In this document: positions 1 to 64,000 of the stretch, piece after piece
Numbering within the stretch: the stretch's first letter is position 1
Layout of the letters: each line of letters begins with the position of its first letter
Assembly: GCF_000003815.2 (NCBI RefSeq)
Contig: NC_049979.1
Coordinates: forward strand, 29,809,441 to 29,873,440
From: Branchiostoma floridae
Taxonomy: Eukaryota > Chordata > Leptocardii > Amphioxiformes > Branchiostomatidae
Direction of reading: 5' to 3'
DNA length: 64,000 nt
Translations under genes and position numbers: made by a program
Notes under the pieces: model-generated
The model's input: only the letters and a program-made list of their open reading frames with translations
Databases searched by the model: none
Told to the model about the DNA's origin: nothing

Positions 1-3000
1 TCAGCCTGGATGTCTCGAGGTGGTCTGGTCTGCATGTCTGGATGTGGTCTGGCCTGCATGTCTCAATGTGTGGTCTGCATGTGTAAAGGTGGTCCGGCCT
101 GCATGTCTCGAGGTGGTCCGGCCTGGATGTCTTGAGGTGGTCCGGCCTGCACGTCTGGAGGTGGTCGGCCTGGATGTGTTGAGGTGGTCCGGCCTGCATG
201 TCTAGAGGTGGTCCAGCCTGGATTTCTCGAGGTGGTGCGGCCTGCATGTGTCGAGGCAGTCCAGTCTGCATGTCTAGAAGGAAGGAGTAACAGGTGGATG
301 GTTTTGAAGACATTTATCAACAGTTTGGAGGTCAAGTGTTGTGATAAGAAGTAAGTGTGCTTACCTTTTGTGTCTGGTAACTTTGTTTGGCCTTGATGTC
401 TGGAGGCTGTCTGGTCTGCATGTTTCAATGTGTGGTCTGCATGTGTATAGCCGGTCCGGTCTGCATGTTTGAGGCGGTCAAGTCTGCATGTCTAGAAGGA
501 AGGAGTGAATAGTAGGTGTTTGGTTTTGAAGTTATTTATCAACAGTTTGGAGGTGAAGTGTTGTTATAAGAAGTAAGTGTGCTTACCTTTTGTGTGAGGA
601 AGTTTTATCTCTACATAAGCAACACACTTTCTTCTGTGAGATTTGCATGTGTCAAGGTGGTGTGGCCTGCATATTTCAATGTGTGGTCTGCATGTGTATA
701 GGGGGTCCGGCCTGCATGTCTTGTGGCGGTCCAGTGTGCATGTCTAGAAGGAAGGAGTAACAGGTTGATGGTTTTGAAGACATTTATCAACAGTTTGGAG
801 GTCAAGTCTTGTGATAACAAGTAAGTGTGCTTACCTTTTGTGTCTGGTAACTTTGTTTGGCCTTGATGTCTGGAGGCAGTCTGGTCTGCATGTTTCAATG
901 TGTGGTCTGCATGTGTATATCCGGTCCGGCCTGCATGTCTCGAGGTGGTCCAGCACTTGACACGGTCCGGCCTGCAGGGATGGAGGCGGTCCAGCGTGCT
1001 CATCTTGACGCTGTTCGACCTGCATGTCTTGACACGGTCCGGCCTGCAGGGATGGAGGCGGTCCAGCGTGCTCATCTTGACCCTGTTCGACCTGCATGTC
1101 TTGACACGGTCCGGCCTGCAGGGATGCAGGCGGTCCAGCATGTTCATCTTGACGCTGTTCGACCTGCATGTCTTGACACGGTCTGGCCTGCAGGGATGGA
1201 GGCGGTCCAGCGTGCTCATCTTGACGCTGTTCCACGTGCATGTCTTGACACGGTCCGGCCTGCAGGGATGGAGGCGGTCCAGCGTGGTCATCTTGACGTT
1301 GTTTGGCCTTGATGTCTGGAGGCTGTCTGGTCTGCATGTTTCAATGTGTGGTCTGCATGTGTATAGCCGGTCCGGTCTGCATGTTTGAGGCGGTCAAGTC
1401 TGCATGTCTAGAAGGAAGGAGTGAATAGTAAGTCTTTGGTTTTGAAGTTATTTATCAACAGTTTGGAGGTGAAGTGTTGTTATAAGAAGTAAGTGTGCTT
1501 ACCTTTTTTGTGAGGAAGCGTTGTCTCTGCATGTGTCGAGGTGGTCCGGTTTCTGTGTCTCGGGGTGGTCCGGCCTGGATGTCTCGAGGTTGTCCAGCCT
1601 GCATGTGTCGATGTGGTCCAGACTGCTTGTCTCGAAGTGGTCCGGCCTGGATGTCTCCAGGTGGTCCGGCCTGCACGTCTGGAGGTGGTCTGGCCTGCAT
1701 GTCTCAATGTGTGGTCTGCATGTGTAAAGGTGGTCCGGCCTGCATGTCTCGAGGTGGTCCGGCCTGGATGTCTTGAGGTGGTTCAGCCTGGATGTCTCGA
1801 GGTGGTCTGGTCTGCATGTCTGGATGTGGTCTGGCCTGCATGTCTCAATGTGTGGTCTGCATGTGTAAAGGTGGTCCGGCCTGCATGTCTCGAGGTGGTC
1901 CGGCCTGGATGTCTTGAGGTGGTCCGGCCTGCACGTCTGGAGGTGGTCGGCCTGGATGTGTTGAGGTGGTCCGGCCTGCATGTCTAGAGGTGGTCCAGCC
2001 TGGATTTCTCGAGGTGGTGCGGCCTGCATGTGTCGAGGCAGTCCAGTCTGCATGTCTAGAAGGAAGGAGTAACAGGTGGATGGTTTTGAAGACATTTATC
2101 AACAGTTTGGAGGTCAAGTGTTGTGATAAGAAGTAAGTGTGCTTACCTTTTGTGTCTGGTAACTTTGTTTGGCCTTGATGTCTGGAGGCTGTCTGGTCTG
2201 CATGTTTCAATGTGTGGTCTGCATGTGTATAGCCGGTCCGGTCTGCATGTTTGAGGCGGTCAAGTCTGCATGTCTAGAAGGAAGGAGTGAATAGTAGGTC
2301 TTTGGTTTTGAAGTTATTTATCAACAGTTTGGACGTGAAGTGTTGTTATAAGAAGTAAGTGTGCTTACCTTTTGTGTGAGGAAGTTTTATCTCTACATAA
2401 GCAACACACTTTCTTCTGTGAGATTTGCATGTGTCAAGGTGGTGTGGCCTGCATATTTCAATGTGTGGTCTGCATGTGTATAGGCGGTCCGGCCTGCATG
2501 TCTTGTGGCGGTCCAGTGTGCATTTCTAGAAAGAAGGAGTAACAGGTTGATGGTTTTGAAGACATTTATCAACAGTTTGGAGGTCAAGTGTTGTGATAAC
2601 AAGTAAGTGTGCTTACCTTTTGTGTCTGGTAACTTTGTTTGGCCTTGATGTCTGGAGGCAGTCTGGTCTGCATGTTTCAATGTGTGGTCTGCATGTGTAT
2701 ATCCGGTCCGGCCTGCATGTCTCGAGGTGGTCCAGTGTGCATGTCTAGAAGGAAGGAGTGAATAGTAGGTGTTTGGTTTTGAAGTCATGTATAAACAGTT
2801 TGGATGTCAAGTGTTGTTATAACAAGTAAGTGTGCTTACCTTTTTTGTGAGGAAGCGTTGTCTCTGCATGTGTCGAGGTGGTCCGGTCTTTGTGCGTCGG
2901 GGTGGTCCAGCCTGGATGTCTCGAGGTTGTCCAGCCTGCATGTCTCGATGTGGTCCGGCGTGCATGTCTCGAGGTTCTTCGGCCTGCATGTTTCAATGTG

Positions 3001-3821
3001 TGGTCTGCATGTGTAAAGGTGGTCCGGCCTGCATGTCTCGAAGTGGTCCGGCCTGGATGTCTCCAGGTGGTCTGGCCTGCACGTCTGGAGGTGGTCTGGC
3101 CTTGATGTGTCGAGGTGGTCCGGTCTGCATGTGTAGAGGTGGTCCAGCCTGGATTTCTCGAGGTGGTCCGGCCTGCATGTCTTGAGGTCGTCCGCCCTGC
3201 ATTTCTCGAGGTGGTCTGGCCTGTATGTCTCAATGTGTGGTCTTCATGTGTAAAGGTGGTGTGGCCTGCATGTCTCAATGTGTGGTCTTCATGTGTAGAG
3301 GTGGTCCGGCCTGCATGTCTCGAGCTGGTCCGGCCTGCATGTCTGGAGGTGGTCGGGCTGGATGTGTTGAGGTGGTCCGGCCTGCATGTCTAGAGGTGGT
3401 CCAGCTTGGATTTCTCGAGGTGGTCCGGCCTGCATGTGTCGACGTTGTGCAGTCTGTTTGTGTCGACCTGTGGTCTGCATGTGTATGGGTGGTCTGGTAT
3501 GCATGTCTAGAAAAGGTGAGTCAATAAAAGGTGGTAGGTTTTATAGTCATTTAACAATAGTTTGGATGTCAACTGTTGTTGTAACAAGTAAATATGCTCA
3601 CCTTTTGTGTGAGGTAGCTTTGTCCGGCTTTTATGTCTGGAGGCAGTCTGGCCTGCATGTATCAATGTGTGGTCTGCATGTGTATAGGCGGTCCGGCCTG
3701 CATGTCTCGAGGTGGTCCAGTGTGCATGTCTAGAAGGAAGGAGTAACAGGTGGATGGTTTTGAAGGCATTTATCAACAGTTTGGAGGTCAAGTGTTGTGA
3801 TAACAAGTAAGTGTGCTTACC
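1..3821 (-). pseudogene. Degenerate octapeptide-repeat gene copy with ten short introns
   Basis: Read on the minus strand, 24-bp repeat arrays are separated by ten short blocks that look like introns: 274-364, 492-586, 744-834, 1408-1502, 2056-2146, 2274-2368, 2526-2616, 2745-2839, 3507-3601 and 3730-3820. Nearly all begin GTAAGC (one GTGAGC) and nearly all end in a pyrimidine tract plus CTTCTAG. The exons between them are 127, 157, 573, 553, 127, 157, 128, 667 and 128 nt. Exon ends encode a recurring LPxTK motif just before the donor, as in the gene at 13.2-24.8 kb. The reading frame does not survive: a one-base loss in the unit near 169, 1950 and 3350, followed by in-frame stops (for example near 3289), breaks it. 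I therefore read this as a decayed paralogue. A non-coding spliced transcript remains possible. The left end is cut by the window. Confidence 0.6.
956..1301. repeat. 72-bp higher-order minisatellite, about five units
   Basis: Each 72-bp unit is three diverged 24-bp subunits. It lies wholly within the minus-strand exon 835-1407 of the degenerate copy and is the same unit that fills the large exons at 13.6-15.6 and 18.6-20.9 kb. Confidence 0.9.
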
Positions 3822-4179
3822 TTTTGTGTCTGGTAGCTTTGGCCTTGATATCTGGAGGCAGTCTGGTCTGCATGTTTAAATGTGTGGTCTGCATGTGTAT
3901 AGTTGGTCCGGTCTGCATTACAGTAGTTCAAGGTTATAAGATAGTATTGATATAGAGGGGTTTGAGTTTTTACAAGTGTTTTGCTAGTTTTCATACAATG
4001 TCACCTGATAAGGATGACTAAAGTGAAGTGACATGCAATGTTGATTGTCAATGAAAGTGGGAAGTTGTACACAAAACAGAAATTAAAGCAGTTGAAATGT
4101 TACTACATGGAGACATGTTTTGTATCTTGGGACAGCAAGAAATGTTCAGTGGTATATTCAATGAGAAGTGTATTTGCAA
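3822..4179. other. End of the 24-bp array; otherwise nothing recognised
   Basis: The last 24-bp units fade out near 3920. The rest, up to the MITE at 4180, has no recognisable gene or repeat. Confidence 0.5.
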
Positions 4180-4522
4180 CAGGGCTCTAGCCAGCGTCCG
4201 TTTTTCCGTCAATGGACGGAAATTTGCTGCGTCTGACGGGAAAATTTTCAAACCAATCGGTCATCCTTGACGAACAAAAATCCTTGGTGGAAGCTATAGG
4301 CGGTTTGCGGACGCCGTCCATGGCCATAAAAAAAGCCACACACTTTTTGTTTTGCTATATTTTTGATTGCTGACAATGTGTGTCGGCGCCCGTTTCGCAT
4401 ACTATAATCTTATTAAAACCCATTTTTCATGGTCTCAGTTGAGTGCTTCTAATCAATTTTCGTGGTTTTTGCGACAACTGGAATTGGCGGAGGGGAAAAA
4501 TTCCGAGCTGGCGAAAGCCCTG
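4180..4522. mobile_element. hAT-type MITE (343 bp)
   Basis: The left end reads CAGGGCTCTAGCCAG and the right end CTGGCGAAAGCCCTG, which match as inverted repeats at 13 of 15 positions. The flanks are ATTTGCAA (4172-4179) and ATTTGCAT (4523-4530), an 8-bp target duplication with one mismatch. CAGGG ends with an 8-bp duplication are typical of hAT elements. No transposase is encoded. Confidence 0.8.
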
Positions 4523-5102
4523 ATTTGCATGTTCTTGCCGAGGGCTGATTGCAACATGAAGTATACAGAAGATATAGTAAACATACATAAAATTACTTAG
4601 TAAGTAATTTGGTATAGATAACAATGTTGACAAGTGTAAACAAGTAGTTATTCTATCAATGATGTTGACTGTTGAGAGCCACTTGTCTAGCGTTTATTCG
4701 CGATTTCCAGCATATCGAGAGCAGGTTCTTACGCTGAAAAAATTATGGTCACACCGCATATTAGGACCTGATCCGATCATATCGCAAATCAGCACTCTCC
4801 CCTCAACAATACAACTCTCCACTCAGAAAAATGTTTGTACCCAGTTTTTTTAACTGATCTTCGGTAGGTATCAGCTGTCTTATTGTGAAAGTTGTCAGAC
4901 GCCGCTAAACAAACGTACTGTAGATCTGCACTGAAAACAAACATGACCGTCGGCGGCCCGGCCCGTCTCAGGCATTTTCTGACGTTGTCTTCATTCCAAG
5001 GCCATTTGTAGATTATTCTACGGCAGAATACAACATTAACGACCTGCCATGTTTACTCATCAAAACATACTGTATTTCAGTATATTATAGACTCCTTCAT
5101 GT
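4523..5102. other. No gene or repeat recognised
   Basis: Low-complexity intergenic sequence; the short open frames here have no recognisable features. Confidence 0.4.
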
Positions 5103-6129
5103 GGTTTCCTGTGGTTTCCGTGTAAGGCTGACTTGTCCGTTATAATACAAAAAAGGAGATGGTCTTATGAGGACCGTACGTAGACGACAGAGTTTTTGTT
5201 ACCGTAGGCTGGGCCTATGATTAACTTTCATGGATATGTCTTTTTTAAAGATTACCAGGAAATAGCAATACACTATTAGGAATTTTTAATCAGCACAAAA
5301 TGAACTCCAAAAGGAACAAAAATATTAGATGATGGGTACTAACCTGTTCTGCAGGAGTTGTTTCACAAGAGTGTTCTCGACGAACAAGGGAGAAATAGAG
5401 GTATACCGTTACACCTCGATGTACGGATACTTGTTGTAGAACAGAGTGGAGTGGAGTGGATTAACGTCAGAGTTGAGTAGAGTAGACTTTTTGGTAGGAG
5501 TGTCGCTGCTGTAAACCAGGCCGTAAACTGCGAAGGGAAAGAAGTCGTATTTCCGTTGTAGCAAAGCACAAAAGGTACAGGATGATCGTAAAAAATTTTG
5601 ACAACGAGATAAGATGGGTCTTGGGTGGAAACACTCGGAAGAACAACCGAGCAAGGTCTTAAAGAGGATACGAATCGAACTGCGTCATAAACTGAAGTGA
5701 AGACCCGACTTGGCATGAACAACTGACGTCATGCAGTTAGAGTCGTAGCTGGTACTTCCAGGTACAGTATCCCATAGGCCACTAAGAATTTTGCATGATG
5801 AGAACTTTTGTGTACAGTACGTTTTAGAAAAGAAGTGCAATTTTGTGCGTTTTTGCTTGCGTTGTTGTCTTTTTTCTTCTTGCTGTTTAGTCAGGATCTA
5901 ATTATAGCTTTTTGTTTAGAACTGCAGTGAATGTATGATTGACCAAACGAGGGAGCTATGTGGTCGTGAAATTTGGGTTGTGTTATTTGCATATTGGATA
6001 AACACGAGACAAATAAAGCAGATGTAGGGTGGCCTTGCTTTTTTCACTTGCACAAAATATGGAAGTATTAATTAAAGAGGCTAATCGGAAGATATTGGAA
6101 CGACAATTACGCAACTATGAATGATTAGT
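5103..6129. repeat. Direct duplication, copy 1 (1,027 bp)
   Basis: Almost identical to 6306-7323. It starts at the shared GGTTTCCTGTGGTTTCCGTG and ends at ATGAATGATTAGT. Copy 1 carries 8 extra bases (ACAATTAC) near 6103. A 176-bp unrelated spacer separates the copies. Short minus-strand open frames of about 80-120 codons exist in both copies but their ends differ because of small indels, so coding is not supported. A pair of solo LTR-like units is possible but no TG...CA ends or primer site are evident. Confidence 0.8.
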
Positions 6130-6305
6130 CTAATGTGCACTCTATCATATTTTTTGTGGGTCGAAGGCAGCCACCATGAGAGATCACGAGAGGCCGAAAG
6201 CTGTGCTCTGCTAACGTTACCTATTATGGCCATATGGCTAATCCTTGTTCTTGCCCGGGAGCCGCTGTACTCACGCTGTTTACAGTCGAACCGAAGCTTA
6301 AATGG

Positions 6306-7323
6306 GGTTTCCTGTGGTTTCCGTGTAAGGCTGACTTGTCCGTTATAATACAAAAAAGGAGATGGCCTTATGAGGACCGTACGTAGACGACAGAATTTTT
6401 GTTACCGTAGGCTGGGCCTATGATTAACTTTCATGGATATGTCTTTTTTAAAGATTACCAGGAAATAGCAATACACTATTAGGAATTTTTAATCAGCACA
6501 AAATGAACTCCAAAAGGAACAAAAATATTAGATGATGGGTACTAACCTGTTCTGCAGGAGTTGTTTCACAAGAGTGTTCTCGACGAACAAGGGAGAAATA
6601 GAGGTATACCGTTACACCTCGATGTACGGATACTTGTTGTAGAACAGAGTGGAGTGGAGTGGATTAACGTCAGAGTTGAGTAGAGTAGACTTTTTGGTAG
6701 GAGTGTCGCTGCTGTAAACCAGGCCGTAAACTGCGAAGGGAAAGAAGTCGTATTTCCGTTGTAGCAAAGCACAAAAGGTACAGGATGATCGTAAAAAATT
6801 TTGACAACGAGATAAGATGGGTCTTGGGTGGAAACACTCGGAAGAACAGCCGAGCAAGGTCTTAAAGGGATACGAATCGAACTGCGTCATAAACTGAAGT
6901 GAAGACCCGACTTGGCATGAAGAACTAACGTCATGCAGTTAGAGTCGTGGCTGGTACTTCCAGGTACAGTATGCCATAGACCACGAAGAATTTTGCATGA
7001 TGAGAACTTTTGTGTACAGTACGTTTTAGAAAAGAAGTGCAATTTTGGGTGTTTTTGCTTGGGTTGTTTTCTTTTTTCTTCTTGCTGTTTAGTCAGGATT
7101 TAATTATAGCTTTTTGTTCAGAACTGCAGTGAATGTATGATTGACCAAACGAGGGAGCTATGTGGTCGTGAAATTGGGGTTGTGTTATTTGCATATTGGA
7201 TAAACACGAGCTAAATAAAGCAGATGTAGGGTGGCCTTGCTTTTTTTCACTTGCACAAAATATGGAAGTATTAATTAAAGAGGCTAATCGGAAGATATTG
7301 GAACGCAACTATGAATGATTAGT
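6306..7323. repeat. Direct duplication, copy 2 (1,018 bp)
   Basis: Second copy of the 5103-6129 unit, differing by scattered substitutions and small indels, which suggests a fairly recent duplication. Confidence 0.8.
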
Positions 7324-8531
7324 ATAAGGATGTCTTGGAGTAATTAGTTTGTAATTAACTGCATAATTTTTTCTGGAACTAGCGGATTTTTTTGTGGGTT
7401 CCAGCTTTGGTTCCAGACACGTCATGGCGTGTTATTTATTACATAGGAACTTTTTCTAGACGCGGCCATATTTTTTTAGACGCGAGGAATATGCATGGAT
7501 TTTTGGCATGAAAAGTGCGCCTGAACTGTCTGTCCCATGGGGGCCTGGCATGTTATTGCATGGCCTAAAGTTTTTGAAATAAGGCCTATTTCTAGACGCA
7601 GAAGCTTAAATAGCAGAAATGATCATTGTCTTAGTATAGCTTATATGCGTGCATAGCATTATGATTGGCATGCTCTGAAGACATGAAAACTTTCTTAGCC
7701 AGGAAAGCTGCAAGTGATAAATAAATGTATATAGACCTTATCAAGTAACAAGTAAGTAGTATATAGAGGAAAGGAGACTGACAGGGCTGATAAATATGCT
7801 CTAAATAAAAGAATGTGTGTTCAGGTCAAAAATTGTCCTTTGTCCTAGGGTACTGAAACTTATATCATATCATAGAGCCAGATCTGACAATTACAATGGT
7901 TTTTATTTCATCTTTCTATGACGTCACTGTCACTGTATAGGTGATTTTAACCAAAGGAAAGAACTGAAGAGTTTTGCATCTTGTTTGATTATTAATAAGA
8001 TTAATAATATCAATAATATATATATATATGTTTTTTTTAATTCATCATGTATTCATCTCGGCAAATGTTCAGTTCCCTCACGGTTCTGTGTTAGTTATTC
8101 TGCTGATTTCCATGAAAGACTGAAGACTATATAGCCTCATCCCATTCTACATAGTAACGTTATGTGTATAATATGTAATAGCTTCCTTGAATTGTAGAAG
8201 TTGCCACGTATTTTTAGAATACTGTTTTGAGCAGTAGATTAATCATTCTTTTTGTCATCCTGGCAGGACTCCCAAGAGCAGCTGAAAGTTGAAGAGAACT
8301 GGGAACTGGCTGGCCCCTAGTACTAGTAGTAGTACCATGCCTGCTGTAGCATCCTCTCAGTCTACCTGACCACTGCATGAGGGTTCTGTTGTTGAGCCAA
8401 AAAACTATGTGGCTTAACTGAACAAAGTTCAACAGTTTCAAAATATGTTATTAAATGATATATCATAATTTATAGGCCACATTTGTGCAGCATTTGTAAG
8501 ATAACTTAAGAACATATAGTCTACCTCTGAT
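7324..8531. other. Non-coding; short TA microsatellite
   Basis: AT-rich sequence with a short TA run near 8017-8030. No gene is supported. Confidence 0.5.
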
Positions 8532-8728
8532 TAGTCTCCTTGGTCTCTACCAGACTCCGGATCGCTGGAAAATCGTAGAAATGGAACAAATAGGAATATA
8601 ACCGGCCAGGGAACAGCTCGCGGTCGCGTTACTGTTGCTTAGCCGGCTATATTCGTCTGGCCGGCATACTCCTCTATTTGTACCATTTCTACGATTTTTT
8701 CCAGCGACTTGGAGTTTGGTAGAGACTA
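8532..8728. mobile_element. Palindromic MITE with 9-bp target duplication (197 bp)
   Basis: The ends are inverted copies (TAGTCTC... and ...GAGACTA), and the similarity runs through TCGCTGGAAAA, CGTAGAAATGG and a central GCCGGCC-rich core, so the strand can fold into one long hairpin. ACCTCTGAT occurs immediately outside both ends (8523-8531 and 8729-8737). A 9-bp duplication fits Mutator-like elements; the superfamily is inferred. The left end has a small internal duplication of the terminus. Confidence 0.8.
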
Positions 8729-8737
8729 ACCTCTGAT

Positions 8738-9299
8738 GCTTGTAGCCTTTTCCCCTTTGATAAGGGAAATACACCATAAAATGTTATTGTATACAATTTA
8801 TTACAATATTATTTCAATGGCCACCAAATTAGCAACCCGAAACAATTCATTACTGATTGTTAGATATGTTTTCACGATTATCAATTTGTTTTATTGTTTT
8901 TATTGTGTAACTGTTGGTGTACAAAGACTATTTTATAGTGACTTTTATTATGATCACATGGATAGGACCACCATGAAGTAGACAATAGGTTCAATAACTT
9001 AAACTAAAGTATCTAAAGTCATACTTTTTAAATGAAAGGTCTGTACAGTGTTTTTATTCATGTCATAATAAATATATTTGACAAAATATTTAATGTCTCA
9101 ATTATTGTTGCACTTTCTACTTAACTATATATAATACAGTCAGTTCTCAGTCAGTGGTCCGAACATTTTCACTTTTTTTTTGGAATTTAGTAGACAAAAA
9201 ATGTCAAATTAACAAGGAAACCATTTTCAAATGTATTTTTACGCAAAAAGACTACCCTATTCTAAACAAAACTTTATTCAGGTGCGTATGTAATGGTTG
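8738..9299. other. No gene recognised
   Basis: AT-rich sequence. An 81-codon open frame at 8736-8981 has no family features and is probably chance. Confidence 0.4.
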
Positions 9300-9319
9300 C
9301 TACCATGCATCTGCTTGAA

Positions 9320-9900
9320 TCTCGGGGCTAAAATTGCGAGATCTCGCGTGATCTCGTGAAGTTTGACTAAATGTCGCGGCTAAAATCGCGAGATCTCGCG
9401 AGATCTCTTGAGGTTTGCCTGAATTCAAGATGGCCGCCATTTGTCTATAGGTGAGATGCCGCAAGTTTCTATGTGTATCCAAGCTATGTTTCCTCGTTCA
9501 AGATGGTCGGTGCCGGAAGAATGACTCGTCCGGCGGCGAGATATTATCAGTGGGGCGGAGTATGTTCTCCCAAGAGCGAATCGGCCGGAACAACCGACAA
9601 CGACGACAGCAACACCGACTCGTACTCGTTTACCTTCGTCTACGCCGAAAACTCGAATGGAGACCGAATTGGAAGCAGAGATTTTGAGCGTGTCTCGCGA
9701 CTTGGAGCTGTTGCAGGCCGACTTAGATGTACTGGGATTGAACAGCGGCCAGCGCGAAAACACCCGAAGAGCACTTCTTCTCCCTAACCTGGCGTGACCC
9801 AAGATGGCGGCGCTAAGAGTCCAGCTTGCCGCTGGATTTGTCCCAGGAGCCTTTGCGGTCCAAGATGGCGGCGCCCACATTGTAAACAATGGAGGACGGT
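9320..9900 (+). promoter_or_regulatory. CpG-rich promoter-like region with CGCG and YY1 motifs
   Basis: The core palindrome TCTCGCGAGA is at 9394-9403, with a near copy about 55 bp upstream. CAAGATGG motifs on the plus strand follow at 9426, 9499, 9800 and 9861; two of them are full CAAGATGGCGGCG. TCTCGCGAGA is the CGCG element of TATA-less housekeeping promoters, and AAGATGGCGGC is the YY1 site usually just downstream of a start site. The local CpG density is much higher than in the surrounding AT-rich sequence. Confidence 0.5.
9503..9797 (+). pseudogene. Possible coding exon or gene fragment with a frame switch
   Basis: An open frame from ATG at 9503 runs to 9787 with an Asp/Ser/Thr-rich middle. 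From about 9620 the neighbouring frame looks more protein-like: ATG at 9657 opens 46 codons ending at 9797, with an acidic heptad-type stretch (METELEAEIL then SRDLELLQADLDVLGL) that could form a coiled coil. A one-base shift would join the two. It follows the CpG-rich motifs directly. It could be a first exon, a retrotransposon gag-like fragment or chance in GC-rich DNA; I do not recognise a family. Confidence 0.3.
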
Positions 9901-10498
9901 GTGACTAGGCCTTTGTAACAGGACAGATTTACCGCACTTGACAAACGCGACTAAGAATCATCTTTGTCGCTTTGTTTACAGGCACGGACGCATAGAGCCG
10001 TCACATCGAAGGAACGTAACTCTTCATCCGCTTGGACTCTCTGATGTTTAACAAGTTCTACAAAATGTTGCGAGTTCTTCACGTGATGGATATGCTGGGT
10101 ATGTTCCAGCAGCGCTGACAAAATCTCAACAAGATGTTTAGCACATAGACTTTCTGATATTTATGACCTCCTCCTGCAAAAAAGTGGTGTGTTCCTGACA
10201 TAACTGATGGAGATCGATCGAAAATGTAGGGGTAAGTCCCTACATTATATTAGTGTTGGAAAGGAAATTTAGCATTTCCCTATAATGTATTCTAGCAACA
10301 CAGATGAAGTTTCATCCAATGCGTCAAAATGTATTTGGCCTGTGCAGGAATGGGTGTGTGGCAATGGAATGCAACGTGATTTCTAAGAAACGTACTATTG
10401 TTGGTGTTTGTCGGGGGTTGGCTGGAGACTCTTATTGTGTGAAACAAATTCTGATGATGTAGTCAACATGGTTTGAATTGTTTAGCAACTATCAAGAA
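9901..10498. other. No gene recognised
   Basis: Unremarkable sequence. A short stretch near 10365-10410 resembles the flanks of the repeat cassettes at 16-27 kb (AATGCAACGTGAT). Confidence 0.4.
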
Positions 10499-10858
10499 TA
10501 GGGCTGTGTACCTAAATACCTGTACCTGTATCGTACCTAAAAAATTGTTTAGGTACAGGTCCGGACCTAAGCATCTGTGTACCTGTACGTAAACACACTA
10601 AATCACTATTAAACACTACTTTTTAACACTGCTGGACAAGATATCCCGAATCAACAATGACGATGGTGATAATTTTGGAAAAAAAACTTAAGAAAACTTG
10701 CAAAGAAATTGTTTTGAGATTGAAATATGTAATTCTTCATACATAGATGACAATTTGTCACAAGAAAAGACAGTTAGCTACATGTTTAACTTACATATAC
10801 TTGGTTAAACTTTTTTAGGTACAGGTGTACCTCAAATTTGTTTAGGTACACAGCCCAA
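10499..10858. mobile_element. hAT-type MITE (360 bp) with exact 8-bp target duplication
   Basis: The termini are GGGCTGTGTACCTAAA (from 10501) and its exact reverse complement TTTAGGTACACAGCCC, with two extra terminal bases on each side. ATCAAGAA flanks both ends (10491-10498 and 10859-10866). Subterminal GGTACAGG motifs occur in both orientations. There is no coding capacity. Confidence 0.85.
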
Positions 10859-10866
10859 ATCAAGAA

Positions 10867-11849
10867 CCTTAATGTCACATACATCCACTCATATCAGAAT
10901 GAAAGCTGAGATATTCTGTTGAGTCATCCACTCATAAACGATAGGCAGACTCAGCAAAACACAAGTACAGGCTGTGTAAATTGCCAGCATCATTTTACTC
11001 ACTTCATGTACTGTGAGGTCAATGGATGGAATGCTGTATGAATGTAAATGAGAATGCAACAGAATAATGCAACAAACGTATGGAATATGTAACTGGTTCA
11101 GAAGTTTTAAATAGTTAAAGGAGGAATGTTGTATGAGTAATTGCACTTGTTCATGGCATAATAATGTTTTTTGATAAGTGAATGTTCTCCTTGTCGAAAG
11201 ATATTGCTTTGTTAAATGAACGGACCTATGTTGTACAGAAACAGAAAGTAAAACTACAGTGAGCCGAACAGTTGACTTGTCTTTGCTACATTTCCATCTT
11301 GAACTTTCTCGTTACATGTTTGACTAAATCGGTAATGGATAAATACTAGTATGTAGAAGTACAAAAATAACTTTAACAACAAAAATAGTTGAAACAAGTA
11401 TCAAACTACTGCATGGCTTTGTACAGCACCACTGAGCAGTGTGCTATAGTGGCCAACTTTTATATAATGTAGAAATCCTCTTTCTGGTTTGTTTTCAAAA
11501 TATAAACTCTTTGATATAGTATATCTCTATCTTCACAACAGTTTTACTTTTGAATGAAGTAACATGTACAGAGTAATATAAGCTTCCCTCTCCGTGTTAT
11601 GATTTGGAAAACCTATTAGGAACATCACAAGCTGGAATCGTCTTGCACATGATAATTTCCATTTGATGTAGTCGAATAATGTTTTTTGAAAGCTTTTTTT
11701 TGATAATGGAGTAAAAAAGGTTAACCTGAACATGTGAAATATGCACAAGAAGGTTTTTCTCATGATTTTGCAATTTTTTCAACAAAGGCCCAATATGTAT
11801 GAACGGTAACAATAAGAATAACAACATAACAAAAGGGAAAATATACAAT
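10867..11849. other. No gene recognised
   Basis: AT-rich sequence with only short open frames on the minus strand (about 75-85 codons) lacking any recognisable motif. Confidence 0.4.
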
Positions 11850-12500
11850 TTTGGTGGAAATATCCCAACTTTAACAATTTTAAGTGATTTACACCATAGA
11901 CAGGAATGCCTATGGGCACAATTTGCATATGCAGCATCATACTAAATTTCAGATCATGTACTATGCAGGCAAAGGCATAAGAGGTAAAGCTTTAGATTTG
12001 CAGTGTATAAATGTCAAAAGATCCCAAAGTTGAACAATTTAAAGCAATGTGTACCAGAAGTGAAGATGAAGTATTGTGGGCAGTTGTTTTACATACTTTC
12101 ATGCCAAATTTAAGGTTGTTACTTGCTTTCAGTACATGGGCATATGAGCCAAAAGATATATATTTTTAGTCAAAAAAGGCTCAGGCTGGAAACCTTAAAA
12201 TAACTTATGTGTAATATGATCTATGTAGAAAGTATTAATGGCGTCCTGTGGGCATACACGTCGCATGCATCTCTGTATCAAATGGCAATAGGTTGTAATA
12301 CCGTGGCAGATTGGCTCGGAACATATACATTTGGTGTAAAAATATCCAAAAATGCTAAATATAATAATTTCTAAGGCCTCTATTAAAAAAGGATGGGAAT
12401 GAAACGCTTGGGGCTATTTGGTATGTGTATCTTCATATTAAATTTCAGCTCATTTGGCACAAAAATAAAATATATGTACTTGAAGATTTCACAGGAGAAA
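11850..12500. repeat. Old tandem repeat, about four units of about 160-170 bp
   Basis: Related phrases recur near 11905, 12070, 12240 and 12410: a GTGGGCA/TGGGCA block followed by AAATTTCAG-type sequence, each preceded by an AAAAATATCC-like block near 11862, 12012, 12170 and 12340. Divergence is high and the boundaries are approximate. Confidence 0.5.
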
Positions 12501-12985
12501 GAGAAGAGTCAGAATGAAGGGCAATATATTGTAATTTATACTGTAAATTTAAAATGAAGGTATGTTTAGTCAATGTTTATGTACTGAAACAAATCAGGAA
12601 AGAGGTCTTCTGGTTCTAGAATGGGAGACGGCCAGGCAGATATGGTAGTCATGATGCTTTCAAGAGTTTCCTGGAGGGATGGAGATGTGCCTGTAGAGAT
12701 GAAGATGTGGAAATATTATGTCACATTGTGAAGGATGCATCATGACACATAAGAAAGGTGAGTAGAAGGTACAACATGAGATGGGTTCTGAAGATGGGTT
12801 TGACTACTGCAGAAGGAAATGGTGCTTTTTGGAGTTTCCAGCTGGATAGAGCTACATGGATGATTTCTTCTTTTCATTTGTCATCATGAGTCACTCTGGA
12901 AGGAGTCCAATAACAGGTTGTAGGTTTTTAATGGCTTAAGAATAGTTTGGATATCAAGTTTTTTATAACAAGTAAGTGTCCTTAC
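12501..12985. other. Downstream flank of the repeat gene
   Basis: No gene recognised. The part from 12890 to 12985 resembles the intron sequences of the repeat gene (AATAGTTTGGATATCAAG and a donor-like AAGTAAGTGTCCTTAC). A minus-strand ATTAAA near 12930 could serve as a polyadenylation signal for the gene that stops at 13163, but this is weak. Confidence 0.35.
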
Positions 12986-13162
12986 TTTTTTTGTCTGGTA
13001 GCTCTGGCACATCATCATCAGCACGGTGTGAGGTCTGCATATCTGGAGGCGGTTCAGGCAGCATGTCACGAGACGGACTGGTCTGCATGTCTATGGGTGG
13101 TCCAGCGTGTATGTCTCGAGGTGGTTCAACCTGTATGTATCGAGGTGGTCTGGTCTCTATGT

Positions 13163-13371
13163 CTATGGGTGCTCTGGCCTCTGTAGGTGGTTGGCCTGCA
13201 CATCTGGAGGCAGTCCAGACTGCAGGTCTCGGAGCGGTGTGGTCTGCATGTGTATGGGTAGTACGTCGTGGACGTCTTGAGGCGTTGCGGTCTGCAGATC
13301 TTGAGGCGGTCTGGTCTGCACGTGTTGAGGCGGCTGGGTGTACATGTCTCGAAGTGGTGTTGTCTGCATGT
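13163..13371 (-). CDS. Repeat-gene last exon of model
   Basis: The acceptor is GAACTCCTTACTTCTAG. It continues in phase 1 with DMQTTPLRDM and further diverged octapeptides (TRPPQDLQ, SGLPPDVQ) to a TAG at 13163-13165. Array sequence continues to a donor-like site at 12985-12986, so the stop may be a secondary truncation of a longer exon. Confidence 0.5.
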
Positions 13372-16300
13372 CTAGAAGTAAGGAGTTCAATAATGGGTGG
13401 TAAGTTTTGAAGTCATTTAATAATAGTGTGGAAAGTACATCATTTTACAAAAACTACATGACTTTTGTCCAGTGTAGGAGAATTGTGAACATTCCAGCTG
13501 AATAGAGCTGCATGGGTGAATTCTGCTTTGTCATCATCAGTCTGTCTCAAAGGAGTCTAATAACAAGTTGTAGTTTTTAGAGTCATTTAACAATAGTTTG
13601 GATGTCAAGTGTTCTCATAACAAGTAAGTGTCTTTACCTTTTGTGTGAGGTAGCTCTGTGACATCATCATCATATTGTGTGGTCTGTTTATTTGGAGGTA
13701 GTTTGGTGTGCATGTCTCGTGGTGCTCCGATCTGCATGTCTCGAGGCGGTGCAGGCTGCATGTGTATGGATCCTCCAGCCTGTACGTCTGTCGGTAGTGT
13801 GGCCTGCATGTCTCGAGGTGTTTCACTCTGCGTGTCTCGAGGTGGTCCGGTGTGCATGTTTCGACCCTTTCCACTCTGCATGTATTGAGATGGTTTAGCA
13901 TGCATGTCTCCAGGTGGTTTGCTCTGCATGTCTCCAGGTGGTGTGGTCTGCATGTCTCCAGGTGGTTTGCTCTGCATGTCTCCAGGTGGTGTGGTCTGGA
14001 TGTCTCCAGGTGGTGTGCTCTGCATGTCTCCAGGTGGTATGGTCTGCAGCACTCTTATAGCCTGCAGGGATGGAGGCGGTCCAGCGTGCTCATCTTGACC
14101 CTGTTCGACCTGCATGTCTTGACACGGTCTGGGCTGCAGGGATGGAGGCGGTCCAGCGTGCTCATCTTGACCCTGTTCGACCTGCATGTCTTGACACGGT
14201 CCGGCCTGCAGGGATGGAGGTGGTCCAGTGTGCTCATCTTGACGCTGTTCGACCTGCATGTCTTGACACGGTCCGGCCTGCAGGGATGGAGGCGGTCCAG
14301 CGTGCTCATCTTCAGGCTGTTCGACCTGCATGTCTTGACAGGGTCCGGTCTGCAGGGATGGAGGCGGTCCAGCGTGCTCATCTTGACCCTGTTCGACCTG
14401 CATGTCTTGACACGGTCCAGGCTGCAGGGATGGAGGCGGTCCAGCGTGTTCATCTTGACCCTGTTCGACCTGCATGTCTTGACACGGTCCAGGCTGCAGG
14501 GATGGAGGCGGTCCAGCGTGCTCATCTTGACACTGTTCGACCTGCATGTCTTGACACGGTCCGGGCTGCAGGGATGGAGGCGGTCCAGCGTGCTCATCTT
14601 GACCCTGTTCGACCTGCACTTGACACGGTCCGCCCTGCAGGGATGCAGGCGGTCCAGCGTGCTCATCTTGACGCTGTTCGACCTGCACTTGACACGGTCC
14701 GGCCTGCAGGGATGGAGGCGGTCTAGCGTGCTCATCTTGACGCTGTTCGACCTGCACTTGACACGGTCCGGGCTGCAGGGATGGAGGTGGTCCAGCGTGC
14801 TCATCTTGACGCTGTTCGACCTGCATGTCTTGACACGGTCCGGGCTGCAGGGATGGAGGCGTTCCAGCGTGCTCATCTTGACGCTGTTCGACCTGCATGT
14901 CTTGACACGGTCCGGCCTGCAGGGATGGAGGCGGTCCAGCGTGCTCATCTTGACGCTGTTCGACCTGCACTTGACACGGTCCGGGCTGCAGGGATGGAGG
15001 TGGTCCAGCGTGCTCATCTTGACGCTGTTCGACCTGCATGTCTTGACACGGTCCGGGCTGCAGGGATGGAGGCGGTCCAGCGTGCTCATCTTGACGCTGT
15101 TCGACCTGCATGTCTTGACACGGTCCGGCCTGCAGGGATGCAGGCGGTCCAGCGTGGTCATCTTGACCCTGTTCGACCTGCATATCTTGACACGGTCCGG
15201 TCTGCAGGGATGGAGGCGGTCCAGTGTGCTCATCTTGACCCTGTTCGACCTGCATGTCTTGACACGGTCCGGCCTGCAGGGATGGAGGCGGTCCAGCGTG
15301 CTCATCTTGACGCTGTTCGACCTGCATGTCTTGACACGGTCCGGCCTGCAAGGATGGAGGCGGCCCGGCGTGCTCATCTTCAGGCTGTTCGACCTGCATG
15401 TCTCGACACGGTCCGGGCTTCTGGGATAGAGGCGGTCCAGCCTGCATGTCTTGAGGCTGTTCGACCTGCATGTCTTGACGCAGTCCAGCCTGCAGATGTA
15501 GAGGCGGTCCGGCCTGTACATCACATGGCGGACTGACCTGGATGTTTAGAAGTGCATTTCTGTGTGAAGAATGAAAAGATACATGGTTAAGGTTAATTGA
15601 GGTAAATGGTACCATAGACCATGTAATGTTTGCAAAATTCACAGGTCTATGTGTTAGTAAGTTTGCACCGTATGTGGCAAACAAAAGTTGGTATATAACT
15701 AGCCTTATATGTCGGACTGTGTCTGAACATGATGTATAATATTTATCATATTTGGAAATATCATGAATCAGAAATTGTTTTGTTGTGTGTTCAGAGAAGT
15801 AAGGTTTCCCTTTTTTTTAAGATATGCAATATTCACGGTTTTTGCTTCCGAATACATCATATGTCATGTCCAAGGTCCATATATTCCAAGGAGGAATATC
15901 CGGATTAAAAGAAAAAGGTTTCATGAAGCAGGATTGTATCATTTCTGGACCATTGTCAGACGAGATTTTGATGTATCAGAATATCATGAATCAGGAAATT
16001 TTATGGGTGATTTCTTGACAAGAATTTTTTGTTCTCCCGAATACATGTCATTGATGTTTCCTGTTTCTAATTGGACTGAAAGCAGGCTTTTACCTATCTT
16101 GAAGTATTTTTTGGCTGTGTGAGAAGTTTAACTTTCTTTTAAGTGTGTTTGGTGCATGCTTGATTTTTGAATTGTTTGATAAGGCACAGAAATTGCAACG
16201 TATGCTGTAAAGGTTGGGAAATGCAGGGAGTATATTGTACAATGTCCTCTATCAACTGTGTTAGAATTGCTAGGATATGGAAGAAAGGGCACCAATAGCA

Positions 16301-19300
16301 AGTTGTTGAAAATTTATAATAATGGTTAAGTATTTTGTGGTTGTCAGAAGTTTGATCTGCCTCTATATGTGTTTGGCTGTGTGATGATGCAATGCAATTT
16401 GATGTGTAAGGAATGTACCTTTGCTGGTGTACGGATGGTTTGGCCTGCATGTCTCGAGGCGGTCTGGCCTGGAAGTCTCGAGGTGGGCTGGCCTGCGTGT
16501 CTCGAGGCGGTATGCACTGTATGTCTAGAGTTGGTCTGGTGGTCTGCTGGGAATGTCTCGAGCCGGTGCGGCCTGTGTGTGTCGAGGCGGTGCGGCTTGC
16601 GTGTGTCGACGAGGTGCGGCCTGCGTGTCTCGAGGCGGTGCGGCCTGCGTGTCTCGAGGCGGTCCTGGCTGCATGTCTATGGGTGGTCCGGCCTGAGTGT
16701 CTCGACGTGGTTTGGTCTGCATGTGCGGTCTGCATGTGTTGAGGCGGTCCGGCCTGCATGTCACGAGGCGATTCAGCCTGGATGTGTTGAGGCGGTCCGT
16801 CCTGTAGGTGTTGAGGCGGTCCAGTCTGCACGTCTCGAGACACTCTGGCCTGGATGTTTAGAAGTGCATTTCTGAGTGCAGAATGAAAAGATACATGGTA
16901 AGGTTAATTGAGGTAAATGGTACCAAAGACAATGTAATGTTTGGAAAATTCACAGGTCTATGTGTAAGTTTGCACTGCATGTGGCAGACAAAAGTTGGTA
17001 TATAACTAGCCTTATATGTCCGACTGTGTCTGAACACGATGTATAATATTTATCATATTCGGAAATATCATGAATCAGAGATTGTGTTGTTGTGTGTTCA
17101 GACAAGTAAGACTTTCCTTTTTTTTCAAGATATGCATTATTCACGGTTTATGCTTCCGAATACATCATATGTCATTTTACACATGTCCAAGGTCCATATA
17201 TTCCGAGGAGGAATATCCTGACTAAAATGAAAAGGTTCTACAAAGCAGGATTGTATAATTTCTGGACCATTGTCAAACAAGATTTTGATGTATCAGAATA
17301 TCATGAATCAGGAAATCTTATGGGTGATTTCTGGATGTACCTTTGTTGCTGTACGGATGGTTTGGCCTGCATGTCTCCAGGTGGTGTGGTCTGCATGCCT
17401 CCAGGTGGTGTGCTCTGCATGTCTTGAGGTTGTCCAGTGTGCATGTCTTGACGTGGTCTGGTCTGTATGTCTCTAGGTAAACTGGACAGCATGTCTAGAA
17501 GAAAGGAGTCCAATAATGGGTGGTAGGTTTTGAAGTCATTTAGCAATAGTTTGCAAAGTACATCATTTTGCAAAAACTATATGACTCTTGTTCAGTAGCA
17601 GAATTGTGAACAGTCCAGCTGAATAGAGCTGCATAGATGAATTCTCCTTCTGCTTTGTTGTCATCAGTTTCTCTGGATGGAGTCCAATAACAGGTTTTAG
17701 GTTTTGAAGTAATTTAACAATATGTTGCATGTACATGGTGTTACCTTTTCTGTCAGGTAGCTGTGTCACATCATGATGGGCACACTGTGAGGACTGCATG
17801 TCTCGAGACGGTCTGGCCAGGATGATTCGAGGTCGTCCAGTCTTGTTGTCTTGTGGCTGTCAAAAAGGTGTTGGAGAAGACATGTGTTCGAAGGAGGTGG
17901 AAATAGCAAGAGGTAGCGCTTTATTTAGAATTACTGTAATGATTGTTTCTGTCAATGTACTTTTATGTTAAGGTTTGCAAGGTGATGACTGTAACGTAAA
18001 CTTGTCATTTACCTTTAACAAATAATACAAGAGACTTTTTGTACCCACATGTGAGGCCACTGTGAATGTTTAGTTTTGACGACAAGTTACATCTTTTCAA
18101 GAATGTGAAAGGTGGCTATTGAGGAGACAAAGTGAATTACATTAGTACAAGGCTACAAGAGTATTGAGAGTAACTAACCTTGAGTTAATATGTGGTGGAA
18201 GGAATGAGTTAGAATATGGGTGGCAAAGGTGTGCCAAATGACACAATGGATATGATGCATTGTTGTAGGATGGTGAATAGTGTGAAATGGTGAAGAAATC
18301 TTTGTAGGGAGGCAATATGAATGTCTTAGATGCAGGGAAAAGGAGAGGATGCATTTGGTACACACCTTCCTACAGTAGTGAGTGGTGTCGAAGTTACTCT
18401 TGCATCTGTAGCAGAAGTTTCTTACGATTGGTTTAAGCACCATCTGAGGAGAAATAGGCAGAAGTGAAAGGTTTGGCTGTAGCATATAGTGCAGGGGCTA
18501 GCTATAGCTAGTTGTGAGGTGTTAGCTGTACTAGGTAGCAGTTTGAAATCAGAGAGGCATCCGAGGAGATAACTGATTGTTGTATTTTTCCAAAGTGATT
18601 CATAGTAGTGGAAGGCTATAAGAGTATGAAAAGTAACTAACCTTGAATTTTAGTTTCATTCTCGATGTTGTCATGCCTTGAGATGGTCTAACATGCATGT
18701 CTCGAGATGGTCCAGCCTGTACGTCTAGAGGCGGTTCAGTCTGCATGTGTATGGGTGCTCTGACCTGCACGTCTGGAGGTACTCCTGTCTGGACATCTGG
18801 AGGTACTCCTGTCTGGACGTCTGGAGGACGTCCGGCCTGCACGTCTGGAGATGGCACAGCCTGCAGGGATGGAGACGGCATGGCATGTAGGGATGCAGGC
18901 GGCACGGTGTGCACATCTTCAGGCTGTTCAACCTCCATGTCTTGACACGGTCCAGTCTGCAGGGATGGAGGCAATGGAAAAGGTACGGTCTGCAGAGCTG
19001 GAGGCGGTCCGGCCTGCAGGGATGGAGGCAGCCCGGCGTGCACATCTTCATGCTGTTCAACCTGCATGTCTTGACACGGTCCGGGCTGCAGGGATGGAGG
19101 CGGTCCAGTGTGCTCATCTTGACGCTGTTCGACCTGCATGTATTGACACGGTCCGGCCTGCAGGGATGGAGGCGGTCCAGTGTGCTCATCTTGACCCTGT
19201 TCCACCTGCATGTCTTGACACGGTCCGGCCTGCAGGGATGGAGGCGGTCCAGCGTGCTCATCTTGACCCTGTTCGACCTGCACTTGACACGGTCTGGCCT

Positions 19301-22300
19301 GCAGGGATGGAGGCTGTCCAGCGTGCTCATCTTGACCCTGTTCGACCTGCATGTCTTGACACGGTCCGGGCTGCAGGGATGGAGGCGGTCCAGCGTGCTC
19401 ATGTTGACCCTGTTCGACCTGCACTTGACACGGTCCGGCCTGCAGGGATGGAGGCGGTCCAGCGTGCTCATCTTGACGCTGTTCGACCTGCACTTGACAC
19501 GGTCTGCCCTGCAGGGATGCAGGCTGTCCAGCGTGCTCATCTTGACGCTGTTCGACCTGCATGTCTTGACACGGTCCGGCCTGCAGGGATGGAGGCGGTC
19601 CAGCGTGCTCATCTTGACCCTGTTCGACCTGCATGTCTTGACACGGTCCGGCCTGCAGGGATGCAGGCGGTCCAGCATGTTCATCTTGACGCTGTTCGAC
19701 CTGCATGTCTTGACACGGTCCGGCCTGCAGGGATGGAGGCGGTCCAGTGTGCTCATCTTGACCCTGTTCCACCTGCATGTCTTGACACGGTCCGGCCTGC
19801 AGGGATGGAGGCGGTCCAGCGTGGTCATCTTGACGTTGTTCGACCTGCATGTCTTGACACGGTCCGGCCTGCAGGGATGCAGGCTGTCCAGCGTGCTCAT
19901 CTTGACCCTGTTCGACCTGCATGTCTTGACACTGTCTGGCCTGCAGGGATGGAGGCGGTCCAGTGTGCTCATCTTGACCCTGTTCGACCTGGATGTCTTG
20001 ACACGGTCCGGTCTGCAGGGATGCAGGCGGTCCACCGTGTTCATCTTGACGCTGTTTGACCTGCATGTCTTGACACGGTCCGGCCTGCAGGGATGGAGGC
20101 AGTCCAGCTTGCTCATCTTGACCCTGTTCAACCTGCATTTGACACGGTCCGGCCTGCAGGGATGCAGGCGGTCCAGCGTGCTCATCTTGACCCTGTTCGA
20201 CCTGCATGTCTTGACACGGTCCAGTCTGCAGGGATGCAGGCGGTCCACCGTGCTCATCTTGACGCTGTTTGACCTGCATGTCTTGACACGGTCCGGCCTG
20301 CAGGGATGGAGGCGGTCCAGTGTGCTCATCTTGACCCTGTTCGACCTGCATTTGACACGGTCCGGCCTGCAGGGATGGAGGCGGTCCAGCGTGCTCATCT
20401 TGACGCTGTTCGACCTGCACTTGACACGGTCCGGCCTGCAGGGATGGAGGCGGTCCAGCGTGCTCATCTTGACCCTGTTCGACCTGCATGTCTTGACACG
20501 GTCCGGCCTGCAGGGATGCAGGCGGTCCAGCATGCTCATCTTGACGCTGTTCGATCTGCACTTGACACGGTCCGGCCTGCAGGGATGGAGGCGGTCCAGC
20601 GTGCTCATCTTGACCCTGTTCGACCTGCATGTCTTGACACGGTCCGGTCTGCAGGGATGCAGGCGGTCCAGCGTGCTCATCTTGACGCTGTTCGACCTGT
20701 ATGTCTTGACACGGTCCATCCTGCAGGGATGGAGGCGGTCCAGCGTGCTCATCTTGACGCTGTTCGACCTGCATGTCTTGACACGGTCCGGGCTGCAGGG
20801 ATGGAGGCGTTCCAGCATGCTCATCTTGACCCTGTTCGACCTGCACTTGACACGGTCCGGTCTGCAGGGATGGAGGCGGTCCGGCCTGCTCATCACGTGG
20901 CGGTCTGACCTGGATGTTTCGAAGTGCATTTCTGTGTGAAGAATGAAAAGATACATGGTAAGGTTAATTGAGGTAAATGTAATGTTTGCAAAATTCACAG
21001 GTTTATATGTTACTTTGCACGGCATGTGGCAAACAAAAGTTGGTATTTTAACTAGCCTTATATGTAGGACTGTGTCTGAACATGATGTATAATATTTATC
21101 ATATTTGGAAATATATAAAAGTTTATCATTTCTGGACCATTGTCAGACGAGATTTTGATGTATCAGAATATTATGAATCAGGAAGTTTTATTGGTGATCT
21201 CTGGACGAAAAGAATTTTTTGTTCTCCCGAATACATGTCATCCATGTTTGCTGTTTCTAATTGCACTGAAAGCAGGCTTTTACCTATCTTGAAGTATTTT
21301 TTAGCTGTGTGAGAAGTTTAACTTTCCTTTAAGTGTGTTTGGTGCATGCTTGATTTTTGAATTGTTTGATAAGGCACAGAAATTGCAACATAGGTTGTAA
21401 AGGTTGGGAAATGCAGGGAGTATATTGTACAATGTCCTCTATCAACTGTGTTAGAATTGCTAGGATATGGAAGAAAGGGCACCAATAGCAAGTTGTTGAA
21501 GATTTATAATAATGGATAAGTATTTTGTGGTTCTCAGAAGTTTCATCTGCCTCTATATGTGTTTGGCTGTGTGATGATGCAATGCAATTTGATGTGTAAG
21601 GAATGTACCTTTGTTGGTGTACGGATGGTTTGGCCTGCATGTCTCGAGGCGGTCTGGCGTGGAAGTGTCGAGGTGGGGTGGCCTGCGTGTCTCGACGCCG
21701 TGCGGACTGTATGTCTAGAGTTGCTCTGGTGGTCTGGTGGGAATGTCTCGAGGCGGTGCGGCCTGCGTGTGTCGAGGCGGTGCGGCCTGCGTGTGTCGAG
21801 GCGGTGCGGCCTGCGTGTGTCGAGGCGGTGCGGCCTGCGTGTGTCGAGGAGGTGCGGCCTGCGTGTCTCGAGGCGGTGTGACCAGCGTGTCTCGAGGCGG
21901 TGCGGCCTGCGTGTCTCGACGCGGTCCTGGATGCATGTCTATGGGTGGTCCGGCCTGAGTGTCTCGACGTGGTTTGGTCTGCATGTGCGGGCTGCATGTG
22001 TTGAGGCAGTCCGGCCTGCATGTTACGAGGCGGTTCAGCCTGGATGTGTTGAGGCGGTCCGTCCTGTAGGTGTTGAGGCGGTCCAGTGTGCACGTCTCGA
22101 GACATTCTGGCCTGGATGTTTAGAAGTGCATTTCTGAGTGCAGAATGAAAAGATACATGGTAAGGTTAATTGAGGTAAATGGTACCAAAGACAATGTAAT
22201 GTCTGCAAAATTCACAGGTCTATGTGTTAGTAAGTTTGCACCGCATGTGGCAGACAAAAGTTGGTATTTTAACTAGCCTTATATGTCCGACTGTGTCTGA

Positions 22301-24846
22301 ACATGATGTATCATATTTATCATATTCGGAAATATCATGAATCAGAAATTGTGTTGTTGTGTGTTCAGGCAAGTAAGACTTCCCTTTTTTCCAAGATATG
22401 CATTATTCACGGTTTTTGCTTCCGAATACATCATATGTCATTTTACACATGTCCAAGGTCCATATATTCCGAGGAGGAATATCCTGATTAAAAGGAAAAG
22501 GTTCCATGAAGCAGGATCATTTCTGGACCATTGTCAGACGAGATTTTGATGTATCAGAATATCATGAATCAGGAAATCTTATGGGTGATTTGTGGATGTA
22601 AAGAATTTTTTGTTCTCCCGAATTCATGTCATTGATGTTTGCTGTTTCTAATTGGAGTGAAAGCAGTCTTTTACCTATCTTGAAGTAATTTTGGCTGTGT
22701 GAGAAGTTTAACTTTTCTTTAAGTGTGTTTGGTGCATGCTTAATTTTTGAATTGTTTGATAAGGCACAGAAATTGCAACGTATGCTGTAAAGGTTGGGAA
22801 ATGCAGGGAGTATATTGTACTATGTCCTCTATCAACTGTGTTAGAATTGGTAGGATATGGAAGAAAGGGCACCAAGAGCAAGTTGTTGAAGATTTATAAT
22901 AATGGTTAAGTATTTTGTGGTTGTCAGAAGTTTTATCTGCCTCTATATGTGTTTGGCTGTGTGGTGATGCAATCCAATTTGATGTGTAAGGAATGTACCT
23001 TTGTTGGTGTACGGATGGTTTGGCCTGCATGTCTCGAGGCGGTCTGGCCTGGAAGTGTCGAGGTGGGGTGGCCTGCGTGTCTCGAGGCGGTATGCACTGT
23101 ATGTCTAGAGTTGGTCTGGTGGTCTGCTGGGAATGTCTCGAGCCGGTGCGGCCTGTGTGTGTCGAGGCGGTGCGGCTTGCGTGTGTCGACGAGGTGCGGC
23201 CTGCGTGTCTCGAGGCGGTGCGGCCTGCGTGTCTCGACGCGGTCCTGGATGCATGTCTATGGGTTGTCCGGCCTGAGTGTCTCGACGTGGTTTGGTCTGC
23301 ATTTGCGGCCTGCATGTGTTGAGGCGGTCCGGCCTGCATGTCACAAGGCGGTTCAGCCTGGATGTGTTGAGGCGGTCCGTCCTGTAGGTGTTGAGGCGGT
23401 CCAGTCTGCACGTTTCGAGGCACTCTGGTCTGGATGTTTAAAAGTGCATTTCTGAGTGCAGAATGAAAAGATACATGGTAAGGTTAATTGAGGTAAATGG
23501 TACCATAGACCATGTAATGTCTGCAAAATTCACAGGTCTATGTGTTAGTAAGTTTGCACCGCATGTGGCAGACAAAAGTTGGTAATATAACTAGTCTTAT
23601 ATGTCAGACTGTGTCTGAACACGATGTATAAGATTTATCATATTCGGAAATATCATGAATCAGAGATGGTGTTGTTGTGTGTTCAGGCAACTAAGACTTC
23701 CCTTTTTTTCAAGATATGCAGTTCACGGTTTTTGCTTTCGAATACATCATATGTCATTTTACACATGTCCAAGGTCCATATATTCCGAGGAGGAATATCC
23801 TGATTAAAAGAAAAAGGTTCCACGAAACAGGATTGTATCATTTTTGTACCATTGTCAGACGAGATTTTGATGTATCAGAATATCATGAATCAGGAAATCT
23901 TATGGGTGATTTCTGGATGTAAAGAATTTTTTGTTCTCCCAAATACATGTCATTGATGTTTGTGTTGTTTCTAATTGGAGTGAAAGCAGGCTTTTACCTA
24001 TCTTGAAGTATTTTTGGCTGTGTGAGAAGTTTAACTTTCTTTTAAGTGTGTTTGATGCATGCTTAATTTTTGAATTGTTTGATAAGGCACAGAAATTGCA
24101 ACGTATGCTGTAAAGGTTGGGAAATGGAGGGAGCACAATGTACTATGTCCTCTATCAACTGTGTTAGAATTGGTAGGATATGGAAGAAAGGGCACCAAGA
24201 GCAAGTTGTTGAAGATTTATAATAATGGTTATGTATTTTGTGGTTGTCAGAAGTTTTATCTGCCTCTATATGTGTTTGGCTGTGTGGTGATGCAATGCAA
24301 TTTGATGTGTAAGGAATGTACCTTTGTTGGTGTACGGATGGTTTGGCCTGCATGTCTCGAGGCGGTCTGGCGTGGAAGTGTCGAGGTGGGCTGGCCTGCG
24401 TGTCTCGACGCCGTGCGGACTGTATGTCTAGAGTTGCTCTGGTGGTCTGGTGGGAATGTCTCGAGGCGGTGCGGCCTGCGTGTGTCGAGGCGGTGCGGCC
24501 TGCGTGTGTCGAGGCGGTGCGGCCTGCGTGTGTCGAGGCGGTGCGGCCTGCGTGTGTCGAGGAGGTGCGGCCTGCGTGTCTCGAGGCGGTGTGACCAGTG
24601 TGTCTCGAGGCGGTGCGGCCTGCGTGTCTCGACGCGGTCCTGGATGCATGTCTATGGGTGGTCCGGCCTGAGTGTCTCGACGTGGTTTGGTCTGCATGTG
24701 CGGGCTGCATGTGTTGAGGCAGTCCGGCCTGCATGTCACGAGGTGGTTCAGCCTGGATGTGTTGAGGCGGTCCGCGCTGTAGGTGTTGAGGCGCTCCAGT
24801 GTGCACGTCTCGAGGCACTCTGGCCTGGATGTTTAGAAGTGCATTT
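13163..24846 (-). CDS. Ten-exon octapeptide-repeat gene (5' end not identified)
   Basis: Transcript order, minus strand: 24846-24322, 23451-22999, 22133-21609, 20931-18642, 18443-18366, 17856-17745, 17494-17341, 16871-16419, 15559-13638 and 13371-13163 (stop). Every intron is GT-AG. Junction phases agree throughout (2-2, 2-2, 2-2, 2-0, 0-0, 0-1, 1-2, 2-2, 2-1, 1-stop). After one leading base the sum is 6,720 nt, or 2,239 codons plus stop, with no internal stop. The product is built of 8-residue repeats (one per 24-bp unit), such as GPPRDMQA, TPPGDMQS and APPRHTQA. The long exons use a 24-residue higher-order form, GPPPSLQA-GPCQDMQV-EQGQDEHA. No transmembrane segment is seen. The first exon was not found, so a signal peptide cannot be judged. 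I recognise no family, and the function is unknown. The splice model is inferred from sequence alone. Confidence 0.6.
13638..15559 (-). CDS. Repeat-gene exon 9 of model (1,922 nt, phase 2-1)
   Basis: The acceptor is CATTCTTCACACAG and the donor CAAAAG/GTAAAG. About 19 copies of the 24-residue unit are followed by pure octapeptides (TPPGDMQS, KPPGDMQT) and diverged ones (TLPTDVQA, GAPRDMHT), ending YDDDVTELPHTK. The frame is intact for all 640 codons. Confidence 0.6.
14060..15415. repeat. 72-bp higher-order minisatellite, about 19 units
   Basis: Three 24-bp subunits per unit; 69-bp variants lack three bases in the third subunit. Units differ mainly at fixed positions (CGC/CCC before TGTTCGACC, GGCC/GGGC before TGCAGGG). 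Because 24 and 72 are multiples of three and several frames lack stops, long open frames appear on both strands. Confidence 0.95.
16419..16871 (-). CDS. Repeat-gene exon 8 of model (cassette A, 453 nt, phase 2-2)
   Basis: The same cassette type as exons 1-3 (CTGCACTCAG acceptor, CAAAG/GTACAT donor) but placed on the other side of the large exon 4. It opens NALLNIQ and ends PSVHQQ plus a split Arg codon. Confidence 0.55.
17341..17494 (-). CDS. Repeat-gene exon 7 of model (154 nt, phase 1-2)
   Basis: The acceptor is ACTCCTTTCTTCTAG before ACATGC; the donor is CAACAAAG/GTACAT. It encodes five octapeptides of the RDIQTRP, TPPGDMQA type and ends QAKPSVQQQ, parallel to the ends of the cassette exons. 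Confidence 0.55.
17745..17856 (-). CDS. Repeat-gene exon 6 of model (112 nt, phase 0-1)
   Basis: The acceptor is CACCTTTTTGACAG and the donor GAAAAG/GTAACA. The exon encodes a polar lead (PQDNKTGRPRIIL), one octapeptide-like piece (PSRDMQSS) and DVTQLPDRK before the donor. The last part matches DVTELPHTK at the end of exon 9, indicating paralogous exon ends. Confidence 0.5.
18366..18443 (-). CDS. Repeat-gene exon 5 of model: Cys/His-rich 26-codon exon
   Basis: The acceptor TATTTCTCCTCAG is strong; the donor AAG/GTGTGT is weaker. The 26 codons include CYRC and, eight residues later, HYC, a Cys-Cys-His-Cys arrangement that could bind zinc. Reading on into the intron adds further VCTKC cysteines before a stop. 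The exon is symmetric (phase 0-0), so it could be skipped without changing frame. It is the only non-repetitive part of the gene. Confidence 0.4.
18642..20931 (-). CDS. Repeat-gene exon 4 of model (2,290 nt, phase 2-0)
   Basis: The acceptor is TTTTCATTCTTCACACAG and the donor AAG/GTTAGT. After NALRNIQ come about 27 copies of the 24-residue unit, then shorter octapeptides (GVPPDVQT, PSPSLQAV) and a basic end, MKLKFK. Length variants among the units are 21, 24 or 27 residues in steps of whole codons (QDMQV versus QVQV). If the donor is not used the frame runs on only 14 codons to a stop at 18600, so this could also be a terminal exon. Confidence 0.6.
18960..20888. repeat. 72-bp higher-order minisatellite, about 27 units
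   Basis: The same unit as at 14.06-15.4 kb, inside exon 4 of the repeat-gene model, with the same 69-bp variants interspersed. Confidence 0.95.
21609..22133 (-). CDS. Repeat-gene exon 3 of model (cassette C, 525 nt, phase 2-2)
   Basis: Nearly identical to cassette E in length and sequence, including four tandem GCGGTGCGGCCTGCGTGTGTC units on the plus strand. The matching symmetric phases mean that any number of these cassettes can be spliced without changing frame. Confidence 0.55.
22999..23451 (-). CDS. Repeat-gene exon 2 of model (cassette D, 453 nt, phase 2-2)
   Basis: It has the same acceptor and donor context as cassette E but is exactly 72 nt (three octapeptides) shorter. Its 870-nt upstream intron is a near copy of the intron on its other side, showing that exon and intron were duplicated together. 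Confidence 0.55.
24322..24846 (-). CDS. Repeat-gene exon 1 of model (cassette E, 525 nt, phase 2-2)
   Basis: The acceptor is TTCATTCTGCACTCAG before AAATGCAC; the donor is CAAAG/GTACAT. The exon opens with NALLNIQ and carries His/Thr/Arg-rich octapeptides (PPRHTQAA, GRTASRHA-like in other frames) and ends in PSVHQQ plus a split Arg codon. An upstream exon ending in phase 2 is required but was not identified. Confidence 0.55.
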
Positions 24847-27480
24847 CTGAGTGCAGAATGAAAAGATATATGGTAAGGTTAATTGAGGTAAATGATGTGA
24901 TGATGTGATATTTGCAGAATTCACAGGTCTATGTGATAGTAAATTTGTACTACATGTGGCAAATAAAAATTGGTATTATACGTAAGGCCTTTATCTCTTT
25001 CAACGGATGTAAATTCCATTTGGAAGTAGACAAAAGTTAGCATCATATTTCATCTCCATATTATAGGTTTTAAACTTGATACAAATAACACAATAATTAT
25101 TAATCTATAGAAAAGTTTAACGAGAGAGGTCCATTTTTCTAATGGGGTCCAAATTTCGTCAGGTTTTAAAAATCATTGTTAAAAATGCATACATGCATGT
25201 ACATGAGAAATACAATTAGGTATAGACTAAACCTTGTCGCAAATACGACATGTGAAAAAATACCACCACGCATAGGAATTAAGTTTATCAGACCTCCGAA
25301 AAATAATATCTGTGTATTGTTTTGCCTTTAACTCGTCTTCCGGGTGGAAGGTAAAACGGGGGTCCTATGCTCGAGGAGGTGCCTCGACCACGATAAACAG
25401 CCTGATTACTCTCATTTTGGGTACCTACTGGCTGCAAAATACACCCGATATTATTATTATTATTATCATTAACTGGATTGAATAAACAGAGCAAAAATGA
25501 TGCCACAAATTATGTGCACCCATTCGGGGCCCCGTCATTTTACTATCACGCACGCTGGCGGGCAAGCGATGCTCAAGTCGATGAACTTAGTTATCCCATT
25601 GGTAGAGCGACGACCATTTAAGAAAAATCGATCCCTACGTAGTAAAAAATGCTGTAGCCATTGTTGCTGCGTAAAAGGCAAGATAAAATGGCAATCAAGG
25701 AAGTCGAAAAGCGAACATGCCGTACAGTTCGACGTAAACAAGGTGTTGCCGTTTTGCGGCAAGTTGGTCTCACCGTCAGAGGTAAACTTTTGAACACACC
25801 GTATTTGAACAAGTCATGTAGTACAAAATATGACTGATATTTGATAGTGAAAAATAGTAATAAAAACTTTTAGTGCGTTTCTATTTACATAGGATGTTTT
25901 GAAATGCACAGCGATTGTCTGGTTGTTATCATGTCGGCATATGGACCCCTTTTTTGTGTTGGAACGTTCTGGCACGAAAGTTGAAAACCTGGGCTTCTTG
26001 CTCCAACTTTCTCCGGAAATCACACTCTTTCGGACAGTGATATGTGAAAAATCATAAGGTATAACAATCGTATGTTACCTGTGGTCTTCTGGCAACGCAT
26101 CTGTCCAATGTCGGTCCATGCCGTTAATACTACAGACTACAGTTGAGTAGAGTCAAAAGTTGAAGTACTGTTTCCAAGTGGTACCAGTTAGTTGTTGCAA
26201 GGAGCTCGAGGTTAAACATTTAACCAATGAGGTTCTTGCTGATGAAACCATTCTATCTAAGGGGTGGGTAGTTTGCATAAACCTGAATGTGAGGGGTAAA
26301 GGTTGGGTAAGGCAGGAAGTAAATGGCTTTTCCTACTGTAGCAGTCTTAAAATTGCAAGGATAGAGCAAAAATGGCATCAAAAAAAGGCTTTTATCTATG
26401 TCGAAGTACTTTTTGGCAGTGCGAAAAGTTTAACTTTCCCCTGAATGTGTTTGGGGCGTGTTGTTTACAAGTTCTGCGTTCAGGCTGGCGGGATGATGTA
26501 ATGCGAGGTGTAAGGAATGTACCATTGTAGGTGATTGTGGGTGGTGAAAAGGAAATAGATACAGAATTAGTGAATAATAATATCTAGATGGCAATACAGG
26601 AATGTATAGGATGTTGTTGTATCTACTTAATGTATTTAAACAGGTTTGTGATTTCAACCAAATATTGCAATACGTTTTGTACGTTCTAAACTTGCTTCCA
26701 AAGTTTTCTCAATACGAATGGAAGAATCCAAATTGGCGATTAAACCATTTATTTTAGCGGGAGGGGGGGGCAGCTTCAGAAATTGCAACATGAGTTGTAA
26801 AGATTGGGAAAGGCAAGGGTTATGTACAATTATCTCTATCGATTGTATTCGACTTGGTAGGATATAGAATAAAGTGCACCAAGAGTGGGTTCTTGAAAAC
26901 TTATAATTATGTTTAAGTCTGTTGTGGTTGCGAGAGGTTTTATCTTCCCCTAAATATGTTTGGGGTGTGCTGGACTGGGCTGCTTGGTGATGCAATGCAA
27001 CGTGATCTCTAAGGAACGTACCATTGTAGGTGATTGTTGGGGGGGATAACTAGAAATAAATCCAATGAACAAGAGTATGTAGGTGAAATTGAAGCAGTAC
27101 ATGTGATGTATCGGTATATTTCAACGAGATATCCCTATGCCGAGTTGAGGCATGCAAACCTTCAGTTCTAAAAATGTGATGTGTTGTATTGTAAACCTAC
27201 TGTGAAGAACTGCAAAATCTTTTTTGTATGTAGTAATTAAGAGTAAAGTTTGGCTACTTTCTCATCTATTGATTTTCTATTTTGCATATAAAGGTACTGT
27301 AAATAGTCATTAAGAAAGCATGAAATACCCAGTGGAAGTGAGGAAATGATCAGTGTACATTTAACATGCACATATGATTACCACACTGCAGATGTAACCA
27401 AGTTTAACGTACACATATAATTGTCACACTGTATAATAGTGAAACAACCAGAGGGGCGAGTAAGAACAGAAAGAAACAAC
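24847..27480. other. Mostly unassigned; relics of the cassette flank
   Basis: The first 130 bp are cassette flank. At 26390-26530 and 26780-27045, diverged copies of the cassette intron recur (AGAAATTGCAAC, AAAGTTTAACTTTC, GATGCAATGCAA) without any 24-bp array. The upstream exon of the repeat gene is expected near here but could not be pinned down. Confidence 0.5.
25497..25793 (+). CDS. Possible isolated exon, Lys/Cys-rich (weak)
   Basis: A 98-codon open frame with a cysteine cluster (KCCSHCCCVKGK), a basic stretch and a donor-like AGAG/GTAAAC at about 25782. It has higher GC than its surroundings. I recognise no family, and chance is quite possible. Confidence 0.2.
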   Translation: MMPQIMCTHSGPRHFTITHAGGQAMLKSMNLVIPLVERRPFKKNRSLRSKKCCSHCCCVKGKIKWQSRKSKSEHAVQFDVNKVLPFCGKLVSPSEVNF

Positions 27481-27486
27481 AGCCCG

Positions 27487-27775
27487 ACTCCCGGGATTCG
27501 AACCCGCGCCAAACCCGGGCAGCTGGATCACAAATCGAACTTGCAAACCGTTCGGCCATAAAGGCTTAAGCCGTTAGGCGTCTTCGGTTTAGCAGTCCTT
27601 GAACACCACTGTTACACTACTCCCCCTTTTCTTTTCAAGATTCCCGGGATTCGAACCCGCGCCGAACCCGGGCAGCCGGATCACAAATCGAACTTGCAAA
27701 CCGTTTGGCCATAAAGGCTTAAGCCGTTAGGTGTCTTCGGTTTAGCAGTCCTTGAACACCACTGTTACACTAGCA
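27487..27775 (-). repeat. Tandem pair of tRNA-derived units (SINE-like)
   Basis: Two copies about 155 bp apart. Read on the minus strand, each holds an A box TGGCCGAACGG (the second copy TGGCCAAACGG) and an exact B box GGTTCGAATCC, the internal RNA polymerase III promoter of tRNAs. The acceptor-stem sequences do not pair, so these are not functional tRNAs. The tail after the B box is short, and the lead before the A box (GTGTAACAGTGG...) is shared by both copies. Confidence 0.65.
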
Positions 27776-28345
27776 CCAGTATTTATACAAATGTCAGATT
27801 TACCACTATCACTCTGTAGATGTCACACTTTTACCATGGAGAATTGATTACCTTCAGACTGTAAATATCAGCACATTAACACTGCAGATTTAATTACCTT
27901 CAAACTGGACAAATCACTAACCACCGTCCTCATGCAGATATGATTACCTATAGACTGTAGATTCAACACCTTCACACTGCAGCCGTCATCATGTTTACCA
28001 TGCACATTTGAGCACCTTCACACAGTTGTCAGCAAGTTTCCACGTAGACGGATCACCTTCACATTGCAAATGTCACCACCTTAACCGTACAATTTTGATT
28101 ATCTTTATCCTGCACGTGTTATTGGAACCTTTATCATGTTGATTTGTTCATATTTACACTGCAGATGTGATGACCTTCACACTGCAGATGTCACCAGGTT
28201 TACTATTGCATATCAGTGTTTATGTTCGCATGTAATCAACGTGCAAATTTGATGACAATCACACTGATACCATCCAGACTTGATGGCCATCGCACTGCAG
28301 ATGACATCACGTTAACTATGCAGATTTGATCACTTCACATTGCAA
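27776..28345 (+). repeat. 23/46-bp satellite, plus orientation
   Basis: Diverged alternating half-units of the type TGCAGATGTCACCACCTTTAC and TGCAGATTTGATTACCTTCAC, about 23 bp each. The same segment recurs at 34.9-36.45 kb. Confidence 0.85.
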
Positions 28346-28349
28346 ATCC

Positions 28350-30292
28350 CTTGGGAAACCACCAGTACTGAAAATCTACTTTTAAGTACTGGCCGACTAC
28401 TGTTTAGTACTGAAAAATCTACTGTCTATCTACTGAATAGTAACTATCTAGTACTGTCAATATCTACTAATTATTCACACTTTATGGAAATTTCCAGTAC
28501 TGACGTAGGAGAAAAACAGTAAATACTCAGTGGAAAATCAGTAAATGATCAGTAGACACTTATTGAGGAAACAGCAGATGACTACTAAATATCTACTGAC
28601 ACACAGTAGATGACTATCAAATATCTACTGACACACAGTAGATGACTATCAAATATCTACTGACACACAGTAGATGACTATCAAATATCTACTGACACAC
28701 AGTAGATGACTACTAAATATCTACTGACACATAGTAGATGACTACTAAATATCTACTGACACACAGTAGATGTCTACTAAATATCCACTGACACATAGTA
28801 AATATCTACTGACACTGACTACGAAATATCTAATGACACACAGTAAATCCAAGAATTGTAAACAATATGACCCTCAAGCATTCATGGAGAACACAGAACA
28901 TGTGCAACTACTCAGCACAAAAGCAGAAAATGGACATTAGCAGTAATTACATCATTTAACTTAAGAAGTCATTTCTTATCAAGTGATACATGTTACGCAC
29001 ATTGATAAGATTCTAAGTTTAATGTTCAAATAATCCATGCTTGATACAATATCAAATTGACTTTGGCTTAGAGAATGGGGGGTAAACACTCAGTCAATCA
29101 TTGTACTCTCTCTGATACATGCTGTTGCATTTACTATTCACATTTAACTTACCGTTTCACTCAGTATGCTGTGCCTTGTTCAAGTTTTAACCTCCTTGGT
29201 TCAATGTATAAATTTGTCTAAATAACTGCGCAGTTACAGTATATGAACAACGAAGGTCATTCTGGGGGGAGGGGGACAGAAGTGGACTCATAAATTGTTG
29301 CAGCCGGTAATTGGACAATGATACATGTAATTATAAATTTGTTGAAACAATCAATGTCTGATTCAATTAACACTGGCTGGGGAGGGGGTATGAACTTTGA
29401 ACTGGTGAAACTGAACCTGGGCACAAACCAGGTGCAGAAGCTCAGCATGCCTGTCACATCCAACAATTCTCACCAACCTGGAGATACTCTCTGCAACAAC
29501 CTGCTCAAGGTCAGGCATGCATGGGGGAGGGGGGCAGAAGTGGACTCATTGTTACAGTATATGGACTTCAAAGTCATTCTGGGGGGAGGGGGGCAGAAGT
29601 GGACTCATTGTTACTGTGTATGAACTTCAAGGTCACTCTGAGGGGAGGGGGTGGGTTGTTCAGAAGTAGTCTCATTGTTACAGTATATGTTACATGTCAT
29701 GTATCAATTTGTCCAAACAATCATTAATTAATGTCTGATTTCAATTGACACTGGCTGGGGAGAGGGGGGGATATTAAACATTGAAGTAACTTACTTTGTT
29801 GCTAAATTTTACTACCTTTATGTTTTGCTATAATCTTCACAGCATCTCCTTTTCTTCATTACCATTAACTTCAAAACTGTCTTGGAGTTTTTATAGATAA
29901 ACTTGTAACACACAGAGAGACAAACAGACATCTTATCCTGGCTGGCTTCATCTCCAAAATGGAGCCAAATGCAACTGACATTTGAAGTACAAATGGACCA
30001 ATCACAGATTGACAATTTAAAGCCTGTGATTGGTCAAAAGATATCAGTAGATATCCAGTAGTGATCTGATTGGTCGATAACTCAGTAGATCGCCAGTAGT
30101 TGAACAGTAGATGCCAGTAGTGATCTGATTGGTCAAACTATTCAGTAGATGGCAAGTAGTAGAACAGTTCAATTTTAGTACTGTTCTGACAGTAAAAGAA
30201 TAGTAGATATAGGCGTAGTACTTGTCAGTAGTGGTTCAGTAGGACAGTAGTAGACGATTTACTGAAAATCTACTAAAATTCTACTGTTAGTA
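28350..30292. repeat. CAGTAGAT-rich compound repeat segment
   Basis: It opens and closes with TACTGAAAATCTACT-like motifs in direct orientation. Inside, 28.59-28.85 kb has about eight copies of a roughly 32-36 bp unit (ATCTACTGACACACAGTAGA, itself nearly palindromic), and 30.0-30.25 kb has CAGTAGAT...CAGTAG motifs. TGCAAAT occurs at both edges. The class is unknown; fragments of it recur at 30.54, 36.6, 37.2, 40.6, 41.8 and 57.5 kb. Confidence 0.6.
29250..29660 (+). repeat. G-rich 55-60 bp units
   Basis: Four occurrences of a phrase with GGGGGGAGGGGG followed by CAGAAGTGGACTCAT. Consecutive units at 29520, 29575 and 29635 are about 55-60 bp apart. The G runs could form quadruplexes on the plus strand. 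Confidence 0.65.
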
Positions 30293-30880
30293 ATGCAAAT
30301 TTGATAACAATCACACTGATATCATACAGACTTGATGTCCATCGCACTGCAGATAGCACCACGTTAACTATGCAGATTTGATCACTTCACATTGCAAATG
30401 TCATTATCTTTACCATGCACATTTGATGATCTTCAAATGTCGCAACTTTTGAGATGCAGATGTTACCACCTTCAGACTGCAGATGTCACAAAATTACACA
30501 TCCAAGTCTGATTATCTTCACACTGGACATTTGACAACCTCTACTGCCACACAGTAGATGTATTTGAGATATTTGCTGCCATAGTACATATCTACTGACA
30601 CAACAGTTTTTATGTAGATTTGATCATCTTTACATGCAAATGTCACCACCTTTACCATGTAGATTTGACAACTTTCTGACACTGCAGATGTCAGCTCCTT
30701 TACCCTGCAGATTTCACCGCAATCACACTATTGATGTCATCACGTTTAGCATGTAGATTTGATCATCTTCACATTGCAAATGTCACAACCTCTACCGTAC
30801 AATTTTGATTATCTTTATTCTGCACGTGTTGCAACCTTTATGATGTACATTTGTTCATATTTACATATAAGCCTAGTTAA
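30293..30880 (+). repeat. 23/46-bp satellite, plus orientation
   Basis: Closely matches 36.36-36.93 kb in order and sequence, including an embedded CAGTAGAT fragment at 30.54-30.61 kb. Confidence 0.85.
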
Positions 30881-32463
30881 AATATCAACTTTTGTTTGCC
30901 ACATGCCGTGCAAACTTACTAACATATAAACCTGTGAATTTTGCAAATATTACATGGTCTATGGTAGCATTTACCTCAATTAACCTTACCATGTATCTTT
31001 TCATTCTTCACACAGAAATGCACTTCGAAACATCCAGGTCAGACCGCCACGTGATGTGCAGGCCGGACCGCCTCCATCCCTGCAGCCCGGACCGTGTCAA
31101 GTGCAGGTCGAACAGCGTCAAGATGAGCACGCTGGAACGCCTCCATCCCTGCAGTCCGGACCGTGTCAAGACATGCAGGTCGAACAGTGTCAAGATGAGC
31201 ACGCTGGACCGCCTCCATCCCTGCAGGCCGGACTGTGTCAAGTGCAGGTCGAACAGCGTCAAGATGAGCACGCTGGACCGCCTCCATCCCTGCAGTCTGG
31301 ACCGTGTCAAGACATGCAGGTCGAACAGGGTCAAGATGAGCACGCTGGACCGCCTCCATCCCTGCATGCCGGACCGTGTCAAGACATGCAGGTCGAACAG
31401 GGTCAAGATGAGCACGCTGGACCGCCTCCATCCCTGCAGGCCGGACCGTGTCAAGACATGCAGGTCGAACAGGGTCAAGATGAGCACGCTGGACCGCCTC
31501 CATCCCTGCATGCCGGACCGTGTCAAGACATGCAGGTCGAACAGGGTCAAGATGAGCACGCTGGACCGCCTCCATCCCTGCAGGCCGGACCGTGTCAAGA
31601 CATGCAGGTCGAACAGGGTCAAGATGAGCACGCTGGACCGCCTCCATCCCTGCAGGCGAGACCGTGTCAAGACATGCAGATCGAACAGGGTCAAGATGAG
31701 CACGCTGGACCGCCTCCATCCCTGCAGGCCGGACCGTGTCAAGACATGCAGGTCGAACAGGGTCAAGATGAGCACGCTGGACCGCCTCCATCCCTGCAGC
31801 CCGGACCGTGTCAAGACATGCAGGTCGAACAGGGTCAAGATGAGCACGCTGGACCGCCTCCATCCCTGCAGGCCGGACCGTGTCAAGACATGCAGGTCGA
31901 ACAGTGTCAAGATGAGCTCCCTGCAGACCGGACCGTGTCAAGACATGCAGGTCGAACAGGGTCAAGATGAGCACGCTGGACCGCCTCCATCCCTGCAGAC
32001 CGGACCGTGTCAAGTGCAGGTCGAACAACGTCAAGATGAGCACGCTGGACCGCCTCCATCCCAGAAGCCGGGACCGTGTCAAGACATGCAGGTCAAACAG
32101 GGTCAAGATGAGCACACTGGACCGCCTGCATCCCTGCAGGCCGGACCGTGTCAAATGTAGGTCGAACAGGGTCAAGATGAGCACGCTGGACCGCCTCCAT
32201 CCCTGCAGCCCGGACCGTGTCAAGACATGCAGGTCGAACAGCGTCAAGATGAACATGCTGGACCGCCTGCATCCCTGCAGGCCGGACCGTGTCAAGACAT
32301 CCAGGTCCAACAAGGTCAAGATGAGCACGCTGGACCGCCTCCATCCCTGCAGGATGGACCGTGTCAAGACATGCAGGTCGAACAGCGTCAAGATGAGCAC
32401 ACTGGACCGCCTGCATCCCTGCAGGCCGGACCGTGTCAAGACATGCAGGTCGAACAGGGTCAT
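30881..32463 (+). pseudogene. Broken inverted copy of a repeat-gene array exon
   Basis: About 130 bp of cassette flank, including the acceptor TTCATTCTTCACACAG (exon would start at 31016), precedes about 19 units of the 72-bp repeat, here in plus orientation. A 17-bp deletion near 31915 shifts the coding frame, and CAAATGTAG at about 32154 replaces the usual CAAGTGCAG, giving a stop. The array breaks off at 32463 directly before GTAAGT, a donor-like site that belongs to the new flanking sequence. Only the acceptor side of the original exon is preserved. Confidence 0.75.
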
Positions 32464-33290
32464 GTAAGTATCCTGTATGTTATAAACGGGAACTGCTTGG
32501 TTAACTCGCAAACTCATCAATGGATATCTATACTATTTGGCATCTATTGTGTAACTCCAAGCAGAGGTTACGGTGGAGCGGGGGTGTAGTAGTGGCCGCA
32601 ACATGAAATCGCAGTCACTACTATCCCTTGACAAAACTGCTTTGAAAATAGGTTTGCTTATCAATTATTGTTGAATCTGCCTGCTGCGCATTTACCTCAT
32701 GTGTACTACATTTTCTTCTAGCAACCAAAACAATCTAGTACATTTCTTGCTAAATTTTAACGCATTCCGCTATCACAACAAATCGGTTTAAATGGACAAA
32801 CCACAAACGTGTATTAGCACAGAGGTCCCTTATTCTGGATGAAACTAAATGATCAAAATAAAACAGTGTGTGATAGAAAGGTGTTTCTACAGTCTACTTC
32901 CCCTTTGCTGCAAATATCCTCCAGAATCACCCCATTCTCTCCCTCGGCCAAGGAGAAAATAATGCAAGAGATAGTAACGAGTAGATGAAAATAAAATAGC
33001 AATAAGTAGTTGTTTAAGAGTCATTTTCCGGCTGTTTTGGAGTTCTGATCGGTTGCTCATGCGTGTTTTAGGAGGTTTCGAGTTGTTTTCGGTATTTATT
33101 GAGTTGTGTCGGTATTTATTAAGGTGTTTTCGGTATTTATGGAGTTGTTTCGGTAGACATCAAATTGTTTTCATTGTTTTCCGTATTTTACGGGTTGTTT
33201 TCGGTTGTTTTCGGTAGATGTCAAGTTGTTTTCGGTTGTTTTCGGTTGTTTTTGGTTGTTTTCGGTATTTAGTGAGACCGGAAATGGTGA
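32464..33290. other. No gene; short TTGTTTTCGG repeats
   Basis: Unassigned sequence up to 33000, then a simple repeat at about 33025-33280 built from TTTTCGG, TATTTAT and TTGTTTTCGG phrases. Confidence 0.5.
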
Positions 33291-34865
33291 TATCTGCAAT
33301 GTGAAGCAATCAAATGTATATGGAAAACCTGGTGATTATGATCTGCAGTGTGAAGGTCATCACATCTGCAGTGTGAATATGAACAGATCTACATTATAAA
33401 GGTGGTAAGATCTCCAGTGCGATGTAAACAAATCTGTATGGTAAAGGTTATGATATCAGCAGTGTGATGAGAATCAACCTTCTATTTTAAAGGTTATGAC
33501 TCCAGTGTGTAGGTAATGGAATCTGTAGGGTTAATGTGGTGAAATCTGTAGTGTCGTGGTGATTAAAGTTCCATGTTATATATGATGTGCTGTTTCCACA
33601 CTCAATTAAATCATCTGCAGTGTGATGGTGATCAAATGTGTATTGCAAAAGTTGTGAGAACTGCAGTGTGAAGGTGGTGTAAACTGCATGGTAAAGGTGA
33701 TGACATCTGCAGTGTGAAAGTGGTGAAATCTGCATGGTAAAGGTAGTGAAATATCCAGTGTGAAGTAATGAAGTCTGCACAGTGAAGGTCATGGCATCTG
33801 CAGTGTGAAAGTGGTGAAATCTGCATGGTAAAGGTAGTGAAATATCCAGTGTGAAGTAATGAAGTCTGCACAGTGAAGGTGATGGCATCTGCAGTGTGAA
33901 ATTGGTGAAATCTGCATGGTAAAGGTAGTGAAATATCCAGTGTGAAGTAATGAAGTCTGCACAGTGAAGGTGATGGCATCTGCAGTGTGAAAGTTGTGAA
34001 ATCTGCATGGTAAAGGTAGTGAAATATCCAGTATGAAGTAATGAAGTCTGCACAGTGAAGGTGATGGCATCTGCAGTGTGAAGGTAATCACATCTGCATG
34101 GTAAACATGGTGTCATCCGCAGTGTGTTGATAATCAAGTTTTTATGTTAAAGGTTTTGACATCTGCAATGTGATAGAAATCTAATTTGCATGGTAATGGT
34201 GATGATATCTGCAGTATAAAGGTGATGATATCTGCAGTATCACATTTGCACGGTAAAGGTGGCATCAAACATGCATGTTAAGCATGCAGATTTGAATACT
34301 TAACACTGGAGATGTGAGACACTTGAACATGCAGATTTGATGACCATCACACTCCAGATGTCACCACCTTTGGCATGTAGATTTAATCACCTTCGCATTG
34401 CAAATATCACCACCGTTACCATACAGATTTGATTACCTTTATCCTGCATGTGTCACAACCTGTAAAGATGGTGAGATCTGCAGTATAAAGGTAATCACAT
34501 TTGCAGGATAAAAGTGTTGGTATCTGCAGTGTGATGGTAACCAAGTTTGTATGTCAAAGTTATGACATCTTCAGTGTGTACTTGATGAAATCTACATGGT
34601 ATTATAATATTTACAGTGTCATAGTTACTGTAATAATAATTCCATGTTAAAGGCTGCGACATCTTAAGTGTGATGGTAATAAGACCTGCATGCCTAAGGT
34701 TGTGACATCGCAGTGTAAAGGCGGTCATATATGCATGTTAAAGGTTGTCAGATTTGCGGGGTATACTTTTGAAACGTAAAGGTTGTTGCTTGTTCAGGAT
34801 AAAGGTAATACAATTTGCATGGTAAAGGATAACCTTTAATATAGAAACTTGATTCTCATCACACT
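33291..34865 (-). repeat. 23/46-bp satellite, minus orientation, with 91-bp higher-order units
   Basis: The reverse-complement orientation of the same satellite. Between about 33700 and 34090 it forms a 91-bp higher-order repeat, about four copies. The block as a whole is duplicated at about 38.16-39.92 kb. A short plus-oriented stretch sits at 34.28-34.45 kb. Confidence 0.85.
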
Positions 34866-35026
34866 GCTGATATCACCGCCTTTAACGTACAAATTTGATT
34901 ATCGTCACACTGTATAGTAGCACCAGTATTTAAACAAATGTCAGATTTACCACTATCACTCTGCAGATGTCACTCTTTTACCATGGAGAATCGATTACCT
35001 TCAGACTGTAAATGTCAGCATATTAA
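34866..35026 (+). repeat. 23/46-bp satellite, plus orientation
   Basis: Left part of a satellite copy interrupted by the piggyBac-type MITE; it matches 27.78-27.88 kb. Confidence 0.8.
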
Positions 35027-35991
35027 CCCTCAAACACCCGAGTGGGATCCATTTGGACCCCAGGCGTACATTTTGAAGTGCCATGTGAACATTTTTGATC
35101 TGAAAACAAAAACGTTCCACGACTTTGTCAGTCAATATGTCTTTTACCTTCTCCTTAGTTTTCGCAAAGATTGGTACAATAATGTGGAAATTATAAAGAA
35201 AGTTTGTGTTCAGTCCTTCTGGGGTCCGTTTGGCAAAAATGTGCAGATTTTAAAACAAGCTTAGGAGGCTAACTCTCTTACCACTTACAGTATGACTACC
35301 AAACTTCCAGACAATAGAAGGAATGTAAATTTAAATGATGACAAAAATTTCTGTGTCATCAACGTGTAATATGACGACATTATGACGTCATTTGCCTAAT
35401 CACGGCGGCCATCTTGGATTTTGACCAATGACGGCATGAAATTAGCATACATTATAAATTTTAAGTCATGAAAATTACACTGAATTTCATAGAATTTAAT
35501 TGTTGTCAGAAAACAGGTGTAGTTTACCAAGAAAACGTTGTTTAAATTAAAATTGTGAAATTTTGGCAAAAATATGCTTGTTAGAACATGGTTGCCATGG
35601 TAACCCCCAAAAATGATAAACTTACTTTATTGACCAAAAACTTTTGCAAACAATATTTTGTGATAAATTACCAAGTTTCGTAGCTTTAGCTCTAGCCGTT
35701 CATGAGATATGCGACATAAATGTTGCTGAAGGCCTCAAAATTCCCCTATCTGGTCGGAATAGGTTTAGTGCAAAACGTGGTCCATCTGACCTTTTGCATA
35801 AATTATGATAATGAGTTTGAATTAGCAACACTTTAACATCTCAAAAGCTTCCTCTTACATTGACTAAGCAATGTATATACAATGATCGCCGATAAGAAAT
35901 TGTACTGAGATTTTATGAACAAAACATTTTGGGGTCCGTTTGGACCCCACTCGGTCATTTTAGTTGCAAATAAAGGTCGGGTGCTTGAGGG
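35027..35991. mobile_element. piggyBac-type non-autonomous element (965 bp)
   Basis: The ends are CCCTCAAACACCCGA and TCGGGTGCTTGAGGG, inverted with 14 of 15 matches. TTAA flanks both sides (35023-35026 and 35992-35995). The paralogous satellite at about 27877 has a single CATTAACACTGCAG with no insert, which is the empty site. TTAA targets with CCC...GGG ends are the piggyBac signature. Both subterminal regions carry a TTTGGACCCC motif. A 108-codon open frame overlapping the left end is not transposase-like. Confidence 0.9.
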
Positions 35992-35995
35992 TTAA

Positions 35996-37170
35996 CACTG
36001 CAGATTTAATTACCTTGAAACTTGACAAGTCACCAAGGACCTTCCCCATGCAGATATGATTACCTACAGACTAGATTTCAAGACCTTCACACTGCAGCCT
36101 TCATCACGTTTACCATGCACATTTCAGCACCTTCACACAGTTGTCAGCAAGTTTCCACGTAGACGGATCACCTTCACATTGCAAATGTCACCACCTTTAC
36201 CGTACACTTTTGATTATCTTTATCCTGCACGTGTTCCAACCTTTATCATGTTGATTTGTTCATATTTACGCTACAGATGTGATGACCTTCACAGTGCAGA
36301 TGTCACTAGGTTTACTATTGCATATTTGTTTATCTTCACATGCAATCAACATGCAAATTTGATAACAATCACACTGATATCATACAGACTTGATGTCCAT
36401 CGCACTGCAGATAACACCACGTTAACTATGCAGATTTGATCACTTCACATTGCAAATGTCATTATCTTTACCATGCACATTTGATGATCTTCAAATGTCG
36501 CAACTTTTGAGATGCAGATGTTACCACCTTCAGACTGCAGATGTCACAAAATTACACATCCAAGTCTGATTATCTTATCACTGGACATTTGACAACCTCT
36601 ACTGCCACACAGTAGATGTATTTGAGATATTTGCTGCCATAGTACATATCTACTGACACAACAGTTTTTATGTAGATTTGATCATCTTCACATGTAAATG
36701 TCACCACCTTTATCATGTAGATTTGACAACTTTCGGACATTGCAGATGTCAGCTCCTTTACCATGCAGATTTCACCGCAAGCACACTATTGATGTCATCA
36801 CGTTTAGCATGTAGATTTGATCATCTTCACATTGCAAATGTCACCACCTCTACCGTACAATTTTGATTATCTTTATTCTGCACGTGTTGCAACCTTTATC
36901 ATGTACATTAGTTCATATTTACAGTGCAGATGTGATGACCTTCACACTGCAGATGTCACCAGGTTTACTATAGCATATCTGTTTATTTTCGCATGTAATC
37001 AACGTGCAAATTTGATGACACTGATCCATTGATACCATGCCGATTTGATGGCTATTGCACTGCAGATGTCACCACATTTACCATGCAGATTTGATTATCT
37101 TCACATGTCACAACTTTTGAGATGCAGATGTCACCACCTTCACACTGCAGATGTCCGAAAATTACACATG
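35996..37170 (+). repeat. 23/46-bp satellite, plus orientation
   Basis: Continues the array right of the piggyBac element and parallels 27.88-28.35 and 30.29-30.88 kb. Confidence 0.85.
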
Positions 37171-37174
37171 CAAC

Positions 37175-38105
37175 TCTCATTATCTTCACATGGAAATTTC
37201 ACAACCGCTACTGCCACACAGTAAATGTCTTCGAGATATTTACTGACATAGTACATATCTACTGACACAGCAGTTTATAACTATTGAATATCCACTGACA
37301 CAAGGTGAATATCTACTGACACAATCATGAAATATCTACTGACACAAAGTAGATATGCAATATATTCAAGAATTGTAAAGAACACAGGGTTCTAGCCAGT
37401 GCATTTTAGTGTAGTGGGCCCCTACGCTAAAATTTGTGACCACTACACTAAAATAAGGGCCACTACGCTAATTTTAAACTAGTGTAGTGGTGTTTTGGTA
37501 TCATTTGCTTGTTCAACAATGTCTTATCAATGTCTGCACAATGAAAAATGGTGATATGACCCTTAAAACTGACCAGAAAATCCTACAATTTACATGTGAT
37601 GTTAACAAAGTGCCAACTTTTAACTCTACATTTTCAAAGTCTCATCGTGGAAGGGCCAAGACCCCCCTTCCACACCATTCCCACTACGTTAAATGAAATC
37701 CTGGCTAGAACCCTGGAACATTACATTCTTGCATAAGAGAGACAGCACATTCCCAACCATTTAACACACAAACAAAATGTCCAGCAAGTGCACACTGACA
37801 ATAATTGTACCATCAAACAGGTCATAGACAACATAGATGTCTTATCAAGTGTGTGAAGATAGATGTCTAGTAATAAAACAGTACATGTCAGTAGTGATCT
37901 GGTTTGTATAAGTTAAATATCAGTAGTTCAGCAGTTGAATTTTAGACGAAGTATTCTTCTAATAACAAACAGTTCAATTTCTGACGACAAAAACAGGTTA
38001 GTAGTTCAAGAGCTGTTTGTATTTACAGGAAATTTGCATCAACGTGACAGTGTGTTATGTCTTGTGTTGTACTCAAGAGGTTGTGACATCTGCAGTGTGA
38101 TATAA
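37175..38105. repeat. Inverted repeat, left arm (with MITE insertion)
   Basis: Reverse complement of 40195-40765 over roughly 600 bp once the insertion at 37385-37715 is removed. Shared landmarks are the CTACTGCCACACAGTAAATG end, AATTCTGACGACAAAAACAG-like sequence and CTTGTGTTGTACTCAAGAGG. Confidence 0.8.
37385..37715. mobile_element. hAT-like MITE (331 bp) with 5-bp duplication
   Basis: The termini are exact inverted repeats: CAGGGTTCTAGCCAG and CTGGCTAGAACCCTG. GAACA occurs directly outside both ends (37380-37384 and 37716-37720). The other inverted-repeat arm (near 40545-40575) has the uninterrupted site. The termini resemble those of the element at 4180. A 5-bp duplication fits the hAT5-like group rather than classic 8-bp hAT; the class is inferred. 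Confidence 0.8.
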
Positions 38106-40194
38106 TCAAATCTGTATGGTAAAGTTGACGACATCTGCAATTCAAAGGTCACATTTACATGGTAATGGTGATATCTGCAGTGTGAAGCAATCAAATGTAT
38201 ATGGAAAACCTGGTGATTATGATCTGCAGTGTGAAGGTCATCACATCTGCAGTGTGAATATGAACAGATCTACATTATAAAGGTGGTAAGATCTCCAGTG
38301 CGATGTAAACAAATCTGTATGGTAAAGGTTATGATATCAGCAGTGTGATGAGAATCGACCTTCTATTTTAAAGGTTATAACTCCAGTGTGTAGGTAATGA
38401 AATCTGTAGGGTTAATGTGGTGAAATCTGTAGTGTCGTGGTGATTAAAGTTCCATGTAATATATGATGTGCTGTTTCCACAGTCAATTAAATCATCTGCA
38501 GTGTGATGGTGATCAAATGTGTATTGCAAAAGTTGTGAGAACTGCAGTGTGAAGGTGGTGTAAACTGCATGGTAAAGGTGATGACATCTGCAGTGTGAAA
38601 GTGGTGAAATCTGCATGGTAAAGGTAGTGAAATATCCAGTGTGAAGTAATGAAGTCTGCACAGTGAAGGTGATGGCATCTGCAGTGTGAAAGTGGTGAAA
38701 TCTGCATGGTAAAGGTAGTGAAATATCCAGTGTGAAGTAATGAAGTCTGCACAGTGAAGGTGATGGCATCTGCAGTGTGAAAGTGGTGAAATCTGCATGG
38801 TAAAGGTAGTGAAATATCCAGTGTGAAGTAATGAAGTCTGCACAGTGAAGGTGATGGCATCTGCAGTGTGAAAGTGGTGAAATCTGCATGGTAAAGGTAG
38901 TGAAATATCCAGTGTGAAATAATGAAGTCTGCACAGTGAAGGTGATGGCATCTGCAGTGTGAAAGTGGTGAAATCTGCATGGTAAAGGTAGTGAAATATC
39001 CAGTGTGAAGTAATGAAGTCTGCACAGTGAAGGTGATGGCATCTGCAGTGTGAAAGTGGTGAAATCTGCATGGTAAAGGTAGTGAAATATCCAGTGTGAA
39101 GTAATGAAGTCTGCACAGTGAAGGTCATGGCATCAGCGGTGTGAATCACATCTGCATGGTAAACATGGTGTCATCGGCAGTGTGTTGATAATCAAGTTTT
39201 TATGTTAAAAGTTTTGACATGTGCAATGTGATAGAAATCTAATTTGCATGGTAAAGGTGGTGATATCTGCAGTATAAAGGTAATCACATTTGCACGGTAA
39301 AGGTGGCATCAAACATGCATGTTAAGCATGCAGATTTGAATACTTAACACTGGAGATGTGAGACACTTGAACATGCAGATTTGATGACCATCACACTCCA
39401 GATGTCACCACCTTTGGCATGTAGATTTAATCACCTTCGCATTGCAAATATCACCACCGTTACCATACAGATTTGATTACCTTTATCCTGCATGTGTCAC
39501 AACCTGTAAAGATGGTGAGATCTGCAGTATAAAGGTAATCACATTAGCAGGATAAAAGTGTTGGTATCTGCAGTGTGATGGTAACCAAGTTTGTATGTCA
39601 AAGTTATGACATCTTCATTGTGTACTTGATGAAATCTACATGGTATTATAACATTTACAGTGTCATAGTAATAATAATTTCATGTTAAAGGTTGCGACAT
39701 CTTAAGTGTGATGGTAATAAGACCTGCATGCCTAAGGTTGTGACATCGCAGTGTAAAGGGGGTGATATATGCATGTTAAAGGTTGTCAGATTTGCGGGGT
39801 ATAAGTAATAAAATTTGAAACGTAAAGGTTGTTGCTTGTTCAGGATAAAGGTAATACAATTTGCATGGTAAAGGATAACCTTTAATATAGAAACTTGATT
39901 CTCATCACACTGCTGATATCACCGCCTTTGTCATCCAGTACCTTCATACTGTAGAGGTCACCAGTGACTCACCACCTTTACCATACAAGTTTGTTTACAT
40001 CGCACTGGAGATGTCACACCTTTCTCATGTACATTTGTTCATATTGACACTGCAGATGTGATTACCTTCACACTGCAGATATCACCAGGTTTACTATATA
40101 AATTTGATTGCTTCACACTGCAGATATCATCATTAACGTGCAGATGTGACTTTTACATTGCAGATGTTATCAACTTTATCATACAGATTTGATT
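38106..40194. repeat. 23/46-bp satellite with 91-bp higher-order units (38.59-39.13 kb)
   Basis: Mostly minus orientation to 39.3 kb, plus at 39.32-39.5, minus at 39.5-39.87, then plus to 40.19 kb. About six 91-bp higher-order units are stop-free in all three minus frames, which produces three overlapping open frames of 170-224 codons with the same peptide. The block is a duplicate of 33.29-34.87 kb. Confidence 0.85.
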
Positions 40195-40765
40195 TCATCA
40201 CAGTGTACATGTTACAACCTCTTGAGTACAACACAAGACATAGCACACTGTCACCTTGATGCAAATTTCCGGTAGATACAAGCAGGTCTAACTACTAGTC
40301 TGTTTTTGTCGTCAGAAATTGAACTGTTTGTTATGAGAAGAATACTTCGTTTAAAATGCAACTGCTGAACTATTACTGACATGTACTATTCTATTACTAG
40401 ACATCTTTTTTTTTACAGATTTGATAAGACATCTATGATGTCTATAACCTGTTTCATGTTGCAATCATTGTCAGTGTGCACTTTCTGTACATTTTGTTTG
40501 TGTGTTAAGTGGTTGGGTTTCTGCTGTCTCTCTTATGCAAGAAATTGATGTGCTTTACAATTCTTGAATGTTCTGGATGTCTACTTTGTATCAGTAGATA
40601 TTTCGTGATTGTGTCAATAGATATTCCTCTTGTGTCGGTGAATATTCAGTACTTATTAACTGTTGTGTCAGTAGATATGTACTATGTCAGTAAATATCTC
40701 GAAGACATTTACTGTGTGGCAGTAGAGGTTGTGAATTGTCTAGTGTGAAAATAATCAGACTTGAA
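40195..40765. repeat. Inverted repeat, right arm
   Basis: Partner of 37175-38105, lacking the MITE. A further partial copy in the same orientation lies at about 41.81-41.95 kb. Confidence 0.8.
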
Positions 40766-41575
40766 TGTGTACTTTTGTGACATCTGCAGTGTGAACGTGG
40801 TGACATCTGCATCTCAAAAGTTATGACATTTGAAGATAATCAAAAAGTGCATGGTAAAGGTGCAATGTGAAGTGATCAAATTTGCATGGTTAAGCTGGTG
40901 TTATCTGCAGTACGATGACCATAAAATCTACATGGAGACTTGGTGACAACTGTAGTGTGAAGGTGCTGAAATGTGCATGGTTAACATGGTGACGGCTGCA
41001 GTGTGAAGGTGGTGAAATGTACAGTCTGTAGGTAATCAAATCTGCATGATGAAGGTGGTCACTGTGCAGTGTCAAGGTAATAAATCTGCAGTGTTAATGT
41101 GCTGACATTTACATAGTAGTCAAATATGCAGTGTGAAGTAATGAAGACTGCACGGTAAAGGTGATGACATCTGCAGTGTGAAGGTAATCACATCTGGATG
41201 ACAATCATTCTGACATCTGCAGTGTGATGATAATGAAGTTTTTATGTTAAAAGTTTTACATCTGCAGTGTGATAGATATCTAATTTGCACGGTAAAGATG
41301 GTGACATCTGCAGTATAAAGGTAATCGGATTTGCACGGTAAAGGTGCCATTAAATATACATGTTAAAGGTTGGCATACATGCAGTATAAATCTGCATGGT
41401 TAAGGTGGTGATATTGCATGCGCAATGGGGTGTGATGGTCATCAAATCTGCATCTTTCAGTTTCTGACATCTTCAGTGTAGTGATCAATTCTGTATGGTA
41501 AAGATGTTGACATCTGCAGAGTAAAAGTGATGATATCTGCAGTGTAATGGTAATCAAGTTTTTATGTCAAATTTA
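40766..41575 (-). repeat. 23/46-bp satellite, minus orientation
   Basis: Diverged units of the CTGCAGTGTGAAGGTGGTGA type. Confidence 0.8.
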
Positions 41576-42652
41576 TGATAGAGTCGATTCCGAGTCACCG
41601 AGAGGTTTTTTAAACAATATTTGTCATAAGTTTCAACTTTTCTGAGTAAAACAATATCTGAGTCACTGAAGTTCTAAATTGTTCAAACAATTGAAAATGA
41701 AAGTTTGAACATGTTCGAACCTAGCTACTAGTATATGTGTTGCACACATTGAGAAAGTAATAATAGAAATATCTCCTTATTTAGAATATAGTTTAGAAAC
41801 ATTTATGTGTTATTAGATATTTCATAATTGTGTGAGTTGATATTCCCCTTGTGTCGATGGATATTCTGTAGACTGTTGTGGCAGTACATATGTACTATGT
41901 CAGTAAATATTTCGAAGACATCTATCGTGTAGAGGTTTGATATCTCCAGTGTGAATATAATCAGACATGGATGTGTAATGTTGTGACATCTGCAGTGTCC
42001 TCCTCCCTCACCTAGTCCCATCCTCAGGAGGGTCGGGGACTATGGTTGTCTCCAGCACAAGTCTTCGCCATTCTGCAGTGTGAAGGTGGTGAAATCTGCA
42101 TGTTTAAGATTGTGACATGTGAAGACAATTAAATCTGCATGGTAAAGGTGGTGACATCTCCAGTGTGAAGATAATTATATCTGTAAGAGAAAGTGTGTCA
42201 TTGTGTTTTGTCGAAAATGTTATTTATCCACTTCACATCTGTGTTTTCAAAATTTCTGATGTTTGGTCTTGCCAGTCGCTGTCCTGCTTTTTCTTAGTAC
42301 ATCTTCTCCAGTTTGAAGATGTAATGTCATGGGGTTATTCGATGTACATCTTACGTTTGTAACATCTGTTAACACTAAGGCTATTCCGTACGTCTCAGGA
42401 AGAGGACTTCATAGGACCAATCGATGTCTATATCAATAGATTTTTTGAATGTGAACTGTAGTATTTCACTATAGCACATCAAACAAAAACGGTGTTCTAC
42501 CTTTAACGGTATGTATTTATGCTACATTATTACAAACGAGACATAAAAGTCGAGTAAGGATAGCTTTATTCATGATCTTTGAAACTTTTATGAACAAACG
42601 GTTAAACGGGAAATGATTACCTATTACAAAGAGGTTACATGCTGTTTGTCAT
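41576..42652. other. Unassigned sequence with satellite fragments
   Basis: No gene seen. Satellite fragments recur at 41.94-42.19 kb. A block of about 72 bp at 42000-42072 (CCTCCCTCACCTAG... with a TAGTCCC/GGGGACTA hairpin) interrupts them. The 3' end of the Helentron-like element may lie in this stretch, but I could not identify a terminus. Confidence 0.4.
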
Positions 42653-43270
42653 TTAACTGCTTATCATACAATATGTCGCATCGTGATAACTATAGAAAGT
42701 TTGTATGACGCCAGAACTAGTATAGCTAGTATATGATGAAATATACATGTGATCTATAAGAGTTTCTTGTCTTGTTGTGCTCTTGTGGATTACCTGAGTA
42801 AAGTTTTCTCCTTTCATAAAATGAGATATGTCTTTATTTCCTGATGTTGACAAAACATCCTCATTGAAATCACCCACAATAACAGTGAAGTGTCTTTCTA
42901 TACCAGATATATACTCCAAGATGTTACTTAAGCATGTGATAAAGATACGTTTTGAAACATTGGGTGGTCTATAAATATTTATAAGTAAAATATTTTTTAG
43001 CTTGATGCTGAGTTTCAGCACTATGATATCTATGTTTGATGTACTGAATGTTTTACAAAATGCACAGCTGTAGTCATTACGGACATAAACACACACACCT
43101 CCGTAACCTCCTGTTATTGTGTCATCTCTAAACGCAGATATTCTGTCACAACGATGTACAGAAAAATGTTCTAACCAAATAGATGATGACTGAATATTTT
43201 CGAACAACCATGTTTCAGTTAAACATAGCACATCAGCGTCTATAAGACATGTTCCTTGTAAACAATTCAA
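42653..43270 (-). pseudogene. Endonuclease (EEP) domain of the Helentron, frameshifted
   Basis: An exonuclease-endonuclease-phosphatase domain of the kind fused to the helicase in Helentrons. Visible motifs are LTETW (catalytic Glu), INIYRPPN, GDFNED (catalytic Asp/Asn) and near the end FYSYHDA. The last should be SDH in this family; here the Asp codon at 42686-42688 is TAT (Tyr), one base from GAT. There is no ATG. The frame opens directly after a TAA at 43274-43276, while the first strand of the domain (HHNVQGL) is encoded at the end of the Rep/helicase frame. The domain was therefore once continuous with the helicase and is now split by a one-base shift near 43270. It is probably inactive. 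Confidence 0.8.
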
Positions 43271-46200
43271 TGATTACATAACCCCTGCACATTATGGTGT
43301 ACAATTTTTATTTGGTTTCCCATATTGAGAAATGGATTGTACTGAAAATGAAACGTTTTCATTTCCCTAATGGCTTCTCTTATCTCATGATCACAATAGA
43401 TACCATTTTCATTAAAATCAGTTATATGTAAACCCCCCAAGTTGCGTACTCTGCTTAACGCCACGTATGACATTCCAGCAGCAAAAACGTCTTTCATTGA
43501 GACAACTATTTCATCCTTTGACATACCCTGAACCTTATGTATTGTTGTCCCATACGCTAATTTGATAGGAATTTGATACCTTATTATTCTTCTATTACTT
43601 TTCAATGTATCTTCGTAACGGTAAATAGCTATGGACCCTGGGGTTACATCTTTTGGTAGTGATTGCTCAGTTTTTTGCGACATACCGACTTTTGGATCAT
43701 CAAACAAGACATAGACAATGTCTTTCTTGGCTGCGACATTTAAACTGCCCATGGCATGAGTAACATCTATAACCTCAGTATCAATGGCATCACCTCTAGT
43801 ATTTCTTATCCCAGTAATAGTACCGAATGCACCGTTCACTAAACCCGATTCCACACTAATATTCCTGCATAACATTATCCTAGCTCCAATTCCAAGACAC
43901 ACGTTTTTAGGTAAATCCTCGTTGTGATCAATTTTGACAAATGTTCTTGTCAACTTTCCACTGATAGCATTTTTTTCAAAATCATAAGCTACAAACTCTC
44001 TAACATGTGAACACTGAAGATTTAACATTTTCTCATTGTGATCTCTAACTGAACTGTTTTTTGCAAAAATATGTAGAGCATTTTTTGGATATTTCTCTGA
44101 TGAAAACTCCACTGATAAAATCCTTGACAACAGTACTTTTTTGTCTTCATCGTTTAATGGGATACCTTTTGGTTTCACTCTTAAACGATTAAGCATACAT
44201 GCAAATGGTATATCCGATTTTTGGCGCATAATTTCCTCAAGTTCAATTACATGAAATAACTCATTCCACAATCCTGAAAAGTCTGTTCTCCTACTTTTGT
44301 ATAAACCAAGTCCTCTGACAGGAGGAAGCTGGTACATGTCCCCAACAGCCAAAACACTTTTATTGCCAAATGGGATATCGGTTTGTGTCAGCTGTCTTAA
44401 TCTGCTATCAATATATGTCATCATTCTCTTATCAATCATAGAAATTTCATCTATAATCAAGATTGACAAGTCTTGGTAATCACACCGAATTTTGTTTAAA
44501 ATGCTTTCTGTAAGACCTTTATATGTTCCGGTCATTTGACCAATGTGAAGAGCATGATGAACCGTGCTACCACCAATGTTGAAAGCGGCTGTTCCCGTGG
44601 GAGCTGTTAATAAAACAGAGACATTGTCTGGATTCTGCTGTGACTGACGTAATATTTTTGATGCTTCATAATGTATACTTTTTATTAAATGACTTTTCCC
44701 ACTACCAGCTCCACCAGTCAAGAAAATATGGAAAGGATGTGGATTGCGGCCATGAACTTTATCTACGCACCATTGTCGTATGAAATAGAAAACATTTCTC
44801 TGTAATGAATTGAGTGATGCCAACATAGACATTGCATCTTTTGTGCTTATTTTTGGCCGACATGGCTCTAGTGATAAGCCTCCCTTCGTTTGGGGCTGTT
44901 TTGATTGAAGATCAGGAATATCATGTCCTTCTTGATCAAGAGCAATATTACTTTCTAATTCTATGGGCATGACCTTCGCTTCCAATCTTTCACACTCTAC
45001 CTCTGGAAATATTTGTGCCCATACATCTAGGTCCACATTATCTCCACCGACTTGTTCAATGGCGTTATCTATATCTTCCACATATCGCTCAAATTCTATT
45101 CTATTTGCGTTGACAATCGTTTTCACATTTTCAGTACGACAAGGAAACTGAAATGCAACACATCCATTCAAATAGAACTCTTCATATGAGGTGTAGACCT
45201 CTGGTTTTAGGTCCTCATCATTGTAATGCGGCAAATATAGTTTCAGCAATGATAAAAAATACTTCTCTGATTGTTGTTGTCTGTTGAATTTTGGGAAACG
45301 TATGACAGCAGGTTTTGACTTTGATCGTTTTTGTATCATACCTAGATTTTTTTGCAACTTATATTTTGTAGCACATTTTTTACTATCTTTCCCATCACCC
45401 TCTTCCTTGCATGTTGCGACAATTCGATAGTGAGATACGAAAACGGCGGCACACATTGCTTCAAACAATTTATTTCTAGGTCTTGCTTTGTACCGGTCCA
45501 TTGCATTTGGTAACCATATGTTGTGAGCATCCTCATTCCCTTTTTTTGCCAATTTTTGTATCTCTACTAAGGGTTTGCTCATACGATATGCATTGGCATC
45601 AGTCGGGATGAAGATGACATCTCTAGAACAATTTTTCAGTTTCAAACTGCACACACGAAAAACAGCCTCTTGTGCGCTAAGTTCCCTACTATGCAAATAT
45701 GTTCTGCCAATTTTTCTCATTTCTCTTACAATGTCTTCGTTACCGTTCCTGGCTTCCTTTTGTGCTTGTTTCAATATATTACCTAGTTCTCTTTCAGCTT
45801 TGCTTATGTATGAAACAATGTATTTCACACAAGAGTATGGGTCTATAATAAATTGGAGATCTGTGTTCCCATTCCAGCCTTTTAACAAATGAGGATTATA
45901 ATTATTGACCCATACATCTTTAGGCCGACGTTTCAACACAATTTCACTTCTAGTTGCAACAGATTTATACGCTTCGCAGAACTCCTTACAATTTACTTTA
46001 GCTTCTTTATATATCTCCTCTGTAGTAACATCTTCGAGATCTGTGTGCTTTTCTAGTACATCCCAAAATTTCTTCAACAAAATCTTTGCTTCATTTGCTT
46101 TTGTTTCATCACGTGGTTCACAATGTGGTATATTTTTAGGATGGCATATGAAAGTTTTCTCAACAGGTGGTCGCGGGAAGCCGTATCTACATATTTTACC

Positions 46201-48966
46201 ACCTTTTCTACACGATTTAGTGTGACTTTTGGAATGCGTATGAACTTCTGTAACTTTATTGAACATATCTATATCAATATCTTTGTCAGGTATTTGTCCA
46301 CATACGTATGTGTCAACAAATGCACAAATTTCATCATCAGAATTTACGCCTATTTTTGGCGCGTTTTTAACCCAAAATAAACAATGTGCATGAGGGCTTC
46401 CCCTCATTTGAAATTCAATCCTATGGAAGTAATCAATTACCTCTCCAATCGGATGTGACCGAGAAAAAATTACGTGCTTGTAAAAAAGATTCAGCCTCTT
46501 CTCAAACATTCGTGCAGCCGTCACAGGATTTCGTCGTAAAATGTCACATCGCTCCTCCCATGATGGGTTTTCCTTTAATCGTCGACCTTCGCCTATTTCA
46601 ATTGCATCTAAAATCTCTGGCCATCGTAAATCAGCAGACGAGAACGTAGCAAACCACGTTGGTATTCCCAACTGACGAATCATTGAGAAAAGTTCTTTTA
46701 ATGTCTTCTCCCAATACTGTGGGGTGCCCCTTACTGGCGCCAGAAAACGGTATCCCTCGTCAGACTTCAGCAGAGACTTCAAATTATCTTTTTCGGATAA
46801 CATGGAGGCAGAAATTTTACGTCCGTCATTTGTGAAAGGAGAGCCTTTTCTCATAGAGATAGAGATATTGTCTTCAATACTATGTAATTCTTTCACAAAC
46901 TGGGCGAAGAAAATGTAATTTGTGTCTTTAGCGAAACGGTTATCAGCACACATGAGGCGTGCTTTGAAATAACGATTTGGTGTGATAGGAATTTCACGTA
47001 ACACGTTAAAACCAAATCTGCCTGTCGGGAATTGTACTGGGAAGCACATTTCCTCTGAGCCCGTTTCCTTGAATATGGAAATAGGCCGATTATTTTCACC
47101 TGGAGCGACACAAAATATATTTTCGTCATAATAATCGAGGAAATTTTGTCCAATATCTACTGGTTGTAGGCAAGAATCAAATGGCAATCCCCGCAAACAG
47201 TTTTCCAAGTCTTCGTCGTCAGTCATATCAGCCTCGGTTACATTTTGAGAAGGAACAGGACTTTCACATTTGGTGGTAGTTGCAACCTCTTCATTAGCTC
47301 CAAGAAACAGATCACCATCTTGCTTCCAAAAGGACATCCAGTTTTCATCGATTACAACATCTTCGTAGAATTTATTATTGTCCTTTAGCCACTGTAAACT
47401 TCTATCAATTTTCAGTGGACTTATTTCTCGATACAAATAGTGTCCCTTGTATGCTAACTTTTTTTTAAGTTTAACTTTCACTAACTGAGCCTCGCTGGCC
47501 ATTCGTGGTAGATGATTTTGTGTTTCGTTTATATTAGCGGGAACACATATTACCGGACCAACAATGCCCCTTTGCTTGCCTTTTGGTAAGACAGCAATTT
47601 TCATGAAGGCAATACGTTTCGATATCAACTGCGTTTCCAGTGTATTATGGCTGCTTAATACATCTGGAATGTTTGCCAAATCCATTTTGTTCACGTAAGC
47701 TTCTGCGGGAATTTTCATCGCCTTTAAATAGTTTTTACAACAGTTGCATATCCATTCATCTTTCCGTGGGCAACTCAACTTCTTGCCACATATTTTAACA
47801 CATTCATCATTACAAATATGAACGTATTTGCCAGTTAAGCAATGCCGTACATTTTGGTTGTACATGTCTCTGTTACATTTTACAACCTGTTCTTTAAAAA
47901 GCAATTTGTGACACACTGTGCACACATATCCGGGCACATGTCTACACTTCTCTTGGAATGTCTTAATGCAGTCATTAATATCTTTCAGGTCATTTTTCTT
48001 CTTGCGTAAAGCATAATTATGATCTCCAGTATAAAAATCATTTTGACTCTCTTTATGTTCATCATTTTTAATGGAACAATAACTCTTTTCCTTCTTCAAA
48101 CTAGGTTGTTCAAGTGTTGTTTCACTGCTCCATTTGGACAAATCCAACACTGTTTCGTTTATATCAATTCTATTGTTGTCTCTTACATCCAAAGAATTGA
48201 TTTTCTGAAGACCAAATGTCTCTTGGACTTCACCGTTACTGCAACTTGTAGCGGTATGTTGGGGTGATGTGTTATGACCATGTGTCATGTTTACATTGCA
48301 GTTTTGAACTTTGTCCAATTTGGGCCGTTTACAACACTCAACATTCTTACACATATCAGCCTTGTTTTTTCTTAGCTGAGAACGACTTCGTTGTTCACTT
48401 GATGTCGTCGAGCATTTAACTGTAGTTACAACATCAAAATGGTTTCCATTTGTGTGTTGTAAATATATTCCATTGTTGTAATCCACAATGTTTCTTGCGT
48501 AGCTTATTGTGCCAGTAGAACAATACTTCACCCATTTCCAACTTCGTCCATACATAGTGTATATATAAATGGGTTTGCTTAATAACATAGCCATGCCATA
48601 TATCTCTACTTCATTCGCCCATGTTCCGAGGCAAAATGGACTAGGATTACGGTTGCCCATATACGAAGACATGGTTTGTCCTGATGGTAACAGCGTTTGG
48701 TATCTGTGGCATGACAATGACAACAAAAAATTCACAGTTTTTTGCCTCAGTTGGTAATGAGCATCTTCGCATCCAGTAATATAGTAACTACATGCTCTAT
48801 AAAAGCAATTACCGTCTCTTACTATGGGAATTACACAGCGTGGTTCATCTAAAGGGATATTGACGGTCGGATATGAATGATACTTCTTCAATACCAATCC
48901 ACATTGAGATGCTAAATTTCTCTGATCATTCGAACTCAACGGATTAAAAGCATATGTCACTGACAT
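43267..48966 (-). CDS. Helitron/Helentron Rep-helicase with OTU domain
   Basis: An intact frame of 1,899 codons from ATG at 48966; the frame extends 19 codons further without an ATG. Domains in order: an OTU-type cysteine protease fold at about residues 45-180 (DGNCFYRA with Asp51 and Cys54, WANEVE, NHFDVV with His176); a cysteine-rich finger region at about 340-415; the Rep nuclease, with the HUH motif in GSPHAHCLFW near 857 and paired tyrosines in YSCVKYIVSYISK near 1050; then a PIF1-family 5'-3' helicase with Walker A GGAGSGKS near 1421, Walker B IIDEIS near 1504, GDMYQLPPV, and a C-terminal TTIHKVQGM/YVALSR pair. It should nick and unwind DNA during rolling-circle transposition in the nucleus. 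The last 15 residues begin an endonuclease fold, showing a broken fusion with the next frame. Confidence 0.95.
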   Translation of the reverse strand: MSVTYAFNPLSSNDQRNLASQCGLVLKKYHSYPTVNIPLDEPRCVIPIVRDGNCFYRACSYYITGCEDAHYQLRQKTVNFLLSLSCHRYQTLLPSGQTMSSYMGNRNPSPFCLGTWANEVEIYGMAMLLSKPIYIYTMYGRSWKWVKYCSTGTISYARNIVDYNNGIYLQHTNGNHFDVVTTVKCSTTSSEQRSRSQLRKNKADMCKNVECCKRPKLDKVQNCNVNMTHGHNTSPQHTATSCSNGEVQETFGLQKINSLDVRDNNRIDINETVLDLSKWSSETTLEQPSLKKEKSYCSIKNDEHKESQNDFYTGDHNYALRKKKNDLKDINDCIKTFQEKCRHVPGYVCTVCHKLLFKEQVVKCNRDMYNQNVRHCLTGKYVHICNDECVKICGKKLSCPRKDEWICNCCKNYLKAMKIPAEAYVNKMDLANIPDVLSSHNTLETQLISKRIAFMKIAVLPKGKQRGIVGPVICVPANINETQNHLPRMASEAQLVKVKLKKKLAYKGHYLYREISPLKIDRSLQWLKDNNKFYEDVVIDENWMSFWKQDGDLFLGANEEVATTTKCESPVPSQNVTEADMTDDEDLENCLRGLPFDSCLQPVDIGQNFLDYYDENIFCVAPGENNRPISIFKETGSEEMCFPVQFPTGRFGFNVLREIPITPNRYFKARLMCADNRFAKDTNYIFFAQFVKELHSIEDNISISMRKGSPFTNDGRKISASMLSEKDNLKSLLKSDEGYRFLAPVRGTPQYWEKTLKELFSMIRQLGIPTWFATFSSADLRWPEILDAIEIGEGRRLKENPSWEERCDILRRNPVTAARMFEKRLNLFYKHVIFSRSHPIGEVIDYFHRIEFQMRGSPHAHCLFWVKNAPKIGVNSDDEICAFVDTYVCGQIPDKDIDIDMFNKVTEVHTHSKSHTKSCRKGGKICRYGFPRPPVEKTFICHPKNIPHCEPRDETKANEAKILLKKFWDVLEKHTDLEDVTTEEIYKEAKVNCKEFCEAYKSVATRSEIVLKRRPKDVWVNNYNPHLLKGWNGNTDLQFIIDPYSCVKYIVSYISKAERELGNILKQAQKEARNGNEDIVREMRKIGRTYLHSRELSAQEAVFRVCSLKLKNCSRDVIFIPTDANAYRMSKPLVEIQKLAKKGNEDAHNIWLPNAMDRYKARPRNKLFEAMCAAVFVSHYRIVATCKEEGDGKDSKKCATKYKLQKNLGMIQKRSKSKPAVIRFPKFNRQQQSEKYFLSLLKLYLPHYNDEDLKPEVYTSYEEFYLNGCVAFQFPCRTENVKTIVNANRIEFERYVEDIDNAIEQVGGDNVDLDVWAQIFPEVECERLEAKVMPIELESNIALDQEGHDIPDLQSKQPQTKGGLSLEPCRPKISTKDAMSMLASLNSLQRNVFYFIRQWCVDKVHGRNPHPFHIFLTGGAGSGKSHLIKSIHYEASKILRQSQQNPDNVSVLLTAPTGTAAFNIGGSTVHHALHIGQMTGTYKGLTESILNKIRCDYQDLSILIIDEISMIDKRMMTYIDSRLRQLTQTDIPFGNKSVLAVGDMYQLPPVRGLGLYKSRRTDFSGLWNELFHVIELEEIMRQKSDIPFACMLNRLRVKPKGIPLNDEDKKVLLSRILSVEFSSEKYPKNALHIFAKNSSVRDHNEKMLNLQCSHVREFVAYDFEKNAISGKLTRTFVKIDHNEDLPKNVCLGIGARIMLCRNISVESGLVNGAFGTITGIRNTRGDAIDTEVIDVTHAMGSLNVAAKKDIVYVLFDDPKVGMSQKTEQSLPKDVTPGSIAIYRYEDTLKSNRRIIRYQIPIKLAYGTTIHKVQGMSKDEIVVSMKDVFAAGMSYVALSRVRNLGGLHITDFNENGIYCDHEIREAIREMKTFHFQYNPFLNMGNQIKIVHHNVQGLCNH

Positions 48967-49023
48967 TGTGACTACTATTGATATAATACATAAAGTTCGA
49001 CCTTCACCGAATGATCGTACCAA

Positions 49024-49690
49024 AGTAAATTACCTTCTTTAAATATGTCGTCCTTAATATGTCTCTTCGCAAAACGTTCTTACGTATGGTTCAGAACTTC
49101 GGTGTCAAGTAGGTCTCTTCGTATGCCTCATGATCTGCATCCGCAGGCTCACATATTTGTTCGGTGTCATCGGTGTCTTTCAGTTCTAATATCATAAAAA
49201 ATAGTAGACAATATTATATTCTCCACGATTTCCAAACGATTCATGTTTTCCTGACCTATTAAGCACATTACTTTTTCCTAAAATAATCAACAATATGGTC
49301 AGAACATTGACATAGTTCCAAAGATTCCATCCTTCATTACTTTTCTCAAAGTCAAAACATACTTTCAGAGTTAAGGCATAGCTTCTATCATCTCGTCTGA
49401 GATACAACAACAACCAAAACATGGAGCATGTACATCCATTTATAATGAAACGTATAACTTAAGTGCAAAATTCAAATCAGGTACTTACCATAATTATGAA
49501 ACGAGAAGTATAGGCATTATCCATCAGCACTACATCACGTGAACAGCATCCTCAAACTAGGAATCCTTGGAGCTGATCATTTGCCAGCATTCACCTGTAT
49601 TCTAATGATAAAAATGCCAATCATACCTCTTTGCATCAACTTTTGGAATACAGTGGAATAAATGGGAAAATACATTTCTTATTACGGACC
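49024..49690. other. 5' flank of the Rep-helicase gene
   Basis: No gene seen. A donor-like GAAG/GTAATT on the minus strand near 49035 would lie in a 5' leader if the gene is spliced. Confidence 0.35.
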
Positions 49691-50781
49691 GTTCGATATT
49701 TACTGGTAGCAGATAACCTTGTTCTTCTGCTTCTTTCTTAGATAGAACTATTTTGTCTATAACAGAGATACCCATGATGTGATGGAAAACATGGATGAAG
49801 TTGAAAAACTCACCGTAGGTATGTGCTTCAGACTAAGCCGCAAATAGCCTGAAATACGAACGATCTGATGAGATGTTTTATAGGTCAAGTGTTGATGATT
49901 GAGAGTAGCTGGTTTGAACGTTGTCGTGACGCTTATTAACTGCTGTATATACCATTAACCATGCGTCGATGGTTTGAATGGTAGGAACCTGTAGAAGACA
50001 CAAAGTAGTGTTCTTTTACTTTATATCTGTACACCAATGATAACAATTTAAGGCGAAAATGCTCAAATGATGTTTAATATGTCTGAGGGTGTACTTCAGA
50101 TAGTAATACTGGTCATGTAGCAGCTGATGGTTAATTTGCGGGTAACCGCTGCAAATGGATTGCTACAATACTGACATAAAATGAACTTATTAGAAATAGC
50201 CATGATTATTATATAGGTGAATCCAATTAAAGGTTATGGCATGACATATTGCCATATAAAATTTCACACTAAAACATATTATATTGTACGACTAAACTAA
50301 GAGCATGATAAAAGCATTATTGAAAGAAGAATAAGTAGGTGTCCTAAACGACAGGATTGATATATTGACTTTTTAAATTAACTGAAAACGGCATGATCGC
50401 TACAATATCTCTGACCTTTAACGCAGACGCCCACGGTGCACTTGCATACGGGGTTGAAGTGGCAAACTCGACGAAAGTTTTCCCTCACAGATGTCGTCAA
50501 GTTGTCAGAAATGAGAAGGCTGTGATGAAATGTTCAGTAGGTAAGTTGTCGTTACCATTCGAGGTGCTAGGCGTGAGCGTTGATTGTTGCGACGGTCACT
50601 GACAGTTGTAGATACAGATGTCGTGCGTGGACACGTCATGTGCAATATCGCTGTTGCCGAGTAATGCCAAACGGAGGAGCTGCTCTGTGTTTTATGCACT
50701 AGCATGTATGACGTAATTGTTTGGATATTCAAATTGATGTTGATGTAATGCTGGTATTGGTGGAATTAAGTAGGCAGCGAA
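49690..50781. repeat. Inverted arm, left (about 1 kb)
   Basis: Reverse complement of 57888-58930. Similarity is strong at 50311-50781 (over 90 percent by eye) and weaker but continuous outward to about 49.7 kb. An outward-facing donor-like GGTGAGTTTTTC on the minus strand at 49804-49814 matches GGTAAGTTTTCC in the other arm. Confidence 0.85.
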
Positions 50782-53700
50782 AGAATCGATTTCGCACTGC
50801 AGATGTCACCACCTTTGTCATGCAGATTTCAAGACCTTTATATTTGACATGTCACAACATTTAACATGCACAATTGATTACCATCACACTCTAAATGTCA
50901 CCGCATTTACCATGCAGGATTTATTACCTCCACACTACAGATGTCACCACCTTTACCATGGAGATTTGATTGCCTTCACACTGGCGATGTCAGCACCTTT
51001 ACCATGCACATTTCATGACCATTACACTTAGATGTCACAACCTTTAACGTACAGATTTGATTACCATCACACTGCATACGGCAGTACATTTGCCACCCAC
51101 AACAGATTTGTGGAGTAGGCATAACTCAAAAATACTGTACTGACTTCTGTCTCCGACAACTTTCCACACATCATTGTACATGTATTATTTTTCAAAACAA
51201 CACTGTACATGAACATCCTTATGTTCTTCAGAAAATTGCACATGTACATCCTTTTGTTACGTATATCATTTTGATATGTACAAAAGGCTGTGTATATATT
51301 GTGTTATCTTAATACTGCGGATGTCACAATCGTTATCTTGAACATTTCATTACCATCACAATGCAGATGTCACCAGCTTTAATATGCAATATTCATTACT
51401 TCCACACTGCAAATGTCGATAGTATTATCTTAGTATCGTACGATCTTATATCATTGAAACCTTGCATTATGTAACTTTGTTACTTACTTTGGGTCATTCT
51501 GTATGATTTGAAAATATTCCTATAAAAACCAATAAAGAATATTTGAATCACTGTGCAGTAATATGTTAATCTGACTCTGACTATTGTTTCTAGCTGGTAG
51601 CCAGTTTGTGATGTTTCTGAGATTTTATGTAGATTTTACCACCTTCACATTGGCGACGTCACAACCTTTAACATGCCGATTTGATTACTATCACCTTTAG
51701 CATGCAGGATTCACATTGCAGATGTCACCGATTTCACACTGCAGATTTTATTATTTTTATACTGGAGATGTCACAACTTTCAACATCCCGATTTAATTAC
51801 TATCACACTGTAGAACTCAGCACCTTTACCATGCAGGATTCATTACATTCACACTGCAGATGTCACCATCTTCATACTCCAGATCTGATTATCTTCACAC
51901 TGGAGATGTCACATACTTTAACATGCAGATTTCATTACTTTACAGTATAGATGAAGTTGATGGTGGCCAGCTAAACACTAAAAAGAAGAAGAAGAAGAAG
52001 ATGAAGAAGTATAGATGTCACTAACTTTACAATGTAGATTTCACACTTAAGATGTTACAAACTTTAATATACAGATTTCATGATCATCGCATTCCAGATG
52101 TCATCACCTTTACCATACGGGATTCATTACCTTCATACTGCAGATGTCACCATCTTTACCATGAAGATTTGATTACCTTCACATTGCAGATGTCACCGCC
52201 GTTCGTTATCGTGCAGATTTAACCACCTTTACAGTGGAGATGTCACCACTTTTAATACCCAGATTCGATTACTTTACAATGCACATGTCACAACTTTACA
52301 TATGCAGATTTGAGTACCATCAAATTGCATACGGCACCACTGTTTATGCATATGTCAGATTTCACCATCGTATAATTGCAGATTTCAGTACCTTTACCAT
52401 GTACATTTCATTACCTTTCCACTGCAGTAATCACCAGCTTAATCATACAAATTTAATTACATTACACTGAAAGTGTCACTACTATTGCCATGCATATTTC
52501 ATTACCTTCACATTGCAGATACCACAACCTTTACTATGCAGATTTCATTACCTTTACCCTGCAGATGTCATAATCTTTAACATTCACAAAGCACGCTTCG
52601 CTACGTTTACAACGACAGTGGCGTGTAGATGTCATGAAGTTCATTGTGCAGATTTCACCACCTTCAAACTGGCGATGTCACCACCTTTACCATTCAGATT
52701 TGATTATCATCACACTGCACAGGTCACAGCAGTTGCCATGCAGATTTGATTATCTTCATAATACTGATATCACCATCTTTATCATGCAGATGTCATCAAC
52801 TTCATTCTGCAGATTTCATAACCTTTGAATTACTATGCAGAACCAAGACTAAGGGTAATTTGTGAATACTAGCGAATCTTTCTTTGTATAGTAACTGACC
52901 AGTTATTGTAAACGGTAGATGTTATGTTGTGACTCGATCATTTTAAAAGTGTTAACTTGAGTTAGAGGTTGAAGTACCGAGTGTGAAAAAACGACAATTC
53001 AGCCATTTGTAAATGTGCTGCAAGTGTTTTTTAATGTCAATGGCAATAATAATAAACCATTTCACCAGATTTCACTATTTTCACTCGTTAGATGCCACCA
53101 CCTTCACCATGCAGATTACCTTACTTCACACTGCAGATTTCACCACCTTTACCAGGTAGATTTCATTACCATCACACGGCATACAGCATCACCATCACAG
53201 TGAATTTATCACCCTCATGAAGCTGATCACCACCGTAAAATTGCAGATTTTAGTACATTTACCATGCAGATTTGATTACATTTAAACTGCAGTTATCACC
53301 TGTTTTACTATGCACATCTAATTACATTTACACTGAATATGTCACACTTTTGCCATGCAGACGTCATTACCTTCACATTGCAGATGTCACAATCTTTACC
53401 ATACAGATTTCATTACCTTAACCCTGCAGATGCCATAACTTTTAACATTTTACACTTGATACTTGCCCACCTAAGCTGAGCGTCAGGGATTATTCCATTA
53501 CTCATGATCATGTAAATACATCTTCACACACGACACCACTGTTGCCGTAGACGAAACGTCAAGCGGAAAATATTAATACTACCATATGTGCACATACACA
53601 AAAACACGCTCCTCTGCGTTTACGACGACAGTGCCGTGCAGATGTTATCAAGTTCACCATGCAGATTTCACCACTTTCAACCTGGCGATGTCACCATCTT

Positions 53701-56700
53701 TATATAGTATTGAAACGTTTTGACATCTGCAGTGTGAAGTGGGGGACATCTTCATGCTAAAGATACTACGTGATATGTGTTGTGTATAGTTGGTGAAATC
53801 TGCTTGTTAAAGATGCTGACATCTATAGTGTGAATATGGTAAATTCTGCATGGTAAAGGTGATGAAATGTGCAGTGTGAAAGTAGTCGCATAGTAATTGA
53901 AAGGTTATGACATCTGCAGCGTGAAGTTGTTCATATCTGGATGTTAAAGATGGTAATATCTGTAGTATGAAGGTAATGAATCTGTATGGCAATTGTTCTG
54001 ACATCTGCAGTGTGACAATAATCAAATGTGCATGGTAAAGGTGCTGACATCACCAGTGTAATGAAAATCAAATCCGAATAATGCAGATGTCAGTACTTTC
54101 ACACTGCAGATGTCACCACTTTCACCTTGCAGATTTGACTTTCAAACTGCAGATTACACCACTGTTTCCATGCATTTCTATCATTTGAGATATTACATTC
54201 TTTAACATACAGATTTGATAACCATCATACTGGAGATATCACCACCTTTACCATACCAAAATTCATTACCTTCACACTGCAGATGTCACCATCTTCATTA
54301 TGCAGGTTTGATTAAAGTCACATTGCAGATGTCACCAGCTTTCATATGCAGGTTTGATTACTTCACACTGCAGATGTCACAATGTTTTACATGCAGATTT
54401 TATTACCATCACACTGCATACGGAGCACCATATAGACACATGTCAGATGTCAGATGTATTGACTGTCATAAAGCAGATATTACCACCTTTACCATGCAGA
54501 TTTAATTACCTTCACACTGCAGATGTCAGCAGTTTTACCATGCAGGACTTATTACCATCACACTGCAGATGTCACCATCTTTACCATGCAAATTTCTTTA
54601 CCTTTACATTCCATATGACATCATTTTTACCATGCAGATTCGACTACTTCATTATTTTACACTGAAGATGTCAACACCTTTACCATGCAGATTTAACCCT
54701 CTTCACAGTCGAGATGTCACAACCTTGCATATATGCAGATTTGATAAGTCTACACTGCAGATGTCACAACCTTTCACATGTAGATTTCATTACCATCACA
54801 CTGCGTATGACATCAACGGTTATGCAGATGTCCGATTTAACCACCGTCAAAATGAAGATTTTACAACCTTTACCATGCACATCTAATTACAGTTACACTG
54901 AATATGTCGCCACTTTTGCCATGCATATTTTATTACCTTCACATTGCAGGTGCCACAACATTTACCATGCAGATTTGATTACCTTTATTCTGCAGATGTC
55001 TTAACCTTTGAGATTTTACATTTAATACATGCACCTAAGTAATGGGAAATTCTCTGACGAGCTGACGGCGAAAAACAAACTCACGACATCATGCATCTTC
55101 TTCCATGTGAACTGGTTTTGGTGACGTTTAGGATAGAACTTTTTATAATGCAGATTTCATTACCTTCAGATTGCAGATTTCACCACACTTATTATACAGA
55201 TTTGATCACTTTTTGACACTGTAGGTGTCACCAACTTCACGATGCAGACATCCACACTTTCACACTGACGATGTCAACACCTTTATTATGCACACTTACT
55301 TATTATCACAACGCAGATGTCACAACTGTTGCCATACAGATTTGATAACCTTAACACTGCAGATATCACCACCTTTGTCATGCAGATGTCACCAACTCCA
55401 CATTGCAGATGTCATCAGCTTTTAATCACTATCCAGATTTGACTACTTTCTCACTGCAGATTTCATCACCTTGACCATGCAGAATTCACCACATTCACAC
55501 TATAGATATCAGTATCTTTACCATGCAGATTTCACCAACAGCAAACTGCTGATATCACTTAGTAACGTTAGTTTGCAGATGTCATCCACTTCACTCTGCA
55601 GATGTCACAACCTTTCAATACTATGTAGATTACACTAGTTTCACACTGCGAATGTCACCACTTTTTCCATGCAGATTTTACCATCTTCGCACTGCAGATG
55701 TCACCACCTTTGTCATGCAGATTTCATGACCTTTATATTTGACATGTCACAACAGTTAACATGCACATTTGATTACCATCACACTGTAAATGTCACCGCA
55801 TTTACCATGCAGGATTTATTACCTCCACACTGCAGATGTCACCACCTTTACCGTGCAGATTTGATTACCTTCACACTGGCGGCAAAGATGTTACGTTGAC
55901 ATTCAGTAACTCAGACAAAGGTAGAGACCTAGATTGTGCAGGAAAAAGTGTACATGTACTTTTACACCGAATTCAAAGGATCAGGAAATCTGACCAACAG
56001 TTTGACTTTTCAACACAGGTCAGATATTTTTCCCTTCAAAGCTAATGTTGTAGAAAATATGGCATGGTGTCTTAAGCCTTGCAACAAACTTATGTGTCAT
56101 TTTGCTTTGACAACATTTTGGTGATAAGTTGTGGAGAAAATTTTTCGAACATACTAGTATCTGACAGTTAATATGTTCATAACTTTCAACCTTATGTCAT
56201 AATGCCATCCCTTTGTTCCTGCTAGCAGACACTGTCTGGATTGCCCATAGCTTCTAATTAGTTTATGTGCTTTACAGAGTCACTTCTGCGCCCTAGACCT
56301 TCACATTGCAGATTTCACCAGTTATCATACAGATGTCATCACTTGTTCACTGCAGATGTCACCAACTTCAGAATGCAGACATCCACACTTTCACACTGAC
56401 AATGTCAATACCGTTATCATGCACACTTCATTATTATCACAATGCAGATGTCACAACAGTTGCCATGCAGATTTGATTACCTTACCACTGCAGATATCAC
56501 CACCTTTACCACGCAGATGTCAATAACTTTACATTGCAGGTGTCATCACCTTTTAATCATTATGCAGATATGATTACTATCACATTGCAGATTTCATCTC
56601 CTTTGACTACTTCCACACTGCAGATTTCATCACCTTGACCATGCAGAATTTACTACATTCACACTATAGATATCAGCACCTTCACCATGTAGATTTCACC

Positions 56701-57120
56701 AACTACACACTGCTGATATCACTTAGTAACCTTTAGTTTGCAGAAGTCACCCACTTCACTCTGCAGATGTCACAACCTTTCAATACTATGATGATTTCAC
56801 TACTTTCACACTGCAATGGCACCACTTTTTCCATGCAGATTTCAGCACCTTCTTACTGAAGATGTCACAACATTTAACATGCACATTTGATTACCATCAC
56901 ACTGTAAATGTCACCACATTTACCATGTAGGATATATTATGTTCACAATATAGATGCCACTACCTTTACCATGCAGATTTGATTACCTTCACACAGAATG
57001 TCATCACCTTTACCATGCAGATTTCATTACCATTGCACTTAAGGTGTCACAACCTTTAACATACAGATTTCATTATCATCATACTACATACGGCAGTACA
57101 TTTACCATTCACAACAGATT
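50782..57120. repeat. 23/46-bp satellite filling the space between the arms
   Basis: Mostly plus orientation (TGCAGATGTCACCACCTTTACCA alternating with TGCAGATTTGATTACCTTCACAC types), with a minus-oriented block at about 53.71-54.08 kb. Small unrelated islands occur at 51.08-51.3, 51.42-51.62, 52.86-53.02, 53.45-53.62, 55.03-55.14, 55.88-56.29 and a GAA run near 51.98-52.01 kb. 55.63-55.88 kb repeats the 50.79-51.0 kb sequence. No gene is supported. Confidence 0.9.
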
Positions 57121-57887
57121 TTTGAAGAAGGCATAACTCAGAAATATATTCCATACTGTACTGCCTTCTGTCCCAGAGAAGTTTCCATATATCACTGTAC
57201 ATGTATTACTTTTCAAAACTGTATATGAACATCCTTATGATCTCCAGAAAATTGCACATGAACATTCTTTTGTTGCGTATTGTATTGTAGAGTATACAAT
57301 ACTCTTTATACGATACAAGAGTATTGTATTAGCACAAATGTACCTTTGTACATCCTACTTTTTGTCCTAACCAAGACTAAAAATGTGCATCATTCTGTTC
57401 TCAACGCAAAAATTGCCTTTCGAAAACCTTCAGTACTGACAATCTACTTTTAAGTAATCACCACGTTCAAATACTTGTCCACTTATTAACAATTTTTATG
57501 CAAATATACAGTAAATATTCATCGAAAATCGGTAGAATATATCTATGCGTGGAATAAATGCAAGATTACCAGACATCTACTGACACACAGTACATATTTA
57601 TTGAAACAGTTGTAATTTTCTTTCATTTTTCAGCACGTAGCAAGCAACTAACTAATCAATTATGATAACAATCTTCTATACTCAATGACATTTGCTACGA
57701 ACACGCCGGCACTGAACAATCTAGATATTCAATGACGACCATTAGCGTGACACCATTCCAGCTATCCACTCATGACGTGGCCTGTCCTCATACCCAGTGA
57801 CGTTTGCCAATAGCAAAGCAGAACACCCTCATTTAACTATTCAATGAAGACGGTAACGTGACACACACCCAGCTGTCCAATCATGTC
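57121..57887. other. Flank of the right arm with CAGTAGAT fragments
   Basis: 57.12-57.27 kb repeats 51.10-51.26 kb. TACTGACACACAGTA-type motifs at 57.43-57.61 kb belong to the CAGTAGAT family. Nothing else is recognised. Confidence 0.5.
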
Positions 57888-58930
57888 ATCGGTTCTTTCA
57901 CTGCCTAGTTTATTCCACCAATACCAGCATTACAACAACATCAATTTGAATATCCAAACAATTACGTCATACATGCTAGTGCTTAAAAGCACAGAACAGC
58001 TCCTCCGTTTGGCATTACTCGGCAACAGCGATATTGCACATGACGTGTCCACGCACGACATCTGTTATCTACACCAGTCAGTGACCGTCGCAACAATCAA
58101 CGCTCACGCCTAGGACCTCGAATGGTAACGACAACTTACCTACTGAACATTTCATCACAGCCTTCTCATTTCTGACAACTTGACGACATCTGTGAGGGAA
58201 AACTTTCGTCGAGTTTGCCACTTCAACCCCGTATGCAAGTGCACCGTGGGCGTCTGCGTAAAAGGTCAGAGATATTGTAGCGATCATGCCGTTTTCAGTT
58301 AATTTGAAAAGTCAATATATCTATCCTGTCGTTTAGGACACCTACTTATTCTTCCTTCAATGATGCTATTGTTACGCTCTTTCTATTATCATATAGTCCC
58401 TCATGTTTCTTATGAATATATGCCAAGCCATAACCTTAACATCTTAATTTGATTCCCCTACGTATATGCCTGTCTTTATAATTTAGTTTTACATCAGTAT
58501 GCTGTCACTCATAAACATCAATCCATATGCAGCAATCACCCGTAATTTAGTGATTACTTCAGAGATGACCATGATTACTTTACAAGTTAACATCCATCGA
58601 ACTTACACCCTGAGACATCTTACATATCATTTCATCATATTCGCTTTACATTCTTATCATTACAGTGGAGTTATAAAAAGAATATACAACACCGTCACGA
58701 CAACCAACGTTCAAACCAACCGCTCTCAAGTGTCAACGACAGTTTACCTACCAAACATCTAATCACATCGTTCGTATTTCCGACTACTTCCGATTTACGG
58801 TAAGTTTTCCAACTTCATTTTCCTTAGCTATCACACCACCATGGGCGTCTGTTTTATACGCAAATGATTTATACCTAGGTAAGGAACATACACACAAGAT
58901 TACGTCCTACACACAACATTACGTGCACTG
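57888..58930. repeat. Inverted arm, right (about 1 kb)
   Basis: Partner of 49690-50781. The outward donor-like GGTAAGTTTTCC at 58799-58810 on the plus strand faces the RPA-like gene. Confidence 0.85.
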
Positions 58931-60336
58931 CTAAAACGTTCTTGAAGTCCTTTGCCTGTAGAAGGACTTTGCCGTCATCCTTCAGAAAAAGATCATTCAA
59001 AGTGTTCCATTCTTACATTTTGCCAACTTAAGCACATATTAGCAGATTATGAATATATTTAGCTGCACTAAAAAGGAATATATCAATCCATGTATCCCAT
59101 TGTACTATTCCAAAATTTCATCCAATCTCTGTCAACCTGCTTCTCTACAGGATATCACCTGACCCCGGACGCAATACATTGTCACACATATGAATATTAA
59201 CAGGTATGCCGTGACATCAACAATAACCAACATAAAATATCACATAACATGTGACTTAAACAATATGCTTATTCATACCATCATACAATATAGCTACCGA
59301 CATATATTATGACATATATTTTTTTCCCTACTGCCTATTGCTCCGACTTTGTGTTATTTCAATCACCATGTCGTCTTCCACTCTTCCGGGCAGCCAATAA
59401 AGCATCTCCTATCGTTTGTGCCACCGACATATTTCGCCCAGAGATGCTTTTTACACGCTATTCGTTCAGTCATATCAATGTCTACTGCTTTATCTCAATG
59501 TATAACCTCCATCAACATAGGGCGATATTCACCATTTTCTCGCAACGTCACACTAATTCCGCAACCTACTCAATTACAGTCATAAATATTATACAAATCC
59601 ATACTGACTATTTTCCATTTAACCATTGAAGTATAGCTATAGTTGTACTATAAAAAAACTTCCTTCTATTATCTCCAGGTCTATTAGCGCTTCGTCCTTC
59701 AACAGCAGACCAACAACCCTGTCAACCGTACTCATACCGTAAGTGCCAACATCGACATTTTACGCAATTGATTCTATACAACTATTATCATGACTGCCAT
59801 AAGAAAACACGTCACAAAACACCTTACCTTCATAAATATCAAATATATGGCCTCCTTCGGACAATAGTGACCATGGTAAAATCCTCCTTGATAGCAGCCT
59901 TACCTCGTCGACTGTGGCTAAACATTCCTAAACGAGAGTGACAGGTCCTATGACACTGGTCATAGCTTGAAGCTGACTCAGGTCTGTTCTAGACTTCTTT
60001 TTAGCAGGATCAACTTTTCTTCTGCCATGCGTATCAGCCTGTTTCCTCCTGATTTCAGCTGTCTAGACAGTTTAACCTAATATACCTCGTTAATACACAT
60101 TACATGTATATCCTTACCTGCAGAAACACCATCCACCTGGCATACTCTGTCTATGAACCACGTCACACCAGTCGCAAAAACATCGAGAACACGCCACCAT
60201 CACCAGATGATGTTCATTGGTCCGACGCCACCGACGACGAGTGTTTAAGTATTCTTCTACGTTATGAACTATTCATGTTCTACATTGAACCAGTAAACCC
60301 ATACAGTATAACAGATATCTTTTGGAACTGATAAGT
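58931..60336. other. 5' flank of the RPA-like gene
   Basis: No gene recognised. A 75-codon open frame at 60104-60331 ends six bases before the RPA-like ATG and is polar and acidic in its middle; it could be a leader or upstream frame, but nothing supports translation. Confidence 0.35.
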
Positions 60337-61290
60337 ATGCCTAAAAAAAAACATGACCACCTAACTTGCACACCTAACCCGTCCTCCTCTGAACATAATC
60401 GCCAAAATTCAACTAACCCACACAAACATTCAGAAAAAGACCCACCAGCACCAGAACAAGCAGTTCCTCCTCCACTGGCAAATACCGACAACGTCTCCAG
60501 CACACCTGATACTAATATTGCCATTGCAGACATCGACAGCAATTTGAACCGCACATATACACTCCATGTAAAAGTCATATCCAAAAGTGACATCACTCCA
60601 TTTTCAAGACTACATGGGAAAAGCTCCGGAAATCGCCTAAGTCTAATGTTAGCAGATACCACTGCTAATCTAAAGGCCGTGGCATGGAATAAGACAGCTG
60701 AAAGAGTGTTCCATGCCATGGATGTCGACAAAACTTACACAATCAAAAATTTCATCATTAAACCAGCAAACAAGAAGTACACGTCTACCAAATTCGAACT
60801 GACCTTCACGGATAACACTATCATAGAACCAACAAACGTTGACCTTCCTTGCAACGTAGACACCGTCTATACCACGATTGACAACTTAACAACTATGACT
60901 AGTGACAGCTATGTTTCTGTTGTCGGCATCATACATCGCATACACCCTCCAACTACCGTTCATCGAAAATATGATGGTCAACCAATTTCTAAGACCATAA
61001 TCGACATCGCAGATGACACAAAGACATCTGTGTCGGTGACCTTTTGGAACGCAGAAGACAAAACTGCGCTATATGAAATTGACAAGACAGTACTTCACCT
61101 CCAAAATGCTAAGCTAACTATTTACAATGACGCCCCGCAACTCAGTGTTACATCAGACACAACAGTTCTGATAGATGAAAACAATCACAGATCGAAGGAA
61201 CTATTGGAAACAATGAAAACCATACCACATGACGATATCACGCCATTGCTGGCAATCACAAACGACTCCGACTACAGGACATGTCCTTAA
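60337..61290 (+). CDS. RPA1-like ssDNA-binding protein, DNA-binding domains A and B
   Basis: ATG at 60337 (MPKKKHDH) opens 317 codons. A Pro/Ser-rich polar N-terminus of about 70 residues replaces the usual RPA70N domain. It is followed by an OB fold of DBD-A type (YTLHVKVISKSDI..., LMLADTTANLKAVAWN) and one of DBD-B type (DSYVSVVGIIHRI..., SVSVTFWN). Short RPA1 homologues lacking the N-domain are known from Helitrons, where they are thought to coat displaced single strands. The frame stops 10 nt into the next frame, which carries the missing DBD-C, so the protein has lost its third OB fold unless a frameshift or splice joins them. Confidence 0.8.
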   Translation: MPKKKHDHLTCTPNPSSSEHNRQNSTNPHKHSEKDPPAPEQAVPPPLANTDNVSSTPDTNIAIADIDSNLNRTYTLHVKVISKSDITPFSRLHGKSSGNRLSLMLADTTANLKAVAWNKTAERVFHAMDVDKTYTIKNFIIKPANKKYTSTKFELTFTDNTIIEPTNVDLPCNVDTVYTTIDNLTTMTSDSYVSVVGIIHRIHPPTTVHRKYDGQPISKTIIDIADDTKTSVSVTFWNAEDKTALYEIDKTVLHLQNAKLTIYNDAPQLSVTSDTTVLIDENNHRSKELLETMKTIPHDDITPLLAITNDSDYRTCP

Positions 61291-61733
61291 CAGAATTGAT
61301 GACACACAAGACAGCCCGTGGCCGTGTAACGGCAGATATACTTGCCATATCTGGCTCAAAGGCCACCTACAAAATGTGTTTAAATCCCACCTGCCGACAA
61401 GCATTAACAGAAACGTCACCACAAAAGTACACGTGTACTAACTGCAAAAAAGTATGTCACGTAACCAAAACTGCGTACCGCCTGCAAATATTACTAGCTG
61501 ACGGTGATGAGGAAAAATGGATCACAGCGTTTGACAAACCTGCCCAACAACTGCTCAAAATGGATCCTGAAACTTTTGAGTCATTAAGCGACCATGAAAA
61601 AACACACATCATCAATCGGACAACAGAGAAAACGCAAACATCGATCTTTCACTTGTCCAAAAATGACAAAGACAACATAATATGTCACGACATAAGTGAC
61701 AACGTCCTCGACACCACTTCACAAGATTCATAA
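61281..61733 (+). pseudogene. RPA1-like DBD-C with zinc ribbon, out of frame with its N-terminal part
   Basis: It overlaps the upstream frame by 10 nt in the next frame. It starts with MSLTELMTHKTARG, equivalent to the DBD-B/C linker, then has a four-cysteine zinc ribbon (CLNPTC ... CTNCKKVC) and continues YRLQILLADG...WITAFDKPAQQLL, the typical end of RPA1. It could be translated separately from its own ATG, but the domain order argues for one ancestral protein split by an indel near 61281-61290. Confidence 0.75.
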
Positions 61734-62861
61734 TCCCCATGACGTTTAAAACGACACACCTTAAAATACATTTGACAGATTACATTTAAAAACCTACATT
61801 CGGAAAGAACATGGTCAAATTTACACTGCAAAAAACACATCTTATAACATCGTTAACCAGTATTTAAAATCTTGTTACACGTATGCCTTGACCTTTGTCA
61901 ACATAGCGATACCTTCTTACCTATATAACTGGTATCATAATAGCATTAGTATCATTTCATCTATTTGTTTCTTTACACAATCTATACACATTTGTCGATA
62001 AGCAATATGTAAGGTATTTATCATGATAGTATAACTAGTAATGTACATTACTACTTCCTCATATCATGTTTACTATTCTTTTATATTATTCCTGCTCATT
62101 TTGACACTATATACACATTCGTCAACATAACGACGAATTGTTACCTACATAACTGTTTTAACGTTACTTCTTCTGTATGTTATCTCCGTTTTTTGGCAGC
62201 ATATATACCAATGTAGACCTATATAATATACATATATACATTTTTGACCAAATATATACTGGAATAACTCACTTCATATCACACCTTATTGCAGTGTAAA
62301 AATTATTACACATATGTGTCAGCCATCCATTGTCTTTTTTATATACATACATATATATACCTTGTTACCTATAAAACTGTTATCTATCATAATAGCATTA
62401 TTGCTCTCCATTTGTTTCCTCGCCATATCAACATTAGACGATATGCGATATATAAGTTTCTCTACTACTATTATAATGTCATAAATACTCTTTTATATCT
62501 GTTTTGTCAACATATATATACCTTTATCTATATAGAAAATATGACTTATCTATTCATATTACAAAATGTATTTGTTTCTTTCTATACATATATGCATTTG
62601 TTAATAAACAATATATATCCTTTCGTTTCATTTATCGTATGCCACCATTTTGGTATCTCTTATTCCATTTAATTATAATTCTACAAAACTATAGTACGGG
62701 AATCCTAGCCTCTGTGTCATTTCTTTATCCTTCATGTGTTAATCATCAAAGTCCAGTCAGTGCCTAAAGCAACAAGTATATATCAGTTACTTCTCCAAGC
62801 TTCTATCATTAGGGATCTTACCGTGACTAACTTTACAACATACTAATCGATCATGCTTAAC
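61734..62861. other. AT-rich 3' flank, no gene
   Basis: Strongly AT-rich with TATATA runs. The 127-codon frame at 62289-62672 is low-complexity Tyr/Ile-rich and is not credible as a gene. Confidence 0.5.
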
Positions 62862-63520
62862 CCTTCATGCTTGTGGCTCTTGCCGTCCTGCCGTTTCCGA
62901 CAAGAGCACAAGATCAGCCCATCCAATCCCTTCATACAACACACTAACCCCTCATGCTTGTGTCTCTTGCCGTCCTGCCGTTTCCGACAAGAGTACAAGA
63001 TCATATTTCCTAACCATCCAATCCAATTCCTTCATACAACACACTAACCCTTCATGCTTGTGTCTCTTGCCGTCCTGCCGTTTCCGACAAGAGTACAAGA
63101 TCACATTTCCTAACCATTCCATCATTCCTTCATACAACACACTAACCCCCCATGCTTGTGTCTCTTGCCGTCCTGCCGTTTCCGACAAGAGTACAAGATC
63201 ACATTTCCTAACCATCCCATCCAATCCCTTCTTAAAACACATAAACCCTTCATGCTTGTGTCTCTTGCCGTCCTGCCGTTTCCGACAAGAGTACAAGATC
63301 ACATTTCCTAACCATTCCATCTTTCCTTCATACAACACACTAACCCCCCATGCTTGTGTCTCTTGCCGTCCTGCCGTTTCCGACAAGAGTACAAGATCAC
63401 ATTTCCTAACCATCCCATCCAATCCCTTCTTAAAACACATAAACCCTTCATGCTTATGTCTCTTGCCGTCCTGCCGTTACCGACAAGACCACAAGATCAC
63501 ATTTCCTAGTCATCTAATCA
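62862..63520. repeat. Seven tandem repeats of about 98-100 bp
   Basis: CATGCTTGT landmarks fall at 62866, 62953, 63053, 63151, 63251, 63349 and 63449 (the last unit reads CATGCTTAT). Spacings are 87, 100, 98, 100, 98 and 100, so the later units alternate in a 198-bp dimer. Each has a CTCTTG...CAAGAG inverted pair around CCGTCCTGCCGTTTCCGA. Open frames through it on both strands are repeat artefacts. Confidence 0.9.
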
Positions 63521-64000
63521 CTTTATACAACACACTAATCCGTCATATCCAAATGGCGCCACCCTTCCCGTCATACACCGTAAAACAAAATGGCGGCGCC
63601 CATAAATGCCAACAAAAACAGAACAGGTTTTGCTATCGCAAACCTGTAAATATGCGAAGATGGTGATTTCCATTTTTGGCCCGCGGAATACGAAAATTGG
63701 GACAGCGTACATGCATTTCAAGAACCTAAAACATCAGATACATGAACGGACGGTCTATTTGTAAAATCTGTCCATATAGTCTTCCAGTTTGCACATGTAG
63801 AGAAGGGTAGAGTGCAAAGAGTCTGAGACGAGAAAAAACGCCGCGTGAATTCAACACCACTTTGGTGGAAAAACTTCGCCTAAAATCACATAATTTTGTA
63901 TAATGTTTCTTTATTCAACGTTTCCTTCGTAAATCATCCAATTTGAGCCGCTACATTTTGCTGATGTAGTGCAGAAATTGTGAACCCCGCCAGTCGCGCC
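63521..64000. other. Window end, no gene; paired CAAAATGG / AAATGGCGCC motifs
   Basis: GC-rich AAATGGCGCC and AAAATGGCGGCGCC at 63551 and 63587 resemble YY1 sites. Nothing else is recognised. Confidence 0.35.

Follow-up and report, generated by a model that had tools for sequence, protein, structure and literature searches.

Cluster A and the copies around it

The 64,000-nucleotide window of Branchiostoma floridae DNA that we analysed carries, as a preliminary description of it had reported, arrays of 24-bp and 72-bp units on the minus strand. One group of these arrays, here called cluster A, lies within a complete predicted frame that runs on the minus strand from an ATG at 26119 through 12 exons to a TAA at 12566 (~13.5 kb; 2,351 codons), with 0 internal stops in the used frame and 22 and 90 stop trinucleotides in the other two. 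Its 11 introns are all GT-AG and in phase, given acceptor 13363 for exon 11. The features of this model and two related groups of copies are listed below, together with the basis of each exon assignment (the manual model, the reading of the arrays or the chain search described in the next section):

26079-26119, minus: exon 1, proposed start; ATG, MDRHWTDALPEDH(R), donor CACAG/GTAACA, phase 2 out (model; ATG and donor also picked by the chain search)
24322-24846, minus: exon 2, cassette, 525 bp, phase 2-2, one of three frames open (array and model reading)
22999-23451, minus: exon 3, cassette, 453 bp, phase 2-2 (array and model reading)
21609-22133, minus: exon 4, cassette, 525 bp, phase 2-2 (array and model reading)
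18642-20931, minus: exon 5, 2,290 bp, phase 2-0, ~26 repeats of a 72-bp (24-aa) unit together with 24-bp units (array and model reading)
18366-18443, minus: exon 6, 78 bp, non-repetitive, FCYRCKSNFDTTHYCRK, phase 0-0 (model and chain search)
17745-17856, minus: exon 7, 112 bp, phase 0-1, ending ...QLPDRK/G (model; left out by the chain search)
17341-17494, minus: exon 8, 154 bp, phase 1-2, octapeptide units (model and chain search)
16419-16871, minus: exon 9, cassette, 453 bp, phase 2-2 (array and model reading)
13638-15559, minus: exon 10, 1,922 bp, phase 2-1, ~20 repeats of a 72-bp unit together with 24-bp units, ending ELPHTK/G (array and model reading)
12986-13363, minus: exon 11, acceptor ATGCAG/ACAAC, open as far as donor AAAAAAA/GTAAGG (model and chain search)
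12566-12690, minus: exon 12, proposed last exon, TSPSLQETLESIMTTISAWPSPILEPEDLFPDLFQYINID-TAA (model)
1-3990, minus: cluster B, tandem cassettes with periods of ~219-237, TTCTAG/ACATG acceptors and AAAAG/GTAAGC donors; a natural control
31053-32462, plus: inverted copy of the 72-bp array, its frame shifted by a 17-bp deletion

Exons 1, 6 and 12 are non-array exons. Exon 6 also has a longer form, to 18179, in which the frame is still open and which joins exon 8, and a partial copy of this exon occurs elsewhere in the genome (C6:3950006); exon 12 has one genome match at E 1 or better, and the chain search favoured an alternative end exon at 12379-12195. A single cassette has given rise to the exons at 24322-24846, 22999-23451, 21609-22133 and 16419-16871, which differ by 1.7 to 6.0%; exon and intron are duplicated together as whole cassettes with symmetric 2-2 phases.

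The preliminary description had proposed a gene of ten exons between 24846 and 13163, and these do amount to 6,721 nt and 2,239 stop-free codons followed by a TAG when acceptor 13371 is used; three introns that it predicted (13372-13637, 15560-16418 and 20932-21608) recur exactly in the worked-out model. The ten exons chain open but do not form a closed gene, as the chain opens with an acceptor and reaches its stop by way of a 1-bp register shift, and both the start exon (26119-26079) and the other end exon (12690-12566) lie outside that stretch.

Splice signals and the open frame

A search for the longest ATG-to-stop splice chain, blind to the manual model and scored as codons minus 10 per intron, selected the same ATG and recovered 7 of the 11 model introns exactly. 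Its best scores were 2,323 for cluster A (21.0 kb searched), 672 for cluster B (15.1 kb with assembly gaps), 629 for the strand opposite cluster A (21.0 kb) and 496 for the inverted copy (4.5 kb), among which only the opposite strand is a length-matched comparison. The splice-site threshold of 2.1 was chosen after the site scores had been seen, and stricter thresholds lose the chain, leaving best scores of 822 and 843.

Such a chain might arise by chance, with no gene present and splice sites chosen to fit, and this explanation draws on the fact that exons 1, 6, 7 and 12 were picked out with the frame in view and on the low generic splice scores at several cluster A sites; the donor AAG/GTACAT, found in 5 of the 11 introns, is weak at 2.2 bits by a generic matrix. 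We nevertheless consider chance highly improbable, because the cassette exon boundaries are fixed by the near-identity of the copies, because frame-scrambled versions score below the real chain, and because the frames alone would rarely agree. In 10 of the 11 exons after exon 1 the single stop-free frame is the one used, exon 8 having two (final stop removed for the count), and the probability that random frames in these 11 exons would all fit, with acceptor 13363, is 1.1e-5 if the exons are independent, 3.0e-4 if cassette copies are counted once and 2.7e-3 after merging the two 72-bp exons too. The matched phases reported earlier at nine junctions hold, but they are not nine independent coincidences, since four of the exons copy one cassette.

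No frame scramble matched the real cluster A score (0 of 300; 0 of 300 with a penalty of 30; 0 of 200), and the scrambled versions had a mean score of 1,825 and a maximum of 2,301, values that stay high because four exons copy one cassette and the 24-bp arrays are open in several frames. The loss of frame earlier expected from randomly joined exons was thus put too strongly, although the real chain still beats 300 of 300 scrambles.

That scrambled frames still chain at length is also what would be expected of a satellite without a protein, in which duplication of exon-intron borders yields signals resembling splice sites and the open frame is a by-product of 24-bp and 72-bp units, although transcription and even splicing of the locus may occur. 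Minisatellites that duplicate such borders, termed mirages, are established in amphioxus genes (PMC3087553; PMC3902484). Long open frames are present on the strand opposite cluster A (543 and 682 aa), as well as in a second minus-strand frame (805 aa), and on a different chromosome similar cassettes occur at a distance of ~0.8 kb from an FTCD exon. Cluster B offers similar signals with no usable frame: its cassettes at 1-3990 and further left cannot be chained in frame despite these signals, and among the nine lying wholly in the window, to which our count refers since several further left contain assembly gaps, two lack an open frame and only one of eight consecutive junctions is in phase by hand count. 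The earlier statement that each array is closed by an acceptor and a donor therefore does not hold as put. The divergence of the copies, described below, looks neutral, as a satellite would predict. A satellite does not, however, predict one open frame across ~12 exons, among them the non-array exons 1, 6 and 12, or an in-phase start and stop, or the lack of small indels in the cassette exons, and we regard it as possible but unlikely.

The 3' end of the gene model depends on exon 11, for which two acceptors score equally at 2.2 each. Acceptor 13371 (TTCTAG) is of the family type, resembling the exon 8 acceptor and those of the cluster B cassettes, and leads the frame to a TAG at 13165-13163; acceptor 13363, an AG eight bases downstream, carries the frame into exon 12. 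The family-like site, together with a 1-bp register shift in the interior of exon 11 and the decay of surrounding copies, would fit a recently dead or allele-specific broken gene whose exon 11 is frame-shifted and whose frame ends at 13163 in the present haplotype. We think this improbable, as the damage would be confined to a single exon near the 3' end, the equal-scoring AG reaches exon 12, and acceptor 13371 could also give a protein that stops at 13163 after 2,253 residues.

Divergence among copies and the predicted protein

Comparison of the cluster A copies with each other revealed no synonymous excess in the used frame of the kind expected from purifying selection on codons, and neither the cassette copies nor the 72-bp units showed selection on the octapeptide. 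Cassette-copy divergence overlaps between exons (1.7-6.0%) and introns (4.1-8.1%), differences by codon position in the used frame are 6/2/1 and 10/1/3, and 7 and 10 codons are changed non-synonymously versus 1 and 4 synonymously. The 72-bp units carry 110 substitutions; read in the used frame, 21 of these are synonymous (24.2 expected), and in another frame 33 are (23.6 expected). Stop avoidance in the 72-bp units (0 stops versus 0.65 expected) was uninformative, the comparison being without power. At a CpG site of the unit, CAA and TGA (stop) occur 10 and 0 times in cluster A and 17 and 17 times in cluster B (raw Fisher 0.0037); counted over distinct contexts, with an amplified variant that supplies 12 of the 17 cluster B TGAs left out, the ratios are 7:0 and 6:3 and the difference is not significant (P 0.21).

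No indel breaks the frame between copies of the four cassette exons. Setting aside a 72-bp gap in the exons and a 175-column gap in the introns, small indels number 0 across 525 exon columns and 10 across 874 intron columns, 7 of the latter having lengths not divisible by 3; P is 0.037 by length and 0.09 when scaled by substitutions. The examined portions of the two long arrays hold 12 indels, every one of 3 bp, and the inverted copy carries four such indels and another of 17 bp. Repeated copying of a small number of events seems to account for the 3-bp indels of the long arrays, and the two short 72-bp arrays of cluster B contain no indels.

The predicted product of roughly 2,350 codons is hydrophilic, repetitive and rich in Q, P, A and G. 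Predicted exons 2-11 include GPPPSLQAGPCQDMQVEQ peptide units. The earlier term, an octapeptide-repeat protein, covers only part of the reading, since the register changes within the array in the four cassette exons and exon 11, with the result that a stretch of each such exon is read as SRHAGRTA-like rather than GPPRDMQA-like peptide. The absence of a nameable family reported earlier agrees with our Pfam scan, which gave no match above the curated cut-off in exons 2, 4, 5, 6 (short and long forms), 10 and 12 and the exon 1-2 join. Sub-cut-off matches in the scans of exons 5 and 10 to WHIM1 (18.9 and 18.1 of 19.1 bits) and to U3_snoRNA_assoc (19.6 of 27.4 bits) were taken as composition. At E 0.1 no solved structure matched exon 10, and AlphaFold2 gave this exon regular strands at a pLDDT of 52.4 (alignment of 3 sequences) and the long form of exon 6 alone a pLDDT of 52.3, both too low; Rfam returned 0 matches at gathering score across the whole window. 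Extended into its intron, exon 6 translates to a sequence similar to the C-terminal half of a Kunitz/BPTI domain, with the pattern C-x12-C-x3-C plus NF and, among solved structures, a best phmmer E of 0.014, but just the last three cysteine positions fit, Pfam has no match, and we dropped this identity because it amounts to a half domain only.

Taken from sequence, these findings argue, at a probability of roughly 0.57, that cluster A is a minus-strand protein-coding gene of ~12 exons with GT-AG introns, encoding roughly 2,350 codons of repeat protein. It is probably a real but recent and fast-changing predicted gene whose open frame is kept and whose sequence is not. Such a gene would be transcribed, spliced and translated, and unequal exchange of multiple-of-three units and of whole symmetric-phase exon-intron cassettes could lengthen the protein without breaking the frame. 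Coding growth by minisatellite expansion, as first proposed, is the best reading of a model now closed at both ends. Selection may maintain the open frame and no particular peptide, so that the product would probably be a disordered or low-specificity repeat protein, and neighbouring copies outside the gene would be free to decay, as cluster B and the inverted copy may have done. A bolder version, which we hold to be rather doubtful, is a gene in birth, in which mirage-type cassette duplication assembled the 2,350-codon gene, selection acts on the open frame and symmetric phases and not on sequence, individual exons read the same minisatellite in two registers, and protein length and sequence change very fast between individuals.

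If cluster A is expressed, it would join exon-intron border duplication as lancelet minisatellites with repeat-protein genes that grow in threes, and intron gain, exon gain and protein lengthening could be watched between individuals, with the adjoining decayed copies as a built-in control. If it is not expressed, it warns that units divisible by three give thousands of open codons almost free.

Relation to known repeat systems

The nearest parallel is the amphioxus mirages, minisatellites that duplicate exon-intron borders in globin (BflGb6/9), Adh (Adh3), troponin C and PGBD5 genes and that are described as leaving normal splicing of an ordinary gene undisturbed (PMC3087553; PMC3902484). Like those described there, the copies here are lancelet minisatellite-like tandem duplications with AG/GT signals, and tandem duplication across an exon-intron border is found both in the cluster A cassettes and in the cluster B periods of 219-237, if the predicted borders are real. 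Unlike in mirages, the repeat in cluster A makes up whole exons, and the chained exons stay open.

Tandem repeats also build coding sequence in the Balbiani ring genes of Chironomus, among which BR3 is described as an 11 kb gene with 38 introns throughout and diverged internal repetition (PMC4192438). The proposed N terminus of the cluster A product, MDRHWTDALPEDHR, shows no signal peptide by eye, whereas Balbiani ring products are secreted salivary proteins. MUC1 and involucrin are coding VNTR genes, mostly of one register and one exon, and they share with cluster A multiple-of-three units that allow protein length to change without loss of frame; in contrast to both, the cluster A repeat crosses many predicted exons and would be read in two registers.

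The gene model from start to stop

We consider a real, recent, repeat-built gene to be the likeliest reading of this locus, with a probability of roughly 57%. The preliminary description saw the right thing, placed the ends of the gene wrongly and claimed too much certainty: the introns that it named have exact boundaries, and its ten-exon chain from 24846 to 13163, given correct ends, runs for 2,239 codons without a stop before a TAG. Position 24846 is not marked as a start, because an acceptor directly precedes it; the proposed start exon lies upstream and the proposed last exon downstream.

Terminal exons of the proposed gene and its long arrays (arrays from Tandem Repeats Finder)
26119-26079, minus strand: exon 1, 41 bp: start codon ATG, MDRHWTDALPEDH, phase-2 donor
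12690-12566, minus strand: exon 12, preceded by TCTCTACAG and reading TSPSLQETLESIMTTISAWPSPILEPEDLFPDLFQYINID-TAA in phase 1
19005-20894: long 72-bp array
14060-15510: long 72-bp array

Phase 2 is the phase that exon 2 requires. Exon 11 reaches its donor at 12986 in an open frame only with a start at 13363; use of the other acceptor, at 13371, which scores alike (2.2 each), leads into TAG at 13163. The full model comprises 12 exons, 7,056 nt and 2,351 codons with a single stop, and its predicted product has a mass of 255 kDa, a pI of 5.9 and a P+Q+G+A content of 45%.

Tandem Repeats Finder also places many 24-bp arrays between 13 and 25 kb. On the minus strand, translation of the arrays yields ORFs of 733 and 787 aa with GPPRDMQA-like or GPPPSLQAGPCQDMQVEQGQDEHA-like peptide; a second minus frame of the region is also open (805 aa), as is the plus strand (543 and 682 aa). 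The repeat register changes inside single exons (exon 11 and the cassette exons 2, 3, 4 and 9), so that PPRDMQAG-like and SRHAGRTA-like stretches alternate in the peptide without any closing of the frame.

How surprising the open chain is

Exactly one frame, the one used, is stop-free in 10 of the 11 exons after exon 1; exon 8 has two. The chance that random frames would all fit is 1.1e-5 with every exon taken as independent, 3.0e-4 with the four cassette copies counted as one, and 2.7e-3 with the two 72-bp exons merged into that group as well, all three values assuming the given splice sites, some of which were picked with the frame in mind.

A longest-splice-chain search, blind to the hand-built model and scoring codons minus 10 per intron, gave 2,323 for the real region, began at the same ATG (26119) and reproduced 7 of the 11 model introns exactly, among them the one with the 13363 acceptor; its departures from the model concern exons 6-7, the interior of intron 9 and the last exon. 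Control scores were 629 for the opposite strand, 672 for cluster B (the neighbouring look-alike cassettes), 206 for its opposite strand, 496 for an inverted copy of the 72-bp array and 175 and 107 for 23-bp arrays, with equal length in the opposite strand only and with assembly gaps in cluster B. When 0-2 bp were randomly deleted from each of ten exons, none of 300 versions matched the real score (mean 1,825, maximum 2,301); nor did any of 300 at an intron penalty of 30 (maximum 2,028, real 2,103) or any of 200 with 1-2 bp deleted every time (maximum 2,042). The earlier expectation that random joining would break the frame was put too strongly. Since scrambles score so high, such arrays give long chains at almost no cost, and a run of 2,239 codons alone is not strong evidence. 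Stricter splice thresholds lose the chain (best 822 and 843), the weak point being the donor AAG/GTACAT, whose score had been seen before the final threshold was fixed.

Constraint on the frame and on the peptide

The second-ranked reading, which we regard as unlikely, is a mirage-type locus without coding function. Amphioxus mirages are described as tandem duplications across exon-intron borders, many with AG/GT signals, that are unstable in length and reportedly do not interfere with regular splicing (PMC3087553; PMC3902484).

Divergence among cassette copies is 1.7-6.0% in exons and 4.1-8.1% in introns; exon changes in the used frame fall mainly at first codon positions and are mainly non-synonymous. 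Among the 72-bp units, 21 of 110 changes are synonymous in the used frame against 24.2 expected, and 33 in another frame against 23.6 expected. These patterns count as evidence against a kept peptide.

Indels and CpG sites may count as evidence for a kept frame, at the following P values. The four cassette exons hold no small indels and their introns 10, seven with a length not divisible by three (P = 0.037 by length, or 0.09 after scaling by substitutions; the count omits one 72-bp exon gap and one 175-column intron gap). Where the two long arrays were examined, each of their 12 indels is 3 bp long; these probably reflect few events, and the two short arrays in cluster B hold no indels at all. 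At the CpG of the unit, the proposed gene (cluster A) has CAA 10 times and TGA 0 times, against 17 and 17 in cluster B (P = 0.0037); counting distinct contexts and omitting one amplified variant, the ratios are 7:0 and 6:3 (P = 0.21).

Related copies and known systems

Copies and relatives of the arrays (C6 and C7 are contigs of the same genome; L numbers are other stretches taken from it)
1-3990 and on for about 5.7 kb beyond the left edge of the window, interrupted by assembly gaps: cluster B, tandem cassettes of about 220 bp
31053-32462: inverted copy of the 72-bp array, carrying a 17-bp deletion
C7:6007000-6007810 (L014 5000-5810): cassettes related to cluster B, with similar splice signals
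L020 923-1398 (C6:3933922-3934397) and L018 7013-7087: PPPYVQAV array

Cluster B cassettes carry the signals TTCTAG/ACATG and AAAAG/GTAAGC; two of the nine wholly inside the window have no open frame, and phases, derived by hand, fit in one of eight neighbour pairs. An FTCD exon (FTCD_C, E 7.7e-7) follows the C7 cassettes in the same orientation, about 0.8 kb downstream, and related short arrays also occur on C6. Many 23- and 46-bp arrays (33340-57108, both strands) provide a natural comparison for those of 24 bp, because such a period cannot hold a frame. At two C6 places (L011 5800-6500, L013 4600-5500), flanks common by eye surround 24-bp arrays of differing length, as if the array were carried within a dispersed repeat.

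In the assembly (513,431,437 bases, 431 contigs; the window is C1:29809441-29873440), the sole match to the exon 12 peptide at E 1 or better is exon 12 itself. Among the 40 candidates scored out of 54, all long matches to the cassette intron fall at the proposed gene's locus; at other places just a segment of about 150 bp is repeated. For exon 6, taken together with the edge of the intron upstream of it, there is one more match, at C6:3950006 (E 1.1e-4), where likeness by eye is about equal in intron and exon, and where a 1-bp gap precedes the cysteine motif and 9 additional bases lie inside it. The 24-bp array of PPPYVQAV units lies 16 kb upstream of this copy on the same strand and, by eye, shows a 2-bp frame shift close to its start; together they are perhaps a decayed paralogous locus. 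Reading exon 6 on into its intron gives a peptide like one half of a Kunitz domain (E 0.014), which matched no Pfam model.

Elsewhere in the window, a Helitron-type transposon (42654-49029, minus) has a 1,920-aa ORF that combines OTU, Helitron_like_N and PIF1 helicase domains; an endonuclease-like ORF comes next. Two replication protein A-like ORFs (60289-61730, plus; REPA_OB_2, Rep_fac-A_C) possibly belong to the same transposon kind. A tandem pair of 153 bp (27489-27772) with a tRNA-like stretch, GGTTCGAATCCCGGG, is perhaps a SINE.

Among the matches listed from the open-licence literature, no title concerned the proposed gene. The Balbiani ring genes, with 38 introns in BR3, provide a precedent for genes that both encode repeats and are split by many introns (PMC4192438).
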